Assembly (NCBI GenBank): GCA_020721605.1
Contig: DYML01000008.1
Span: 1 to 39,860, forward strand
Direction of reading: 5' to 3'
Source: Anaerolinea thermophila
Lineage (GTDB): Bacteria; Chloroflexota; Anaerolineae; Anaerolineales; Villigracilaceae
Length of the DNA: 39,860 bases
How positions within the stretch are numbered: the stretch's first letter is position 1; every line of letters begins with the position of its first letter. The position numbers and the translations under genes are program-made. Of this stretch, positions 1 through 39,860 are shown piece by piece. The notes under the pieces were generated by a model, which saw nothing but the letters and a program-made list of their open reading frames with translations, was not told where the DNA came from and did not search any database.

Positions 1-71
1 GCAAGTATACATGGAGACGGGGCAAATCGTAAACAGGAAAATATAAACCATGTACTTTTTTTAGTTTTTCC

Positions 72-100
72 TTGACGCTTCTTCCTCCTGCCGATATAAT
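72..100 (+). promoter_or_regulatory. sigma-70 promoter of rpmF-fabD
   Basis: TTGACG (72-77), a 17-base spacer and TATAAT (95-100) form a near-consensus promoter. Transcription would begin near 107, leaving a leader of about 68 bases before rpmF. Confidence 0.8.
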
Positions 101-129
101 CCGCCCGCTTAAAGTTCGTAATTAACCAG

Positions 130-147
130 ACGGGTGCGATAACCCGT
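130..147 (+). promoter_or_regulatory. small hairpin in the rpmF leader
   Basis: ACGGGT (130-135) and ACCCGT (142-147) can pair around a 6-base loop in the leader, ending about 14 bases before the AAAGGAG ribosome-binding site. It might affect L32 translation, but the stem is short and no known leader motif was recognised. Confidence 0.3.
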
Positions 148-174
148 TGATGTATGTAAAAGGAGAAAGTATCA

Positions 175-375
175 ATGACCCCACATCCAAAGCGCAAGCA
201 TTCCAAGGGACGCCGTGACCGCCGCCGCTCACAAGATGCGTTGAGCGCGGTAAACACCGTGGCTTGTTCCAATTGCGGTTCCATGCGCCTGCCGCACACC
301 GTCTGTCCGAAATGCGGCTTTTATAATGGACGCGAAGTTGTTCAAGTTAAAAAAGAAAAGAAAGCCAGCGAGTAA
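175..375 (+). CDS. rpmF: 50S ribosomal protein L32
   Basis: This is a 66-residue zinc-ribbon ribosomal protein of the large subunit. The basic N-terminus (PKRKHSKGRRDRRR) and four cysteines (C31, C34, C44, C47) in two CxxC knuckles are those of the zinc-binding form of L32, at the family's usual length. An AAAGGAG ribosome-binding site lies 8-9 bases before the ATG. The next gene is fabD; rpmF beside fatty-acid synthesis genes is a common bacterial arrangement. A hairpin between the two genes may reduce readthrough into fabD. Confidence 0.97.
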   Translation: MTPHPKRKHSKGRRDRRRSQDALSAVNTVACSNCGSMRLPHTVCPKCGFYNGREVVQVKKEKKASE

Positions 376-399
376 GCGTACCTTTACGTTCTCAAGGCA

Positions 400-428
400 A
401 AATGGGTCGTGACTTTCACGACCCATTT
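400..428 (+). terminator. hairpin between rpmF and fabD
   Basis: A perfect 13-base stem (400-412 with 416-428, loop CTT) follows rpmF, with the T-rich stretch TTTGTGTTTT running from its 3' arm. It looks like an intrinsic terminator or attenuator that lowers fabD transcription relative to rpmF. No separate promoter for fabD was found. Confidence 0.6.
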
Positions 429-448
429 GTGTTTTAACGGTACGGAGT

Positions 449-468
449 CCAAAGTCTCCTGACTTTGG
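449..468. repeat. hairpin repeat with CTCCTG loop, copy 1
   Basis: CCAAAGT (449-455) and ACTTTGG (462-468) flank the loop CTCCTG. The same loop and 7-base stem geometry recur at 14350-14369 with compensated stem changes. It sits 30 bases before fabD. Confidence 0.55.
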
Positions 469-498
469 GGCAAAACCACTCCAATAAAAGGAGATTTA

Positions 499-1440
499 AT
501 GAAACTCAATTTACAAAAAACAGCATTTATTTTTCCAGGTCAAGGCTCTCAAACAGTGGGCATGGGCAAAGACCTCGCCGCGCAATATCCCATTGCAAAA
601 CAAACCTTTGAAGAAGCAGATTCGATTCTCGGCTTTTCTCTTTCCAAATTGATGATGGAAGGTGCGGCGGATGAACTGAACGACACCGTCAATACGCAGC
701 CTGCTTTGTTCGTTCACTCGCTCGCCGCCTATCGCGCCTTCTCGCATCTTTATCCCAATCTCAATCCTGCCACGCTGGCCGGACATTCGCTTGGCGAATT
801 TTCTGCTCTCGCCATCGCTGGAGCATTTTCCTTTGAAGATGGTTTGCGCCTCGTCCGCAAACGCGCTGAGTTGATGAAGCGCGCAGGCGGGCTTGCCTCT
901 GGCGGCATGGCGGCGATTCTCAACCTTGACATTCCCGCGCTGGAAAAAGTTTGCGCCGAAGCCAGTACCCCCGAAGAATCTGTGCAGGTCGCCAATGATA
1001 ATTGTCCGGGGCAGGTGGTGATCTCAGGTTCAAAAGCCGCAGTGGAACGCGCTATGACCGGCGCGAAATTGGCGGGCGCAAAACGCGCTTTGCCTTTGGC
1101 AGTATCCATCGCCGCACATTCTTCTCTGATGAATTCCATCCAACAGGAATGGAACGAATCTGTCGCCGCCGCAAAATTCTCAGCATTGCAAATCCCAGTC
1201 ATCGGTAATGTTTACGCTCAGCCGCTGATAGATGAATCCGCCGCCCGCGCCGACATCATCGCGCAAATGCAGTCCCGCGTCCGCTGGACAGAATCGATTC
1301 AATATCTGGCTTCAAGCGGAATCAACACTTTCGTTGAAGTGGGAAATGGCGCGGTGCTGGGCGGCTTGGTCAAACGCATAGCCGAAGGTATGACCATTCT
1401 GCCGCTGGGCAACCCGCAGGACTTTGCGGCGCTGGAATGA
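499..1440 (+). CDS. fabD: malonyl-CoA:ACP transacylase
   Basis: FabD moves the malonyl group from CoA to acyl carrier protein, the committed loading step of type II fatty-acid synthesis in the cytosol. The 313 residues match the family's usual length. GQGSQ (14-18) forms the oxyanion-hole region, GHSLGE (95-100) carries the nucleophile Ser97, Arg122 is placed to bind the malonyl carboxylate, and AHSSLM holds the catalytic His207. The ATG follows AAAAGGAG. No other fatty-acid synthesis genes are near, so fabD stands alone behind rpmF. The assignment is secure. Confidence 0.97.
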   Translation: MKLNLQKTAFIFPGQGSQTVGMGKDLAAQYPIAKQTFEEADSILGFSLSKLMMEGAADELNDTVNTQPALFVHSLAAYRAFSHLYPNLNPATLAGHSLGEFSALAIAGAFSFEDGLRLVRKRAELMKRAGGLASGGMAAILNLDIPALEKVCAEASTPEESVQVANDNCPGQVVISGSKAAVERAMTGAKLAGAKRALPLAVSIAAHSSLMNSIQQEWNESVAAAKFSALQIPVIGNVYAQPLIDESAARADIIAQMQSRVRWTESIQYLASSGINTFVEVGNGAVLGGLVKRIAEGMTILPLGNPQDFAALE

Positions 1441-1455
1441 ATCAGCCCAAAAATC

Positions 1456-1531
1456 AACCACAGATAAAATGGATGAACACTGATTTTGGGGATGATTTTC
1501 CAATCCTTTTCATCAGTGTTCATCTGTGGTT
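1456..1531. repeat. intergenic inverted repeat, terminator-like
   Basis: AACCACAGAT (1456-1465) pairs with ATCTGTGGTT (1522-1531). Inside, GGATGAACACTGAT and ATCAGTGTTCATC extend the long imperfect stem. This resembles a dispersed repeat family seen in many bacterial genomes and may end fabD transcription. Confidence 0.6.
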
Positions 1532-1567
1532 TAAGTTGTTGCCCTCCCGTTTTTGCTCCAAGTCAGG

Positions 1568-1573
1568 CAAAAT
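1568..1573 (+). promoter_or_regulatory. putative -10 box for a leaderless transcript
   Basis: CAAAAT ends 6 bases before the ATG at 1580, and no convincing ribosome-binding site lies in front of the start. The same layout recurs at several other first genes in the window. No clear -35 was seen. Confidence 0.35.
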
Positions 1574-1579
1574 AGGGAT

Positions 1580-2797
1580 ATGAAAAAAATCATCCTCCCG
1601 CTCATCTTTGCTTTTGTCGTTGCTTCCTGTGCGCCAGTGGATTCTCAGCAGGCGGTTGTACCGATTCTTGTTTCTGCGAGCGAAACGCCGCTGCCGTTCA
1701 TCATTCCCATCACCGACACGCCGATTATTCTCCCGCCAGCAAGTGAGACGCCCGCGTTTATCATCCCCGTCACAGAAACACCCGTTCCCATTGCCTCTGT
1801 AAAATGGTGGGAGGTGTATTTCACCGACCCGCTGACCATTAATAACCCCGATGTGCTGGCAGGCTCCATCGAAGAAAAATTGATTGAACTCATCAACAAC
1901 GCGCAGACCAGCATTCACATTGCGTCTTTTGAATTTAATCTCACGCCCGTAGCAGACGCGCTCATCGCGGCAAAGAATCGCGGCGTGGACGTGAAATGGA
2001 TGACGGACGATAAGAACGGCTTGGAATACGACTCCCAACCAGGGCGCGGACAATTTGCCTTGTTGCAAGCCGCAGGCATTGAAGTGAAAGATGATGACCG
2101 CTCGGCGTTAATGCACAATAAATTTTGGATCTTCGATCAGCAAATTACATGGACTGGCTCAACCAATATTTCTGCTAACGCGGTTTTCAAACAAAATAAT
2201 AATGTGATGGTTATTCGTTCTCCTGAAGTTGCCTTTATTTTTGAGCGCGAATTTCAAGAAATGTGGAACGGGCAATTCGGTTCACGCGCGCCTTCCACGT
2301 TAAATAATCAATGGGCAATTTTGGATGGCACGCCGCTTCAAGTCATATTTTCTGCGGAGGATAACGCGCTGAGTAACTTGATCGCGCTGGTTGCGGATTC
2401 CCAGACGAGTATCCGTTTCCTCGCTTTTAGTTTTACCGATTATCCATTGGCTCAGGCGATGATTGACCGCGCCAAGGCGGGCGTGGACGTGAAAGGGATT
2501 TATGAAACTTTCGGCAGCACTGGCACAGGCTCTGAACTAAAAACCTTTTGGTGCGCGGGCGTCCCTGTGCGGCAGGACGGCAACGGAAGTTTCCTGCACG
2601 ATAAAATCATCATCATTGATAACAGCATTGTGGTGACTGGCTCGTTGAATTACTCGACCAACGCTGACGAATCAAACGAAGAAAATGTTGTCATTGTAGA
2701 TAACGCCGAAATCGCCGCTTTGTATTTGCAGGAATTTGATAAACTCTGGAATCAGGCGCATGATGTGGAGGCGGGGGCGGTTGTTTGCGGACAGTAA
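1580..2797 (+). CDS. secreted phospholipase D-fold lipoprotein
   Basis: The 405-residue protein has a lipoprotein signal with lipobox VASC (Cys17). A linker of about 50 residues follows, with repeated SETP/TDTP/TETP motifs. Two phospholipase-D domains come next, each with an HKD motif: H179-x-K181...D186 with TGSTN, and H340-x-K342...D347 with TGSLN. This is the architecture of bacterial Nuc-type PLD enzymes, in which the two HKD motifs form one active site for phosphodiester hydrolysis. The start at 1580 is chosen because the signal peptide begins there; an ATG-like start at 1553 would add nine residues ahead of it. The substrate (DNA or lipid) cannot be read from sequence. It is transcribed alone. 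Confidence 0.85.
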   Translation: MKKIILPLIFAFVVASCAPVDSQQAVVPILVSASETPLPFIIPITDTPIILPPASETPAFIIPVTETPVPIASVKWWEVYFTDPLTINNPDVLAGSIEEKLIELINNAQTSIHIASFEFNLTPVADALIAAKNRGVDVKWMTDDKNGLEYDSQPGRGQFALLQAAGIEVKDDDRSALMHNKFWIFDQQITWTGSTNISANAVFKQNNNVMVIRSPEVAFIFEREFQEMWNGQFGSRAPSTLNNQWAILDGTPLQVIFSAEDNALSNLIALVADSQTSIRFLAFSFTDYPLAQAMIDRAKAGVDVKGIYETFGSTGTGSELKTFWCAGVPVRQDGNGSFLHDKIIIIDNSIVVTGSLNYSTNADESNEENVVIVDNAEIAALYLQEFDKLWNQAHDVEAGAVVCGQ

Positions 2798-2813
2798 TCA
2801 GTAATCAGTAATT
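2793..2813. repeat. heptad tandem repeat AGTAATC x3
   Basis: Three 7-base units (AGTAATC, AGTAATC, AGTAATT) begin inside the stop codon of the PLD gene. AGTAATCAG reappears at 2971-2979 on the other side of the element at 2816-2968. Confidence 0.6.
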
Positions 2814-2815
2814 AG

Positions 2816-2968
2816 TTTGACAATGTCATATTAAGACTAAAACCAAAGTTCTAAACCACAAAGAGCACGAAGGTACACGAAGGGAAACCTTGTTTTTAGC
2901 ATTTTGCTCTCCTTTGTGACCCTTTGTGAACTTTGTGGTGAAAGGTTTTGAAATGTGACATTGTCAAA
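2816..2968. mobile_element. MITE-like palindromic element
   Basis: A perfect 13-base terminal inverted repeat, TTTGACAATGTCA (2816-2828) and TGACATTGTCAAA (2956-2968), bounds 153 bases with no ORF. The interior is itself imperfectly palindromic: AACCACAAAGAGCACGAAGG on the left against a CTTTGTG-rich right half ending CTTTGTGGT. Near-direct repeats AGTAATTAG (2807-2815) and AGTAATCAG (2971-2979) flank it. It looks like a small non-autonomous insertion or a long intergenic hairpin repeat. No transposase is present in the window. Confidence 0.55.
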
Positions 2969-3012
2969 TTAGTAATCAGATAGGGCAGGCAGTGCTGGCT
3001 TGCCCTTTTCTC

Positions 3013-3058
3013 TTGACAAAGTTTACTAAACACCGTATATTTACAGTGTTTAGTAAAC
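3013..3058 (+). promoter_or_regulatory. promoter with twin palindromic TetR operator
   Basis: TTGACA (3013-3018), 17 bases and TATATT (3036-3041) form a strong promoter. GTTTACTAAACAC (3021-3033) and GTGTTTAGTAAAC (3046-3058) are a perfect 13-base inverted repeat covering the spacer and the start-site region. Each arm also contains an 11-base palindrome (GTTTACTAAAC, GTTTAGTAAAC). This is the expected operator for the adjacent TetR protein, giving autorepression and control of the four-gene operon. Confidence 0.8.
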
Positions 3059-3069
3059 AAGGAGTCAAC

Positions 3070-3765
3070 ATGGTCAGACCGACACTCAAAAAACAGATCC
3101 CGAATTTGCAGGAAGCCATCAAAGAAACCGCTTGGAAACAGATTGCCGAATTTGGCGCGACGGCTTTATCTCTGCGGGCGATTGCGCGCGAATTGAAAAT
3201 CACCGCGCCCGCAATCTACAATTATTTTCCAGACCGAGACGCGCTGGTGACGGCGCTCATCATCGAAGCCTACGCTTCGTTTGGCGATTACCAATTGGTG
3301 GCGCGTGACAGTCTTCCGCGTGAAAAAATGGCGGAACGCTTGTACGCAATCGGCATTGCCTACCGTCAGTGGGCGATTGACTTCCCCCAGCGGTATCAAC
3401 TAATCTTCGGTACGCCCATCCCAGGCTATCAGGCTCCCAAAATGGAGGTCATGCCGACTGCGGCGCGTTCGCTCAGCGCTTTGGTTAGTGTGATAGATGA
3501 TTTGCGCGTAGCCAATATGTTGCAGGCAGAGAATTTTCCCCCCGTACAACCAGCATTTGAAGAACACTTCCGAATCTGGAAAACCTACGCAGGCGATTAC
3601 GACATCTCCTCGCTCTCGGTTTCCATGCTCGTCTGGAGCCGTGTTCACGGCTTGGTCTCGCTCGAACTTGCGGGCAACATTCCCCCGCATGGGGCAGATG
3701 GAGCCGCGCTTTACCGCTACGAACTCAATTTGATTACAAAGCAATTTATTAAGGAGAACAAATGA
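3070..3765 (+). CDS. TetR/AcrR-family transcriptional regulator
   Basis: The 231-residue protein has an N-terminal TetR helix-turn-helix (LSLRAIARELKITAPAIYNYF, about residues 34-54). The C-terminal ligand domain resembles the WHG type (AYRQWAIDFPQRYQLIF). The start at 3070 is chosen because AAGGAG lies just upstream and the promoter/operator at 3013-3058 precedes it; a longer reading frame from 2992 would run through the promoter. The stop overlaps the next start as ATGA, so the repressor is translationally coupled to the oxidoreductase it probably controls. The inducer is unknown, but the redox enzymes downstream suggest an electrophile, quinone or drug-like compound. Confidence 0.88.
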   Translation: MVRPTLKKQIPNLQEAIKETAWKQIAEFGATALSLRAIARELKITAPAIYNYFPDRDALVTALIIEAYASFGDYQLVARDSLPREKMAERLYAIGIAYRQWAIDFPQRYQLIFGTPIPGYQAPKMEVMPTAARSLSALVSVIDDLRVANMLQAENFPPVQPAFEEHFRIWKTYAGDYDISSLSVSMLVWSRVHGLVSLELAGNIPPHGADGAALYRYELNLITKQFIKENK

Positions 3766-5054
3766 AAACCTTAATTCTCGACGGCTCACATGCCAACGAC
3801 TCAACCGCAGCGCAGGTGACTTCCGCCTTGCAAGCCGACCTTGCCGCTCGAAACTGGACATCTGAAACTATCGTTTTGCGCGAGCAAAAAATTGGCAACT
3901 GTGCAGGCGATTTTTTCTGCTGGGTTCGCAACCCTGGCGTCTGCAACACCAACGACGACAACCGCATCATCGCCGAAAAAATTATGCAGAGCGATTTGCT
4001 TATTTATCTTACGCCTGTCACTTTTGGCGGCTATTCCTCCGAACTCAAACGCGCGGTAGATCACCAAATTCAAAACATCTCGCCGTTTTTTACCACTGTG
4101 GATGGCGAAACGCATCATCAAAAACGCTATTCAAAATATCCCAGCGTGATTACTGTCGGGTGGGCAGATCAGCCCAACGCGCAAGCCGAAGCGGTTTTTC
4201 GTCACCTCGTCCACCGCAACGCGATCAACCTGTATTCGCCCGTTTCGGTTTGTGGATTGGTGAATCGTGAAGCCGATTTGGAGGATCAACTCAACGAATG
4301 GCTGGATCAAGTCGAAGGCGGAATTTCCACGCCCGTGCCTGATCTGCCGTCCCCAAGCCTGCTCCACGCTGATTCCGCTCCCATCCGCCGTGCGGTCTTG
4401 CTGGTCGGAAGTCCGCGCACAAAGAAAAGCACATCCGCTTCACTGGGTGGCTACTTGATGGATCAACTCGCCGCGCGTGGGATTGAAACCGAGACGATTC
4501 AAATTTACACCACCTTCAACTCCGCCGAGCGGACTCGCCTCGCATTTGAGAGACTCGATCAAGCCGATTTGGTTGTGCTTGCCTTCCCGCTTTATGCGGA
4601 CAGCCTGCCCGCGCCCGTCATTGCTGCGCTGGAAAAAATCGCCGCGCACCGTTCAAGTGTAAAAACGACACAGCGTTTTGTTGCCATTGCCAATTGTGGA
4701 TTTCCTGAAGCCCGTCACAACGAAACCGCGCTTGCCATTTGCAGAGAGTTCGCGGGGCAATCTGGCATGACCTGGCTTGGCTCGCTTTCATTGGGCGCAG
4801 GCGAGGGCATGGTGCATGGCAAGCCGCTGAACGAACTGGGCGGACAAGGCACTTCGTTTCGCAAGAGTCTCGACCTCGCCGCCGCCGCGCTGGTTGAAGG
4901 CAAATCCATTCCGCAACAGGCGCGTGATTTGCTTGCCAAGCCATTAATTCCAATTTGGACGTATAAATTTTTTGGCGGCATTGGCTGGAAGCATCAGGCG
5001 AAAAAATATGGCAAGCAGAAATCTTTGAGAAGACAACCTTACTTGGTGAAATAG
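3762..5054 (+). CDS. tandem flavodoxin-fold NAD(P)H-dependent oxidoreductase
   Basis: The protein has 430 residues, about twice the usual size of an NADPH-dependent FMN reductase, and contains two flavodoxin-like domains. Domain 1 (about 1-185) has the FMN-binding loop DGSHANDST, a cysteine-rich stretch (CAGDFFCWVRNPGVC) typical of this family, and LTPVTFGGYSSELKRAVD. Domain 2 (about 205-395) has VGSPRTKKSTS as a second phosphate-binding loop and FPLYADSLPAPV. It overlaps the TetR gene by 4 bases. A role in reducing quinones, nitro-compounds or other electrophiles with NAD(P)H is likely from the family. The substrate is not known, and domain 1 or 2 could be non-catalytic. Confidence 0.8.
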   Translation: MKTLILDGSHANDSTAAQVTSALQADLAARNWTSETIVLREQKIGNCAGDFFCWVRNPGVCNTNDDNRIIAEKIMQSDLLIYLTPVTFGGYSSELKRAVDHQIQNISPFFTTVDGETHHQKRYSKYPSVITVGWADQPNAQAEAVFRHLVHRNAINLYSPVSVCGLVNREADLEDQLNEWLDQVEGGISTPVPDLPSPSLLHADSAPIRRAVLLVGSPRTKKSTSASLGGYLMDQLAARGIETETIQIYTTFNSAERTRLAFERLDQADLVVLAFPLYADSLPAPVIAALEKIAAHRSSVKTTQRFVAIANCGFPEARHNETALAICREFAGQSGMTWLGSLSLGAGEGMVHGKPLNELGGQGTSFRKSLDLAAAALVEGKSIPQQARDLLAKPLIPIWTYKFFGGIGWKHQAKKYGKQKSLRRQPYLVK

Positions 5055-5064
5055 GAGAAAAATT

Positions 5065-5550
5065 ATGACTAAAATTTTCAACGGACGATATACCGCAAAA
5101 ACCGACGAACCCTTTGTTGTCTTTTTGATTGGAATGCGAATCAACCAATGGTGGCGTCCCGATAAGTGGGCGCCCGTGGCGGGAGCCATGACTCCCATGC
5201 TGACGACGTTATTCACCCACCCCGAAAAGGGTTTCCTGCACGCCGAATATTTCTGGAACTTCAGCGGTCCGCTCTTGCTGCAATACTGGCGTTCGTTCGA
5301 AGACCTGGAACAATTCGCCCGCCAGCCTTCCGACCCTCATCTTAAGGCGTGGAAGAAATTTAATCAGGCAATTGGCGCGGGAGGCAGTGTGGGAATTTGG
5401 CACGAGACTTACACCGTCCATGCCGACCAGTATGAAAGTGTGTACGGCAATATGCCGCGCTTTGGTCTCGCCGCCGCGATGGAACATGAGCAGGTAGTTA
5501 GTCGCCACGAAACAGCCCGTAAGCGGCTCGAAGTGAACAAGGCTTCGTAA
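5065..5550 (+). CDS. DUF4188 (monooxygenase-like) protein
   Basis: The 161-residue protein resembles DUF4188 proteins: MRINQWWRPDKW near residues 24-35, YWRSFEDLEQFAR in the middle, and IWHETYTVHADQYESVYGNMP toward the C-terminus. The fold is expected to be a ferredoxin-like alpha/beta barrel, as in small cofactor-free monooxygenases, but no catalytic residue can be assigned. It follows the oxidoreductase by 10 bases with AGGAG before the ATG, so it belongs to the TetR operon and probably acts on the same compound. Confidence 0.75.
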   Translation: MTKIFNGRYTAKTDEPFVVFLIGMRINQWWRPDKWAPVAGAMTPMLTTLFTHPEKGFLHAEYFWNFSGPLLLQYWRSFEDLEQFARQPSDPHLKAWKKFNQAIGAGGSVGIWHETYTVHADQYESVYGNMPRFGLAAAMEHEQVVSRHETARKRLEVNKAS

Positions 5551-5589
5551 TCGGTCATTTTCAAAAAAATATTTACAAGGAAATCAATC

Positions 5590-6525
5590 ATGTCACAAAA
5601 TGAATTGCATGTAATTTTTGGCACAGGCGCGCTCGCCAAATGGACAGCCCGCGAGTTGGTGAAATTGGGCAAACCAGTCCGCATGGTTAGCCATTCGGGC
5701 AAAGCCGACCTCCGCATTCCCGCCGAAGTGGAAGTTGTCAAAGGCGACGCCTACGATGTCAAAAATAATATCGAAGTGACCAAAGGCGCCGAGGCGGTTT
5801 ATCAATGCGCCCAACCGCAATATCACGAATGGGCGGAGAAATTCCCATCCATGCAAAAGGCAATTCTTGACGCGGTTTCAGCCAACGGCACAAAATTCAT
5901 CGTCGGCGACAATCTCTACATGTACGGCGATACAAACGGACAGCCCATCCGCGAAGATATGCCGTATCAGCCGCACACCAAAAAGGGAAAGGTGCGTGGC
6001 GCAATGGCAACCGCCGTCATGGACGCGCACCACGCAGGCAAAATCCGCGCTGCGATTGGACGTGCCTCCAACTTTTTCGGTCCCGATGATACTGCCGTCA
6101 CATCCTTTGCCATTCGCCCCGCTCTTTCAGGCAAAGCCATCAACTTGATGGGAAAACTGGATCAGCCGCATACATTTTCTTACATCGCAGATTTTGGAAA
6201 ACTACTGGCGACCCTCGGCACGCGCGAAGAAGCGCTGGGGCAAATTTGGTTTGCGCCGTCTCCCGCGCCTGTCACCCAAACTCAACTGGTCAAAATCATG
6301 GAAGAGGAAATGGGTCAGAAGGTCAAGGTCATGGCGGCGGGCAAGTTGATGTTGAATATGCTGGGCATGTTCATGCCGACCTTGCGCGAATCGGTGGAAA
6401 TGCTCTACGAGTGGGAGAAGCCCTTCATCATGGATTCCAGCAAAGCCGAGAAAGCCTTCGGTTGGCAGGGTACTTCCTTGAAGGATGCCATGCGCGCAAC
6501 GATTGACTGGTGCCGGCAGTCGTAG
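5590..6525 (+). CDS. NAD(P)-dependent epimerase/dehydratase-like protein
   Basis: The 311 residues form a Rossmann-fold protein of the extended SDR/NmrA type. The N-terminal glycine motif is FGTGALAKW (GxGxxx, about 10-18). DNLYMYGD lies where SDRs carry their active-site Tyr, and GRASNFFGP is a typical substrate-side strand. It is the last gene of the TetR-controlled operon, preceded by AAGGAAATC, and ends before a strong bidirectional hairpin. The substrate is unknown; a dehydrogenase, isomerase or redox-sensing role are all possible. Confidence 0.8.
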   Translation: MSQNELHVIFGTGALAKWTARELVKLGKPVRMVSHSGKADLRIPAEVEVVKGDAYDVKNNIEVTKGAEAVYQCAQPQYHEWAEKFPSMQKAILDAVSANGTKFIVGDNLYMYGDTNGQPIREDMPYQPHTKKGKVRGAMATAVMDAHHAGKIRAAIGRASNFFGPDDTAVTSFAIRPALSGKAINLMGKLDQPHTFSYIADFGKLLATLGTREEALGQIWFAPSPAPVTQTQLVKIMEEEMGQKVKVMAAGKLMLNMLGMFMPTLRESVEMLYEWEKPFIMDSSKAEKAFGWQGTSLKDAMRATIDWCRQS

Positions 6526-6546
6526 CGTGTTGTAATTTTATAGGCT

Positions 6547-6593
6547 GTAATAATGAACATCCCCGCATAATTTGCGGGGATGTTCATTATTAC
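6547..6593. terminator. bidirectional intrinsic terminator
   Basis: A perfect 21-base inverted repeat (6547-6567 with 6573-6593) with a 5-base loop and a GC core (CATCCCCGCA/TGCGGGGATG) lies between two convergent genes. It can stop transcription from both sides. Confidence 0.85.
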
Positions 6594-6613
6594 CTACCTG
6601 CCCTCAGCAAGTG

Positions 6614-6859
6614 TTATTCTTCTCCAAAAACTTCCACGTTTGGAAAGAATTGATGAATGGTGCCTTCCACCCAGCCATGTAAAGTGGAGGGCAGCAGGGG
6701 GCAATTTAAACAAGCGCCCCCCAGCCGTACTTTTAATCGCTTGCCATCAAACGACACAAATTCCACGTTGCCCCCATGAAATTGTTCAATATATGCGCTG
6801 ATTTTATTAACTAGACCGCGTAATTGGGTTTCTTGATCGGCTGATTCTGGTGCAACCAT
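6614..6859 (-). CDS. NifU-like C-terminal domain protein
   Basis: The 81-residue protein corresponds to the NifU/NfuA C-terminal domain, a scaffold that holds a labile Fe-S cluster between two subunits. The hallmark CxxC is CLNC (C50, C53) inside GGACLNCPLLPSTL. The family's more usual spacing after it is CPSS-TLK, so CPLLPSTLHG is slightly unusual. The start at 6859 has AAGGAG about 8 bases upstream; an ATG further upstream lies inside the preceding gene. It follows the cNMP-binding gene by 14 bases, so the two form an operon. Confidence 0.82.
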   Translation of the reverse strand: MVAPESADQETQLRGLVNKISAYIEQFHGGNVEFVSFDGKRLKVRLGGACLNCPLLPSTLHGWVEGTIHQFFPNVEVFGEE

Positions 6860-6873
6860 GACTGGACTCCTTT

Positions 6874-7332
6874 TTATGGTTTCTGATTGGCGCTTAAAAG
6901 TGACTGAACCTGGGCGTGTGTGGTTTCCCAACGGGGTGAAACAATCCGTGCAAGGCGATCCATAATAAGCCGCCCTGTTTTGGGTGCGCTATTGGATAAT
7001 TTTATCAGGTCGCTTCTTCGTATGCGAATTGCCTCAATTTGATTTTCACTCACAATGCTCGATGTATAGTTCGGGCTGCCTACCACAGCCGACCAACCAA
7101 ATACATCCCCTTCGCGCAGGCGGGTTAATGTAATGGGGGGACCGTCGTAGGGTTTGTATCGAATGGCAACTTCACCTTTGAGCAGTAAATATAAATAAGT
7201 TGCAGGCGCGCCCTGTTCGATAATGACTGTCTCTGGCGGGCATGTAAATTCTTCAAAGAGAGATTTAAGCATGTCGGCTTGTGCAGAGTCAAGTTCCTGA
7301 AAGAGTAGGGTGTTGGGTAGGTACTCAAGCAT
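6874..7332 (-). CDS. cyclic nucleotide-binding domain protein without HTH
   Basis: The 152 residues consist of a single CRP-type beta-roll. EQGAPATYLYLLLKGEVAIRY is the classic start of the domain and GDVFGWSAVVGSPNYTSSI occupies the phosphate-binding cassette region. The usual Arg of true cAMP-binding cassettes is not evident there. A short helical tail follows and no DNA-binding helix-turn-helix, so this is a sensor or regulatory domain rather than a complete Crp/Fnr factor. Start 7332 is chosen because TATACT (7337-7342) lies just before it; a TTG at 7350 would add six residues. It is co-transcribed with the NifU-like gene. Confidence 0.75.
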   Translation of the reverse strand: MLEYLPNTLLFQELDSAQADMLKSLFEEFTCPPETVIIEQGAPATYLYLLLKGEVAIRYKPYDGPPITLTRLREGDVFGWSAVVGSPNYTSSIVSENQIEAIRIRRSDLIKLSNSAPKTGRLIMDRLARIVSPRWETTHAQVQSLLSANQKP

Positions 7333-7336
7333 TTGT

Positions 7337-7342
7337 AGTATA
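7337..7342 (-). promoter_or_regulatory. putative -10 box for a leaderless transcript
   Basis: TATACT on the minus strand ends 4 bases before the ATG at 7332, with no ribosome-binding site between. It supports the shorter start of the cNMP-binding protein. Confidence 0.35.
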
Positions 7343-7407
7343 TTAATCAACGTCTGAACAACTTTCCAGTACCAAATATCCTAAACTCACGGACATATTT
7401 CCCATTT

Positions 7408-7437
7408 TTGCAGGATGCATTTATGTTCGGTTATACT
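7408..7437 (+). promoter_or_regulatory. putative promoter of the zinc-ribbon/TlpA/OsmC unit
   Basis: TTGCAG (7408-7413), an 18-base spacer and TATACT (7432-7437) make a plausible sigma-70 promoter, placing the transcript start near 7444 and supporting the ATG at 7483. Confidence 0.45.
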
Positions 7438-7482
7438 TTGCAGCCGGGTAATTATTTTCCGCTCCGCATCTTCATAATTACA

Positions 7483-7686
7483 ATGACCGATAAAATAAAT
7501 CTTTCTTCATTTGAGTTGCTTCTGCTTGGGGTGGGTCAGCCCGCAGAGATGGAATCTGTTGCGCCGCTCCGCAAAGGCGATTTATGCCCAAAGTGTGAAA
7601 ACGGGTATTTGGATTACAACGGTTTGCTGCAATTGGAATGCCCGGTATGTGGTTTTGTAAATGGAGACAGCGGCGGTTGTACCTGA
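7483..7686 (+). CDS. small zinc-ribbon protein
   Basis: The 67-residue protein has two CxxC knuckles, CPKC and CPVC, 19 residues apart and separated by ENGYLDYNGLLQLE: a rubredoxin-like zinc ribbon. The N-terminal half (MTDKINLSSFELLLLGVGQP) shows no known motif. A longer reading frame from a TTG at 7408 overlaps the likely promoter, so the ATG at 7483 is preferred, although no good ribosome-binding site precedes it. It is the first gene of a unit with a TlpA-like thioredoxin and an OsmC protein, which suggests a thiol or redox role. The function is unknown. Confidence 0.6.
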   Translation: MTDKINLSSFELLLLGVGQPAEMESVAPLRKGDLCPKCENGYLDYNGLLQLECPVCGFVNGDSGGCT

Positions 7687-7733
7687 TAATTTTTGTGTGC
7701 TCCGTGTGAGCAACTCTCTATTGGATGTGAAAC

Positions 7734-8297
7734 ATGACAGAACGCGCTCAACCTTCTCCCATGCGTTTTTATGCCACGTTAATGATCGGCGTGGGGTTTA
7801 TTGCCATTGGGATTATGCTGTTTATCTTTTTGCAGGAATCTGCTTCAGCCTCTGCCGACCTTTCTGTCATTCCGCTGGAGGTGGATTTTCCCGCCCCGTT
7901 GCTGAACCTGAAAAATCTGGCGGGTGACAGCGTATCCATACAGCAATATGCCGAAAAAATTGTACTTGTTAATTTGTGGGCAACCTGGTGCCCGCCCTGT
8001 AAAGACGAAATGCCGGCATTGCAGTCCTATTACCAAAAGCACAAAGAAGAAGGGTTTGTTTTGATCGCCATTGACCAGGAGGAACCGCTTGATGCTGTAC
8101 AGCCATTTGTTTCAGAGTTTCGCCTCACTTTTCCTGTTTGGTTGGATCAGGACGGGCAGGCTCAACGCAAATTTAATACCATTAGTATGCCAAGTTCTTT
8201 TGTAATTGACCGCAGCGGGCAAGTTCGCCTGACGTGGGTTGGCGGCGTTTCAGAAGAATTTCTTGAACGATATGTAACCAAATTAATTAAGGAGTAG
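7734..8297 (+). CDS. TlpA-family membrane-anchored thioredoxin
   Basis: The 187-residue protein starts with one transmembrane anchor (about 12-33) and continues with an extracytoplasmic thioredoxin domain. The active site is WATWCPPC (C86, C89) and the cis-proline motif is SMPSSF. This is the TlpA/ResA/CcmG group, which reduces or exchanges disulfides in exported proteins such as apocytochrome c, or serves as a thiol peroxidase. No cytochrome-c maturation genes are near. OsmC follows 3 bases after its stop, so the pair may deal together with oxidised thiols or peroxides. Confidence 0.9.
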   Translation: MTERAQPSPMRFYATLMIGVGFIAIGIMLFIFLQESASASADLSVIPLEVDFPAPLLNLKNLAGDSVSIQQYAEKIVLVNLWATWCPPCKDEMPALQSYYQKHKEEGFVLIAIDQEEPLDAVQPFVSEFRLTFPVWLDQDGQAQRKFNTISMPSSFVIDRSGQVRLTWVGGVSEEFLERYVTKLIKE

Positions 8298-8300
8298 AAA

Positions 8301-8756
8301 ATGGATGTAGTTTTAAATTGGAAAGGCAAGATGGCTTTTGAAGGCGCCAGCGATTCTGGGTTTGTGCAAAAAATGGATACAGACGCGGCGGGCGGCGAGA
8401 ATACCGCTGCGCGTCCGATGGAATTTATTGCACTTGGTTTGGCTGGCTGTACCGCAATGGATGTGATCTCCATTATGCAGAAGAAAAAACAGCCAATTAT
8501 TGAATTTCAGGTGCAGGTTCACGCCCAACGGGCAGAGGAGCATCCAAAGGTTTTCATCGGCGCGTTGATCGAATATCTGGTGACAGGCAAAGATGTAGAT
8601 GAATCTTCCCTGCTGCGCGCCATTGAACTTTCGGCAGAGAAGTATTGCCCGGCACAGGCGATGTTGGGCAAGGTCTTTCCCATGCAATTAATTTATAAAA
8701 TATTGGACGAAGACGGCAAAACAGTGATTAAGCAGGGCGAATATAAAACAAAATAA
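8301..8756 (+). CDS. OsmC-family protein
   Basis: The 151 residues match the OsmC/Ohr family, thiol-dependent peroxidases that use two cysteines. The first is in GLAGCTAMDV (C50) and the second in KYCPAQAML (C116); both have the spacing and neighbours of the family. AAGGAG precedes the ATG by 5 bases. It is probably a cytosolic peroxiredoxin-like detoxifier of organic hydroperoxides, though many OsmC proteins have no proven substrate. It ends the unit before a bidirectional hairpin. Confidence 0.9.
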   Translation: MDVVLNWKGKMAFEGASDSGFVQKMDTDAAGGENTAARPMEFIALGLAGCTAMDVISIMQKKKQPIIEFQVQVHAQRAEEHPKVFIGALIEYLVTGKDVDESSLLRAIELSAEKYCPAQAMLGKVFPMQLIYKILDEDGKTVIKQGEYKTK

Positions 8757-8778
8757 GCGCTTGCCTTTCCCCGCCCCT

Positions 8779-8813
8779 AAAAACACAGGTTGAGCAACTC
8801 AACCTGTGTTTTT
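8779..8813. terminator. bidirectional intrinsic terminator
   Basis: A perfect 16-base stem (8779-8794 with 8798-8813, loop CAA) has A-rich and T-rich ends, so it works in both directions. It lies between the convergent OsmC gene and the M23 gene, whose stop codon begins one base beyond it. Confidence 0.88.
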
Positions 8814-8814
8814 A

Positions 8815-10323
8815 TTATGGATAACTGCCGCTGATGGAGGTGAAATATTCTCCATATTCGCTGGCGGTTACAACTGCGCCTTGTTTGGTCATGGTTCCCA
8901 AGTAGGCGGCAATGCCGTTGTGCGGAACCCAGCCGCTGACCTTAAAGGGAATGACGCTGTCTGCATTAATCCATTCCCCGTTATATTTGCGCGCAATATG
9001 AACGTGTGTCCCTGTTGAATGACCGCCTTCGCAAGATGGGTAGCCAATCATTTCTCCTGTTTTTAATTCTGCGCCGACCGGGGCGCGTTGTTTGGCGGCA
9101 AGGTGCAGGTAAAAAACCACCCAGCCTGTGCGTTCATCCCCGTCTTTGTCCAAGTCAAGCGCCAATCCATCAATGGTGGAGCGTACAACCAGCCCATCAT
9201 TTACGGCAACCGAAAAATATTTTTGTTCTGCAATAAAGCAACCAGATTTATCTGAAGGCGGGGCAAAATCCAGTGCAGCAAAGGGTTCACCGCCTCCCCA
9301 GCCTGTGTGCGGACCGCCGGTTAAGTACCAGGTTTGGTCAAGTTGAAATGGAATTTGAAATTCGGGTTGCTGTAAACTGCCAGGAATGAGGACTGTGGAG
9401 TCGTTCCAGGGGTTGCCGAAAAAATTTTCGTAGGTGGCTATCAGCCCCTGTGGTCCAATGGCGCGGCTGTATTCTTCTCCTGCCAGCATCCACGAAAAAT
9501 AATATTGAAGTGAAACGGATGCGGCGTTTTGCCAGGGGTCAGGGCGGATGAGCGTTTTGTCCAGTCCTTCAAATTCGGTCATATTCCCAATTCGCCAGCC
9601 GTAATAGCCGTTATTGAGTGTGTTGGCGGCAATGACAGTTTGCAGGTAGGGATTTTCCCAATAGCGGCGTGTGAAGCCCAGCAAGTTTTTTTTTCGCGGC
9701 GGTTCAGGCTTTGTCAGTGCGCCGCCTTGATATTCAAGCAGGGCAAGCAGCAAACGCGGGCTGACGCTGTAATTTATGGCAACAAAATCCACCATTTCAG
9801 CGCCGCTGCGCCATTTGCCGCTGGCATAGACACGGTAATTTTTTAACCAGCCAGGTTGAGATTCAACATACGCCGATGTGTTGAAGCCGATTAAAGCGGG
9901 TCCGTAGACGAAGGCATGATCTGGAATAATCTGAAACGGGCTTGCCCAGAGCGCCAGAAAGTAGATCGGAATTTTCATAGGCATCCCCGGCGGCATGGTT
10001 GTCGCTTCGCGTGGAATTTGGGGATTTGCTTTGAAAATTTCCTCCACTGTGGTATTGAAGCGTGCCGCAAGCGCGGGCAGGGTATCTCCTGTCTGTGCTG
10101 TGTAGTCTACCCACTCACCGGGTTCGTAGGTTCTTCGGGTAGGGAGCGGGGTCTGGGCTTGTGAGGGGGGGCTGCTATTGGGGGGTAGGCTGGTGTTCAC
10201 TGTGGGCAGGCTTGCAGCCTGACTGCAGGAAGAGAAAAAAAATAAAGCGCTACCAAGCAGCATTGCCATTCCGCGTAGATGGATTCTAGGGCGGCTATTG
10301 GGCTTGATCATCTTCTTTTTCAT
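8815..10323 (-). CDS. LysM/M23 metallopeptidase lipoprotein, paralogue 3
   Basis: The 502-residue protein is predicted to be a surface lipoprotein (lipobox FSSC near residue 33). A Pro/Ser/Thr linker is followed by a LysM repeat (TAQTGDTLPALAARFNTTVEE). A central region has YSVSPRLLLALLEYQ, and a C-terminal M23-type (LytM) domain has H...LDFAPP as first zinc ligands and GTHVHIARKYNGEW as the HxH motif. It would cleave peptidoglycan cross-bridges. A DLDKDGDERTGW loop in the M23 domain looks like a calcium site. The start overlaps the upstream paralogue by 29 bases; an ATG at 10311 is an alternative. Confidence 0.85.
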   Translation of the reverse strand: MKKKMIKPNSRPRIHLRGMAMLLGSALFFFSSCSQAASLPTVNTSLPPNSSPPSQAQTPLPTRRTYEPGEWVDYTAQTGDTLPALAARFNTTVEEIFKANPQIPREATTMPPGMPMKIPIYFLALWASPFQIIPDHAFVYGPALIGFNTSAYVESQPGWLKNYRVYASGKWRSGAEMVDFVAINYSVSPRLLLALLEYQGGALTKPEPPRKKNLLGFTRRYWENPYLQTVIAANTLNNGYYGWRIGNMTEFEGLDKTLIRPDPWQNAASVSLQYYFSWMLAGEEYSRAIGPQGLIATYENFFGNPWNDSTVLIPGSLQQPEFQIPFQLDQTWYLTGGPHTGWGGGEPFAALDFAPPSDKSGCFIAEQKYFSVAVNDGLVVRSTIDGLALDLDKDGDERTGWVVFYLHLAAKQRAPVGAELKTGEMIGYPSCEGGHSTGTHVHIARKYNGEWINADSVIPFKVSGWVPHNGIAAYLGTMTKQGAVVTASEYGEYFTSISGSYP

Positions 10324-11926
10324 CACGGAAAATGTTTGACCATTTTTGTCCCATGAGGTCGGCGGTGACAACTTCATCACCCCGCACCAGTTTTCCTTCG
10401 TATGCCTTTTCACCGGCTACCACACGCCAGCCATCCATAATGAACGGGATGGGTCCATCTGCTGTGATCCATTCGCCATTATATTTGCGCACAAAGTGCA
10501 GGTGCGTGCCAGTGGAGACGCCGCCTTCGCACGAGGCATGACCAATGCGGTCATCCACTTCCAGCCATGTTCCAGAAGGAATACGGTCTTTTTCGGCAAT
10601 GTGCATGTAAAGGATGTTCCAGCCGGTTTGCTCGTAGCCATCGCCGTCCAGGTCTACCATCACGGCGCCATTGTGCGAGCGCACAACCAACCCTGGTGCA
10701 GCGGCGACCACCCAGGTGGTGGTTGGGTCGCATCCGCCGTGATCTGTGGATGGGGCAAAATCTATGGCGGCGAAAACGGTGTGATTGGTTCCATAAATAT
10801 TTGGGTTAATTTGTCCCCAGGCATTGTGCGGTCCACCGGTTACATTCCATTCAAAGCCAGATTCAAACGGCAGCGTTAAGGTCGGTTGATTTAATGCGGC
10901 GGGGAAGATGGGGTTTACGGTTTCGGCGCGCGCCCAGGGGTCGCCAAACATTTCCAGGTACATGGCGGGGAAGCCAGAGTTGGGGTTGATGATCTGCTCC
11001 CATTGTGACTGGCTGTGAACGCGGGAAAATAAATATTGTATGGCAACTGTGCCGGCATTTAAACGCGGATCAATGCGCAGCGTAGAGCCGTCTGGAAATT
11101 CCAGGTGGGTGAGTGTGCCGGCGCGCCAGCCATAATAGGCAATTGCCATGTTATTAATCGCCCACACCATTTGGACGGTCATGCCTTTGAAGTGATAGTC
11201 GTCGAAGCCCATGGGGTATTCTACATGCAGGTTATCTATTGGCTGCCCTCGCACCCAGCGGCTTTCAAATTCCAACAGCGCCAGCAGCAGGCGCGGGTTG
11301 ATTGAGTTTTCAATGGCGAGGCGTTTTATTGCCTGGTCGCCATTGATCCAGCCGGTTGAACCAAGATAATCTTTAAATTTACTCAAATATCCGTCTGCGC
11401 TTTGCACATATTCTTCCACGCTAAAATCGGTGGCGGTGAAAGAAAAGATGATTTCGGCATCTGGCATAATTTGAATGTTGGGCGTTGTGGTTTCTGTTAA
11501 GCGATTGGGGATGATTAATAGCGTGCCGGGGTCTATTAATGTTGTTTTGGTTAAGTCGGCATCTGATGTAATTTCAGATTCTGCTACTCCAAATCTGTTG
11601 GCTACGGCAGAGAGCATGTCGCCGCTTTGGGCATAGTACAGAAAGGGCGCCGAGTCGTAGGTGATCATTTGCGGCGACTCTGTGACGATGGGCGTCAGGA
11701 TAGGGGTTGAGGTGTATGCGGCTTCTGTTTCCAATTGCGGCGGGGTGGTGGATGTGGGAAAAACGACTGGTATGTCTTGTACGATAAATGGGTCGAAATG
11801 CGGGGTGGCAGGATTTACGCCGTTTGGCGTAGGAGTTTGCGCCACACCCCACAGTGAGATGGAGGCGGGGGCGCAAGCGGACAGTGTGAGCGAAAGAATA
11901 ACGAGTGTGACGTAGATGCGATACAT
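10295..11926 (-). CDS. LysM/M23 metallopeptidase lipoprotein, paralogue 2
   Basis: The 543 residues begin with a short signal ending in lipobox LSAC, then a Thr/Pro-rich linker and a LysM repeat (YYAQSGDMLSAVANRFGVAE). The central region has SINPRLLLALLEFESRWV, and its Glu-rich core resembles soluble lytic transglycosylases. The M23 domain has GGPHNAW...AIDFAPS, DLDGDGYEQTGW and GTHLHFVRKYNGEW. Cysteines (GGCDP and ASCEGG) are conserved among the three paralogues and could form a disulfide. Start 11926 is chosen because a TATAAT overlaps an upstream ATG at 11938. It is co-transcribed with paralogue 3. Confidence 0.85.
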   Translation of the reverse strand: MYRIYVTLVILSLTLSACAPASISLWGVAQTPTPNGVNPATPHFDPFIVQDIPVVFPTSTTPPQLETEAAYTSTPILTPIVTESPQMITYDSAPFLYYAQSGDMLSAVANRFGVAESEITSDADLTKTTLIDPGTLLIIPNRLTETTTPNIQIMPDAEIIFSFTATDFSVEEYVQSADGYLSKFKDYLGSTGWINGDQAIKRLAIENSINPRLLLALLEFESRWVRGQPIDNLHVEYPMGFDDYHFKGMTVQMVWAINNMAIAYYGWRAGTLTHLEFPDGSTLRIDPRLNAGTVAIQYLFSRVHSQSQWEQIINPNSGFPAMYLEMFGDPWARAETVNPIFPAALNQPTLTLPFESGFEWNVTGGPHNAWGQINPNIYGTNHTVFAAIDFAPSTDHGGCDPTTTWVVAAAPGLVVRSHNGAVMVDLDGDGYEQTGWNILYMHIAEKDRIPSGTWLEVDDRIGHASCEGGVSTGTHLHFVRKYNGEWITADGPIPFIMDGWRVVAGEKAYEGKLVRGDEVVTADLMGQKWSNIFRDEKEDDQAQ

Positions 11927-11936
11927 GGATATTTGC

Positions 11937-11942
11937 ATTATA
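11937..11942 (-). promoter_or_regulatory. putative -10 box of the M23 paralogue pair
   Basis: TATAAT on the minus strand overlaps the first possible ATG and ends 10 bases before the ATG at 11926. This implies a leaderless or very short-leader transcript. Confidence 0.4.
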
Positions 11943-12025
11943 TCTGTTTAGATTAAGCCTGAATGAAATTATGCGGCGGCGCTGCAATTTGCCAACGTCC
12001 GGTATGGAGATTTAAGGGTAGTGCA

Positions 12026-13648
12026 TTAACGAGAAACTAAATTAAGTTCACTTGCGCTGTCCCAGGCTTCAATAGTTTGGCTTCCGCGTGTGAGATAGCC
12101 GTCGTACTGTCTGCCGCCGCTGCTGGCTACCCACCCGTCTAGGTTGAACGGCAGGGGTCCGTCTGCGGCAATCCATTCCCCATTATATTTACGGGCAATG
12201 TGAATGTGCGTGGCATTGGATACGCCGCCTTCGCAGGATGGGTGTCCAATGCGTTCACCCGCATAAATATATTCGCCAGTCTCCACGCGTCCTTCTTCGG
12301 CGACGTGCATGTATAAAATAACCCAGCCGGTTTGTTCGTAGCCGTCATTATCCAGGTCTTGAATCAACGCGCCGTTGGATGCGCGCAGGGCAAGCCCATC
12401 TGCCAGCGCCGTGACCCAAAGTGGGCTTGCCAGGCAGGTGCTGTTCTCGCCGGGCGGGGCAAAGTCTAGCGCTGCCCATGCCGAGCCGTAATCCCATCCG
12501 CCGTGTGGACCGCCAGTGTAATACCAGGTCTCATTTGCGCTAAATGGCAGGTGCATGGGCGGTTGCGTAACTGATGCTGCAATTAGCGGCTCAATGGCGT
12601 AGTCAAATGGGTTGCCAAAAAAAACATAATAGGAAAGCAGCAATCCTGTGCCGCTGACATCTTTTTCCCAGGTTGGGCGGTCGTCCAGTTTTGCAAAAAA
12701 ATATTGCACGGCGGCTGTGCCGGCGTTGATGGTGGGGTCAATGGGAATGACTGTGCCGTCATTCATTACCCAGGTAGAAATGTCATTTGCTTTCCAAAGA
12801 TAATAGCCTTGATTCAGCGTATCGGCTGCCCAGGTCAATTGACGATATAGCCCGTAATGGCTCTCATCTGCAAAGCCCATTGGGTAGGCGGTATTAAGCG
12901 GGTTGGAGTTGGTGACCCACCCGCTTTGATATTCCAACAGCGCCAGCAGCAGGCGCGGGTTTACCGAGTAATTACGGGCAACAATCCACACAATCTCGTC
13001 TCCGGTTAATAAAAAACCGTTTACGTCCTGTTCGTACATTTCAAGATAGCCATTTTGACTATTAATAAAATTTTTGATATTAAAGTAGACTCCCGCCGGA
13101 CCGTAGACCATTTCTGAATCTGGTATCACTTTGAAGGATGTGCCGTTGTTGCCGGGGTTGGGCGCAGGAATTTCTAAAACCATGCCGGCATAAAGCAGGT
13201 TTGCGTCGTTAATGCTGTTCGATTCCATCAGTGTTTTTACGCTGATGCCATGCGCATCGGCAATCAATCCCAAGTTATCTCCCTCTTGTACTGTGTATTG
13301 GTCTGCATTTTGGCGCGGGGTTGGCAGTACGCGCACGACATCGGGCGTGGGAGTGTTGGCGGGTTGGTCTGTGGGCGCAAGCGTTGGAAGTTCAATGGAA
13401 AGCGGCGCGCGGGTGGGCGTTGGTTCGCGGGTTGGGCTGATATTTTCCACAGGCGCTAATGCAGAATGTACCGCTGTTACTGTTGGAAATTGCACGGGCG
13501 CCAGTGTATTTTGTTGGATTGGCAGAAAGGGATCGTAGGTTGGGTAGAGCGTTGTCTGCGGTGTGTTGTTCGCGCAAGATACCAAGAAGGTAAGGATAAA
13601 AAAAGACCAGCCAGCCATTAAAGTTGAGGTGTTTTTATGAAAATACAT
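12026..13648 (-). CDS. LysM/M23 metallopeptidase lipoprotein, paralogue 1
   Basis: The 540-residue protein has the same plan as the two genes after it: signal with lipobox LVSC, Thr/Pro linker, LysM (YTVQEGDNLGLIADAHGIS), central YSVNPRLLLALLEYQSGWV region, and an M23 domain with GGPHGGW...ALDFAPP, DLDNDGYEQTGW and ATHIHIARKYNGEW. The start at 13648 is chosen because the signal peptide begins there and TAAAAT lies 7 bases upstream; a reading frame from 13768 would add 40 unlikely residues and run through the terminator at 13741-13782. It is probably a cell-wall hydrolase or wall-remodelling factor. Confidence 0.85.
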   Translation of the reverse strand: MYFHKNTSTLMAGWSFFILTFLVSCANNTPQTTLYPTYDPFLPIQQNTLAPVQFPTVTAVHSALAPVENISPTREPTPTRAPLSIELPTLAPTDQPANTPTPDVVRVLPTPRQNADQYTVQEGDNLGLIADAHGISVKTLMESNSINDANLLYAGMVLEIPAPNPGNNGTSFKVIPDSEMVYGPAGVYFNIKNFINSQNGYLEMYEQDVNGFLLTGDEIVWIVARNYSVNPRLLLALLEYQSGWVTNSNPLNTAYPMGFADESHYGLYRQLTWAADTLNQGYYLWKANDISTWVMNDGTVIPIDPTINAGTAAVQYFFAKLDDRPTWEKDVSGTGLLLSYYVFFGNPFDYAIEPLIAASVTQPPMHLPFSANETWYYTGGPHGGWDYGSAWAALDFAPPGENSTCLASPLWVTALADGLALRASNGALIQDLDNDGYEQTGWVILYMHVAEEGRVETGEYIYAGERIGHPSCEGGVSNATHIHIARKYNGEWIAADGPLPFNLDGWVASSGGRQYDGYLTRGSQTIEAWDSASELNLVSR

Positions 13649-13655
13649 AAAGGCG

Positions 13656-13661
13656 ATTTTA
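13656..13661 (-). promoter_or_regulatory. putative -10 box for a leaderless transcript
   Basis: TAAAAT on the minus strand ends 7 bases before the ATG at 13648; no ribosome-binding site is present. Confidence 0.4.
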
Positions 13662-13740
13662 CCAGCGGAGAGGGAAAGCGGGGAATGGCGGTGTTTTTCA
13701 TTTTGCGGCTTTCTTAGGCGTAAAAAAACTTTGTCCTCGC

Positions 13741-13782
13741 ACAAAAAGCGGCAGATGCCTGAGGGCATCTGCCGCTTTTTGT
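13741..13782 (-). terminator. intrinsic terminator of the CBS gene
   Basis: A perfect 19-base stem (13741-13759 with 13764-13782), a 4-base loop and A/T-rich ends (ACAAAAAGCGG/CCGCTTTTTGT) lie just after the CBS gene and before the promoter of the next minus-strand gene. Confidence 0.88.
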
Positions 13783-13801
13783 TTGCTTTTTTATATTCTG
13801 T

Positions 13802-14248
13802 TTATGACTGAAAGCCTGTTCCCATGATGTAATTTTCCAGCCCGCGAATTTCGCTTTCTTTGTTTTCAAATGCGGCTGCAATCACATCGCGCATGGAAAC
13901 CAAGCCTACCAATTGATCGCTCTCTACAACGGGCAAATGGCGAATGTTGTATTGTTTCATTAATTCAACGCATTGATCGGCGGTTGTTTCCATTGTGACA
14001 GTGATCATTCGGGCTGACATGACATCCTTAATCTGAGTGTCTTTTGCCGCGCGTCCTTCGTTCTCGCCTTTGTAGAGGTAGTCGCGCTCGGTGTAGATGC
14101 CAACAATTTTCTCGCCCTCGGTGACAAGCAGGGCGCCAACATGGACTTCTGTCATCTTTTTGACGGCTTGTAAAACAGTGTCTGTGGACTTAATGGAAAA
14201 GTTCATTTCAGAGTCTTTTAACTCAAGCAACTTGCGAACAGTGGTCAT
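13802..14248 (-). CDS. CBS-domain pair protein
   Basis: The 148 residues are made up of two CBS motifs and little else. The first carries VGALLVTEGEKIVGIYTERDYLYK, the second IRHLPVVESDQLVGLVSMRDVI, each ending in the (T/S)xxD nucleotide-contact pattern. Such stand-alone pairs bind AMP, ATP, NAD or SAM and usually report energy state to a partner. AAGGAGG lies before the ATG. It is transcribed alone, beside the end of fdhA, and resembles the CBS region of the ATPase at 28926-29945. The partner is unknown. Confidence 0.88.
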   Translation of the reverse strand: MTTVRKLLELKDSEMNFSIKSTDTVLQAVKKMTEVHVGALLVTEGEKIVGIYTERDYLYKGENEGRAAKDTQIKDVMSARMITVTMETTADQCVELMKQYNIRHLPVVESDQLVGLVSMRDVIAAAFENKESEIRGLENYIMGTGFQS

Positions 14249-14349
14249 GGGCGAGCCTCCTTTTTGATATGTTTAATTATGCCACAAATTAGCCTTGTCG
14301 GGTAAAGCAAAGCCTGCTTGTGTGCAAGCAAAGGTTATCAGCGTGGATT

Positions 14350-14398
14350 GCAAAATCTCCTGATTTTGCTCGAAAGTCGGGACGCGAAGCGTTCGACT
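14350..14398. repeat. structured intergenic element, CTCCTG-loop hairpin copy 2
   Basis: GCAAAAT (14350-14356) and ATTTTGC (14363-14369) flank CTCCTG, matching the hairpin at 449-468. A second imperfect hairpin, GTCGGGACGC/GCGTTCGAC (14377-14398), follows. The 193-base gap between the CBS gene and fdhA holds these hairpins plus a small TGCTTG/CAAGCA stem at 14315-14330, and no ORF that can be supported. Confidence 0.5.
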
Positions 14399-14441
14399 CC
14401 GTTTCCGATATGTTTTGCATGGACACGCCTGCTTCTATTTT

Positions 14442-17255
14442 TTATAATTCTTTCACTACTTCCACTTTGACGGCGGTGACTTTATATTCGGGAATTTTGG
14501 CAATCGGGTCGAGCGCCGCGTGGGTCAGTTCATTGGCTGAGGCGTTGGGGAAGTGGAAGTTGGCGTAGACCATGCCGGGCGGCACGCGGTCGGTGACCCA
14601 TGCCTGCGCTTCGATAACGCCGCGCCGCGAGGTGACGCGCACAAATTGTTTTTCGGCGAGTCCCAATTTATCGGCGTCATACGGGCTGACTTCGATCAAT
14701 GCTTCGCCGTAGACTTTCATAATGCCTTCGGCGCGGCGCGTCATTTGCCCGCCGTGCCAGTGATATAACACGCGCCCGGTACTCATAATCATCGGATAAT
14801 CGTCGTCGGGTTTTTCGGCAGGCGAAACGTGGTCAATGGGCATGAACTTGCCTTTGCCGCGTGTGAATTGTTTGGTATGCAAAATGGGCGTGCCAGGGTG
14901 GTCGGGCGTTGGGCAGGGCCATTGCAGGCGTTCCCCCGCTTCGAGCCGCGCATGGGAGATTCCGCCGTAGGATGGAGTGAGCGCGTTGATCTCCGCCATG
15001 ACTTCGGACGTGTTGGCATATTCCCAGCCAGAAAAAGGCGCTTCGGACGGAATCCGCTCTGGGGTCGCCAGCAGGATGCGCTTCGCCAACTCCGCTGTAA
15101 TCCACCAATCATCCCGCGCATCGCCCAGCGGATCAATCGCCTTGTGTACCATCTGCACGCGCCGCTCGGTGTTTGTGAATGTGCCAGTCTTCTCGGCAAA
15201 GGAAACGCCGGGCAGCAGCACATCGGCATACGCTGAAGTTTCAGATGGGAAAATTTCCTGCAAGACGAGAAAGCCAAGTTGCTCAAAAGAGTGGCGGATG
15301 TGTTTGGTGTTTGGATCAGACATGACGGGGTCTTCGCCGAGGACGTAAAGCGCGCGGGTTTTGCCTTCGAGAATGCCCGGCATCATTTCGGTCACGGTCA
15401 AACCAACTTTGGTGTTGCTGGTTGCGCCCCACGCTTTTTCAAATTTTTCGCGGGCTTCCTCTTTGGTAACAGATTGATAGGCGGGATACACGTCGGGCAA
15501 GCCACCCATGTCACACGCGCCCTGTACGTTGTTTTGTCCGCGCAACGGATTGACGCCGCCGCCAGGTTTGCCCATGTTGCCGAGCAGCATTTGCAGGTTC
15601 GCCAAATCCATCACGTTGCGGACGCCGACGATATGTTGCGTAATGCCCATCGCCCACATCACCGCCATCGGTTTGCTTTCTGCCATAATTTCTGCGGCTT
15701 CGTATATTTTTTCAACAGGCACGCGGGTGATTTCTGCAACCAGTTCAGGCGGATATTGCATGACGGTGGCTTTGAATTCGTCGAAGTTTTCGGTGCGCTC
15801 TTCGATGAAAGATTTATCCTCCCAGCCATTTTTGAGGATGATGTACATGATTCCGTTGAGCAGGGCAATATCGGTGCCGGGCTTCTGGCGCAGATGGAGG
15901 GTGGCAAACTCGGTGATGTCAATTTTGCGCGGGTCGGCGACGATGAGTTTTGCGCCGCGCTGACGAACCGCCTGCCGCAGCATGGTGCCAAAGACGGGGT
16001 GCTGCTCGCTGGTGTTGGAACCAATGATGAAGAAGGCTTGCGCCTGCTGCGAAACGTCATCCATTGAATTGGACATTGCGCCCGAACCGAAGGAGGCAGC
16101 CAGACCGGCTACCGTGCTGGAGTGTCAGAGACGGGCGCAGTGGTCTATGTTGTTGGTTCCCAAGACCTGCCGCGTAAATTTGTTCATCAAATAATTTTCT
16201 TCGTTGGTGCATTTCGCCGAAGTAAGCACGCCGATGGTATCTGCGCCGAATTCTTTTTTGATACCCGCCAATTTTTGCGAAGTGATGTCGAGCGCCGTAT
16301 CCCAATCGGTTTCGACCCAATCCCACTGATTGCTGGTCGCTGACCCTTCGGCATTGCTCAGGGCAAGCGGCTTGCTGATAAACGGCTTCTTCTTTCCCTC
16401 CAGCAAATACCGCCGCACCTGTGGCTTTAAAAGCCGCTCAGGGTGATGAATAAAATCATAGCCGTAACGTCCCTTCACGCATAAATGATTCCCGTTGACG
16501 GGTGCCTTCTCTGTGGAAGTAACGCGGATGACCTTGTTGTCTTTGACGTTTAACTCATATTGACAGCCGACGCCGCAGTAGCCGCAGGTGGTCATCACCA
16601 ATTTGTCAGGTTTGCCCGCGCCCATGGACATTTTATTATCCAATGCGCCGGTGGGACAGTACGCCACGCACGCGCCGCAGGATTCGCAACGCGCATCGAG
16701 CATGTCTGTATCTGCGCCGGGGACAGGGTGCGTGTTGATTCCGCGCTCTGCCATGCCCCACACAAAACGCCCCTGAATATCGGTGCAGGCGCGGACGCAG
16801 CGGGTGCATTGGATACACTTGTTCATATCCACCCAGACAAAGGGATTGGGGTCGCTATTCACCGCGTAACGCGGCGCGGGAGCCATGCCCGTTTTTGCAT
16901 CCACGCCGTAGTGGCGCGCCCACTGCATCAGTTGGGTTTCCTGCTTCTGTCCGTTTTCATATCCAGCATCATAATAATTGGACATCAGCATTTCGAGGAT
17001 GGTCTTGCGGGTGGTCTCGATCTCAGGGCTGTGGGTGACGACCTCCATACCGTTGGTGACTTCCATTGTGCAGGATGCCATCGGGGTGCGCCAGCCTTTT
17101 ACATCCACCACGCACAGGCGGCAGCCGCCATAGGCTTCGAGGTCTGGGTGATCGCACAGAGTGGGAATGGTGACTCCGACTTGTTGTGCGGCTTGCAGTA
17201 CGGTCATCCCTTCTTCTGCCTGTACGTCTTGTCCATTGATTTTGAGATGGATCAT
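14442..17255 (-). CDS. fdhA: selenocysteine formate dehydrogenase, catalytic subunit
   Basis: This is one 937-residue protein interrupted by a UGA at codon 377 (16125-16127), read as selenocysteine. It should catalyse formate/CO2 interconversion in the cytosol. N-terminal [2Fe-2S] ligands are C34, C45, C48 and C62; the His-Cys [4Fe-4S] motif of NuoG is absent. Two ferredoxin clusters follow (C147/150/153/157; C190/193/196/200), then CGYCGVGC with C259, and the molybdopterin domain. CARL-U-HSSTVAGLAASFGSGAM is the catalytic region; E. coli FdhF has Sec at the matching place. A SECIS hairpin lies at the right distance downstream. A repeat-like insertion (PLALSNAEGSA, about residues 296-306) sits before the Mo domain. 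The maturation protease gene is immediately upstream. Confidence 0.93.
16095..16113 (-). promoter_or_regulatory. bacterial SECIS element in fdhA
   Basis: On the mRNA, GGUAGCC, loop GGUCU and GGCUGCC form a 7-base stem (one G-U pair). The loop begins 18 bases after the UGA. E. coli fdhF has the same GGUCU loop sequence at the same distance, where SelB binds. Confidence 0.85.
16341..16370. repeat. REP-like sequence inside fdhA
   Basis: TGACCCTTCGGCATTGCTCAGGGC is an imperfect palindrome (CCCT...AGGG) of the style of dispersed intergenic CCTTCG/CTCAGG repeats. It encodes the LALSNAEGSA segment in frame, with no counterpart motif in the paralogous NuoG-like protein. Confidence 0.4.
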
Positions 17256-17289
17256 GGCTTTTTTACCTTTAATTTGATCGGTTTTCTAT

Positions 17290-17784
17290 TTATTCTAAAA
17301 TGTTTTTTTCTTTCAGCCATTCCCAGATCAGGTCTACGGCTTGGGGAACAAGCGCCAAAGTTTCTTCGGAAAGTTGCCGCGTAAAAAGAAAACGATACCC
17401 GCGCACCGAGAGCAGGGCGGCTTCTGGTTTCTTTCCATAAAGTGTTTCGCAAATGGAGATGAGCGATTGCGGGGTGAGATGGTGTGTGAAGGGCGAGCGT
17501 TGAAAATCGCTTTCCACGCCGATCAGGCGCACCTCTTCGGGAATGTTGCCGGTGTGGGCGTCTACAAAGCAAATGTAGGGGTAGAGGGCAATTTCTTCCG
17601 CCATTTCTGGTGTTAGTTGCAAGTAAAAAGCAAAGTCAATGTGCGGGTTGTTTGGGAAGTCGTCTTCGTATGAGTTTGGGGTGGGAAGTCCCATTTTGGC
17701 GATGAGCGCGCGCAGAATGTGCCAGGCAACGCCGTCATCTTCACGGTCGGGGTTTCCGTAGCCAAGTAAAAGTATGCGGTTCAA
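17290..17784 (-). CDS. [NiFe]-hydrogenase maturation protease
   Basis: The 164-residue protein belongs to peptidase family M52 (HyaD/HycI/HoxW type), which removes the C-terminal tail of the hydrogenase large subunit after nickel insertion. LGYGNPDREDDGV (residues 7-19) carries the nickel-sensing Asp/Glu, and VDAHTG (around 84-89) supplies the second acidic ligand region. The start is a TTG with AAGGAAAC upstream. Its expected substrate is HoxH, encoded just upstream, whose tail after DPCLSCSTH is 25 residues. It lies between hoxH and fdhA and has its own promoter. Confidence 0.9.
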   Translation of the reverse strand: MNRILLLGYGNPDREDDGVAWHILRALIAKMGLPTPNSYEDDFPNNPHIDFAFYLQLTPEMAEEIALYPYICFVDAHTGNIPEEVRLIGVESDFQRSPFTHHLTPQSLISICETLYGKKPEAALLSVRGYRFLFTRQLSEETLALVPQAVDLIWEWLKEKNILE

Positions 17785-17805
17785 GTTGTTTCCTTTTTGC
17801 TTTGT

Positions 17806-17861
17806 GTTTTAGGTTTTGCAAGGTATCTTTTCAAAAAAACGGGGAAAGGTGACAGTCACCT
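17806..17861 (-). promoter_or_regulatory. promoter and upstream palindrome of the protease-fdhA unit
   Basis: On the minus strand TTGAAA (17829-17834), 17 bases and TAAAAC (17806-17811) form a promoter. A perfect palindrome, AGGTGACTGTCACCT (17847-17861), is centred about 55 bases before the likely start, where an activator would bind. It could instead be a dispersed repeat. Confidence 0.5.
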
Positions 17862-17910
17862 ATTTACCCCGAAATATTGAGATGATACTTTGCAAGGTTC
17901 TATTGTACAT

Positions 17911-17966
17911 CCAAAACAGAACGCTGTTTTTGCTTTTGTATTGGCAAATTCAGCGTTCTGTTTTGG
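17911..17966 (-). terminator. hairpin after hoxH
   Basis: A perfect 16-base stem (17911-17926 with 17951-17966; CCAAAACAGAACGCTG and its complement) around a 24-base loop lies 36 bases past the hoxH stop. It probably ends the hox transcript, though the U-tract is inside the stem rather than after it. Confidence 0.6.
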
Positions 17967-18001
17967 GGCGTGGTATAAAATTTTATGCGGGCGGGGAAAA
18001 G

Positions 18002-19429
18002 TTAATCTCGTGTTAGGGTTTGCCGCAACGTGCCGTCTGCGTTTAAGACTTCCACTTGAATTGGCATTTGCCCCACCGCGTGAGTTGAGCAGGATAGGCA
18101 GGGGTCGTAGGCGCGGATGGCGGCTTCGACGCGGTTTAACATGCCTTCGTGGATTTCTGGACCCTTCACATAGGTCTTTGCCACGCTGTCCACTGCGTTG
18201 CTCATCGCCCAGTTGTTGTGACCGGTGGAAACAATTAAATTTACTTTGAGCAGTTTGCCGTTTTCATCGGCAGTGTAGTCGTGGATCAACGTGCCGCGCG
18301 GGGCTTCGATCACGCTCACGCCATGTCCAGTGTAATTTTTGCGGGTGTTGAGAATATCGGTGCTGAGAATGTCGGGGTCATTGCATAGCGCGCCAACTCG
18401 TTCTACGGCAAAGAGGGCTTCAATCAGGCGGGCGTAATGGTAGTAGAGTGTGTTTTCCACTGGCTTGCCATTGTTTAGGCTTTTGAAGGTTTTGAGTTCT
18501 TCATTTGCAAGTGGGGTGTCAATTTTTTCGGCAAGGTTGAGCCGCCCCAGGGGACCTACGCGGTAAACGCCGTTTGGGTAGCCCATCTTTTTGTAAAATG
18601 GAAATTTTAGATATGACCAGGGTTCAACGTGTTCTTGAATGATGTCTAAATAATTGGCAACGGGGAAGCGCTCCAACTCTGCGCCTTCACGGCTTATTAG
18701 CCGCACATTGCCTTCGTAGAGTTCCAGCCCGTTTTCTGGGGTGGTTAATCCAAAATAGCCGGTGGGGAATACGGCGAATTTGTTAATATCCTCCATATTT
18801 TGTTCTGCCCATTCTTTGATAATCTTTAAGCCAACTTGCACCGTTTCAATTGCCGCATCTACACCTTTTAGAATCGTATCGCGTTCCGGGCTGGTTAGGC
18901 TTTTGTTTACGCCGCCGGGCAGGGCAAAGACTGGGTGAATTTTTCTTCCGCCGAGGGTTTTTATAATTTCCTGCCCGAACTTGCGCAGCAGTACGGCTTT
19001 GACGGTTAAGTCTGGGTTTGCGCCAATTAGACCAAGTACATTGCGAATTTCTGGCGCTGCATCGAAGCCAAGCAGTAAATCGGGACCTGCGAGTTCAAAG
19101 AAGTGCATTCCGTGACTTTGAACAATTTGCCCCATGTGCATTAATTCTCGTAGAAGGTTTGCGGGGCGGGGCGGGGTCTGCCCGGAGATTGCATCGCCGG
19201 CTTTGGCGGCGCCAAGGTGATGGCTGACCGGGCAAATTCCGCAAATGCGCGGGGTGATTTCGGGCATTTCAAAATACAAACGCCCTTCGCAGAATTTTTC
19301 AAAACCTCTAAATTCGTTGACGTGCATGTAGGCATGGTCAACGGTGTTGTCTTCCTTCATGTGAATGGTCACTTTTGCGTGACCTTCGATGCGGGTAACA
19401 GGCTCAATCGTTATTTTTTGCGCAGTCAT
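18002..19429 (-). CDS. hoxH: [NiFe] hydrogenase large subunit (HoxH-type)
   Basis: The 475-residue catalytic subunit binds the Ni-Fe(CN)2CO centre. The L1 motif is [11 protein letters not shown] (61-71) and L2 is DPCLSCSTH near the C-terminus, followed by a 25-residue tail for protease removal. The short, soluble sequence and its neighbours HoxY, HoxU, HoxF and HoxE place it in group 3d (NAD-reducing, bidirectional). Relatives also occur in bifurcating HydABCSL enzymes of group 3. CGGAGGTC precedes the ATG. It is the last gene of the hox set, 87 bases after hoxY, with a heptad array in between. Confidence 0.93.
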
Positions 19430-19440
19430 TATGACCTCCG

Positions 19441-19475
19441 ATAAATGATAAATGAGGAATGATGAATGAGGAATG
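19441..19475. repeat. heptad tandem repeat between hoxY and hoxH
   Basis: Five 7-base units, ATAAATG, ATAAATG, AGGAATG, ATGAATG and AGGAATG, share the ending AATG. They sit in the hoxY-hoxH gap. Further inverted AT-rich matches (CCTCATT, GCATTCTGCATT) extend to 19514. Confidence 0.55.
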
Positions 19476-19516
19476 AGGAGAAAATTCTGCTTTCCTCATT
19501 TTGCATTCTGCATTTT

Positions 19517-20059
19517 TTAGTGCCAGTGGAGCAGTTTGTCTTTCAACTCCGGCTTGCGTCCTTGTGCCAGTTCCGATAGAACGTAAACGATGACATCTGC
19601 GTCGGGCGGGCAGCCAGGGACGTTGTAATCTACTGGCACAACTTCGTGAATGGCGCGTGTTTTGGTCATGGTTGCCAGTTCGGGGTCATTGGGAATTTGG
19701 CTGCCAGGTTCGTTGCTTTCGGCATCTACATAGGCTTGTTGGAGCGCCGCTTCTACGCCGCAGAAGTTGCGCATGGCAGGTACGCCGCCAAATACGGCGC
19801 AGTCTCCCAGGGCAACAAGGATTTTGGCGCGTTTGCGCATTCTGTGGGCAACTTCTTCGCTGGCGGTGTTGTTAATGCCGCCTTCCAGTATGCCTACGTC
19901 TACGCCGTTTTCGTCTGGTTCTTTTAGGTCAGTGATTGGGCTTGCGCGCAGGTCTATCATTTCCAGCACTTGTAAAATGCGTTCGTCCATATCCAGCAGC
20001 GACATGTGACACCCCGCACAGCCGCACATCCAATCGGAAGCAATTTTAGGTTTGTTCAT
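19517..20059 (-). CDS. hoxY: [NiFe] hydrogenase small subunit (HoxY-type)
   Basis: The 180-residue subunit carries the proximal [4Fe-4S] cluster next to the NiFe site. Its ligands are in CGCAGC (residues 12-17), GDCAVFGG and VPGCPPDAD. It is short, like HoxY, and lacks the twin-arginine signal and extra clusters of membrane hydrogenase small subunits, so it works in the cytosol. It follows the NuoG-like gene by 18 bases and feeds electrons between HoxH and HoxU. A weak GAGAG lies before the ATG. Confidence 0.92.
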   Translation of the reverse strand: MNKPKIASDWMCGCAGCHMSLLDMDERILQVLEMIDLRASPITDLKEPDENGVDVGILEGGINNTASEEVAHRMRKRAKILVALGDCAVFGGVPAMRNFCGVEAALQQAYVDAESNEPGSQIPNDPELATMTKTRAIHEVVPVDYNVPGCPPDADVIVYVLSELAQGRKPELKDKLLHWH

Positions 20060-20077
20060 GGGGACTCTCTTTTGTGA

Positions 20078-22066
20078 TTAATTCAACGATACGCTTGACT
20101 TGCGCTCCAGAATGGCTTTTTGCCAATCGGTTTTTAAGGTCATGTGCATGTGCCTGGCAATTTCTTGTAGAACGGTTAGATTGTCGCGCACATTTTCGGG
20201 CGGGGTGATCGCTTTTTGCGCTTTTTGCATTCGCCCGTCCAGGTTGATGTAACTACCTTCCTGCTCTGACCAAAGCGTGACCGGCAGTACAAGATCCGCT
20301 TGTTCTGTTAGGTTGGATTCGTAGCAGGTTTGCGCAATTAGATAGGGCGCTTTGGAAATTCGATCCATGAATGATTTGGAAATGTAGTCATCGCCTGCTG
20401 CCACGTAGACCGCCTGCTGTCCGTTTAGTTCAAAGGTGGTATCCAGACCCAGGAGGCTGGCAATTAGGCTGTTGGCTTCCCCTTTGACTGAAATCAGCCC
20501 AAAGCGTTCTTCATCTACTGCGCCGACCAACACCGCCAGGCGATAAAGTTCTTCGATCAGGTTTTTATCATGTTGGGCGGTAATGCCCTTGCCAAAGAGA
20601 ATAACGGGAGAAATGGAGCGCGCCAGCGTTTGTGCTGTGTATGTCAGCTCGTCTATGGAAATGCCTGTGGCACTGATTGCTTGTTCAATGAGTGAGTCGG
20701 CATGGGGGAGGTTTAGCGGGGTGCGTCCCAGACCTTCTTTAATGATGATTGCCTGCAAGCCTTTCAGCAGCGCCAGGTCTGACCCACGCTTGGTTTTGAG
20801 CGTAACGCTTGTCAGATAGTCTTGGTCGCTGATTTCTGGGTCAATTTGAATGATGTGTATTCCTTTGGGTAAGTTGCGTTTAAACAAGAACCCGGCAACC
20901 ATGTGGCTGCGGTTGGTATTTGCGCCAATGCTTAACACGGTGTCGGCGTTGCGCAAGACATCCAGTTTCCCTTCAAATGCGCCATGTTCTTCGGCGTAGT
21001 CTGTTACCACTTTTGTGGGGACGCCTTCTTCAAGGCTGGTGACCAGGACGCTTTGAAATTCTTGGGCGAATAATTCTTTGAACGCGCTCAGGGCTTCTGC
21101 CGGCAGGCGGGTGGATGCAATGGCAGCAACGCCATTTTGGCTGCCCGCCAGAGGTTTTAATTTTTCTGCCAAAACGCTGAAGGCTTCTTCCCAGCCGACA
21201 GGTTCAAGTTTTCCGTTTTTGCGAATTTGCGGCGAGGTGATTCGTTTGCGTGATTCGTTCACGGGGTCGTAGCGCCCATGTTTGCACAGCAAACCGTGAT
21301 TGACAGCGCCTTCCCAGTCGCCTTCTATGCGAACAATGCGGTTGTCTCGCATCAAAATATTAATGGCGCATCCTACCGAGCAGCCAATACAGACCGATTT
21401 GATTTCGGTTAAGTCTTTGTCGTGCCCCTGATAGGCGCTGCCGCGATCTATTAACGCGCCGGTGGGGCAAACCTGTACGCAGGTTCCGCATTGAATGCAG
21501 GTACTTTCGCCCAGCGGTACATCTGTATCTGCAACGATCATGCTGGCTGCGCCGCGTTCTGCAACGGAGAGCGTAAAGTTGCCTACCAGGTCACTGCAGG
21601 CGCGAACACAGCGGCGGCAGAGGATGCAGCGGTTGTTGTCTAATATAAAATATGGGTGTGTGGTATCAACCTTAAAGTTGTCCCAGCCGGGTTGAATGCT
21701 CCAGTCGGTCATTTCTTGCTCGTAGGCTGCGTTCTGAAGTTCGCAATCGCCGCCGCTTACCTGGCAGAAGGGGCAAAAGTGGTTGCGCTCGCTAAACAGC
21801 ATGGAGAGAATAAATTTGCGCGATTTTTTGATCTCTTCTGTTTCTGTGTGTACTACCATTCCATTGCTAACAGGCAATGTGCAAGAAGCCATTGGCACCC
21901 GCCATTTTTCCACATCTACAATACACAGGCGGCACCCGCCGTAGGGCGATAATTCTTTATGATCGCACAGGGTGGGAATGTGAATTCCTGCCATTTGTGC
22001 TGCGCGCAAAACGGTTGTGCCTTCGGGGGCTTCAATCTGCTTTCCGTTAATCGTTATTTGCACCAT
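20078..22066 (-). CDS. hoxU: NuoG-like diaphorase subunit (HoxU plus Mo-domain extension)
   Basis: The 662-residue protein is an electron-transfer subunit. Clusters: [2Fe-2S] C34/C45/C48/C62; His-Cys [4Fe-4S] H96/C98/C101/C108; ferredoxin pairs C147/150/153/157 and C190/193/196/200; then C226/229/233 with C261. HoxU proper ends near residue 240; here a molybdopterin-oxidoreductase-like domain of about 400 residues follows, as in NuoG, with no Cys/Sec active-site motif, so it is probably structural. Start 22066 is chosen because GAGGA precedes that ATG; a frame from 22162 would overlap hoxF's end. It links hydrogenase and NAD(P)H subunits. Confidence 0.88.
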   Translation of the reverse strand: MVQITINGKQIEAPEGTTVLRAAQMAGIHIPTLCDHKELSPYGGCRLCIVDVEKWRVPMASCTLPVSNGMVVHTETEEIKKSRKFILSMLFSERNHFCPFCQVSGGDCELQNAAYEQEMTDWSIQPGWDNFKVDTTHPYFILDNNRCILCRRCVRACSDLVGNFTLSVAERGAASMIVADTDVPLGESTCIQCGTCVQVCPTGALIDRGSAYQGHDKDLTEIKSVCIGCSVGCAINILMRDNRIVRIEGDWEGAVNHGLLCKHGRYDPVNESRKRITSPQIRKNGKLEPVGWEEAFSVLAEKLKPLAGSQNGVAAIASTRLPAEALSAFKELFAQEFQSVLVTSLEEGVPTKVVTDYAEEHGAFEGKLDVLRNADTVLSIGANTNRSHMVAGFLFKRNLPKGIHIIQIDPEISDQDYLTSVTLKTKRGSDLALLKGLQAIIIKEGLGRTPLNLPHADSLIEQAISATGISIDELTYTAQTLARSISPVILFGKGITAQHDKNLIEELYRLAVLVGAVDEERFGLISVKGEANSLIASLLGLDTTFELNGQQAVYVAAGDDYISKSFMDRISKAPYLIAQTCYESNLTEQADLVLPVTLWSEQEGSYINLDGRMQKAQKAITPPENVRDNLTVLQEIARHMHMTLKTDWQKAILERKSSVSLN

Positions 22067-22148
22067 ATTTTCCTCTGTCATGTATCTGCTTATTAATGTT
22101 TTTGTGTTTGTACTTTGTTTACAGTTTGAAGTATGCAGTGAAATTTCG

Positions 22149-23789
22149 CTAAACTTTTTCACTCTCTTTTGAAAATTCGCCTACGCCGGTTGGGCAAACA
22201 CCCAGCCGAATGTGCGCTTCCACTTCGGTTCTGAAGTGTTTGAGCATATCGCGGATGGGGACTGTGGCAGTTTGTCCAAGCCCACAGTTGGATGCGCGTT
22301 CCATTTCGCTGGTAAGTTCCACCAGGGTGTCTAAATCTTCCAGTTTTCCAAGCCCTTGTGAAATGCGTTCCACAATCTCATAGGTGCGTTGTGTGCCAAT
22401 GCGGCAGGGTGTGCATTTGCCGCAAGATTCAAATCGAAAGAATTGCAAAAGCACTTTAACCAGGTCTACAATGCAGGTGTGCTGGTCGCAGATTAATAAT
22501 GCGCCTGAGCCGAGTGAAACGCCCGCCTTGCGGAAGGATTCAAAATCCATTGGTGTGTCTTGCAAAACAGCGGGAATGATTGAGCCGCTGCTTCCACCGG
22601 TTTGCGCAAGTTTGAGTGTGCTGCCAGGTTTCATGCCTTTGGCATAAATATTGATCACTTCGCGCAGGGTGATGCCCATTGGCACTTCGATTACGCCGCT
22701 GAAATTAACATTGCCCATAATGGTGTAGACTTTGGTGCCAGGGCTGGATGGAGTGCCAAATGATTTGTACCAATCTGCGCCGTTGCGAATGATGGCGGGA
22801 ATGTTTGCCAGAGTTTCTACATTATTTACCAGGGTCGGTTTGTCCCATAAGCCATTGGTAACAGGGTAGGGTGGTCGAGAGCGTGGTTCGCCGCGCTTTC
22901 CCTCCAGCGATTCAATCAATGCGGTTTCTTCGCCGCAGACGTATGCTCCTGCTCCGGCGTGAAGGTGGATGTTAAAGTTGAAATCTGTGCCAAAAATATT
23001 GCTGCCAAGGAAACCAAATTCTTTTGCTTGTAGAACCGCTTTTTCCATTCGGCGGTAGGCAAGCCCATATTCACCGCGAATATATACATATCCTTCATTT
23101 GCGCCGATTGCGTACCCGGCTATTGCCATTGCTTCAATAATAAGGTGCGGGTCGCCTTCCAGCACAATGCGGTCTTTAAATGTTCCCGGCTCGCTTTCAT
23201 CTGCATTGCAGATCACATATTTTTGGCTGCCTTTTGCGCTATGAACAAAGCGCCACTTGCGCCCTGTGGGAAAGCCTGCGCCGCCGCGTCCTTGCAAGCC
23301 AGATTTTTCGATGATCTCTATGGTCTGTTCGGGCGTATTTTCACTTAATATTTTCCCAAGCGCTTCGTAGCCATGATTGGCAATAAATTCTTCAATATTT
23401 TCGGGGTCAATGCGTCCGGCGTGCTCCAGAATAATGCGCTGTTCGGCAGGGTTGTAGCCTTTGTGCGAGCGAAGTGAGCCGATCTGCCCGGTTAATTGTT
23501 TGGGTGGCGCAAGCAGGTCTGGGATGATGCGCCCTTTGTATAAATGTTCTTCTACTAAATACCGCACATCGGCTACTTTAACAGGTCCATACACAACGGC
23601 TTCGGGGTAGACAATAACCAGAGGCAGCACGTTGGAATAGTTGATGTCTGAAATTGTTGAAACGTCCACCTCTTCTTGCAGCCCGTAGGCAGCCAGCGAT
23701 TCGTGTAAATGCTGCACAATTTCATTGGAACCCAGGCGGATGCTTTCAACATCATTGGAGACCACGATCATGGCGCGTTTTGTTTTCAT
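22149..23789 (-). CDS. hoxF: NuoF/HoxF-like NAD(P)H-binding subunit
   Basis: The 546-residue flavoprotein subunit has GRGGAGFPTGRKW (about 167-179) for NAD(P)H/FMN binding, a central flavin fold, and SCGKCTPCRIGT plus a later Cys for the [4Fe-4S] cluster. The N-terminal thioredoxin-like domain has lost all its cluster cysteines (residues 1-70 contain none), and there is no C-terminal ferredoxin extension, unlike the HndC-type protein at 24459-26243. AGGAG precedes the ATG. It sits between hoxE and hoxU, 10 bases from hoxE. NADH or NADPH preference cannot be told from sequence. Confidence 0.92.
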   Translation of the reverse strand: MKTKRAMIVVSNDVESIRLGSNEIVQHLHESLAAYGLQEEVDVSTISDINYSNVLPLVIVYPEAVVYGPVKVADVRYLVEEHLYKGRIIPDLLAPPKQLTGQIGSLRSHKGYNPAEQRIILEHAGRIDPENIEEFIANHGYEALGKILSENTPEQTIEIIEKSGLQGRGGAGFPTGRKWRFVHSAKGSQKYVICNADESEPGTFKDRIVLEGDPHLIIEAMAIAGYAIGANEGYVYIRGEYGLAYRRMEKAVLQAKEFGFLGSNIFGTDFNFNIHLHAGAGAYVCGEETALIESLEGKRGEPRSRPPYPVTNGLWDKPTLVNNVETLANIPAIIRNGADWYKSFGTPSSPGTKVYTIMGNVNFSGVIEVPMGITLREVINIYAKGMKPGSTLKLAQTGGSSGSIIPAVLQDTPMDFESFRKAGVSLGSGALLICDQHTCIVDLVKVLLQFFRFESCGKCTPCRIGTQRTYEIVERISQGLGKLEDLDTLVELTSEMERASNCGLGQTATVPIRDMLKHFRTEVEAHIRLGVCPTGVGEFSKESEKV

Positions 23790-23799
23790 GGGACTCCTC

Positions 23800-24297
23800 T
23801 TATTCGTAATTTTTTAAAATATCAGGGATTTGTTCCGGGGTGACATTGCCGTAGATGTCGTCATCTACCAGCAGTACAGGTCCTACACTGCATAGCCCTA
23901 AACAGGAGGTGGTCACCAATGTCCATTTGAAGTCGGGGGTGGTTTCACCATTGGCGAGGTTGAGTCTTTCTTGTAGTGCGTTCCAAATGGCTTTGCCGCC
24001 AACCACATGGCAGGGTGCGTTTTCGCAAAATTTAATCACATGCCGTCCGCGCGGCTTGGTGGAAAGCATATCGTAAAAACTGGCAAGCGCGTATAACTGG
24101 CTTTCGGCGATGTAGGTTTGTTCACCGGGGTTATGAATTTGTTTTTGTACTTCTCGAAACGCATTGCCAGGAATATGCCCAAATGCGTGATTGATCTCGC
24201 TGAGAATTGGAATCAGCGCCTCTCGGTTTCTACCGTGCTTTTCAATTGCCGCTTGAACGATTGCGGTGACATCTTGCTTAATGGCTAATTCGGACAT
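23800..24297 (-). CDS. hoxE: NuoE/HoxE-like [2Fe-2S] subunit
   Basis: The 165-residue thioredoxin-like ferredoxin is of the 24-kDa type. The four cluster ligands are visible as CENAPC and CLGLC. An N-terminal helical bundle (IPILSEINHAFGHIP) precedes them. It is the first gene of hoxEFUYH. The ATG at 24297 has GGAGG immediately upstream; a TTG at 24312 would place that ribosome-binding site inside the gene. The 161 bases before it, back to hndC, contain no promoter that could be recognised, so hox may be read from the hnd promoter. Confidence 0.9.
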   Translation of the reverse strand: MSELAIKQDVTAIVQAAIEKHGRNREALIPILSEINHAFGHIPGNAFREVQKQIHNPGEQTYIAESQLYALASFYDMLSTKPRGRHVIKFCENAPCHVVGGKAIWNALQERLNLANGETTPDFKWTLVTTSCLGLCSVGPVLLVDDDIYGNVTPEQIPDILKNYE

Positions 24298-24458
24298 CTT
24301 GCCTCCAATCAAACATTTTTCAGAATTCTTTTGGGCATTCGTCTTTTGATGTGCAGCGCTGAATGTTGCGTGGGATTCCTCTTGGAAGAACTTTGGAAGG
24401 CTTCCCTGTTTTTAGAGATTACGCGTTTTGTCTTGGGGCGAATCCCAGGTGGATGAAT

Positions 24459-26243
24459 TTAGGATAGCACATGAATGGCATTAAAGTTGCAGACTTGCAC
24501 GCAAACTCCGCAGTGTATGCAGGCTTTTTCGTCAATGATGTGCGTCTGTCTCCGCTCGCCGCTGATGGCATGTACCGGGCAATTTCTGGCGCAAACTGTG
24601 CAGCCTGTACAGGTTTCTGCTTGTACTTCAAAACGAATGAGGGGGCGGCAGACTTTTGCGGGGCATCGTTTTTCGTAAATGTGCGCTTCGTATTCGTGGC
24701 GGAAATGTTTAAGGGTGCTGATGACGGGGTTGGGCGCTCCCTGACCCAGCCCGCACAGGCTGTTGCGTGAAACTTCATAGCACAGGGCTTCAAGTTTCTC
24801 AATGTCTCCGTCTTCGCCGCGCCCGTCGCAAATTTTTTGCAGCATTTCCAGAATGCGGCGCGTGCCAACTCGGCAGGGGGTGCATTTTCCACAGGATTCT
24901 GCCTGTGTGAAATCCATGAAAAAGCGGGCAATATCTACCATGCAGGAGTTTTCATCTATGACTACCAGACCGCCAGAACCCATCATGGAGCCTGCTTGCG
25001 TTAGGGCTTCGTAGTCCAGCGGCAGATCCAGGTGCGTCTCGGTTAAACATCCGCCCATTGGACCGCCTGTTTGCACTGCTTTAAATTGTTTGCCGTCTTT
25101 TATTCCGCCGGCTACTTCAAAGATAATTTCGCGCAGGGTGATACCCATTGGAACTTCTATTAAGCCTGGGTTGGTGACATTTCCGCCCACCGCAAAAGTC
25201 TTTGTGCCTTTGGAGCGTTCGGTTCCCATGCTGGAGTACCATGCCGCGCCCTTTGTAATAATTTGCGGGATGTTGGAGTATGTTTCGACGTTATTGTTGT
25301 TGGTGGGTTTGCCCCATACGCCTTTGACTGAAGGAAAGGGCGGGCGGGGGCTTGGCTCTCCGCGCTTGCCCATGATGGATGCCATTAATGCGGTTTCTTC
25401 GCCGCAGACGAATGCGCCTGCGCCAACGCGCACTTCCAAGTCAAATGAAAAATCGGTGCCGAAGATGTTGCTTCCCAGCAAGCCGAATTCTCTGGCTTGT
25501 GTAATGGCAATGCGAAGGGTCTCAACTGCCAGGGGGTATTCTGCACGGCAATAGATGTAGCCATAACTTGCGCCGACTGCGTAGGCGCCGATGATCATGC
25601 CTTCAATGACGGAGTGCGGGTCGCCTTCCAGTACGCGGCGATTCATAAATGCGCCTGGGTCGCCTTCGTCTGCATTGCAGACCATGTATTTGGGGCTGCC
25701 TTGTACTTGGCGGGTGAGCGCCCATTTTTTGCCGGCAGGAAAGCCCGCGCCGCCGCGCCCGCGTAAACCGGAATTTGTTACTTCTTCAATGACTTTTTCC
25801 GGTGTCATTTCCAGCAGTGCTTTGCCAAGTGCCTGATAGCCGTCTATTGCCAGATAGTCTTCGATGTTGTTTGGGTCAATTTCGCCGCAGTTGCGTAAAA
25901 CAACGCGAACTTCTTTGGGGCGCAGGGGTCCCAGTTCTTCGTCTACGAGGGGTTTTATTACTTCTTGAAAGCGCTCAACAATTCGCCCTTTTAGAAAGTG
26001 TTCTTCCACCAGGTATGGAATATCATCCACGCTCATGCCGTGATAGTGAACTCCTTCAGGGTAGACCATCATCTCTGGTCCTTCGCTGCATTTTCCAATG
26101 CGCGAGGTTTCTAATACTTGAATTTCGTTAATGAGTCCTTGTGCTACAAATTCATCTTGAAGCGCGTCTATAATGTCGTGAGCGCCTTTTGCGAGGCACT
26201 CAGGGTCTACGCATACCAATACATGTGAACGATAAAACGCCAT
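24459..26243 (-). CDS. hndC: HndC-type NuoF-like subunit with ferredoxin tail
   Basis: The 594 residues form an N-terminal thioredoxin-like domain (C11, C16 and C52; the fourth ligand of a [2Fe-2S] site is not evident), a NAD(P)H/FMN domain (GRGGAGFPAGKKW, about 165), SCGKCTPCRVGT, and a C-terminal two-cluster ferredoxin (CTGCTVCARNC and CIHCGVCVQVC, last 60 residues). This is the HndC/HydB layout found in NADP-reducing and electron-bifurcating hydrogenases. It is last in hndA-ATPase-hndB-hndC. The usual next gene, the [FeFe] catalytic subunit hndD, is missing; hoxE follows. Confidence 0.9.
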   Translation of the reverse strand: MAFYRSHVLVCVDPECLAKGAHDIIDALQDEFVAQGLINEIQVLETSRIGKCSEGPEMMVYPEGVHYHGMSVDDIPYLVEEHFLKGRIVERFQEVIKPLVDEELGPLRPKEVRVVLRNCGEIDPNNIEDYLAIDGYQALGKALLEMTPEKVIEEVTNSGLRGRGGAGFPAGKKWALTRQVQGSPKYMVCNADEGDPGAFMNRRVLEGDPHSVIEGMIIGAYAVGASYGYIYCRAEYPLAVETLRIAITQAREFGLLGSNIFGTDFSFDLEVRVGAGAFVCGEETALMASIMGKRGEPSPRPPFPSVKGVWGKPTNNNNVETYSNIPQIITKGAAWYSSMGTERSKGTKTFAVGGNVTNPGLIEVPMGITLREIIFEVAGGIKDGKQFKAVQTGGPMGGCLTETHLDLPLDYEALTQAGSMMGSGGLVVIDENSCMVDIARFFMDFTQAESCGKCTPCRVGTRRILEMLQKICDGRGEDGDIEKLEALCYEVSRNSLCGLGQGAPNPVISTLKHFRHEYEAHIYEKRCPAKVCRPLIRFEVQAETCTGCTVCARNCPVHAISGERRQTHIIDEKACIHCGVCVQVCNFNAIHVLS

Positions 26244-26269
26244 GAAAAAACTCCAAACTCTCTATAATG

Positions 26270-26638
26270 TTAGATCGGTAAAACGTGGTCTTTTAGCGGG
26301 ACGCCGTTTTGTATATGTTGTTTCATAATTTGTTGGGCGATTTCGGCGTTAACTTTGCCGTATGTTATTTTATGCTCTTCACCAACAATTACTTGTAAAA
26401 TGGGTTCCTGCTCGCATAATCCAATGCAGCCAGTTTGTGTAACGCTTATGCCGCTTAAGTTGTTTGTTTCAATATAGTTTAAAACGCTTTTCATGGTGTC
26501 ACGCGCGCCGGCGGCAATTCCGCAGGTGCCCATGGCGACGATTACTTGTATATTTCCTGCGGCGGCTTTTGCTTGTTTCTTTTGCAGGGCTTCTTCTCGC
26601 ACACGTTTTAATTCTTCAAGGGATTTGATGGCAGGCAT
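26270..26638 (-). CDS. hndB: HndB-type thioredoxin-like ferredoxin
   Basis: The 122-residue protein resembles the HndB family of thioredoxin-like [2Fe-2S] proteins. A helical N-terminus (SLEELKRVREEALQKKQ) is followed by VAMGTCGIAAGA and TGCIGLCEQEP. Three of the cysteines are clear; the first motif has CGIAAGA where some relatives have a second Cys. AAAGGAG precedes the ATG. It is 12 bases downstream of the ATPase and 26 bases upstream of hndC. It would pass electrons within the HndABC diaphorase. Confidence 0.9.
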   Translation of the reverse strand: MPAIKSLEELKRVREEALQKKQAKAAAGNIQVIVAMGTCGIAAGARDTMKSVLNYIETNNLSGISVTQTGCIGLCEQEPILQVIVGEEHKITYGKVNAEIAQQIMKQHIQNGVPLKDHVLPI

Positions 26639-26650
26639 GGTTTCTCCTTT

Positions 26651-27220
26651 TTAGTTGGCTGCTTGCAGCGCAAGTGGTTTGATTCCTTCTTCCAACATGC
26701 TGCGTACAAACTTTAATATGCTGGGTTCGGTCATGGACATGTTGTCCAGTGTTTCTTTTAATTCGCAGTCGTCAAAATTAAACTCGTGGATTTGCCCAAG
26801 GCGGTCTGTGATTTGATAAATAAACACCCAATGAATGTGAGGGTAGGAAATAAGCAAGGTAAGAAAGGTCATGGAGAGATCGCCCAGCGGCATTCTGTCT
26901 ATGTGGCTGTGGCGAAAGGATGCTGTCACTTTTGTTCCCTTGCCTTGCTCTGTGATCAGGTTTAGTTCGCCTTCAGACATTTCTGCTGCCAGTTTTAACA
27001 GTGGAATTCCAAGCCCTACTTTGCGGGTTGTTCGTGTGGTGTAGAACGGGTCTAGCACTTGTTGCGCTGTTTTTTCGCTCATGCCGCGCCCGTCATCGGC
27101 TACACTAACCAAAAGCAGGTCGCTTTGCAGGTTTTCATAGACTGCCATGCAGATATTACGGCTTTGCGCCGCAACGCTGTTTTCAGCAATATCGAGCAGG
27201 TGCAGCGCAATTTCTCTCAT
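26651..27220 (-). CDS. histidine-kinase-like ATPase of the hnd operon
   Basis: The 189-residue protein has a GHKL ATPase fold: N-box LLDIAENSVAA, G1 box DDGRGM, DPFYTTRTTRKVGLGI as the lid/G2 region, and GKGTKVTASF. There is no phospho-acceptor His domain. The last 80 residues form an unassigned domain that includes HIHWVFIYQITD. Similar ATPases accompany hndA in hydrogenase operons of anaerobic Firmicutes and Thermotogae. It overlaps hndA by 4 bases, so the two are translationally coupled. It may be an anti-sigma-type or assembly factor; no experimental role is known to me. Confidence 0.82.
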   Translation of the reverse strand: MREIALHLLDIAENSVAAQSRNICMAVYENLQSDLLLVSVADDGRGMSEKTAQQVLDPFYTTRTTRKVGLGIPLLKLAAEMSEGELNLITEQGKGTKVTASFRHSHIDRMPLGDLSMTFLTLLISYPHIHWVFIYQITDRLGQIHEFNFDDCELKETLDNMSMTEPSILKFVRSMLEEGIKPLALQAAN

Positions 27221-27729
27221 GCTTCGTTTTGAACCTTTTTAATAATTTGTGGAAATTTGTTTGGGCGCTGTCGTCCATGAACTTCGTCGTTCACTACAAT
27301 GACAGGCGCCTGACTGCACGCGCCCACACAGCGGCATTCTTCCAGGGTAATCATGCCGTCTGGGGTGGTTTCTCCCAGTTCAATATTGAGTGTTTGTTTG
27401 GCTTTTTCAATTAATTGCCCTACGCCCGCCACATAACAGGCGGTTCCCAAGCAAAATTTGATGGTGTGCTTGCCACTCGGACGGGTTTTGAAAAATGAAT
27501 AGAACGTGACAACGCCGTGTACCTGCCCCAGCGGCGCATTTAATTTGCGGGCAATGTAGGCTTGCATGGATGGTGAGACATGCCCAATTTTTCCTTGTAC
27601 TTCATTAAGTACCAGCATGACTGCGCCAGGGCGTTCTTTGTTTTCGGCAATTGCGCTGTCTATCACTGCTTTTTGTGCTGCGTTTTTTAGCGGGTCGTTC
27701 ATGGGTGTTTCTTTTAGGAGACTTGTCAT
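27217..27729 (-). CDS. hndA: HndA-type NuoE-like [2Fe-2S] subunit
   Basis: The 170-residue protein is a 24-kDa-type thioredoxin-like ferredoxin with ligands CLGTAC and CRCVGAC, and the helical N-terminus typical of NuoE (LNEVQGKIGHVSPSMQAYIARKL). AAAGG lies before the ATG at 27729; an internal ATG at 27705 is possible. A Rex-like operator (27749-27766) ends 19 bases upstream. It is the first gene of the hndA-ATPase-hndB-hndC operon and differs clearly from the second NuoE copy (hoxE). Confidence 0.9.
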   Translation of the reverse strand: MTSLLKETPMNDPLKNAAQKAVIDSAIAENKERPGAVMLVLNEVQGKIGHVSPSMQAYIARKLNAPLGQVHGVVTFYSFFKTRPSGKHTIKFCLGTACYVAGVGQLIEKAKQTLNIELGETTPDGMITLEECRCVGACSQAPVIVVNDEVHGRQRPNKFPQIIKKVQNEA

Positions 27730-27748
27730 TTAATGCCTTTATCAAAGT

Positions 27749-27766
27749 TTGTGTTATTTTTCACAA
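27749..27766 (-). promoter_or_regulatory. Rex-like operator before hndA
   Basis: TTGTGTTATTTTTCACAA matches the 18-base Rex consensus (TTGTGAA-N4-TTCACAA) at all but two defined positions. On the minus strand TTGTGA, 17 bases and GATAAA could be the overlapping promoter. It shares a 28-base context with 30447-30464. Confidence 0.7.
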
Positions 27767-27824
27767 TCTAGTTTAGTCTTGCTGTTTCAATTCGTCAATG
27801 ATCAATGTCATATATTTGTGGGTG

Positions 27825-28577
27825 CTACTTGTCAGGCATATTTTCGATCACCGCCTGCCGCTGGTTTTCGTTTTTTAGCGCCATGCAAATTTCGTGCAGG
27901 GTGGGTTCGGCGAGTGTGAAGACGGTTGATCCCAAAAATTCGTTTAGTCGGTGAACATCCCCGTTTTGGACGAGCGTGTAATTTTCAATTGCTGGAAATT
28001 TAATGTGTGCCTTTTGGGGGGTGATGTGGCGTGAAATTTCCAAGCCGAGGACGTGCCATTGGTCGGCGATTAAGCCGAGGGTGGGTAAAAGCCCGTAACT
28101 GCTTCGGTCTATGTGCGCGGGAATGACCAAGCCGCCCAGCGCATCAACTTCCTTAAATACGTCGTCAATGGAAAATTGAGTGGAGGCAAGCAACATGCGC
28201 GTTTCGGTTTGAATGTAATCTCCGCTTGAGTCTACGATGTATTGTTCGCCAAAAAATTCTGCGTGGTTTAATTCATTTGGCAGAGATGCATTCACTGCGG
28301 CTTGCCAGGCTTCCAGCAAGGGCAGGGTTTCAAATAAACACAACAGGTGAACATCTTCACGGGTTTGTACTTCCATGCCCGGTAAAACTTTAAGTCCGCT
28401 GCCCTCTGCCGCTTTTTGTACCGCCACCACATTGGCGCTGGCGTTGTGGTCTGTGATGGCGATGATGTGGATGCCGCGTTTCAGCGCTGCCTGCACAATT
28501 AATGGCGGGATCATTTCCACCTCGGCACAGGGTGAAAGCACAGTATGCACATGCAGATCAGCGCGAAATTTTTTCAT
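27825..28577 (-). CDS. PHP-domain metal-dependent phosphoesterase
   Basis: The 250-residue protein is of the PHP family. Metal-binding motifs include DLHVHTVLSPC (residues 6-16), ITDHN, and GDVHR near the end. PHP proteins hydrolyse phosphoesters such as nucleoside phosphates or act in DNA polymerases; this is the small stand-alone type. The start at 28577 overlaps the previous stop as ATGA, so it is coupled to the DRTGG-like gene. It is last of the four-gene sensor-like set behind the upstream Rex-like site. Substrate unknown. Confidence 0.85.
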   Translation of the reverse strand: MKKFRADLHVHTVLSPCAEVEMIPPLIVQAALKRGIHIIAITDHNASANVVAVQKAAEGSGLKVLPGMEVQTREDVHLLCLFETLPLLEAWQAAVNASLPNELNHAEFFGEQYIVDSSGDYIQTETRMLLASTQFSIDDVFKEVDALGGLVIPAHIDRSSYGLLPTLGLIADQWHVLGLEISRHITPQKAHIKFPAIENYTLVQNGDVHRLNEFLGSTVFTLAEPTLHEICMALKNENQRQAVIENMPDK

Positions 28578-28921
28578 TTTTGAATTTGGATGCCCATCTC
28601 CCAAAGTTTTCCGTCAATTTCGTAGGTTGGTTTGGGCGTGGAAAGTAAAATGACGCCTTGTTCGTTGGCTTTGGCAATTGCGGTGGCATCGGGTTGGGCG
28701 TCTTCGGTGATGATGATGGCGGCTATTTCCAGCAGGGCGGCAACAGCAACAATGTTGAGGTGGGCTTGTAGTGTGATCCAAAGATAGTTGCTTTTTGCGC
28801 CCGCCATAACGCAAGAGAGTAGGTCGGAGGTGTAGCCCCCTTCGGGTTGAATGGTTGTAAAGTCGCGCGTTTCAGTGAGTACGGTCAGGTTGAGTTGGTC
28901 AATAATTTGTTGAAGATTCAT
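28574..28921 (-). CDS. DRTGG-like domain protein 2
   Basis: The 115-residue protein is a paralogue of the one at 29932-30291: both start MNL(Q/K)(Q/K)II and share a GGYxxDLxSxV signature followed by alternating strands and helices (IVAVAALLEIAAIIITE). This resembles the DRTGG domain, a predicted ligand-binding module. The start at 28921 is preferred by comparison with the paralogue; 28933 would overlap the upstream stop. It lies between the CBS-ATPase and PHP genes. Confidence 0.7.
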   Translation of the reverse strand: MNLQQIIDQLNLTVLTETRDFTTIQPEGGYTSDLLSCVMAGAKSNYLWITLQAHLNIVAVAALLEIAAIIITEDAQPDATAIAKANEQGVILLSTPKPTYEIDGKLWEMGIQIQK

Positions 28922-28925
28922 AGGG

Positions 28926-29945
28926 TTAGTCATCCTTGCGTCCATTGAGGTTTTCGGTTGGCACATAGATGCGCATGGTCAGTTTTGTGCCTTTGCCGAC
29001 AGTGGATTCGATGTCCATTTTGTCTACACAGCGTTTAATATTCACAAGCCCCATGCCGGCGCCAAAACCCATTTCGCGCACCTGCTCGGTGGCTGTGGAA
29101 TAGCCTGGTTGCAGAACTTGTTCAATGTTTTCTATTCCTGGTCCGTCATCTGTGGTAGACATGGTGATGCGGTGCGATTCCACTTCCAACTTTAATATGC
29201 CGCCGTTGGTACTGTGGATGATGAGATTAATTTCCGCTTCGTATACTGCAATGCCGCAGCGGCGGGCAGTTTGCGGGTCTGCGCCAAGCCTTAAGAGGGC
29301 GCGTTTAATATGGCTGGACGCATTGCCGCCGTGCGTAAAATCATGGGCTTTAATGTTGTAGCGTAGTACAAGGGTGGTGCGGTCTGAGACAATATCTTCA
29401 AAGAGGTGGCTGGCTCTATATCGGCGGACTTCTTCTTCTTTGTAATCTTTTTGCAGGGCAACCAAAATGCCGCGCGTAATATCCCCTTTTGTAATCATGC
29501 CGACGAGTTTGTTGTTTTCGTCTAACACAGGCAAGCGCCCCAGGCGGCTGTCGCTAAATTTTTGAATGGCGCTGACGATGGAATCGTAACTGGCAACGGT
29601 GATGATCTTGCGGGTCATGTATTGGCTGACTGGCGCTGAAAGTTCATTTTTTTGCATGGCGCGGACAATGTCTTCCAGGCTGAGAATGCCAATTAGTTCA
29701 CTGTCTTTTACCACCGGCACGCCCGAAATATGATTGATCCGCAAAATTTCCAGTACGTTAGCGAGCGGCATTTCGGGGCTGGCAATTTTCATCTGGCGCG
29801 TCATTACTTCGTGAATTTTTAAATCATAGGACAGTTCTTCCACGCGGTTGATGGCGTTGGCATCTTTGTCCGTGATTGAGCGATCACGCCGTCCGCGAGT
29901 TTCTTGCGCGGTGGGTGTTCTGGTGAGAGGGCTAGTTGGACTCAT
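28926..29945 (-). CDS. CBS-pair plus anti-sigma-type ATPase
   Basis: The 339-residue protein joins two CBS motifs (LANVLEILRINHISGVPVV and SAIQKFSDSRLGRLPVLDE, residues 55-165) to a C-terminal GHKL ATPase of RsbW/SpoIIAB type. The latter has an N-box AVYEAEINLIIHS, G1 DDGPGI, and GFGAGMGLVNIKRCVD. Such a protein could sense adenylates with the CBS part and control a partner by phosphorylation. No sigma factor or anti-anti-sigma factor is in the window. The start at 29945 overlaps the previous gene by 14 bases. Confidence 0.85.
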   Translation of the reverse strand: MSPTSPLTRTPTAQETRGRRDRSITDKDANAINRVEELSYDLKIHEVMTRQMKIASPEMPLANVLEILRINHISGVPVVKDSELIGILSLEDIVRAMQKNELSAPVSQYMTRKIITVASYDSIVSAIQKFSDSRLGRLPVLDENNKLVGMITKGDITRGILVALQKDYKEEEVRRYRASHLFEDIVSDRTTLVLRYNIKAHDFTHGGNASSHIKRALLRLGADPQTARRCGIAVYEAEINLIIHSTNGGILKLEVESHRITMSTTDDGPGIENIEQVLQPGYSTATEQVREMGFGAGMGLVNIKRCVDKMDIESTVGKGTKLTMRIYVPTENLNGRKDD

Positions 29946-30291
29946 TTGATTCAAAACTGGGCAGTCCCGCCTGATGTAGCCGCCCGCTTAGTTCAAACAT
30001 GCCAAAGGGACTGCTGATTAGCGGGATATTTTCCTGCGCAGCAATCAGTAAAGTTTCGGCTTGCGGTTGTTTTCCGCGTACAAAAATGATGGCGTGAAAT
30101 TCCGCCATTTGCGCCGTGCGAACCACCTGTGGGTTGGTAAGACCGGTGAGCAAAACCGAATTTGGCTGGCTGAAGGCGAGTACGTCACTCATTAAATCTG
30201 CGCCATAGCCGCCGTTGATTTCTATGTTAATGTTTGTTTGGGGGGTGAGCAGGTGACCGTTTGCCAACTCGATAATTTTTTTCAAATTCAT
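29932..30291 (-). CDS. DRTGG-like domain protein 1
   Basis: The 119 residues include the INGGYGADLMSDVLAFSQP signature and an alpha/beta core (AEFHAIIFVRG...IPLISSPFGMFELSGRL) like the DRTGG domain. This is the first gene of the sensor-like set and lies about 155 bases after the Rex-like operator at 30447-30464. The family is thought to bind small ligands in partners such as phosphotransacetylase; here it stands alone, so the ligand is unknown. It overlaps the CBS-ATPase gene. Confidence 0.72.
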   Translation of the reverse strand: MNLKKIIELANGHLLTPQTNINIEINGGYGADLMSDVLAFSQPNSVLLTGLTNPQVVRTAQMAEFHAIIFVRGKQPQAETLLIAAQENIPLISSPFGMFELSGRLHQAGLPSFESNESN

Positions 30292-30446
30292 AACCGTTGG
30301 TTCCTTTTTGTGATATTTATGATGTTTGCTTGCTCAATCCTGTAATTATTCTCTAGTTTGTCTTTTTAGGCAAGTTGTTTCTTCTCAAAATTTGGCGCGC
30401 GCGCTTTGGCGTTTGGAAGTTTTATTTCTCTTTTCTGTAGGAAGTT

Positions 30447-30464
30447 TAGTGTAAATTTTCACAA
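30447..30464 (-). promoter_or_regulatory. Rex-like operator before the sensor-like set
   Basis: TAGTGTAAATTTTCACAA matches the Rex consensus except at two defined positions. The minus-strand context CTAGATTGTGAAAA is identical to that at the hndA site. The surrounding 196-base gap to fdhD holds nothing else recognised. Confidence 0.65.
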
Positions 30465-30487
30465 TCTAGTGTATCATAAAAAATACT

Positions 30488-31276
30488 TTACAAAGAATTA
30501 ATGCGCTGTGCGTTTGTATATACGTTGAATTGGCTTTTTCTTGCGTAGCCGATTAATGTGATTCCGTAGCGGTCTGCCATTTCGATGGAAAGTGAAGAAG
30601 GGGACGTGTGCGAGATGACAATTGGCACATTTAACTGTGCTGCTTTTTGTAACATCTCAGAACTGATGCGACCCGTGGTCATTAAAATTCTTTTTTGAGG
30701 CTGCAAGCCCTCCATTAAATACAAGCCTGCAATTTTGTCGAGTGTATTATGCCTGCCAATATCTTCTGCCGATAACAGAATTTCCTTGCCGTCACTTAAG
30801 ATAGAGGTGTGTACTCCGCCCGTTTTTCGATACAAGACCTGTGCTTTTACCAACATCTCGGCTATGGTTTCAATCTCATTTGCATCTATTTTTAGGGAAT
30901 GGTCACTTAAAGAGATGTTGGGTTTGGCGAGGATTTCTACTGCGGTTACGCCGCCTGTACAGCCCGAAGTTTTGCGCCATGCGGCTGGCTGTTTGGCTTC
31001 GTGATTGAGCCAGACATCAATGTTCTCGCCATGCTCACAAATTCTCACGTCCTGTACTTCATTCATGCTTTGGATGATGCCTTCGTTGAACAAAAATCCA
31101 ACCGCCAGCGCTTCGAGGCTGACTGGCGTACACATGAAGGTGATCCAGACGCTGCCGTTTACGGTTAATGAAACAGGCGCTTCTACAATTATTTCGGCAT
31201 CGTGCGAAGTCCATTCTTGAGATTTGTACTGTTTGTAGCGGATGGATTTTTGTGCCGAGTTCAAAGCAACCTCCAT
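30488..31276 (-). CDS. fdhD: formate dehydrogenase sulfurtransferase FdhD
   Basis: The 262-residue accessory protein passes sulfur from the cysteine desulfurase IscS to the bis-MGD cofactor of formate dehydrogenase, which is inactive without it. The loop TSGCTGGV contains Cys106, in place of the CxxC of E. coli FdhD; only the first Cys is kept here. The ATVE-like core (LSAEDIGRHNTLDKIAG) and MTTGRISSEM motif are typical. AAAAGGG precedes the ATG. Its client is the Sec-FdhA 13 kb downstream. Confidence 0.93.
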   Translation of the reverse strand: MEVALNSAQKSIRYKQYKSQEWTSHDAEIIVEAPVSLTVNGSVWITFMCTPVSLEALAVGFLFNEGIIQSMNEVQDVRICEHGENIDVWLNHEAKQPAAWRKTSGCTGGVTAVEILAKPNISLSDHSLKIDANEIETIAEMLVKAQVLYRKTGGVHTSILSDGKEILLSAEDIGRHNTLDKIAGLYLMEGLQPQKRILMTTGRISSEMLQKAAQLNVPIVISHTSPSSLSIEMADRYGITLIGYARKSQFNVYTNAQRINSL

Positions 31277-31298
31277 GCCCTTTTTATTGTTTATGCGC

Positions 31299-31505
31299 TT
31301 ATTTTTGCGCCGCAGGCTTGGGCGGTTTTTCTTTTGATTTTCGATGCGCCTTGTGGAATTTTTTCGGGTCTGCCAAAAATGCGCCCAGGCAGGCTTCGGT
31401 GCAGAGGTAGATAACGCGCCCGTGATATTGGGCGCTCGGAAAGTATTGTGAGTCTGTGTTGCGCAGGGTTCTTCCGCACAGGGTGGTGAATTGTTGTGTG
31501 GTCAT
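31299..31505 (-). CDS. YHS-domain-like small protein
   Basis: The 68-residue protein has a TRASH/YHS-like zinc or metal-binding pattern: CGRTL, then YHGRVIYLCTEACLGAFLADPKKF, with C10, C35 and C39. A basic Lys/Pro tail follows. YHS modules bind metals such as Cu, Zn or Ni. It lies 5 bases after the ATP-grasp gene and 22 bases before fdhD, in the same operon. A role in metal delivery to a hydrogenase or dehydrogenase is a guess from position only. Confidence 0.65.
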   Translation of the reverse strand: MTTQQFTTLCGRTLRNTDSQYFPSAQYHGRVIYLCTEACLGAFLADPKKFHKAHRKSKEKPPKPAAQK

Positions 31506-31510
31506 ACAGA

Positions 31511-32398
31511 TTATTTTTTTAGATTTTCCCTGGCAATGCTTACCAACTGCCGCGCAATATCGTTCATCACTTCATCTGGCACGCCGTCCATTGCTTCTGA
31601 CTGAACTCTGGTGTCAATTCCGTCATTGACATAATCAACGATGATGAATTTATCGGTTAGGGCAATTTCAGTTGAGAACCAATCCAATTTGCAGATGTTG
31701 GCAATGCGCTGCGCGATGTCTCTCAGGTTGCCCAAGCCATATTGAGCTTCTTCCCCGGCTGTAACATTGGCGTAGACGTGCGTTTTAGTATCCCACCAGC
31801 AGGGGTACGTTTTGCCGTTGGCGTAAAAAACGCGAAACCAAGCCGGGCTTTCTTCGATCACTTGCGGGGTGATGTGGGCTTGGATTAAATACTTCTGTTC
31901 GGGAAATTCCATTCGCGCTTCTAAAATCTCTTCCAGGCTGCTTGCGCCCATAATGACGCCCTCGCCGCCGCCGCCGTTTGAGGGTTTGATGACAAACTTT
32001 TCTCCCAATGGGGTCAGGTCTATCTGTGGGATAACGGGCTGCTCCAGAAACGGCGCAAGCAATATGGTGTAGGGGGTGTGTAGACCGGCGTTAATCAGTT
32101 CAAGGTGCATGGTGGCTTTGTCTTCCGACCAGGCAGAGACCTCTGCCGGGTTAATGCGTTCCGCGCCATATTCCAGCGCCCAGCGTGAGATAGGGTCGAA
32201 GGACGGCTCTCCCTGCCCTCGATCCAGCAGGGTTTTAAAGGTTGTCACTCCCTTGTAAAGCGCTGTAATGGATTCTAGCAAGTTGTCGGGTTTGATCTGC
32301 CAGAGGGAGATTCCCTTTTCTTTGCAGGCGCGTTCTATCATGTCGGCAAAGACGTTATCGTATTCCCAGTACCACGGAAGACATAAATCGTATCGCAT
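31511..32398 (-). CDS. ATP-grasp-fold protein
   Basis: The 295-residue protein looks like an ATP-grasp ligase: the nucleotide-binding strand KFVIKPSNGGGGEGVI is clear, and IVDYVNDGIDTR near the end provides acidic metal ligands. The N-terminal third (YDLCLPWYWEYDNVFADMIE) matches no recognised substrate domain. The start at 32398 is preferred because TATAAT lies just upstream of it and overlaps an earlier ATG at 32407. It is the first gene of ATP-grasp-YHS-fdhD. The substrate (amino acid, peptide or cofactor) is unknown. Confidence 0.75.
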   Translation of the reverse strand: MRYDLCLPWYWEYDNVFADMIERACKEKGISLWQIKPDNLLESITALYKGVTTFKTLLDRGQGEPSFDPISRWALEYGAERINPAEVSAWSEDKATMHLELINAGLHTPYTILLAPFLEQPVIPQIDLTPLGEKFVIKPSNGGGGEGVIMGASSLEEILEARMEFPEQKYLIQAHITPQVIEESPAWFRVFYANGKTYPCWWDTKTHVYANVTAGEEAQYGLGNLRDIAQRIANICKLDWFSTEIALTDKFIIVDYVNDGIDTRVQSEAMDGVPDEVMNDIARQLVSIARENLKK

Positions 32399-32405
32399 AA
32401 AAACC

Positions 32406-32411
32406 ATTATA
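32406..32411 (-). promoter_or_regulatory. -10 box for a leaderless ATP-grasp transcript
   Basis: TATAAT on the minus strand ends 7 bases before the ATG at 32398, without a ribosome-binding site between. A clear -35 was not found. Confidence 0.45.
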
Positions 32412-32524
32412 AGGGATGAATGGAGCGTGAAGCGATTTAGGTTTTATACACATTCTTCCTTTTGCTCTGCACAATTTCTGCACATCTAAAAACTATCCTT
32501 GGGGCAATTCAAAAGGAGACGCGC

Positions 32525-33199
32525 ATGACGAGATTTTCAAAAACTTACGCGATGATTTTGGCGCTGGCGTTTTTTAGTCAGGCTTGCGGCGCAAACCCGC
32601 AGCCTGTCGCTGTTGAAGCCAAAAGCGTCGCGCCAACCGCTTTGCCCAGCGCCACGATGGTTGTGGAAACGCCGCCTTCGCTGCCAACGGTCGAAGCCAG
32701 CCCCACGCCGTCGCCAGTCACCATCACCGCTGTGGAAGGCGACATCGCCATCCGCCAGGGACCGGACAGTTCCTTCGATGCAACGACCCGTTTGAAGAAC
32801 GGCGAGACGGCTACGGTTTTGGCGCGCAGCATTATGAACGGCTGGATTCAAATCGAAGTTCCCTCCCAGTCGGGAGTAACGGGCTGGGTCTGGGTCGAGA
32901 CTGGCTACTCCATCGTAAACGGTGATTTGTTCGACCTGCCGCGCATTGATACGGTGGAATGGAACGTCGGCTCGTACCTGATTAATTGCACGCCGCACCA
33001 AATGATTGTGAAACCCGGCGATGTCATCCTCCAGCCCGTTGGGGATGCGGACAGCCGCGTGTGGTTCATGCCGGGGACTTACTCGGTCTACGACGCGGAC
33101 GTGACGGGGCAGCCTGTGGCGGCGAACCTGACCGTGACCGAACACCGCGAATTTCACATTCTCAAAGACGGAACCCGCAAGCAATGGACTTGCCCATAA
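32525..33199 (+). CDS. SH3-domain lipoprotein
   Basis: The 224-residue protein has a signal with Cys at SQAC (residue 20), a Thr/Pro linker, and an SH3b domain (about 70-130: VEGDIAIRQGPDSSFDATTRLKNGE then GVTGWVWVE). A C-terminal beta-rich segment (YLINCTPHQMIVKPGDVIL) follows. SH3b modules commonly bind peptidoglycan. AAAAGGAG lies before the ATG at 32525. The second lipoprotein starts 11 bases after its stop. Confidence 0.82.
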   Translation: MTRFSKTYAMILALAFFSQACGANPQPVAVEAKSVAPTALPSATMVVETPPSLPTVEASPTPSPVTITAVEGDIAIRQGPDSSFDATTRLKNGETATVLARSIMNGWIQIEVPSQSGVTGWVWVETGYSIVNGDLFDLPRIDTVEWNVGSYLINCTPHQMIVKPGDVILQPVGDADSRVWFMPGTYSVYDADVTGQPVAANLTVTEHREFHILKDGTRKQWTCP

Positions 33200-33210
33200 A
33201 AAGAGAGCAA

Positions 33211-33927
33211 ATGATGAATAAGAAAATTCTTTCCCTGCTGTTGCTTGGTTTATTTTTGGCAGGTTGCGCCCCTGTCGCCGCCCAAAGCCTGCAAGCGCTT
33301 CCCAGCCCAACGCAAGCGGTTGTCGAATCCGCCGCCCAACCCACAGCGGAACCGACTCCCGCTCCACTTCCGACGGCGACCGCCGCAGCCGACCCCGACT
33401 TCACCCTGGTCGGCTTGCCTGCCGAAGCAGAAGGCGAACTGGCTTTCGATTTCGTCGCGCAAATGTGCGACGCCGAATGGCATACGCGGGGCGTGAGTTT
33501 GCCCTGCCCCGGCGATACCGAATCGAGCGCGGGCTATGTGATGAAATTGGACGGCGAAGTGCAAGGCTTGCCCTCGAACACGAACATCCTGCTTGTCTAT
33601 ACCCCGCAGGAAGGTTACGAGACCATTTTCAGCAAGTATCCCGCCTTCACCGTGCAGGAAGGCGACCGCTTCCGCGTCGTGTTAGCCTGCAAGGAACACA
33701 CTTTCTGCGACGTTGAATTTGTGCTGGACTTTTCCAATGAAGAGGGCAGCGCGGGCTTGAAAAACTGGCGCTATCTTTTTGCCGAAGAGCCGCTCGTGGT
33801 GGATTATCCGCTGGACGCGCTGGCAGGCGAAACCGTGCAGTTTCACTTAAACGTCCGCGCGCGCGGCAACCCCGTCGAAGCCTACGCGGTGTGGATTGCG
33901 CCGCACATCTACCGCCCCGCGCCCTAG
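33211..33927 (+). CDS. lipoprotein of unknown function
   Basis: The 238-residue protein has a classic signal (KKILSLLLLGLFLAGC, Cys19) and a Pro/Thr/Ala linker to about residue 65. A C-terminal beta-sandwich-like region follows, with four cysteines (MCDAEW, LPCPGD, LACKEH, TFCDVE) that may form disulfides. No family was recognised. It is in one operon with the SH3 lipoprotein and just upstream of the MacAB-like genes. The ATG at 33211 is used; a second ATG follows directly. Confidence 0.75.
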   Translation: MMNKKILSLLLLGLFLAGCAPVAAQSLQALPSPTQAVVESAAQPTAEPTPAPLPTATAAADPDFTLVGLPAEAEGELAFDFVAQMCDAEWHTRGVSLPCPGDTESSAGYVMKLDGEVQGLPSNTNILLVYTPQEGYETIFSKYPAFTVQEGDRFRVVLACKEHTFCDVEFVLDFSNEEGSAGLKNWRYLFAEEPLVVDYPLDALAGETVQFHLNVRARGNPVEAYAVWIAPHIYRPAP

Positions 33928-33989
33928 TTCGCGTCGAGCGTAGTCGAGATGTGAGTTTGAGTATGCGCTTCGACTACGCTCAGCGCGAA
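33928..33989. repeat. REP-like palindrome
   Basis: TTCGCG-T-CGAGCGTAGTCGA (33928 on) pairs with TCGACTACGCTC-A-GCGCGAA (to 33989) around a loop of about 20 bases, directly after the lipoprotein stop. It may act as a terminator. Confidence 0.65.
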
Positions 33990-34034
33990 GGCAAAGAACA
34001 TTTACCCAAGTAAAAACGCAACAAGGAGTTTTTT

Positions 34035-35327
34035 ATGAACGCCATTTTGAATTTCTTCAAAAACAAAAAATTTCGCAGTTGGATGATTGCCGCAGTTGCC
34101 GTATTGGCGGTTTTGATTTTGACGCTGTCCGGACCAAAACGGACCAGCGCCCAGGAGGAAAACACGACAAGCGTCGTTTCGCTGAGTGTGGCTGAAACGA
34201 TTGAAGCATCTGGGTCGCTGGATGCCCAGCCCTTTGCCGCCTTGACGTGGAAGACAGGCGGCATTGTGGAGGAGGTCAATGTCAAGCCCGGCGATTTCGT
34301 CAAACAAGGCGACATCCTGCTTTCGTTGCAGCCTTCCAGCGCGTCGTATAGCGTCGTCATCGCCCAGTCAGACTTGATTCAGGCGCAGGAGGAATTGGAG
34401 GATGTCTTGGAATCCGACACTGCCCGCGCGCAAGCCGCAATTGATTTGCAAGGCGCCGAAGATGAATATGAAGACGCCAGGGATTGGCGTGTTTCGATAA
34501 ACGACAAAACATGGATAAATCGCAGAACTTACCGTTATATCGGAGGGCGTCAGCTCGCCTTCGACCATTGGTATAAGGCTTACGCGGACGATGACACCAT
34601 TGCCGAAGCCGACCGCGACCTGGCTTTGAAGATGTCGCAGTATGAGGACGCCCAACGCGAATATGATAGCGTGAAAGACGGTCCCGACCCTGATGATATT
34701 GTCGCTGCCCAAGCCAAAGTGGACGCGACGCAGGCGACGGTCAACATGCTTCATATTGTCGCCCCATTCGACGGACAGGTTCTCTCGGTGGACAATGAGC
34801 CGCGCGATACGGTCAGCGCGGGGGAACTTTCGGTCAACATGGCTGATTTGAGTCGCCTGTATGTGGAAACCCAGGTGGATGAAAGCGACATTGCCAGCAT
34901 CCAATTGGGCAACCCCGTCGAAGTCACGCTCGATGCGCTACCTGACGTGACATTGACAGGCAAGGTTTCAATTATCAACCCTGTGGGTGAGGTGGTTTCA
35001 GGCTTGGTCAAATACACCATCCGCGTTGACCTCGACGAAACCCAGGAAACCGCTTTTGTTCCCCTGGGGACAACCGCCAATGTGATCATCAAATATAAGG
35101 AAGAAGCCAAACTATTGGCGGTTCCCATCACCACAATTCAAAATGACGATAACGGGGAATACGTTTGGGTGGTGCGGAACGGCGTAGCGGAGCGAGTGGA
35201 CGTGGTTGGCGGAACAATTGTCGGGGAGTTGGTGACGGTGACGGGCGACCTGAAAGAAGGCGAGACGCTTCAAATTGCGGAAAAGACTGGCTTTGCCATG
35301 CCCAACCCTTTTAGCGGAGGGAAGTAA
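34035..35327 (+). CDS. membrane-fusion (HlyD/MacA-like) adaptor
   Basis: The 430-residue protein has one N-terminal membrane segment (about 16-35), then a barrel-sandwich lipoyl half (EASGSLDAQPFAALTWKTGGIVEEVNVKPGDFVKQGD), a long coiled-coil region (about 105-240, rich in Glu/Ala), the second lipoyl half (VAPFDGQVLSVDNEP), and a beta-barrel end. This is a periplasmic or wall-side adaptor that couples an ABC transporter to export. AAGGAG precedes the ATG. The ATPase and permease follow. In a monoderm or atypical cell the adaptor may act without an outer-membrane channel. Confidence 0.88.
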   Translation: MNAILNFFKNKKFRSWMIAAVAVLAVLILTLSGPKRTSAQEENTTSVVSLSVAETIEASGSLDAQPFAALTWKTGGIVEEVNVKPGDFVKQGDILLSLQPSSASYSVVIAQSDLIQAQEELEDVLESDTARAQAAIDLQGAEDEYEDARDWRVSINDKTWINRRTYRYIGGRQLAFDHWYKAYADDDTIAEADRDLALKMSQYEDAQREYDSVKDGPDPDDIVAAQAKVDATQATVNMLHIVAPFDGQVLSVDNEPRDTVSAGELSVNMADLSRLYVETQVDESDIASIQLGNPVEVTLDALPDVTLTGKVSIINPVGEVVSGLVKYTIRVDLDETQETAFVPLGTTANVIIKYKEEAKLLAVPITTIQNDDNGEYVWVVRNGVAERVDVVGGTIVGELVTVTGDLKEGETLQIAEKTGFAMPNPFSGGK

Positions 35328-35328
35328 G

Positions 35329-36045
35329 ATGTTACAGGCTGAAAACCTGAGCAAGTTTTACCAGATGGGCGACAACGAAGTCCGCGCTTTGGATGGGGCG
35401 AGTTTCACCATCAACGAGGGCGAGATGGTCGCCATCATGGGACCTTCGGGGTCGGGCAAAAGCACGCTCATGTCCATCATCGGATGTCTCGACGCGCCGA
35501 CGGGCGGCAAGTATTTGCTCGACGGCGTGGCGGTGGAAAACCTCGACGAGTCGCAACTGGCGGAAGTGCGCGGGCGCAAGATTGGCTTTGTCTTTCAGCA
35601 GTTCAACCTACTGGCGCGGACAAGCGCACTTGAAAACGTCATGCTGCCGCTGACCTACGCGGGCTTCGCTGGAAAGGAACGCGAAGACCGCGCCTTCAAA
35701 GCGCTGGAACGGGTGGGGCTTGGCGGGCGGACTCATCATGCGCCCAACGAACTCTCTGGCGGGCAGCAGCAGCGCGTGGCGATTGCGCGGGCGCTGGTCA
35801 ACGAACCCGCCATCCTGCTCGCCGACGAACCGACGGGCGCATTGGACAGCAAGACGGGCGTCGAAATCATGGAACTGTTTCAAAGCCTGCACAGGGAAAA
35901 CGGTCAGACCGTGATTCTGGTCACGCACGACGCGCACGTTGCAAGGCACACGAATCGAATTATCAAACTTTCAGACGGGAAGATTGTCTCGGACGAAGTG
36001 AACGCCAACCCCATCAAGGCAGGCGCGCCGAGAGTGGAAGAGTAG
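35329..36045 (+). CDS. MacB-type ABC transporter ATPase
   Basis: The 238 residues contain Walker [11 protein letters not shown]-loop FVFQQFNL, signature LSGGQQQR, Walker [13 protein letters not shown] and switch VTHD, as in the LolD/MacB ATPases. GGAGG lies 7 bases before the ATG at 35329, one base after the adaptor's stop. It powers the permease at 36135-37370. The exported substrate is unknown; macrolide or peptide export and lipoprotein release are family possibilities. Confidence 0.95.
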
Positions 36046-36046
36046 C

Positions 36047-36074
36047 GTGTTACGTGTTACGTGTTGCGTGTTAC
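36047..36074. repeat. heptad tandem repeat GTGTTAC x4
   Basis: Four 7-base units (GTGTTAC, GTGTTAC, GTGTTGC, GTGTTAC) fill the gap after the ATPase gene. An inverted partial match (CGCTACACACTACAC) follows at about 36098-36112. Confidence 0.65.
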
Positions 36075-36134
36075 GTGGTTGTAATAAACGGAATACGCTA
36101 CACACTACACATCAACTCATAAAAGAAGGTAGCC

Positions 36135-37370
36135 ATGTTATTTTCAGAAAACATCAAAATCGCCTTCCGCGCTTTGCGGGCGAACAAAATGAGGTCGGTG
36201 CTGACCATCCTCGGCATCGTCATCGGCGTGGCGACGGTGGTGGCGTTGCTCTCGATTGGCGAGGGCGCAACCGCCAGCATCACCAGTCAAATAGAAAGCG
36301 GCGGCTCGAACCTGTTGAGCATCACCCCAGGCAAAATGCAAATGGGCGGGATGAGCGGTCCGTCGCTTCAACCGAGTTACCTGTATTACAAAGATTATCA
36401 ACTGCTGGAACGTGGATTGAAAGATAGCGTTTCCAAAATGGCGCCCACGTATCAATTCAGTTACACCCTCAAAAACGGCAGTGAAAGTTTCGACGCCAGC
36501 GTGGTGGGCGTGGTGGAAGACCATGCGGACGTGCGCTCCTTCACCATCACCGAGGGGCGTTTCATCAATGACAGCGACAACAAATCGCAGGCGTTGGTGG
36601 CGGTCTTGGGCAACACAACGGCAAGCGACCTGTTTGGAACGCTCTCGCCTGTGGGCAAGACCATTTCCGTCAACGGGCTAAAGTTTGAGGTCATCGGCGT
36701 ATTGGAATACAAAGGCTCTTCCCTCGGCTCACCCGATGAAAACGTCTTCGTGCCCATCGAGACGGGTTACAACAAGTTGTTTGGCGAAATTGCCCTGCAC
36801 AATGGAAAACGAATGGTCAGCAACATTCTGATTTCGGTGAAGGACGCCGACACAATGGATACGATTTCGGCGCAGGTCGAGTATGTGCTGCGCCGCTCGC
36901 ATGAGTTGAGTCCCTCAGACGAGTCGGACTTCAACGTGATGAGCCAGGCAGATACGCTGGAGACCTTGAACGCAGTCACCGAAACCCTGACTATCTTCCT
37001 CGGCGCGGTGGCGGGCATCTCCCTGCTCGTGGGCGGCATCGGCATCATGAACATCATGCTGGTCTCGGTCACGGAGCGGACGAAGGAAATCGGTCTGCGG
37101 AAAGCGGTGGGCGCGACCAAGAATCAAATCCTGACCCAGTTCTTGATTGAGACCGTCACCCTGAGCCTGCTCGGCGGTCTGGTCGGAATCCTGCTGGGGG
37201 TGAGCATCGCGCTCTTCTTTAGCGTGACAGGCATGATTACCTCGGTCATCACCGCCAAAGCCATCCTGCTGTCATTTTCCTTCGCGCTGGTGATTGGCGT
37301 CTCCTTTGGGTTGTACCCCGCCATGCGCGCCGCGTCCCTGCACCCGATGGTGGCGCTGCGGTACGAATAA
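36135..37370 (+). CDS. MacB-type ABC transporter permease
   Basis: The 411-residue membrane protein has an N-terminal transmembrane helix (LTILGIVIGVATVVALLSIG), a large extracytoplasmic MacB-PCD domain (about 45-275), and three C-terminal helices of the FtsX type (VAGISLLVGGIGIMNIMLVSV, LLGGLVGILLGVSIALF, LSFSFALVIGVSFGLYP). The conserved ERTKEIGLRKAVGA loop lies between helices. With the adaptor and ATPase it forms a complete efflux or mechanotransmission system, probably controlled by the two-component pair downstream. Confidence 0.93.
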   Translation: MLFSENIKIAFRALRANKMRSVLTILGIVIGVATVVALLSIGEGATASITSQIESGGSNLLSITPGKMQMGGMSGPSLQPSYLYYKDYQLLERGLKDSVSKMAPTYQFSYTLKNGSESFDASVVGVVEDHADVRSFTITEGRFINDSDNKSQALVAVLGNTTASDLFGTLSPVGKTISVNGLKFEVIGVLEYKGSSLGSPDENVFVPIETGYNKLFGEIALHNGKRMVSNILISVKDADTMDTISAQVEYVLRRSHELSPSDESDFNVMSQADTLETLNAVTETLTIFLGAVAGISLLVGGIGIMNIMLVSVTERTKEIGLRKAVGATKNQILTQFLIETVTLSLLGGLVGILLGVSIALFFSVTGMITSVITAKAILLSFSFALVIGVSFGLYPAMRAASLHPMVALRYE

Positions 37371-37415
37371 AAGTAAATGAAGAATGAAGAAGTAAGAATG
37401 CAGAATTTCAAACCC

Positions 37416-37471
37416 CATTCTTCATTCTTCATTCTTCATTCTTCATTCCTCATTCCTCATTCTGCATTCTG
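37416..37471. repeat. heptad tandem repeat CATTCTT x8
   Basis: Eight 7-base units (CATTCTT x4, CATTCCT x2, CATTCTG x2) end 5 bases before the -10 box of the response regulator. The stretch 37371-37410 holds inverted copies (GAATGAAGAATGAAG), so a long hairpin can form. Confidence 0.75.
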
Positions 37472-37476
37472 CGCTT

Positions 37477-37482
37477 TATAAT
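37477..37482 (+). promoter_or_regulatory. -10 box for a leaderless response-regulator transcript
   Basis: TATAAT ends 6 bases before the ATG at 37489, with CCCCC between and no ribosome-binding site. The heptad array lies where the -35 would be. Confidence 0.55.
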
Positions 37483-37488
37483 TCCCCC

Positions 37489-38181
37489 ATGCCCAAGAAA
37501 ATCCTCCTCGTGGATGACGAACCCGAAATCATCGAGATTTGCCGCGACTATCTCAAAGCCTCGGCGTTTGATGTCGTCACGGCAAAAGACGGCGCGATGG
37601 GACTCGCCGCCGCCCGCCGCGAAAAGCCCGACCTCATCGTCCTCGATTGGATGATGCCTGAAATGGACGGTCTCGACGTTTGCCGCGCCCTGCGCCGCGA
37701 AAGCGATGTGCCCATCATCATGCTGACGGCGCGGGTGGAGGAGACCGATAAACTCATCGGACTGGAACTCGGCGCGGACGATTACATCACCAAGCCGTTT
37801 AGTCCACGTGAGTTGGTGGCGCGGGTCAAGGTGGTGCTACGCCGCGTCAGCGGCGACTCGGCGGCGGAAATGATTCGGGTGGGAAAAGCATCGTTGGACA
37901 GAACCCACTACGAGTTTGAAAATGGCGGGGAGCGGATTCAACTCACGCCCACCGAGTTCGAAATCATGGCGACGCTGATGAGTCAACCTGGGCGCATCTT
38001 CTCGCGCAGTCAGTTGCTGAACGCCGCGCACGGCGTCGCCTTCGAGAGTTACGAACGCGCCATTGATTCGCACATCCGTAACCTGCGCCATAAATTGGAG
38101 CCAGGCGAGTTCATCGTTACCGTGCATGGCGTGGGCTACAAATTTCATGCCGAGCAGGGTCGAGGTATCGAGGAACAATGA
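37489..38181 (+). CDS. OmpR/PhoB-family response regulator
   Basis: The 230-residue protein has a receiver domain (DDE at 9-11, phosphoacceptor D53 in VLDWMMPEMDG, T in MLTAR, K in ITKPF). A C-terminal winged helix follows (LTPTEFEIMATLMSQPGRIFSRSQLL and RAIDSHIRNLRHKL). It overlaps the histidine kinase by 4 bases (ATGA). Its likely target is the MacAB-like operon just upstream. Confidence 0.95.
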   Translation: MPKKILLVDDEPEIIEICRDYLKASAFDVVTAKDGAMGLAAARREKPDLIVLDWMMPEMDGLDVCRALRRESDVPIIMLTARVEETDKLIGLELGADDYITKPFSPRELVARVKVVLRRVSGDSAAEMIRVGKASLDRTHYEFENGGERIQLTPTEFEIMATLMSQPGRIFSRSQLLNAAHGVAFESYERAIDSHIRNLRHKLEPGEFIVTVHGVGYKFHAEQGRGIEEQ

Positions 38182-39512
38182 AATCGTCGGTTCATCAAAT
38201 TCGCCTGCGGCTTCTCTCCTTGCTTGGCAGCGCCTTCGTCAGCGTGTTGTTGATTCTGATATTGCTGTTTCCGCCTGTCACCGCCTACGTTCTCACCAAC
38301 CTCCCAGAGGCGTCGAACCTGCGCTTTCCCATCCTGGGGTATATCGAAGGCTATTATTTGGGGAATGGCGGTTGGGACGGCGTGGGAGAAGTTTTGCAGT
38401 TTTATGATGATTTTCCGCCTGAGTACACCATCCTGCTCGACAAGGATAACCGCATCATCCTCGACAGCGGGTCGGCTTCCGCCTCGACGGTAGGCTCCAT
38501 TTATGAAATGAGCGGACACGACATTGCTTTGTCGTTAATCGCCAACGGCGAGCGAATTGGCGCGCTGTTGGTAAAGCCGCTCCCGCTTATATGGCGCGGG
38601 CGGCTTGCGAGCGGAATTATCCTGCCCATCGCGGGAATTTCGCTCGTGCTTGGGTTGTTCGTTTTTCTCATCGCATTCCTGCTGATCCGCCGCTTCATCA
38701 ACCCGCTGGCAGATGTGATGTACGCCGCCCGCGCTGTGGCAGACGGCAAACTGGAAACGCGCATGGCAACCGAAGGTCCGCAGGATTTGCGCCGCCTTGC
38801 GGAGAGTTTCAACGAGATGGCGACCTCGCTCGAACGTAGCGACCGAGAACGCCGCGACATGCTGGCGGATGTTGCCCATGAACTGCGGACTCCGCTTTCG
38901 GTCATTCGCGGACGGCTGGAAGGCATCGTGGATGGCGTCTACCCCGAAACGGACACGCCCGTCTCCACCGCATTGGAGCAGACCTACCTGCTCGAAAGGC
39001 TGGTGGACGATTTGCGCCTGCTGACTCTCGCCGAGTCGCGCCAACTGCATTTCGAGTTCAAGCCAGTAGATTTGGGGAATCTCGCCGCACATGTGACCGA
39101 CCTCTTCCAAGCCGAAGCCCGCGAGAAAAACATCTCGCTGACGTTGGGTCGCTCCTCCGAGAATCTGACCGCCACCGCCGACGCCCAGCGCACCGAGCAG
39201 GTCATCGCCAATTTGGTCAGCAACGCCCTGCGCTACGTCCCCGAAGGCGGCAGGGTGTGGATTGAAATTACCGCCGATGAAACCGCCGTGAATCTCTCGG
39301 TCAACGATGACGGCAAGGGCATCCCCGAAGCCGACCTGCCCTTCATCTTCGACCGCTTCTGGCGCAAAGACAAATCCCGCTCGCGCATCTCAGGCGGAAC
39401 GGGATTGGGGCTGGCGATTGCCAAACAACTCATCGAGGCGCAGGGCGGAGAAATTACCGCGCAGAACTTACCCGAAGGCGGCTTGCAGGTGCGTTTGCTA
39501 TTTGAAAAATAA
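38178..39512 (+). CDS. sensor histidine kinase
   Basis: The 444-residue membrane kinase has a first membrane segment at about 15-38, an extracellular sensor region of about 110 residues, a second segment (about 147-170), a HAMP linker (RRFINPLADVMYAARAVADGKLETR), HisKA with H234 (DVAHELRTPL), and HATPase_c (NLVSNALRYVPEGG, DDGKGI, GGTGLGLAIAKQL). It is coupled to the response regulator by ATGA overlap. The signal is unknown; by position it may sense envelope stress or the exported substrate. Confidence 0.94.
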   Translation: MKSSVHQIRLRLLSLLGSAFVSVLLILILLFPPVTAYVLTNLPEASNLRFPILGYIEGYYLGNGGWDGVGEVLQFYDDFPPEYTILLDKDNRIILDSGSASASTVGSIYEMSGHDIALSLIANGERIGALLVKPLPLIWRGRLASGIILPIAGISLVLGLFVFLIAFLLIRRFINPLADVMYAARAVADGKLETRMATEGPQDLRRLAESFNEMATSLERSDRERRDMLADVAHELRTPLSVIRGRLEGIVDGVYPETDTPVSTALEQTYLLERLVDDLRLLTLAESRQLHFEFKPVDLGNLAAHVTDLFQAEAREKNISLTLGRSSENLTATADAQRTEQVIANLVSNALRYVPEGGRVWIEITADETAVNLSVNDDGKGIPEADLPFIFDRFWRKDKSRSRISGGTGLGLAIAKQLIEAQGGEITAQNLPEGGLQVRLLFEK

Positions 39513-39589
39513 TCGAAGCCTTACGGGCTGTTTAATAAGTTGGCTTTGCGGCGCAAGTGGTGTTCCTCGCAGTGACCACATCCATAGAG

Positions 39590-39812
39590 GGAATTGCTGG
39601 CAAAAATACAGCAATTCCAAATCTGAACTCTAGTAATCGCAAATTTGGACGATTTGAGCCGCCAACCATCCACGAATAGGTCGCGAATGCTCGAATGTGC
39701 GTTCCGACATTCGCATATTCGTGGAAAATTCGTGGACGGTTTGAAAAAACAACAAAATCATGCTCCTTGGCGGTGTCGGGAATTTTAGATTTGGAATTGC
39801 TGGCAAAAATAC
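39590..39812. repeat. repeat-rich intergenic end of the window
   Basis: The 348 bases after the kinase have no supportable ORF. GGAATTGCTGGCAAAAATAC occurs as a direct repeat (39590-39609 and 39793-39812). AGCAATTCCAAATCT (39610 on) is an inverted copy of AGATTTGGAATTGCT. TCCACGAAT (39669-39677) faces ATTCGTGGA (39717-39725 and 39728-39736), a long imperfect palindrome. It resembles a dispersed repeat or remnant of a small mobile element. Confidence 0.5.
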
Positions 39813-39819
39813 CAAAAGA

Positions 39820-39848
39820 TTGACTTGGTAGTTACAAAATGCTATACT
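39820..39848 (+). promoter_or_regulatory. strong promoter reading out of the window
   Basis: TTGACT (39820-39825), 17 bases and TATACT (39843-39848) form a near-consensus promoter for an unseen plus-strand gene. Confidence 0.7.
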
Positions 39849-39860
39849 GTGGAAAATCGT

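Follow-up and report, generated by a model that had tools for sequence, protein, structure and literature searches.

Gene content of the locus

The window, a 39,860-nucleotide stretch of DNA from an uncultured Chloroflexota bacterium, contains a minus-strand block in which regulatory-type genes adjoin genes for hydrogen- and formate-handling enzymes. In order, the block encodes FdhD, DRTGG1, a CBS-pair/RsbW-like ATPase (CBSHAT), DRTGG2, a PHP protein, HndA, a second GHKL ATPase (HAT), HndB, HndC, NuoEFG-like subunits, HoxYH and a selenocysteine-containing FdhA. The relevant features are the following:

30447..30464, palindrome resembling a Rex operator, between FdhD and DRTGG1, minus-strand reading TTGTGAAAATTTACACTA
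29932..30291, minus strand, DRTGG1, a DRTGG-like protein of 119 aa that stands alone; its gene opens the quartet
28926..29945, minus strand, CBSHAT, which joins a CBS pair and an RsbW/SpoIIAB-like GHKL ATPase domain in one protein; likely ATG at 29945, overlapping DRTGG1
28574..28921, minus strand, DRTGG2, a second DRTGG/HPr-kinase-N-terminal-like protein
27825..28577, minus strand, PHP-domain phosphoesterase, sharing an ATGA overlap with DRTGG2
27749..27766, palindrome resembling a Rex operator, between PHP and HndA and 37 bp ahead of the latter, minus-strand reading TTGTGAAAAATAACACAA
27217..27729, minus strand, HndA/NuoE-like 2Fe-2S subunit (Pfam 2Fe-2S_thioredx, 3e-47)
26651..27220, minus strand, HAT, the second GHKL ATPase, between HndA and HndB (Pfam HATPase_c, 8e-12)
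26270..26638, minus strand, HndB-like 2Fe-2S protein (domain matches; Cys motif conserved)
24459..26243, minus strand, HndC/NuoF-like NADH-FMN subunit that has additional 2Fe-2S and 4Fe-4S domains and is the constant partner of the module
20078..24312, minus strand, second NuoE-, NuoF- and NuoG-like genes (23800-24312, 22149-23789 and 20078-22162)
18002..20059, minus strand, HoxY- and HoxH-like [NiFe] hydrogenase subunits (19517-20059 and 18002-19429; from the ORF translations)
14442..17255, minus strand, FdhA-like molybdopterin subunit, with one in-frame TGA read through as selenocysteine 377 (...DHCARLUHSSTVAG...)

DRTGG1 overlaps the CBSHAT gene, DRTGG2 overlaps PHP and HndA overlaps HAT, the last also by ATGA, and the remaining genes abut. 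The initial annotation had treated the DRTGG pair, CBSHAT, PHP and HAT as a single overlapping or abutting set. Their reading frames, strand, domains and contacts are as described there, but HAT sits inside the hnd operon (HndA-HAT-HndB), which is divided from the other four genes, the quartet, by a 95-bp gap in which a separate operator-like site lies. The domain set occurs in identical order in dozens of genomes and is thus not a chance assembly.

Conserved features of the encoded proteins

CBSHAT matches Pfam CBS (5e-29, two domains), HATPase_c (2e-9) and HATPase_c_2 (3e-9). Its GHKL boxes are intact: across 136 relatives the E-x3-N N-box (E231, N235) and the DxGxG G1 box (D261, G263, G265) are conserved at 100%, and the GxGxG G2 box (G290, G292, G294) at 99%. 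Both CBS repeats carry ribose motifs, S84-x2-D87 (94/89%) and T147-x2-D150 (93/94%). The predicted fold resembles SpoIIAB (1til; E 4e-12, TMt 0.81) as well as CBS proteins that bind nucleotides, including AcuB; at a pTM of 0.47, the orientation of the domains to each other is uncertain. The CBS fold and the S/T-x-x-D motifs suggest that CBSHAT may sense adenylates.

The match of DRTGG1 to Pfam DRTGG (PF07085) covers residues 30-108 (E 3e-4) and, at 20.9 bits, lies under the 25.2-bit cut-off; D32, S35, L38, Q55, R58, K74 and P76 are conserved at 92-100% in 117 relatives. DRTGG2 exceeds the cut-offs of both DRTGG (25.5 bits against 25.2) and Hpr_kinase_N (25.0 bits), shows no variation at its Y, D, S and T-x-Q-x-H-x-N positions, and gave no match to solved structures in phmmer. 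The PHP protein scores above the cut-off for Pfam PHP (PF02811; 2e-10, 41.8 bits), and its metal-ligand set is complete, with H9, H11, D43, H44, E69, H155, E180, D207 and H209 at 100% in 110 relatives.

Association with HndC-type NADH units

Linkage and co-occurrence both connect the module with hnd-type redox genes in different phyla, and this association is well supported. CBSHAT lies within 8 kb of hydrogenase- or formate dehydrogenase-type redox genes at 54 of 64 Anaerolineae loci and 28 of 34 loci of other phyla, so that in these groups the genes do not occur mostly apart from the enzymes, as they should if the association proposed in the initial annotation were false. In Spirochaetota they are mostly apart physically (6/20 loci linked), yet the unlinked genomes checked retain HndC: it was present elsewhere in 22/22 genomes with an unlinked module, with the order HndA-HAT-HndB-HndC in 11 of the 16 loci read. 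Module-HndC co-occurrence was 59/64 versus 66/135 in Anaerolineae (p 4e-10) and 39/41 versus 58/157 in Spirochaetota (p 2e-12). Passive hitch-hiking was rejected as an explanation, as the co-occurrence persists where linkage has been lost.

What the module's genomic settings have in common is the NuoE/NuoF-type (HndA/HndC) NADH unit and not the hydrogenase itself, since the catalytic partner differs from case to case. In the two module-bearing Spirochaetota that lack HndC, a NuoF-like gene lies at a distance of 7-9 kb. One Spirochaetota group combines DRTGG1 with a kinase-DRTGG2 fusion in genomes that have only an ordinary NuoF or none, which indicates that other clients of the module exist. 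A two-gene form, DRTGG1-CBSHAT without PHP and DRTGG2, also occurs.

Predicted Rex operators

The two operator-like sites share the 13-mer TAGATTGTGAAAA. Rex operators were defined as TTGTGA-N6-TCACAA upstream of the gene, with one or two mismatches allowed, together with a rex gene in the genome; such sites are found here and the genome of the locus has a rex gene. Across phyla, operator-like sites were found in 20/67 gaps before DRTGG1 and 11/37 gaps before HndA, versus 13/511 other gaps (~30% vs 2.5%; p 2e-12 and 4e-8), and ~70% of the DRTGG1 and HndA gaps contain no recognisable site. In six relatives (L070, L073, L075, L077, L094 and L190), rex itself lies 0-254 bp upstream of DRTGG1 on the same strand. 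The pattern search returned 13 palindromic sites versus 4 in the reversed control, which alone is too weak to define a regulon. Rex control of both predicted sites is favoured, short of proof because the consensus TGTGA-N6-TCACA is also that of CRP, and CRP/FNR might bind in its place. In Caldicellulosiruptor bescii, a Rex site (consensus TTGTGAANNNNTTCACAA) supported by gel shift lies 39 bp before the five-gene hyd operon (PMC6391272, PMC8579813), a spacing close to the 37 bp before HndA; the Chloroflexota sites are predictions, and one of them also precedes the DRTGG quartet.

Fusions, sensor variants and previously described relatives

Gene fusions join several of the components: PHP-HAT in two Planctomycetota (L045, L053), kinase-DRTGG2 in Spirochaetota (L188, L195, L196) and a kinase-HydS-like fusion in L191. 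Aligning the PHP-HAT fusion together with unfused PHP and HAT proteins gave a misalignment, which was left out of folding. A seeming fusion of HndA and HAT in L168 was discarded, its junction containing an ambiguous base. In some relatives a HydS-like Fe-S protein occupies the place of the CBS pair. Sensory [FeFe] hydrogenases of group C, some with HATPase_c (PMC11406978), are comparable in that Fe_hyd_lg_C is fused to or located beside this kinase family in Spirochaetota; the window block lacks Fe_hyd_lg_C and has the CBS pair in the sensor position.

In the open-access literature, the only descriptions of the module found were a Halanaerobium gene list and a remark on HydE of Acetobacterium woodii. 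The hydrogenase operon of Halanaerobium hydrogeniformans, Halsa_1862-1871, is listed without function as a hydrogenase, NADH dehydrogenase, ferredoxin-like protein, histidine kinase, NuoE, PHP protein, iron-sulfur-binding hydrogenase, Fe-S protein, anti-sigma factor/serine-threonine kinase and an unidentified ORF (PMC4237134). Gene set and neighbourhood are much like those of the Chloroflexota locus, except that the kinase is annotated without a CBS pair, a HydS-like protein lies alongside and DRTGG proteins are not named; that paper offers no function, operator or comparative analysis. This operon bears out the earlier suggestion that similar genes accompany hnd-type clusters in anaerobic Firmicutes; none of the best 80 loci from our single scan of genome contigs was labelled Firmicutes. 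The A. woodii [FeFe] hydrogenase (hyd) operon encodes HydE, a histidine-kinase-like ATP-binding protein (PMC3315566), to which HAT corresponds by domain and by position after the NuoE-like subunit; unlike the Chloroflexota locus, the quartet is not described there. Already known, then, are the functionless Halanaerobium list and the positional likeness of HAT to HydE; the CBS-fused form of the kinase, the fusions and the operator are additions.

Proposed function and alternatives

The gene set is very probably a dedicated control circuit that travels with an NADH-handling enzyme unit. The proposal that it tunes the redox enzymes draws support from linkage and co-occurrence with hnd-type genes, intact catalytic and ligand motifs and the shared Rex-operator-like site, and needs correcting in that its constant partner is the HndA/HndC unit, not the hydrogenase. 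We put at about even the chance that it is specifically a Rex-controlled, adenylate-gated kinase/switch/phosphoesterase module for HndABC/NuoEF-type NADH:flavin units, whether of hydrogenase, formate dehydrogenase or complex I-like enzymes. To judge from the sequences, the Rex-type operators common to module and enzyme would derepress both at high NADH/NAD+. The RsbW/SpoIIAB-like serine-kinase domain would be gated by the CBS pair fused to it, which would sense adenylates (AMP/ADP/ATP or Ap4A); in relatives, the sensor input would come from a HydS-like Fe-S protein instead. The DRTGG proteins may be the kinase partners, taking the place of the STAS switch protein of classical partner switching. 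This choice of substrate is a guess, because no STAS antagonist, PP2C phosphatase or sigma factor was found among the ten block proteins scanned. The PHP enzyme could act as the opposing phosphoesterase in this putative phosphorylation mechanism, and HAT, whose gene is part of the enzyme operon and which some lineages have as a fusion with PHP, may be an ATP-dependent element at the enzyme.

HAT also gives grounds for a role in assembly or maturation. On this view the two GHKL proteins would be chaperones powered by ATP, which either insert flavin or Fe-S clusters into the HndABC-type complex or put it together, and PHP and DRTGG would be accessory. The HAT gene lies within the structural operon, and the whole protein (AlphaFold pLDDT 93.5) is predicted to be one GHKL domain, nearer to the MutL/TopoVI/GyrB ATPase domains (Z ~13) than to a kinase with a phosphoacceptor domain; neither a HisKA/DHp domain in HAT nor a receiver among the block proteins was found, and a separate C-terminal domain was rejected since residues 1-173 align with GHKL ATPase domains. 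However, the parts themselves are regulatory (a CBS pair or, in its slot, a HydS-like sensor, the kinase fold of SpoIIAB type and DRTGG domains), and the quartet is missing from about half of the HndC-bearing Anaerolineae and is thus not needed to build the enzyme, an argument that covers the quartet and not HAT alone. We consider a chaperone role unlikely.

Quite improbable is a transcriptional circuit built on CBSHAT as a genuine anti-sigma factor kinase, which would govern hnd among other genes by sequestering a sigma factor whose gene lies elsewhere. Beyond the SpoIIAB match, the GHKL domain of CBSHAT hits the NCBIfam anti-sigma F factor model (4e-15), and a gene in the corresponding Halanaerobium operon is annotated as an anti-sigma regulatory factor (PMC4237134); yet the 55.9 bits of the model hit fall far under the equivalog cut-off of 135 bits, the block shows neither STAS antagonist nor sigma factor, a Rex-type site already accounts for transcription, and the kinase-DRTGG2 fusion indicates DRTGG as the partner. 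CBSHAT shares with the SpoIIAB/RsbW kinases the GHKL fold and boxes, and differs in the CBS pair in front and in being accompanied by DRTGG and PHP proteins.

It is likewise doubtful that PHP degrades a nucleotide such as pAp or Ap4A read by the CBS and DRTGG domains, a messenger being set and sensed instead of protein being phosphorylated: among the relatives of PHP are RNase families and 3',5'-nucleoside bisphosphate phosphatase, the AcuB CBS binds Ap4A (PMC13039410), and CBS and DRTGG occur together in pyrophosphatases regulated by AMP/ADP/ATP and diadenosine polyphosphates (PMC11172384), but this reading accounts less simply for the fusion of PHP with HAT and for an N-box glutamate of kinase type that never varies, and no synthetase is encoded. 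The likeness to those family II enzymes lies in the joint use of CBS and DRTGG domains in adenylate regulation; here the two are on separate proteins, and no block protein has a DHH/DHHA2 domain.

If the kinase/switch/phosphoesterase reading is taken further, the module could represent a new kind of partner switching, in which DRTGG replaces the STAS switch and PHP replaces PP2C, the kinase answers to a CBS (adenylate) or HydS-like (Fe-S/H2-type) sensor, and the target of direct post-translational control is the NADH-flavin unit of electron-bifurcating enzymes, not a sigma factor; we advance this only tentatively. To our knowledge, it has not been established how anaerobes match the activity of electron-bifurcating formate dehydrogenases and hydrogenases to NADH and energy charge. 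A conserved, Rex-linked set of nucleotide-type sensor, kinase-like ATPase and phosphoesterase that accompanies these enzymes in many phyla would make this question directly testable, and would give a function to genes that have long appeared in lists next to hydrogenases.

Gene organization

The contig (C97) belongs to a 3.2-Mb genome, 86% complete, whose nearest named relatives are Anaerolineae MAGs. FdhD is followed here by two gene blocks, all on the minus strand:

30291-27825 (-), block one: DRTGG1 (29932-30291), CBSHAT (28926-29945; a CBS pair fused to an RsbW/SpoIIAB-like GHKL ATPase), DRTGG2 (28574-28921) and PHP (27825-28577), in this order
from 27729 on (-), block two: HndA, HAT (26651-27220; a second GHKL ATPase), HndB, HndC, NuoE-, NuoF- and NuoG-like genes, HoxY, HoxH, a protease-like ORF and FdhA
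14442-17255 (-), FdhA: its single in-frame TGA reads as selenocysteine (...DHCARLUHSSTVAG...), typical of formate dehydrogenase

Each gene of block one overlaps or abuts its neighbour, with gaps of 95 bp between the blocks and 196 bp between FdhD and DRTGG1. The initial annotation had described one sensor-like set of five genes; its coordinates and domain assignments agree with our ORF and domain reading, and the grouping of the quartet stands, but HAT is a member of block two. A 148-aa stand-alone CBS-pair-like protein (13802-14248, minus strand) after FdhA may give the cluster a second adenylate-sensing element. Three adjacent paralogous lipoprotein-like ORFs with LysM and M23-like ends apparent by eye occupy 8815-13768 (-).

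Association with redox genes

The CBSHAT protein was found in 64 of 199 Anaerolineae genomes. HndC-like proteins (E <= 1e-150, a threshold that some NuoF-like paralogues also pass) are present in 59 of these 64 carriers versus 66 of the 135 other Anaerolineae (Fisher p 4e-10; kindred genomes are counted as independent in this and the counts that follow, which makes p-values optimistic). The surrounding DNA was read for all 64 loci, and redox genes lie within 8 kb of CBSHAT in 54 of them, or in 29 of 32 where at least 5 kb was available on either side; gene order is nearly fixed as DRTGG1-CBSHAT-DRTGG2-PHP-HndA-HAT-HndB-HndC. Loci of other phyla, among them Planctomycetota, Cloacimonadota, Thermotogota and Deltaproteobacteria, are linked to redox genes in 28 of 34 cases. 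The proposed tie to hnd genes across phyla is borne out by linkage and by co-occurrence; for physical linkage the Spirochaetota are the exception (6 of 20 loci). HndC was nonetheless encoded elsewhere in all 22 checked genomes with an unlinked or nearly unlinked module (mostly Spirochaetota), in the order HndA-HAT-HndB-HndC at 11 of the 16 HndC loci read. Among sampled Spirochaetota, HndC occurs in 39 of 41 module carriers versus 58 of 157 others, and the other two carriers each have a NuoF-like gene at a distance of 7-9 kb.

The constant partner of the module is the HndA/HndC (NuoE/NuoF-like) NADH-flavin unit, while the catalytic end differs by locus and is a [NiFe] or [FeFe] hydrogenase, a formate dehydrogenase or a set of complex I genes. 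The last is seen in locus L054, from a Syntrophaceae MAG, and locus L064, from a Nitrospirae MAG, where the module lies among nuo genes; CBSHAT and DRTGG2 are separated in L054 (4599-10972) by four genes, the last NuoD-like, and a NuoD-like gene immediately precedes DRTGG1 in L064. A reduced DRTGG1-CBSHAT form, without DRTGG2, PHP and HndABC, occurs near HoxYH-type hydrogenase genes (L100, L104, L108, L109). Treponeme-group loci carry a HAD hydrolase gene between DRTGG1 and CBSHAT (L074, 9139-9987, Hydrolase_3 by Pfam; L080, 9090-9920).

Protein domains and conserved residues

Across 136 CBSHAT sequences, conservation reaches 99-100% in the kinase-type N-box (E231, N235) and in the G1 and G2 boxes, and each CBS repeat keeps an S/T-x-x-D ribose motif. 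We equate E231 and N235 with the catalytic glutamate and asparagine of SpoIIAB. The AlphaFold model (pLDDT 86; pTM 0.47, so that domain orientation is unreliable) is matched by solved CBS structures containing AMP, ADP or Ap4A and, in its second half, by SpoIIAB. The PHP metal ligands (H9, H11, D43, H44, E69, H155, E180, D207, H209) are 100% conserved. DRTGG1 and DRTGG2 have separate sets of invariant residues and share an invariant serine in D-L-L/M-S; DRTGG2 (residues numbered from position 28909) additionally has T-x-Q-x-H-x-N. HAT is a single GHKL domain of MutL/TopoVI/GyrB type (Z about 13) and has no phosphoacceptor domain.

Fusions and sensor exchange

PHP and HAT are fused in two Planctomycetota loci, L053 (a 392-aa protein) and L045. 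Spirochaetota also have the kinase domain without a CBS pair, adjoining DRTGG1 and a HydS-like protein of 416-470 aa (Pfam assigns Fe_hyd_lg_C and FeS to those of L180 and L193, and similar proteins occur in L182-185 and L192); in L191 the kinase and the HydS-like protein are fused, in the order DRTGG1-[kinase-HydS]-PHP-HAT-HndA-HndB-HndC-FdhA. Because CBS-less kinases stand beside or are fused to HydS-like proteins, one and the same sensor position relative to a single kinase family is taken either by a CBS pair or by a HydS-like protein. H-cluster-like Cys motifs (SSSCPA, SPCPAK, C-x2-GC) are seen in degenerate form in the HydS-like proteins of L180 (6665-7993) and L191 (6810-8501).

Kinase-DRTGG2 fusions were identified by Pfam in L188, L195 and L196 and by length only in L187 and L189; the candidate in L186 had no DRTGG match by Pfam. 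Together with DRTGG1, the members of this group (L186-L189, L195, L196) adjoin TetR/MFS/ThiF genes or unrelated ones. Their genomes are mostly those of Spirochaetota without a full HndC, which means that the core can serve another client.

Predicted operators

Two palindromes of the form TTGTGA-N6-TCACAA lie in the gaps before the two blocks:

30447-30464, FdhD-DRTGG1 gap, two mismatches
27749-27766, PHP-HndA gap, one mismatch

Both contain the 13-mer TAGATTGTGAAAA, which has no other copy in the window. As two such palindromes per 40 kb are only mildly unusual alone, the gaps of relatives were examined, counting sites in which at least 10 of 12 palindrome positions agree. Outside the genus, a site precedes DRTGG1 in 20 of 67 gaps (p 2e-12) and HndA in 11 of 37 (p 4e-8), against 13 of 511 before other genes; genes internal to the blocks are at background. 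Within the genus, most relatives have a site about 27-41 bp upstream of HndA. The window's genome has a rex gene, and rex lies directly upstream of DRTGG1 in L070 (with a 13/14 site), L073, L075, L077, L094 and L190. In Caldicellulosiruptor bescii, a Rex site is located 39 bp before a five-gene hyd operon, and gel-shift data support the binding of Rex in front of hydrogenase genes there (PMC6391272). CRP sites share TGTGA-N6-TCACA, and Rex is therefore the favoured rather than the proven reader of these predicted operators. Further TTGTGA-N6-TCACAA sites in the window's genome (L202, L205, L208) have, as judged by eye, a FixC/FixX-like pair and cytochrome-like genes nearby and are compatible with a wider redox regulon.

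Proposed function

Composition, linkage, co-occurrence, conserved catalytic motifs, fusions and shared operator-like sites can be read directly from the sequences, and the set is very probably a module dedicated to regulating NADH-flavin units. Rex would be released from both blocks at high NADH. The CBS pair would read adenylates and gate the serine-kinase-like domain, whose switch partners would be the DRTGG proteins; PHP would reverse the modification, and HAT may be the ATP-dependent element at the enzyme. This kinase/phosphatase scheme is tentative, and for module and scheme taken together we consider the balance even.

Much the same gene set, without the CBS fusion, is listed for the Halanaerobium hydrogenase operon (PMC4237134), and Acetobacterium woodii HydE is described as resembling histidine-kinase ATP-binding domains, as no part of the enzyme and as perhaps having a role in assembly or signalling (PMC3315566). 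Those passages of a multimeric hydrogenase review and a Bfu family paper that contain the relevant words assign the set no role. The module is a known but functionally undefined neighbourhood. The additions made here are the variant with a fused CBS pair and its distribution, the gene fusions, the exchange of sensors and a predicted Rex-type operator.
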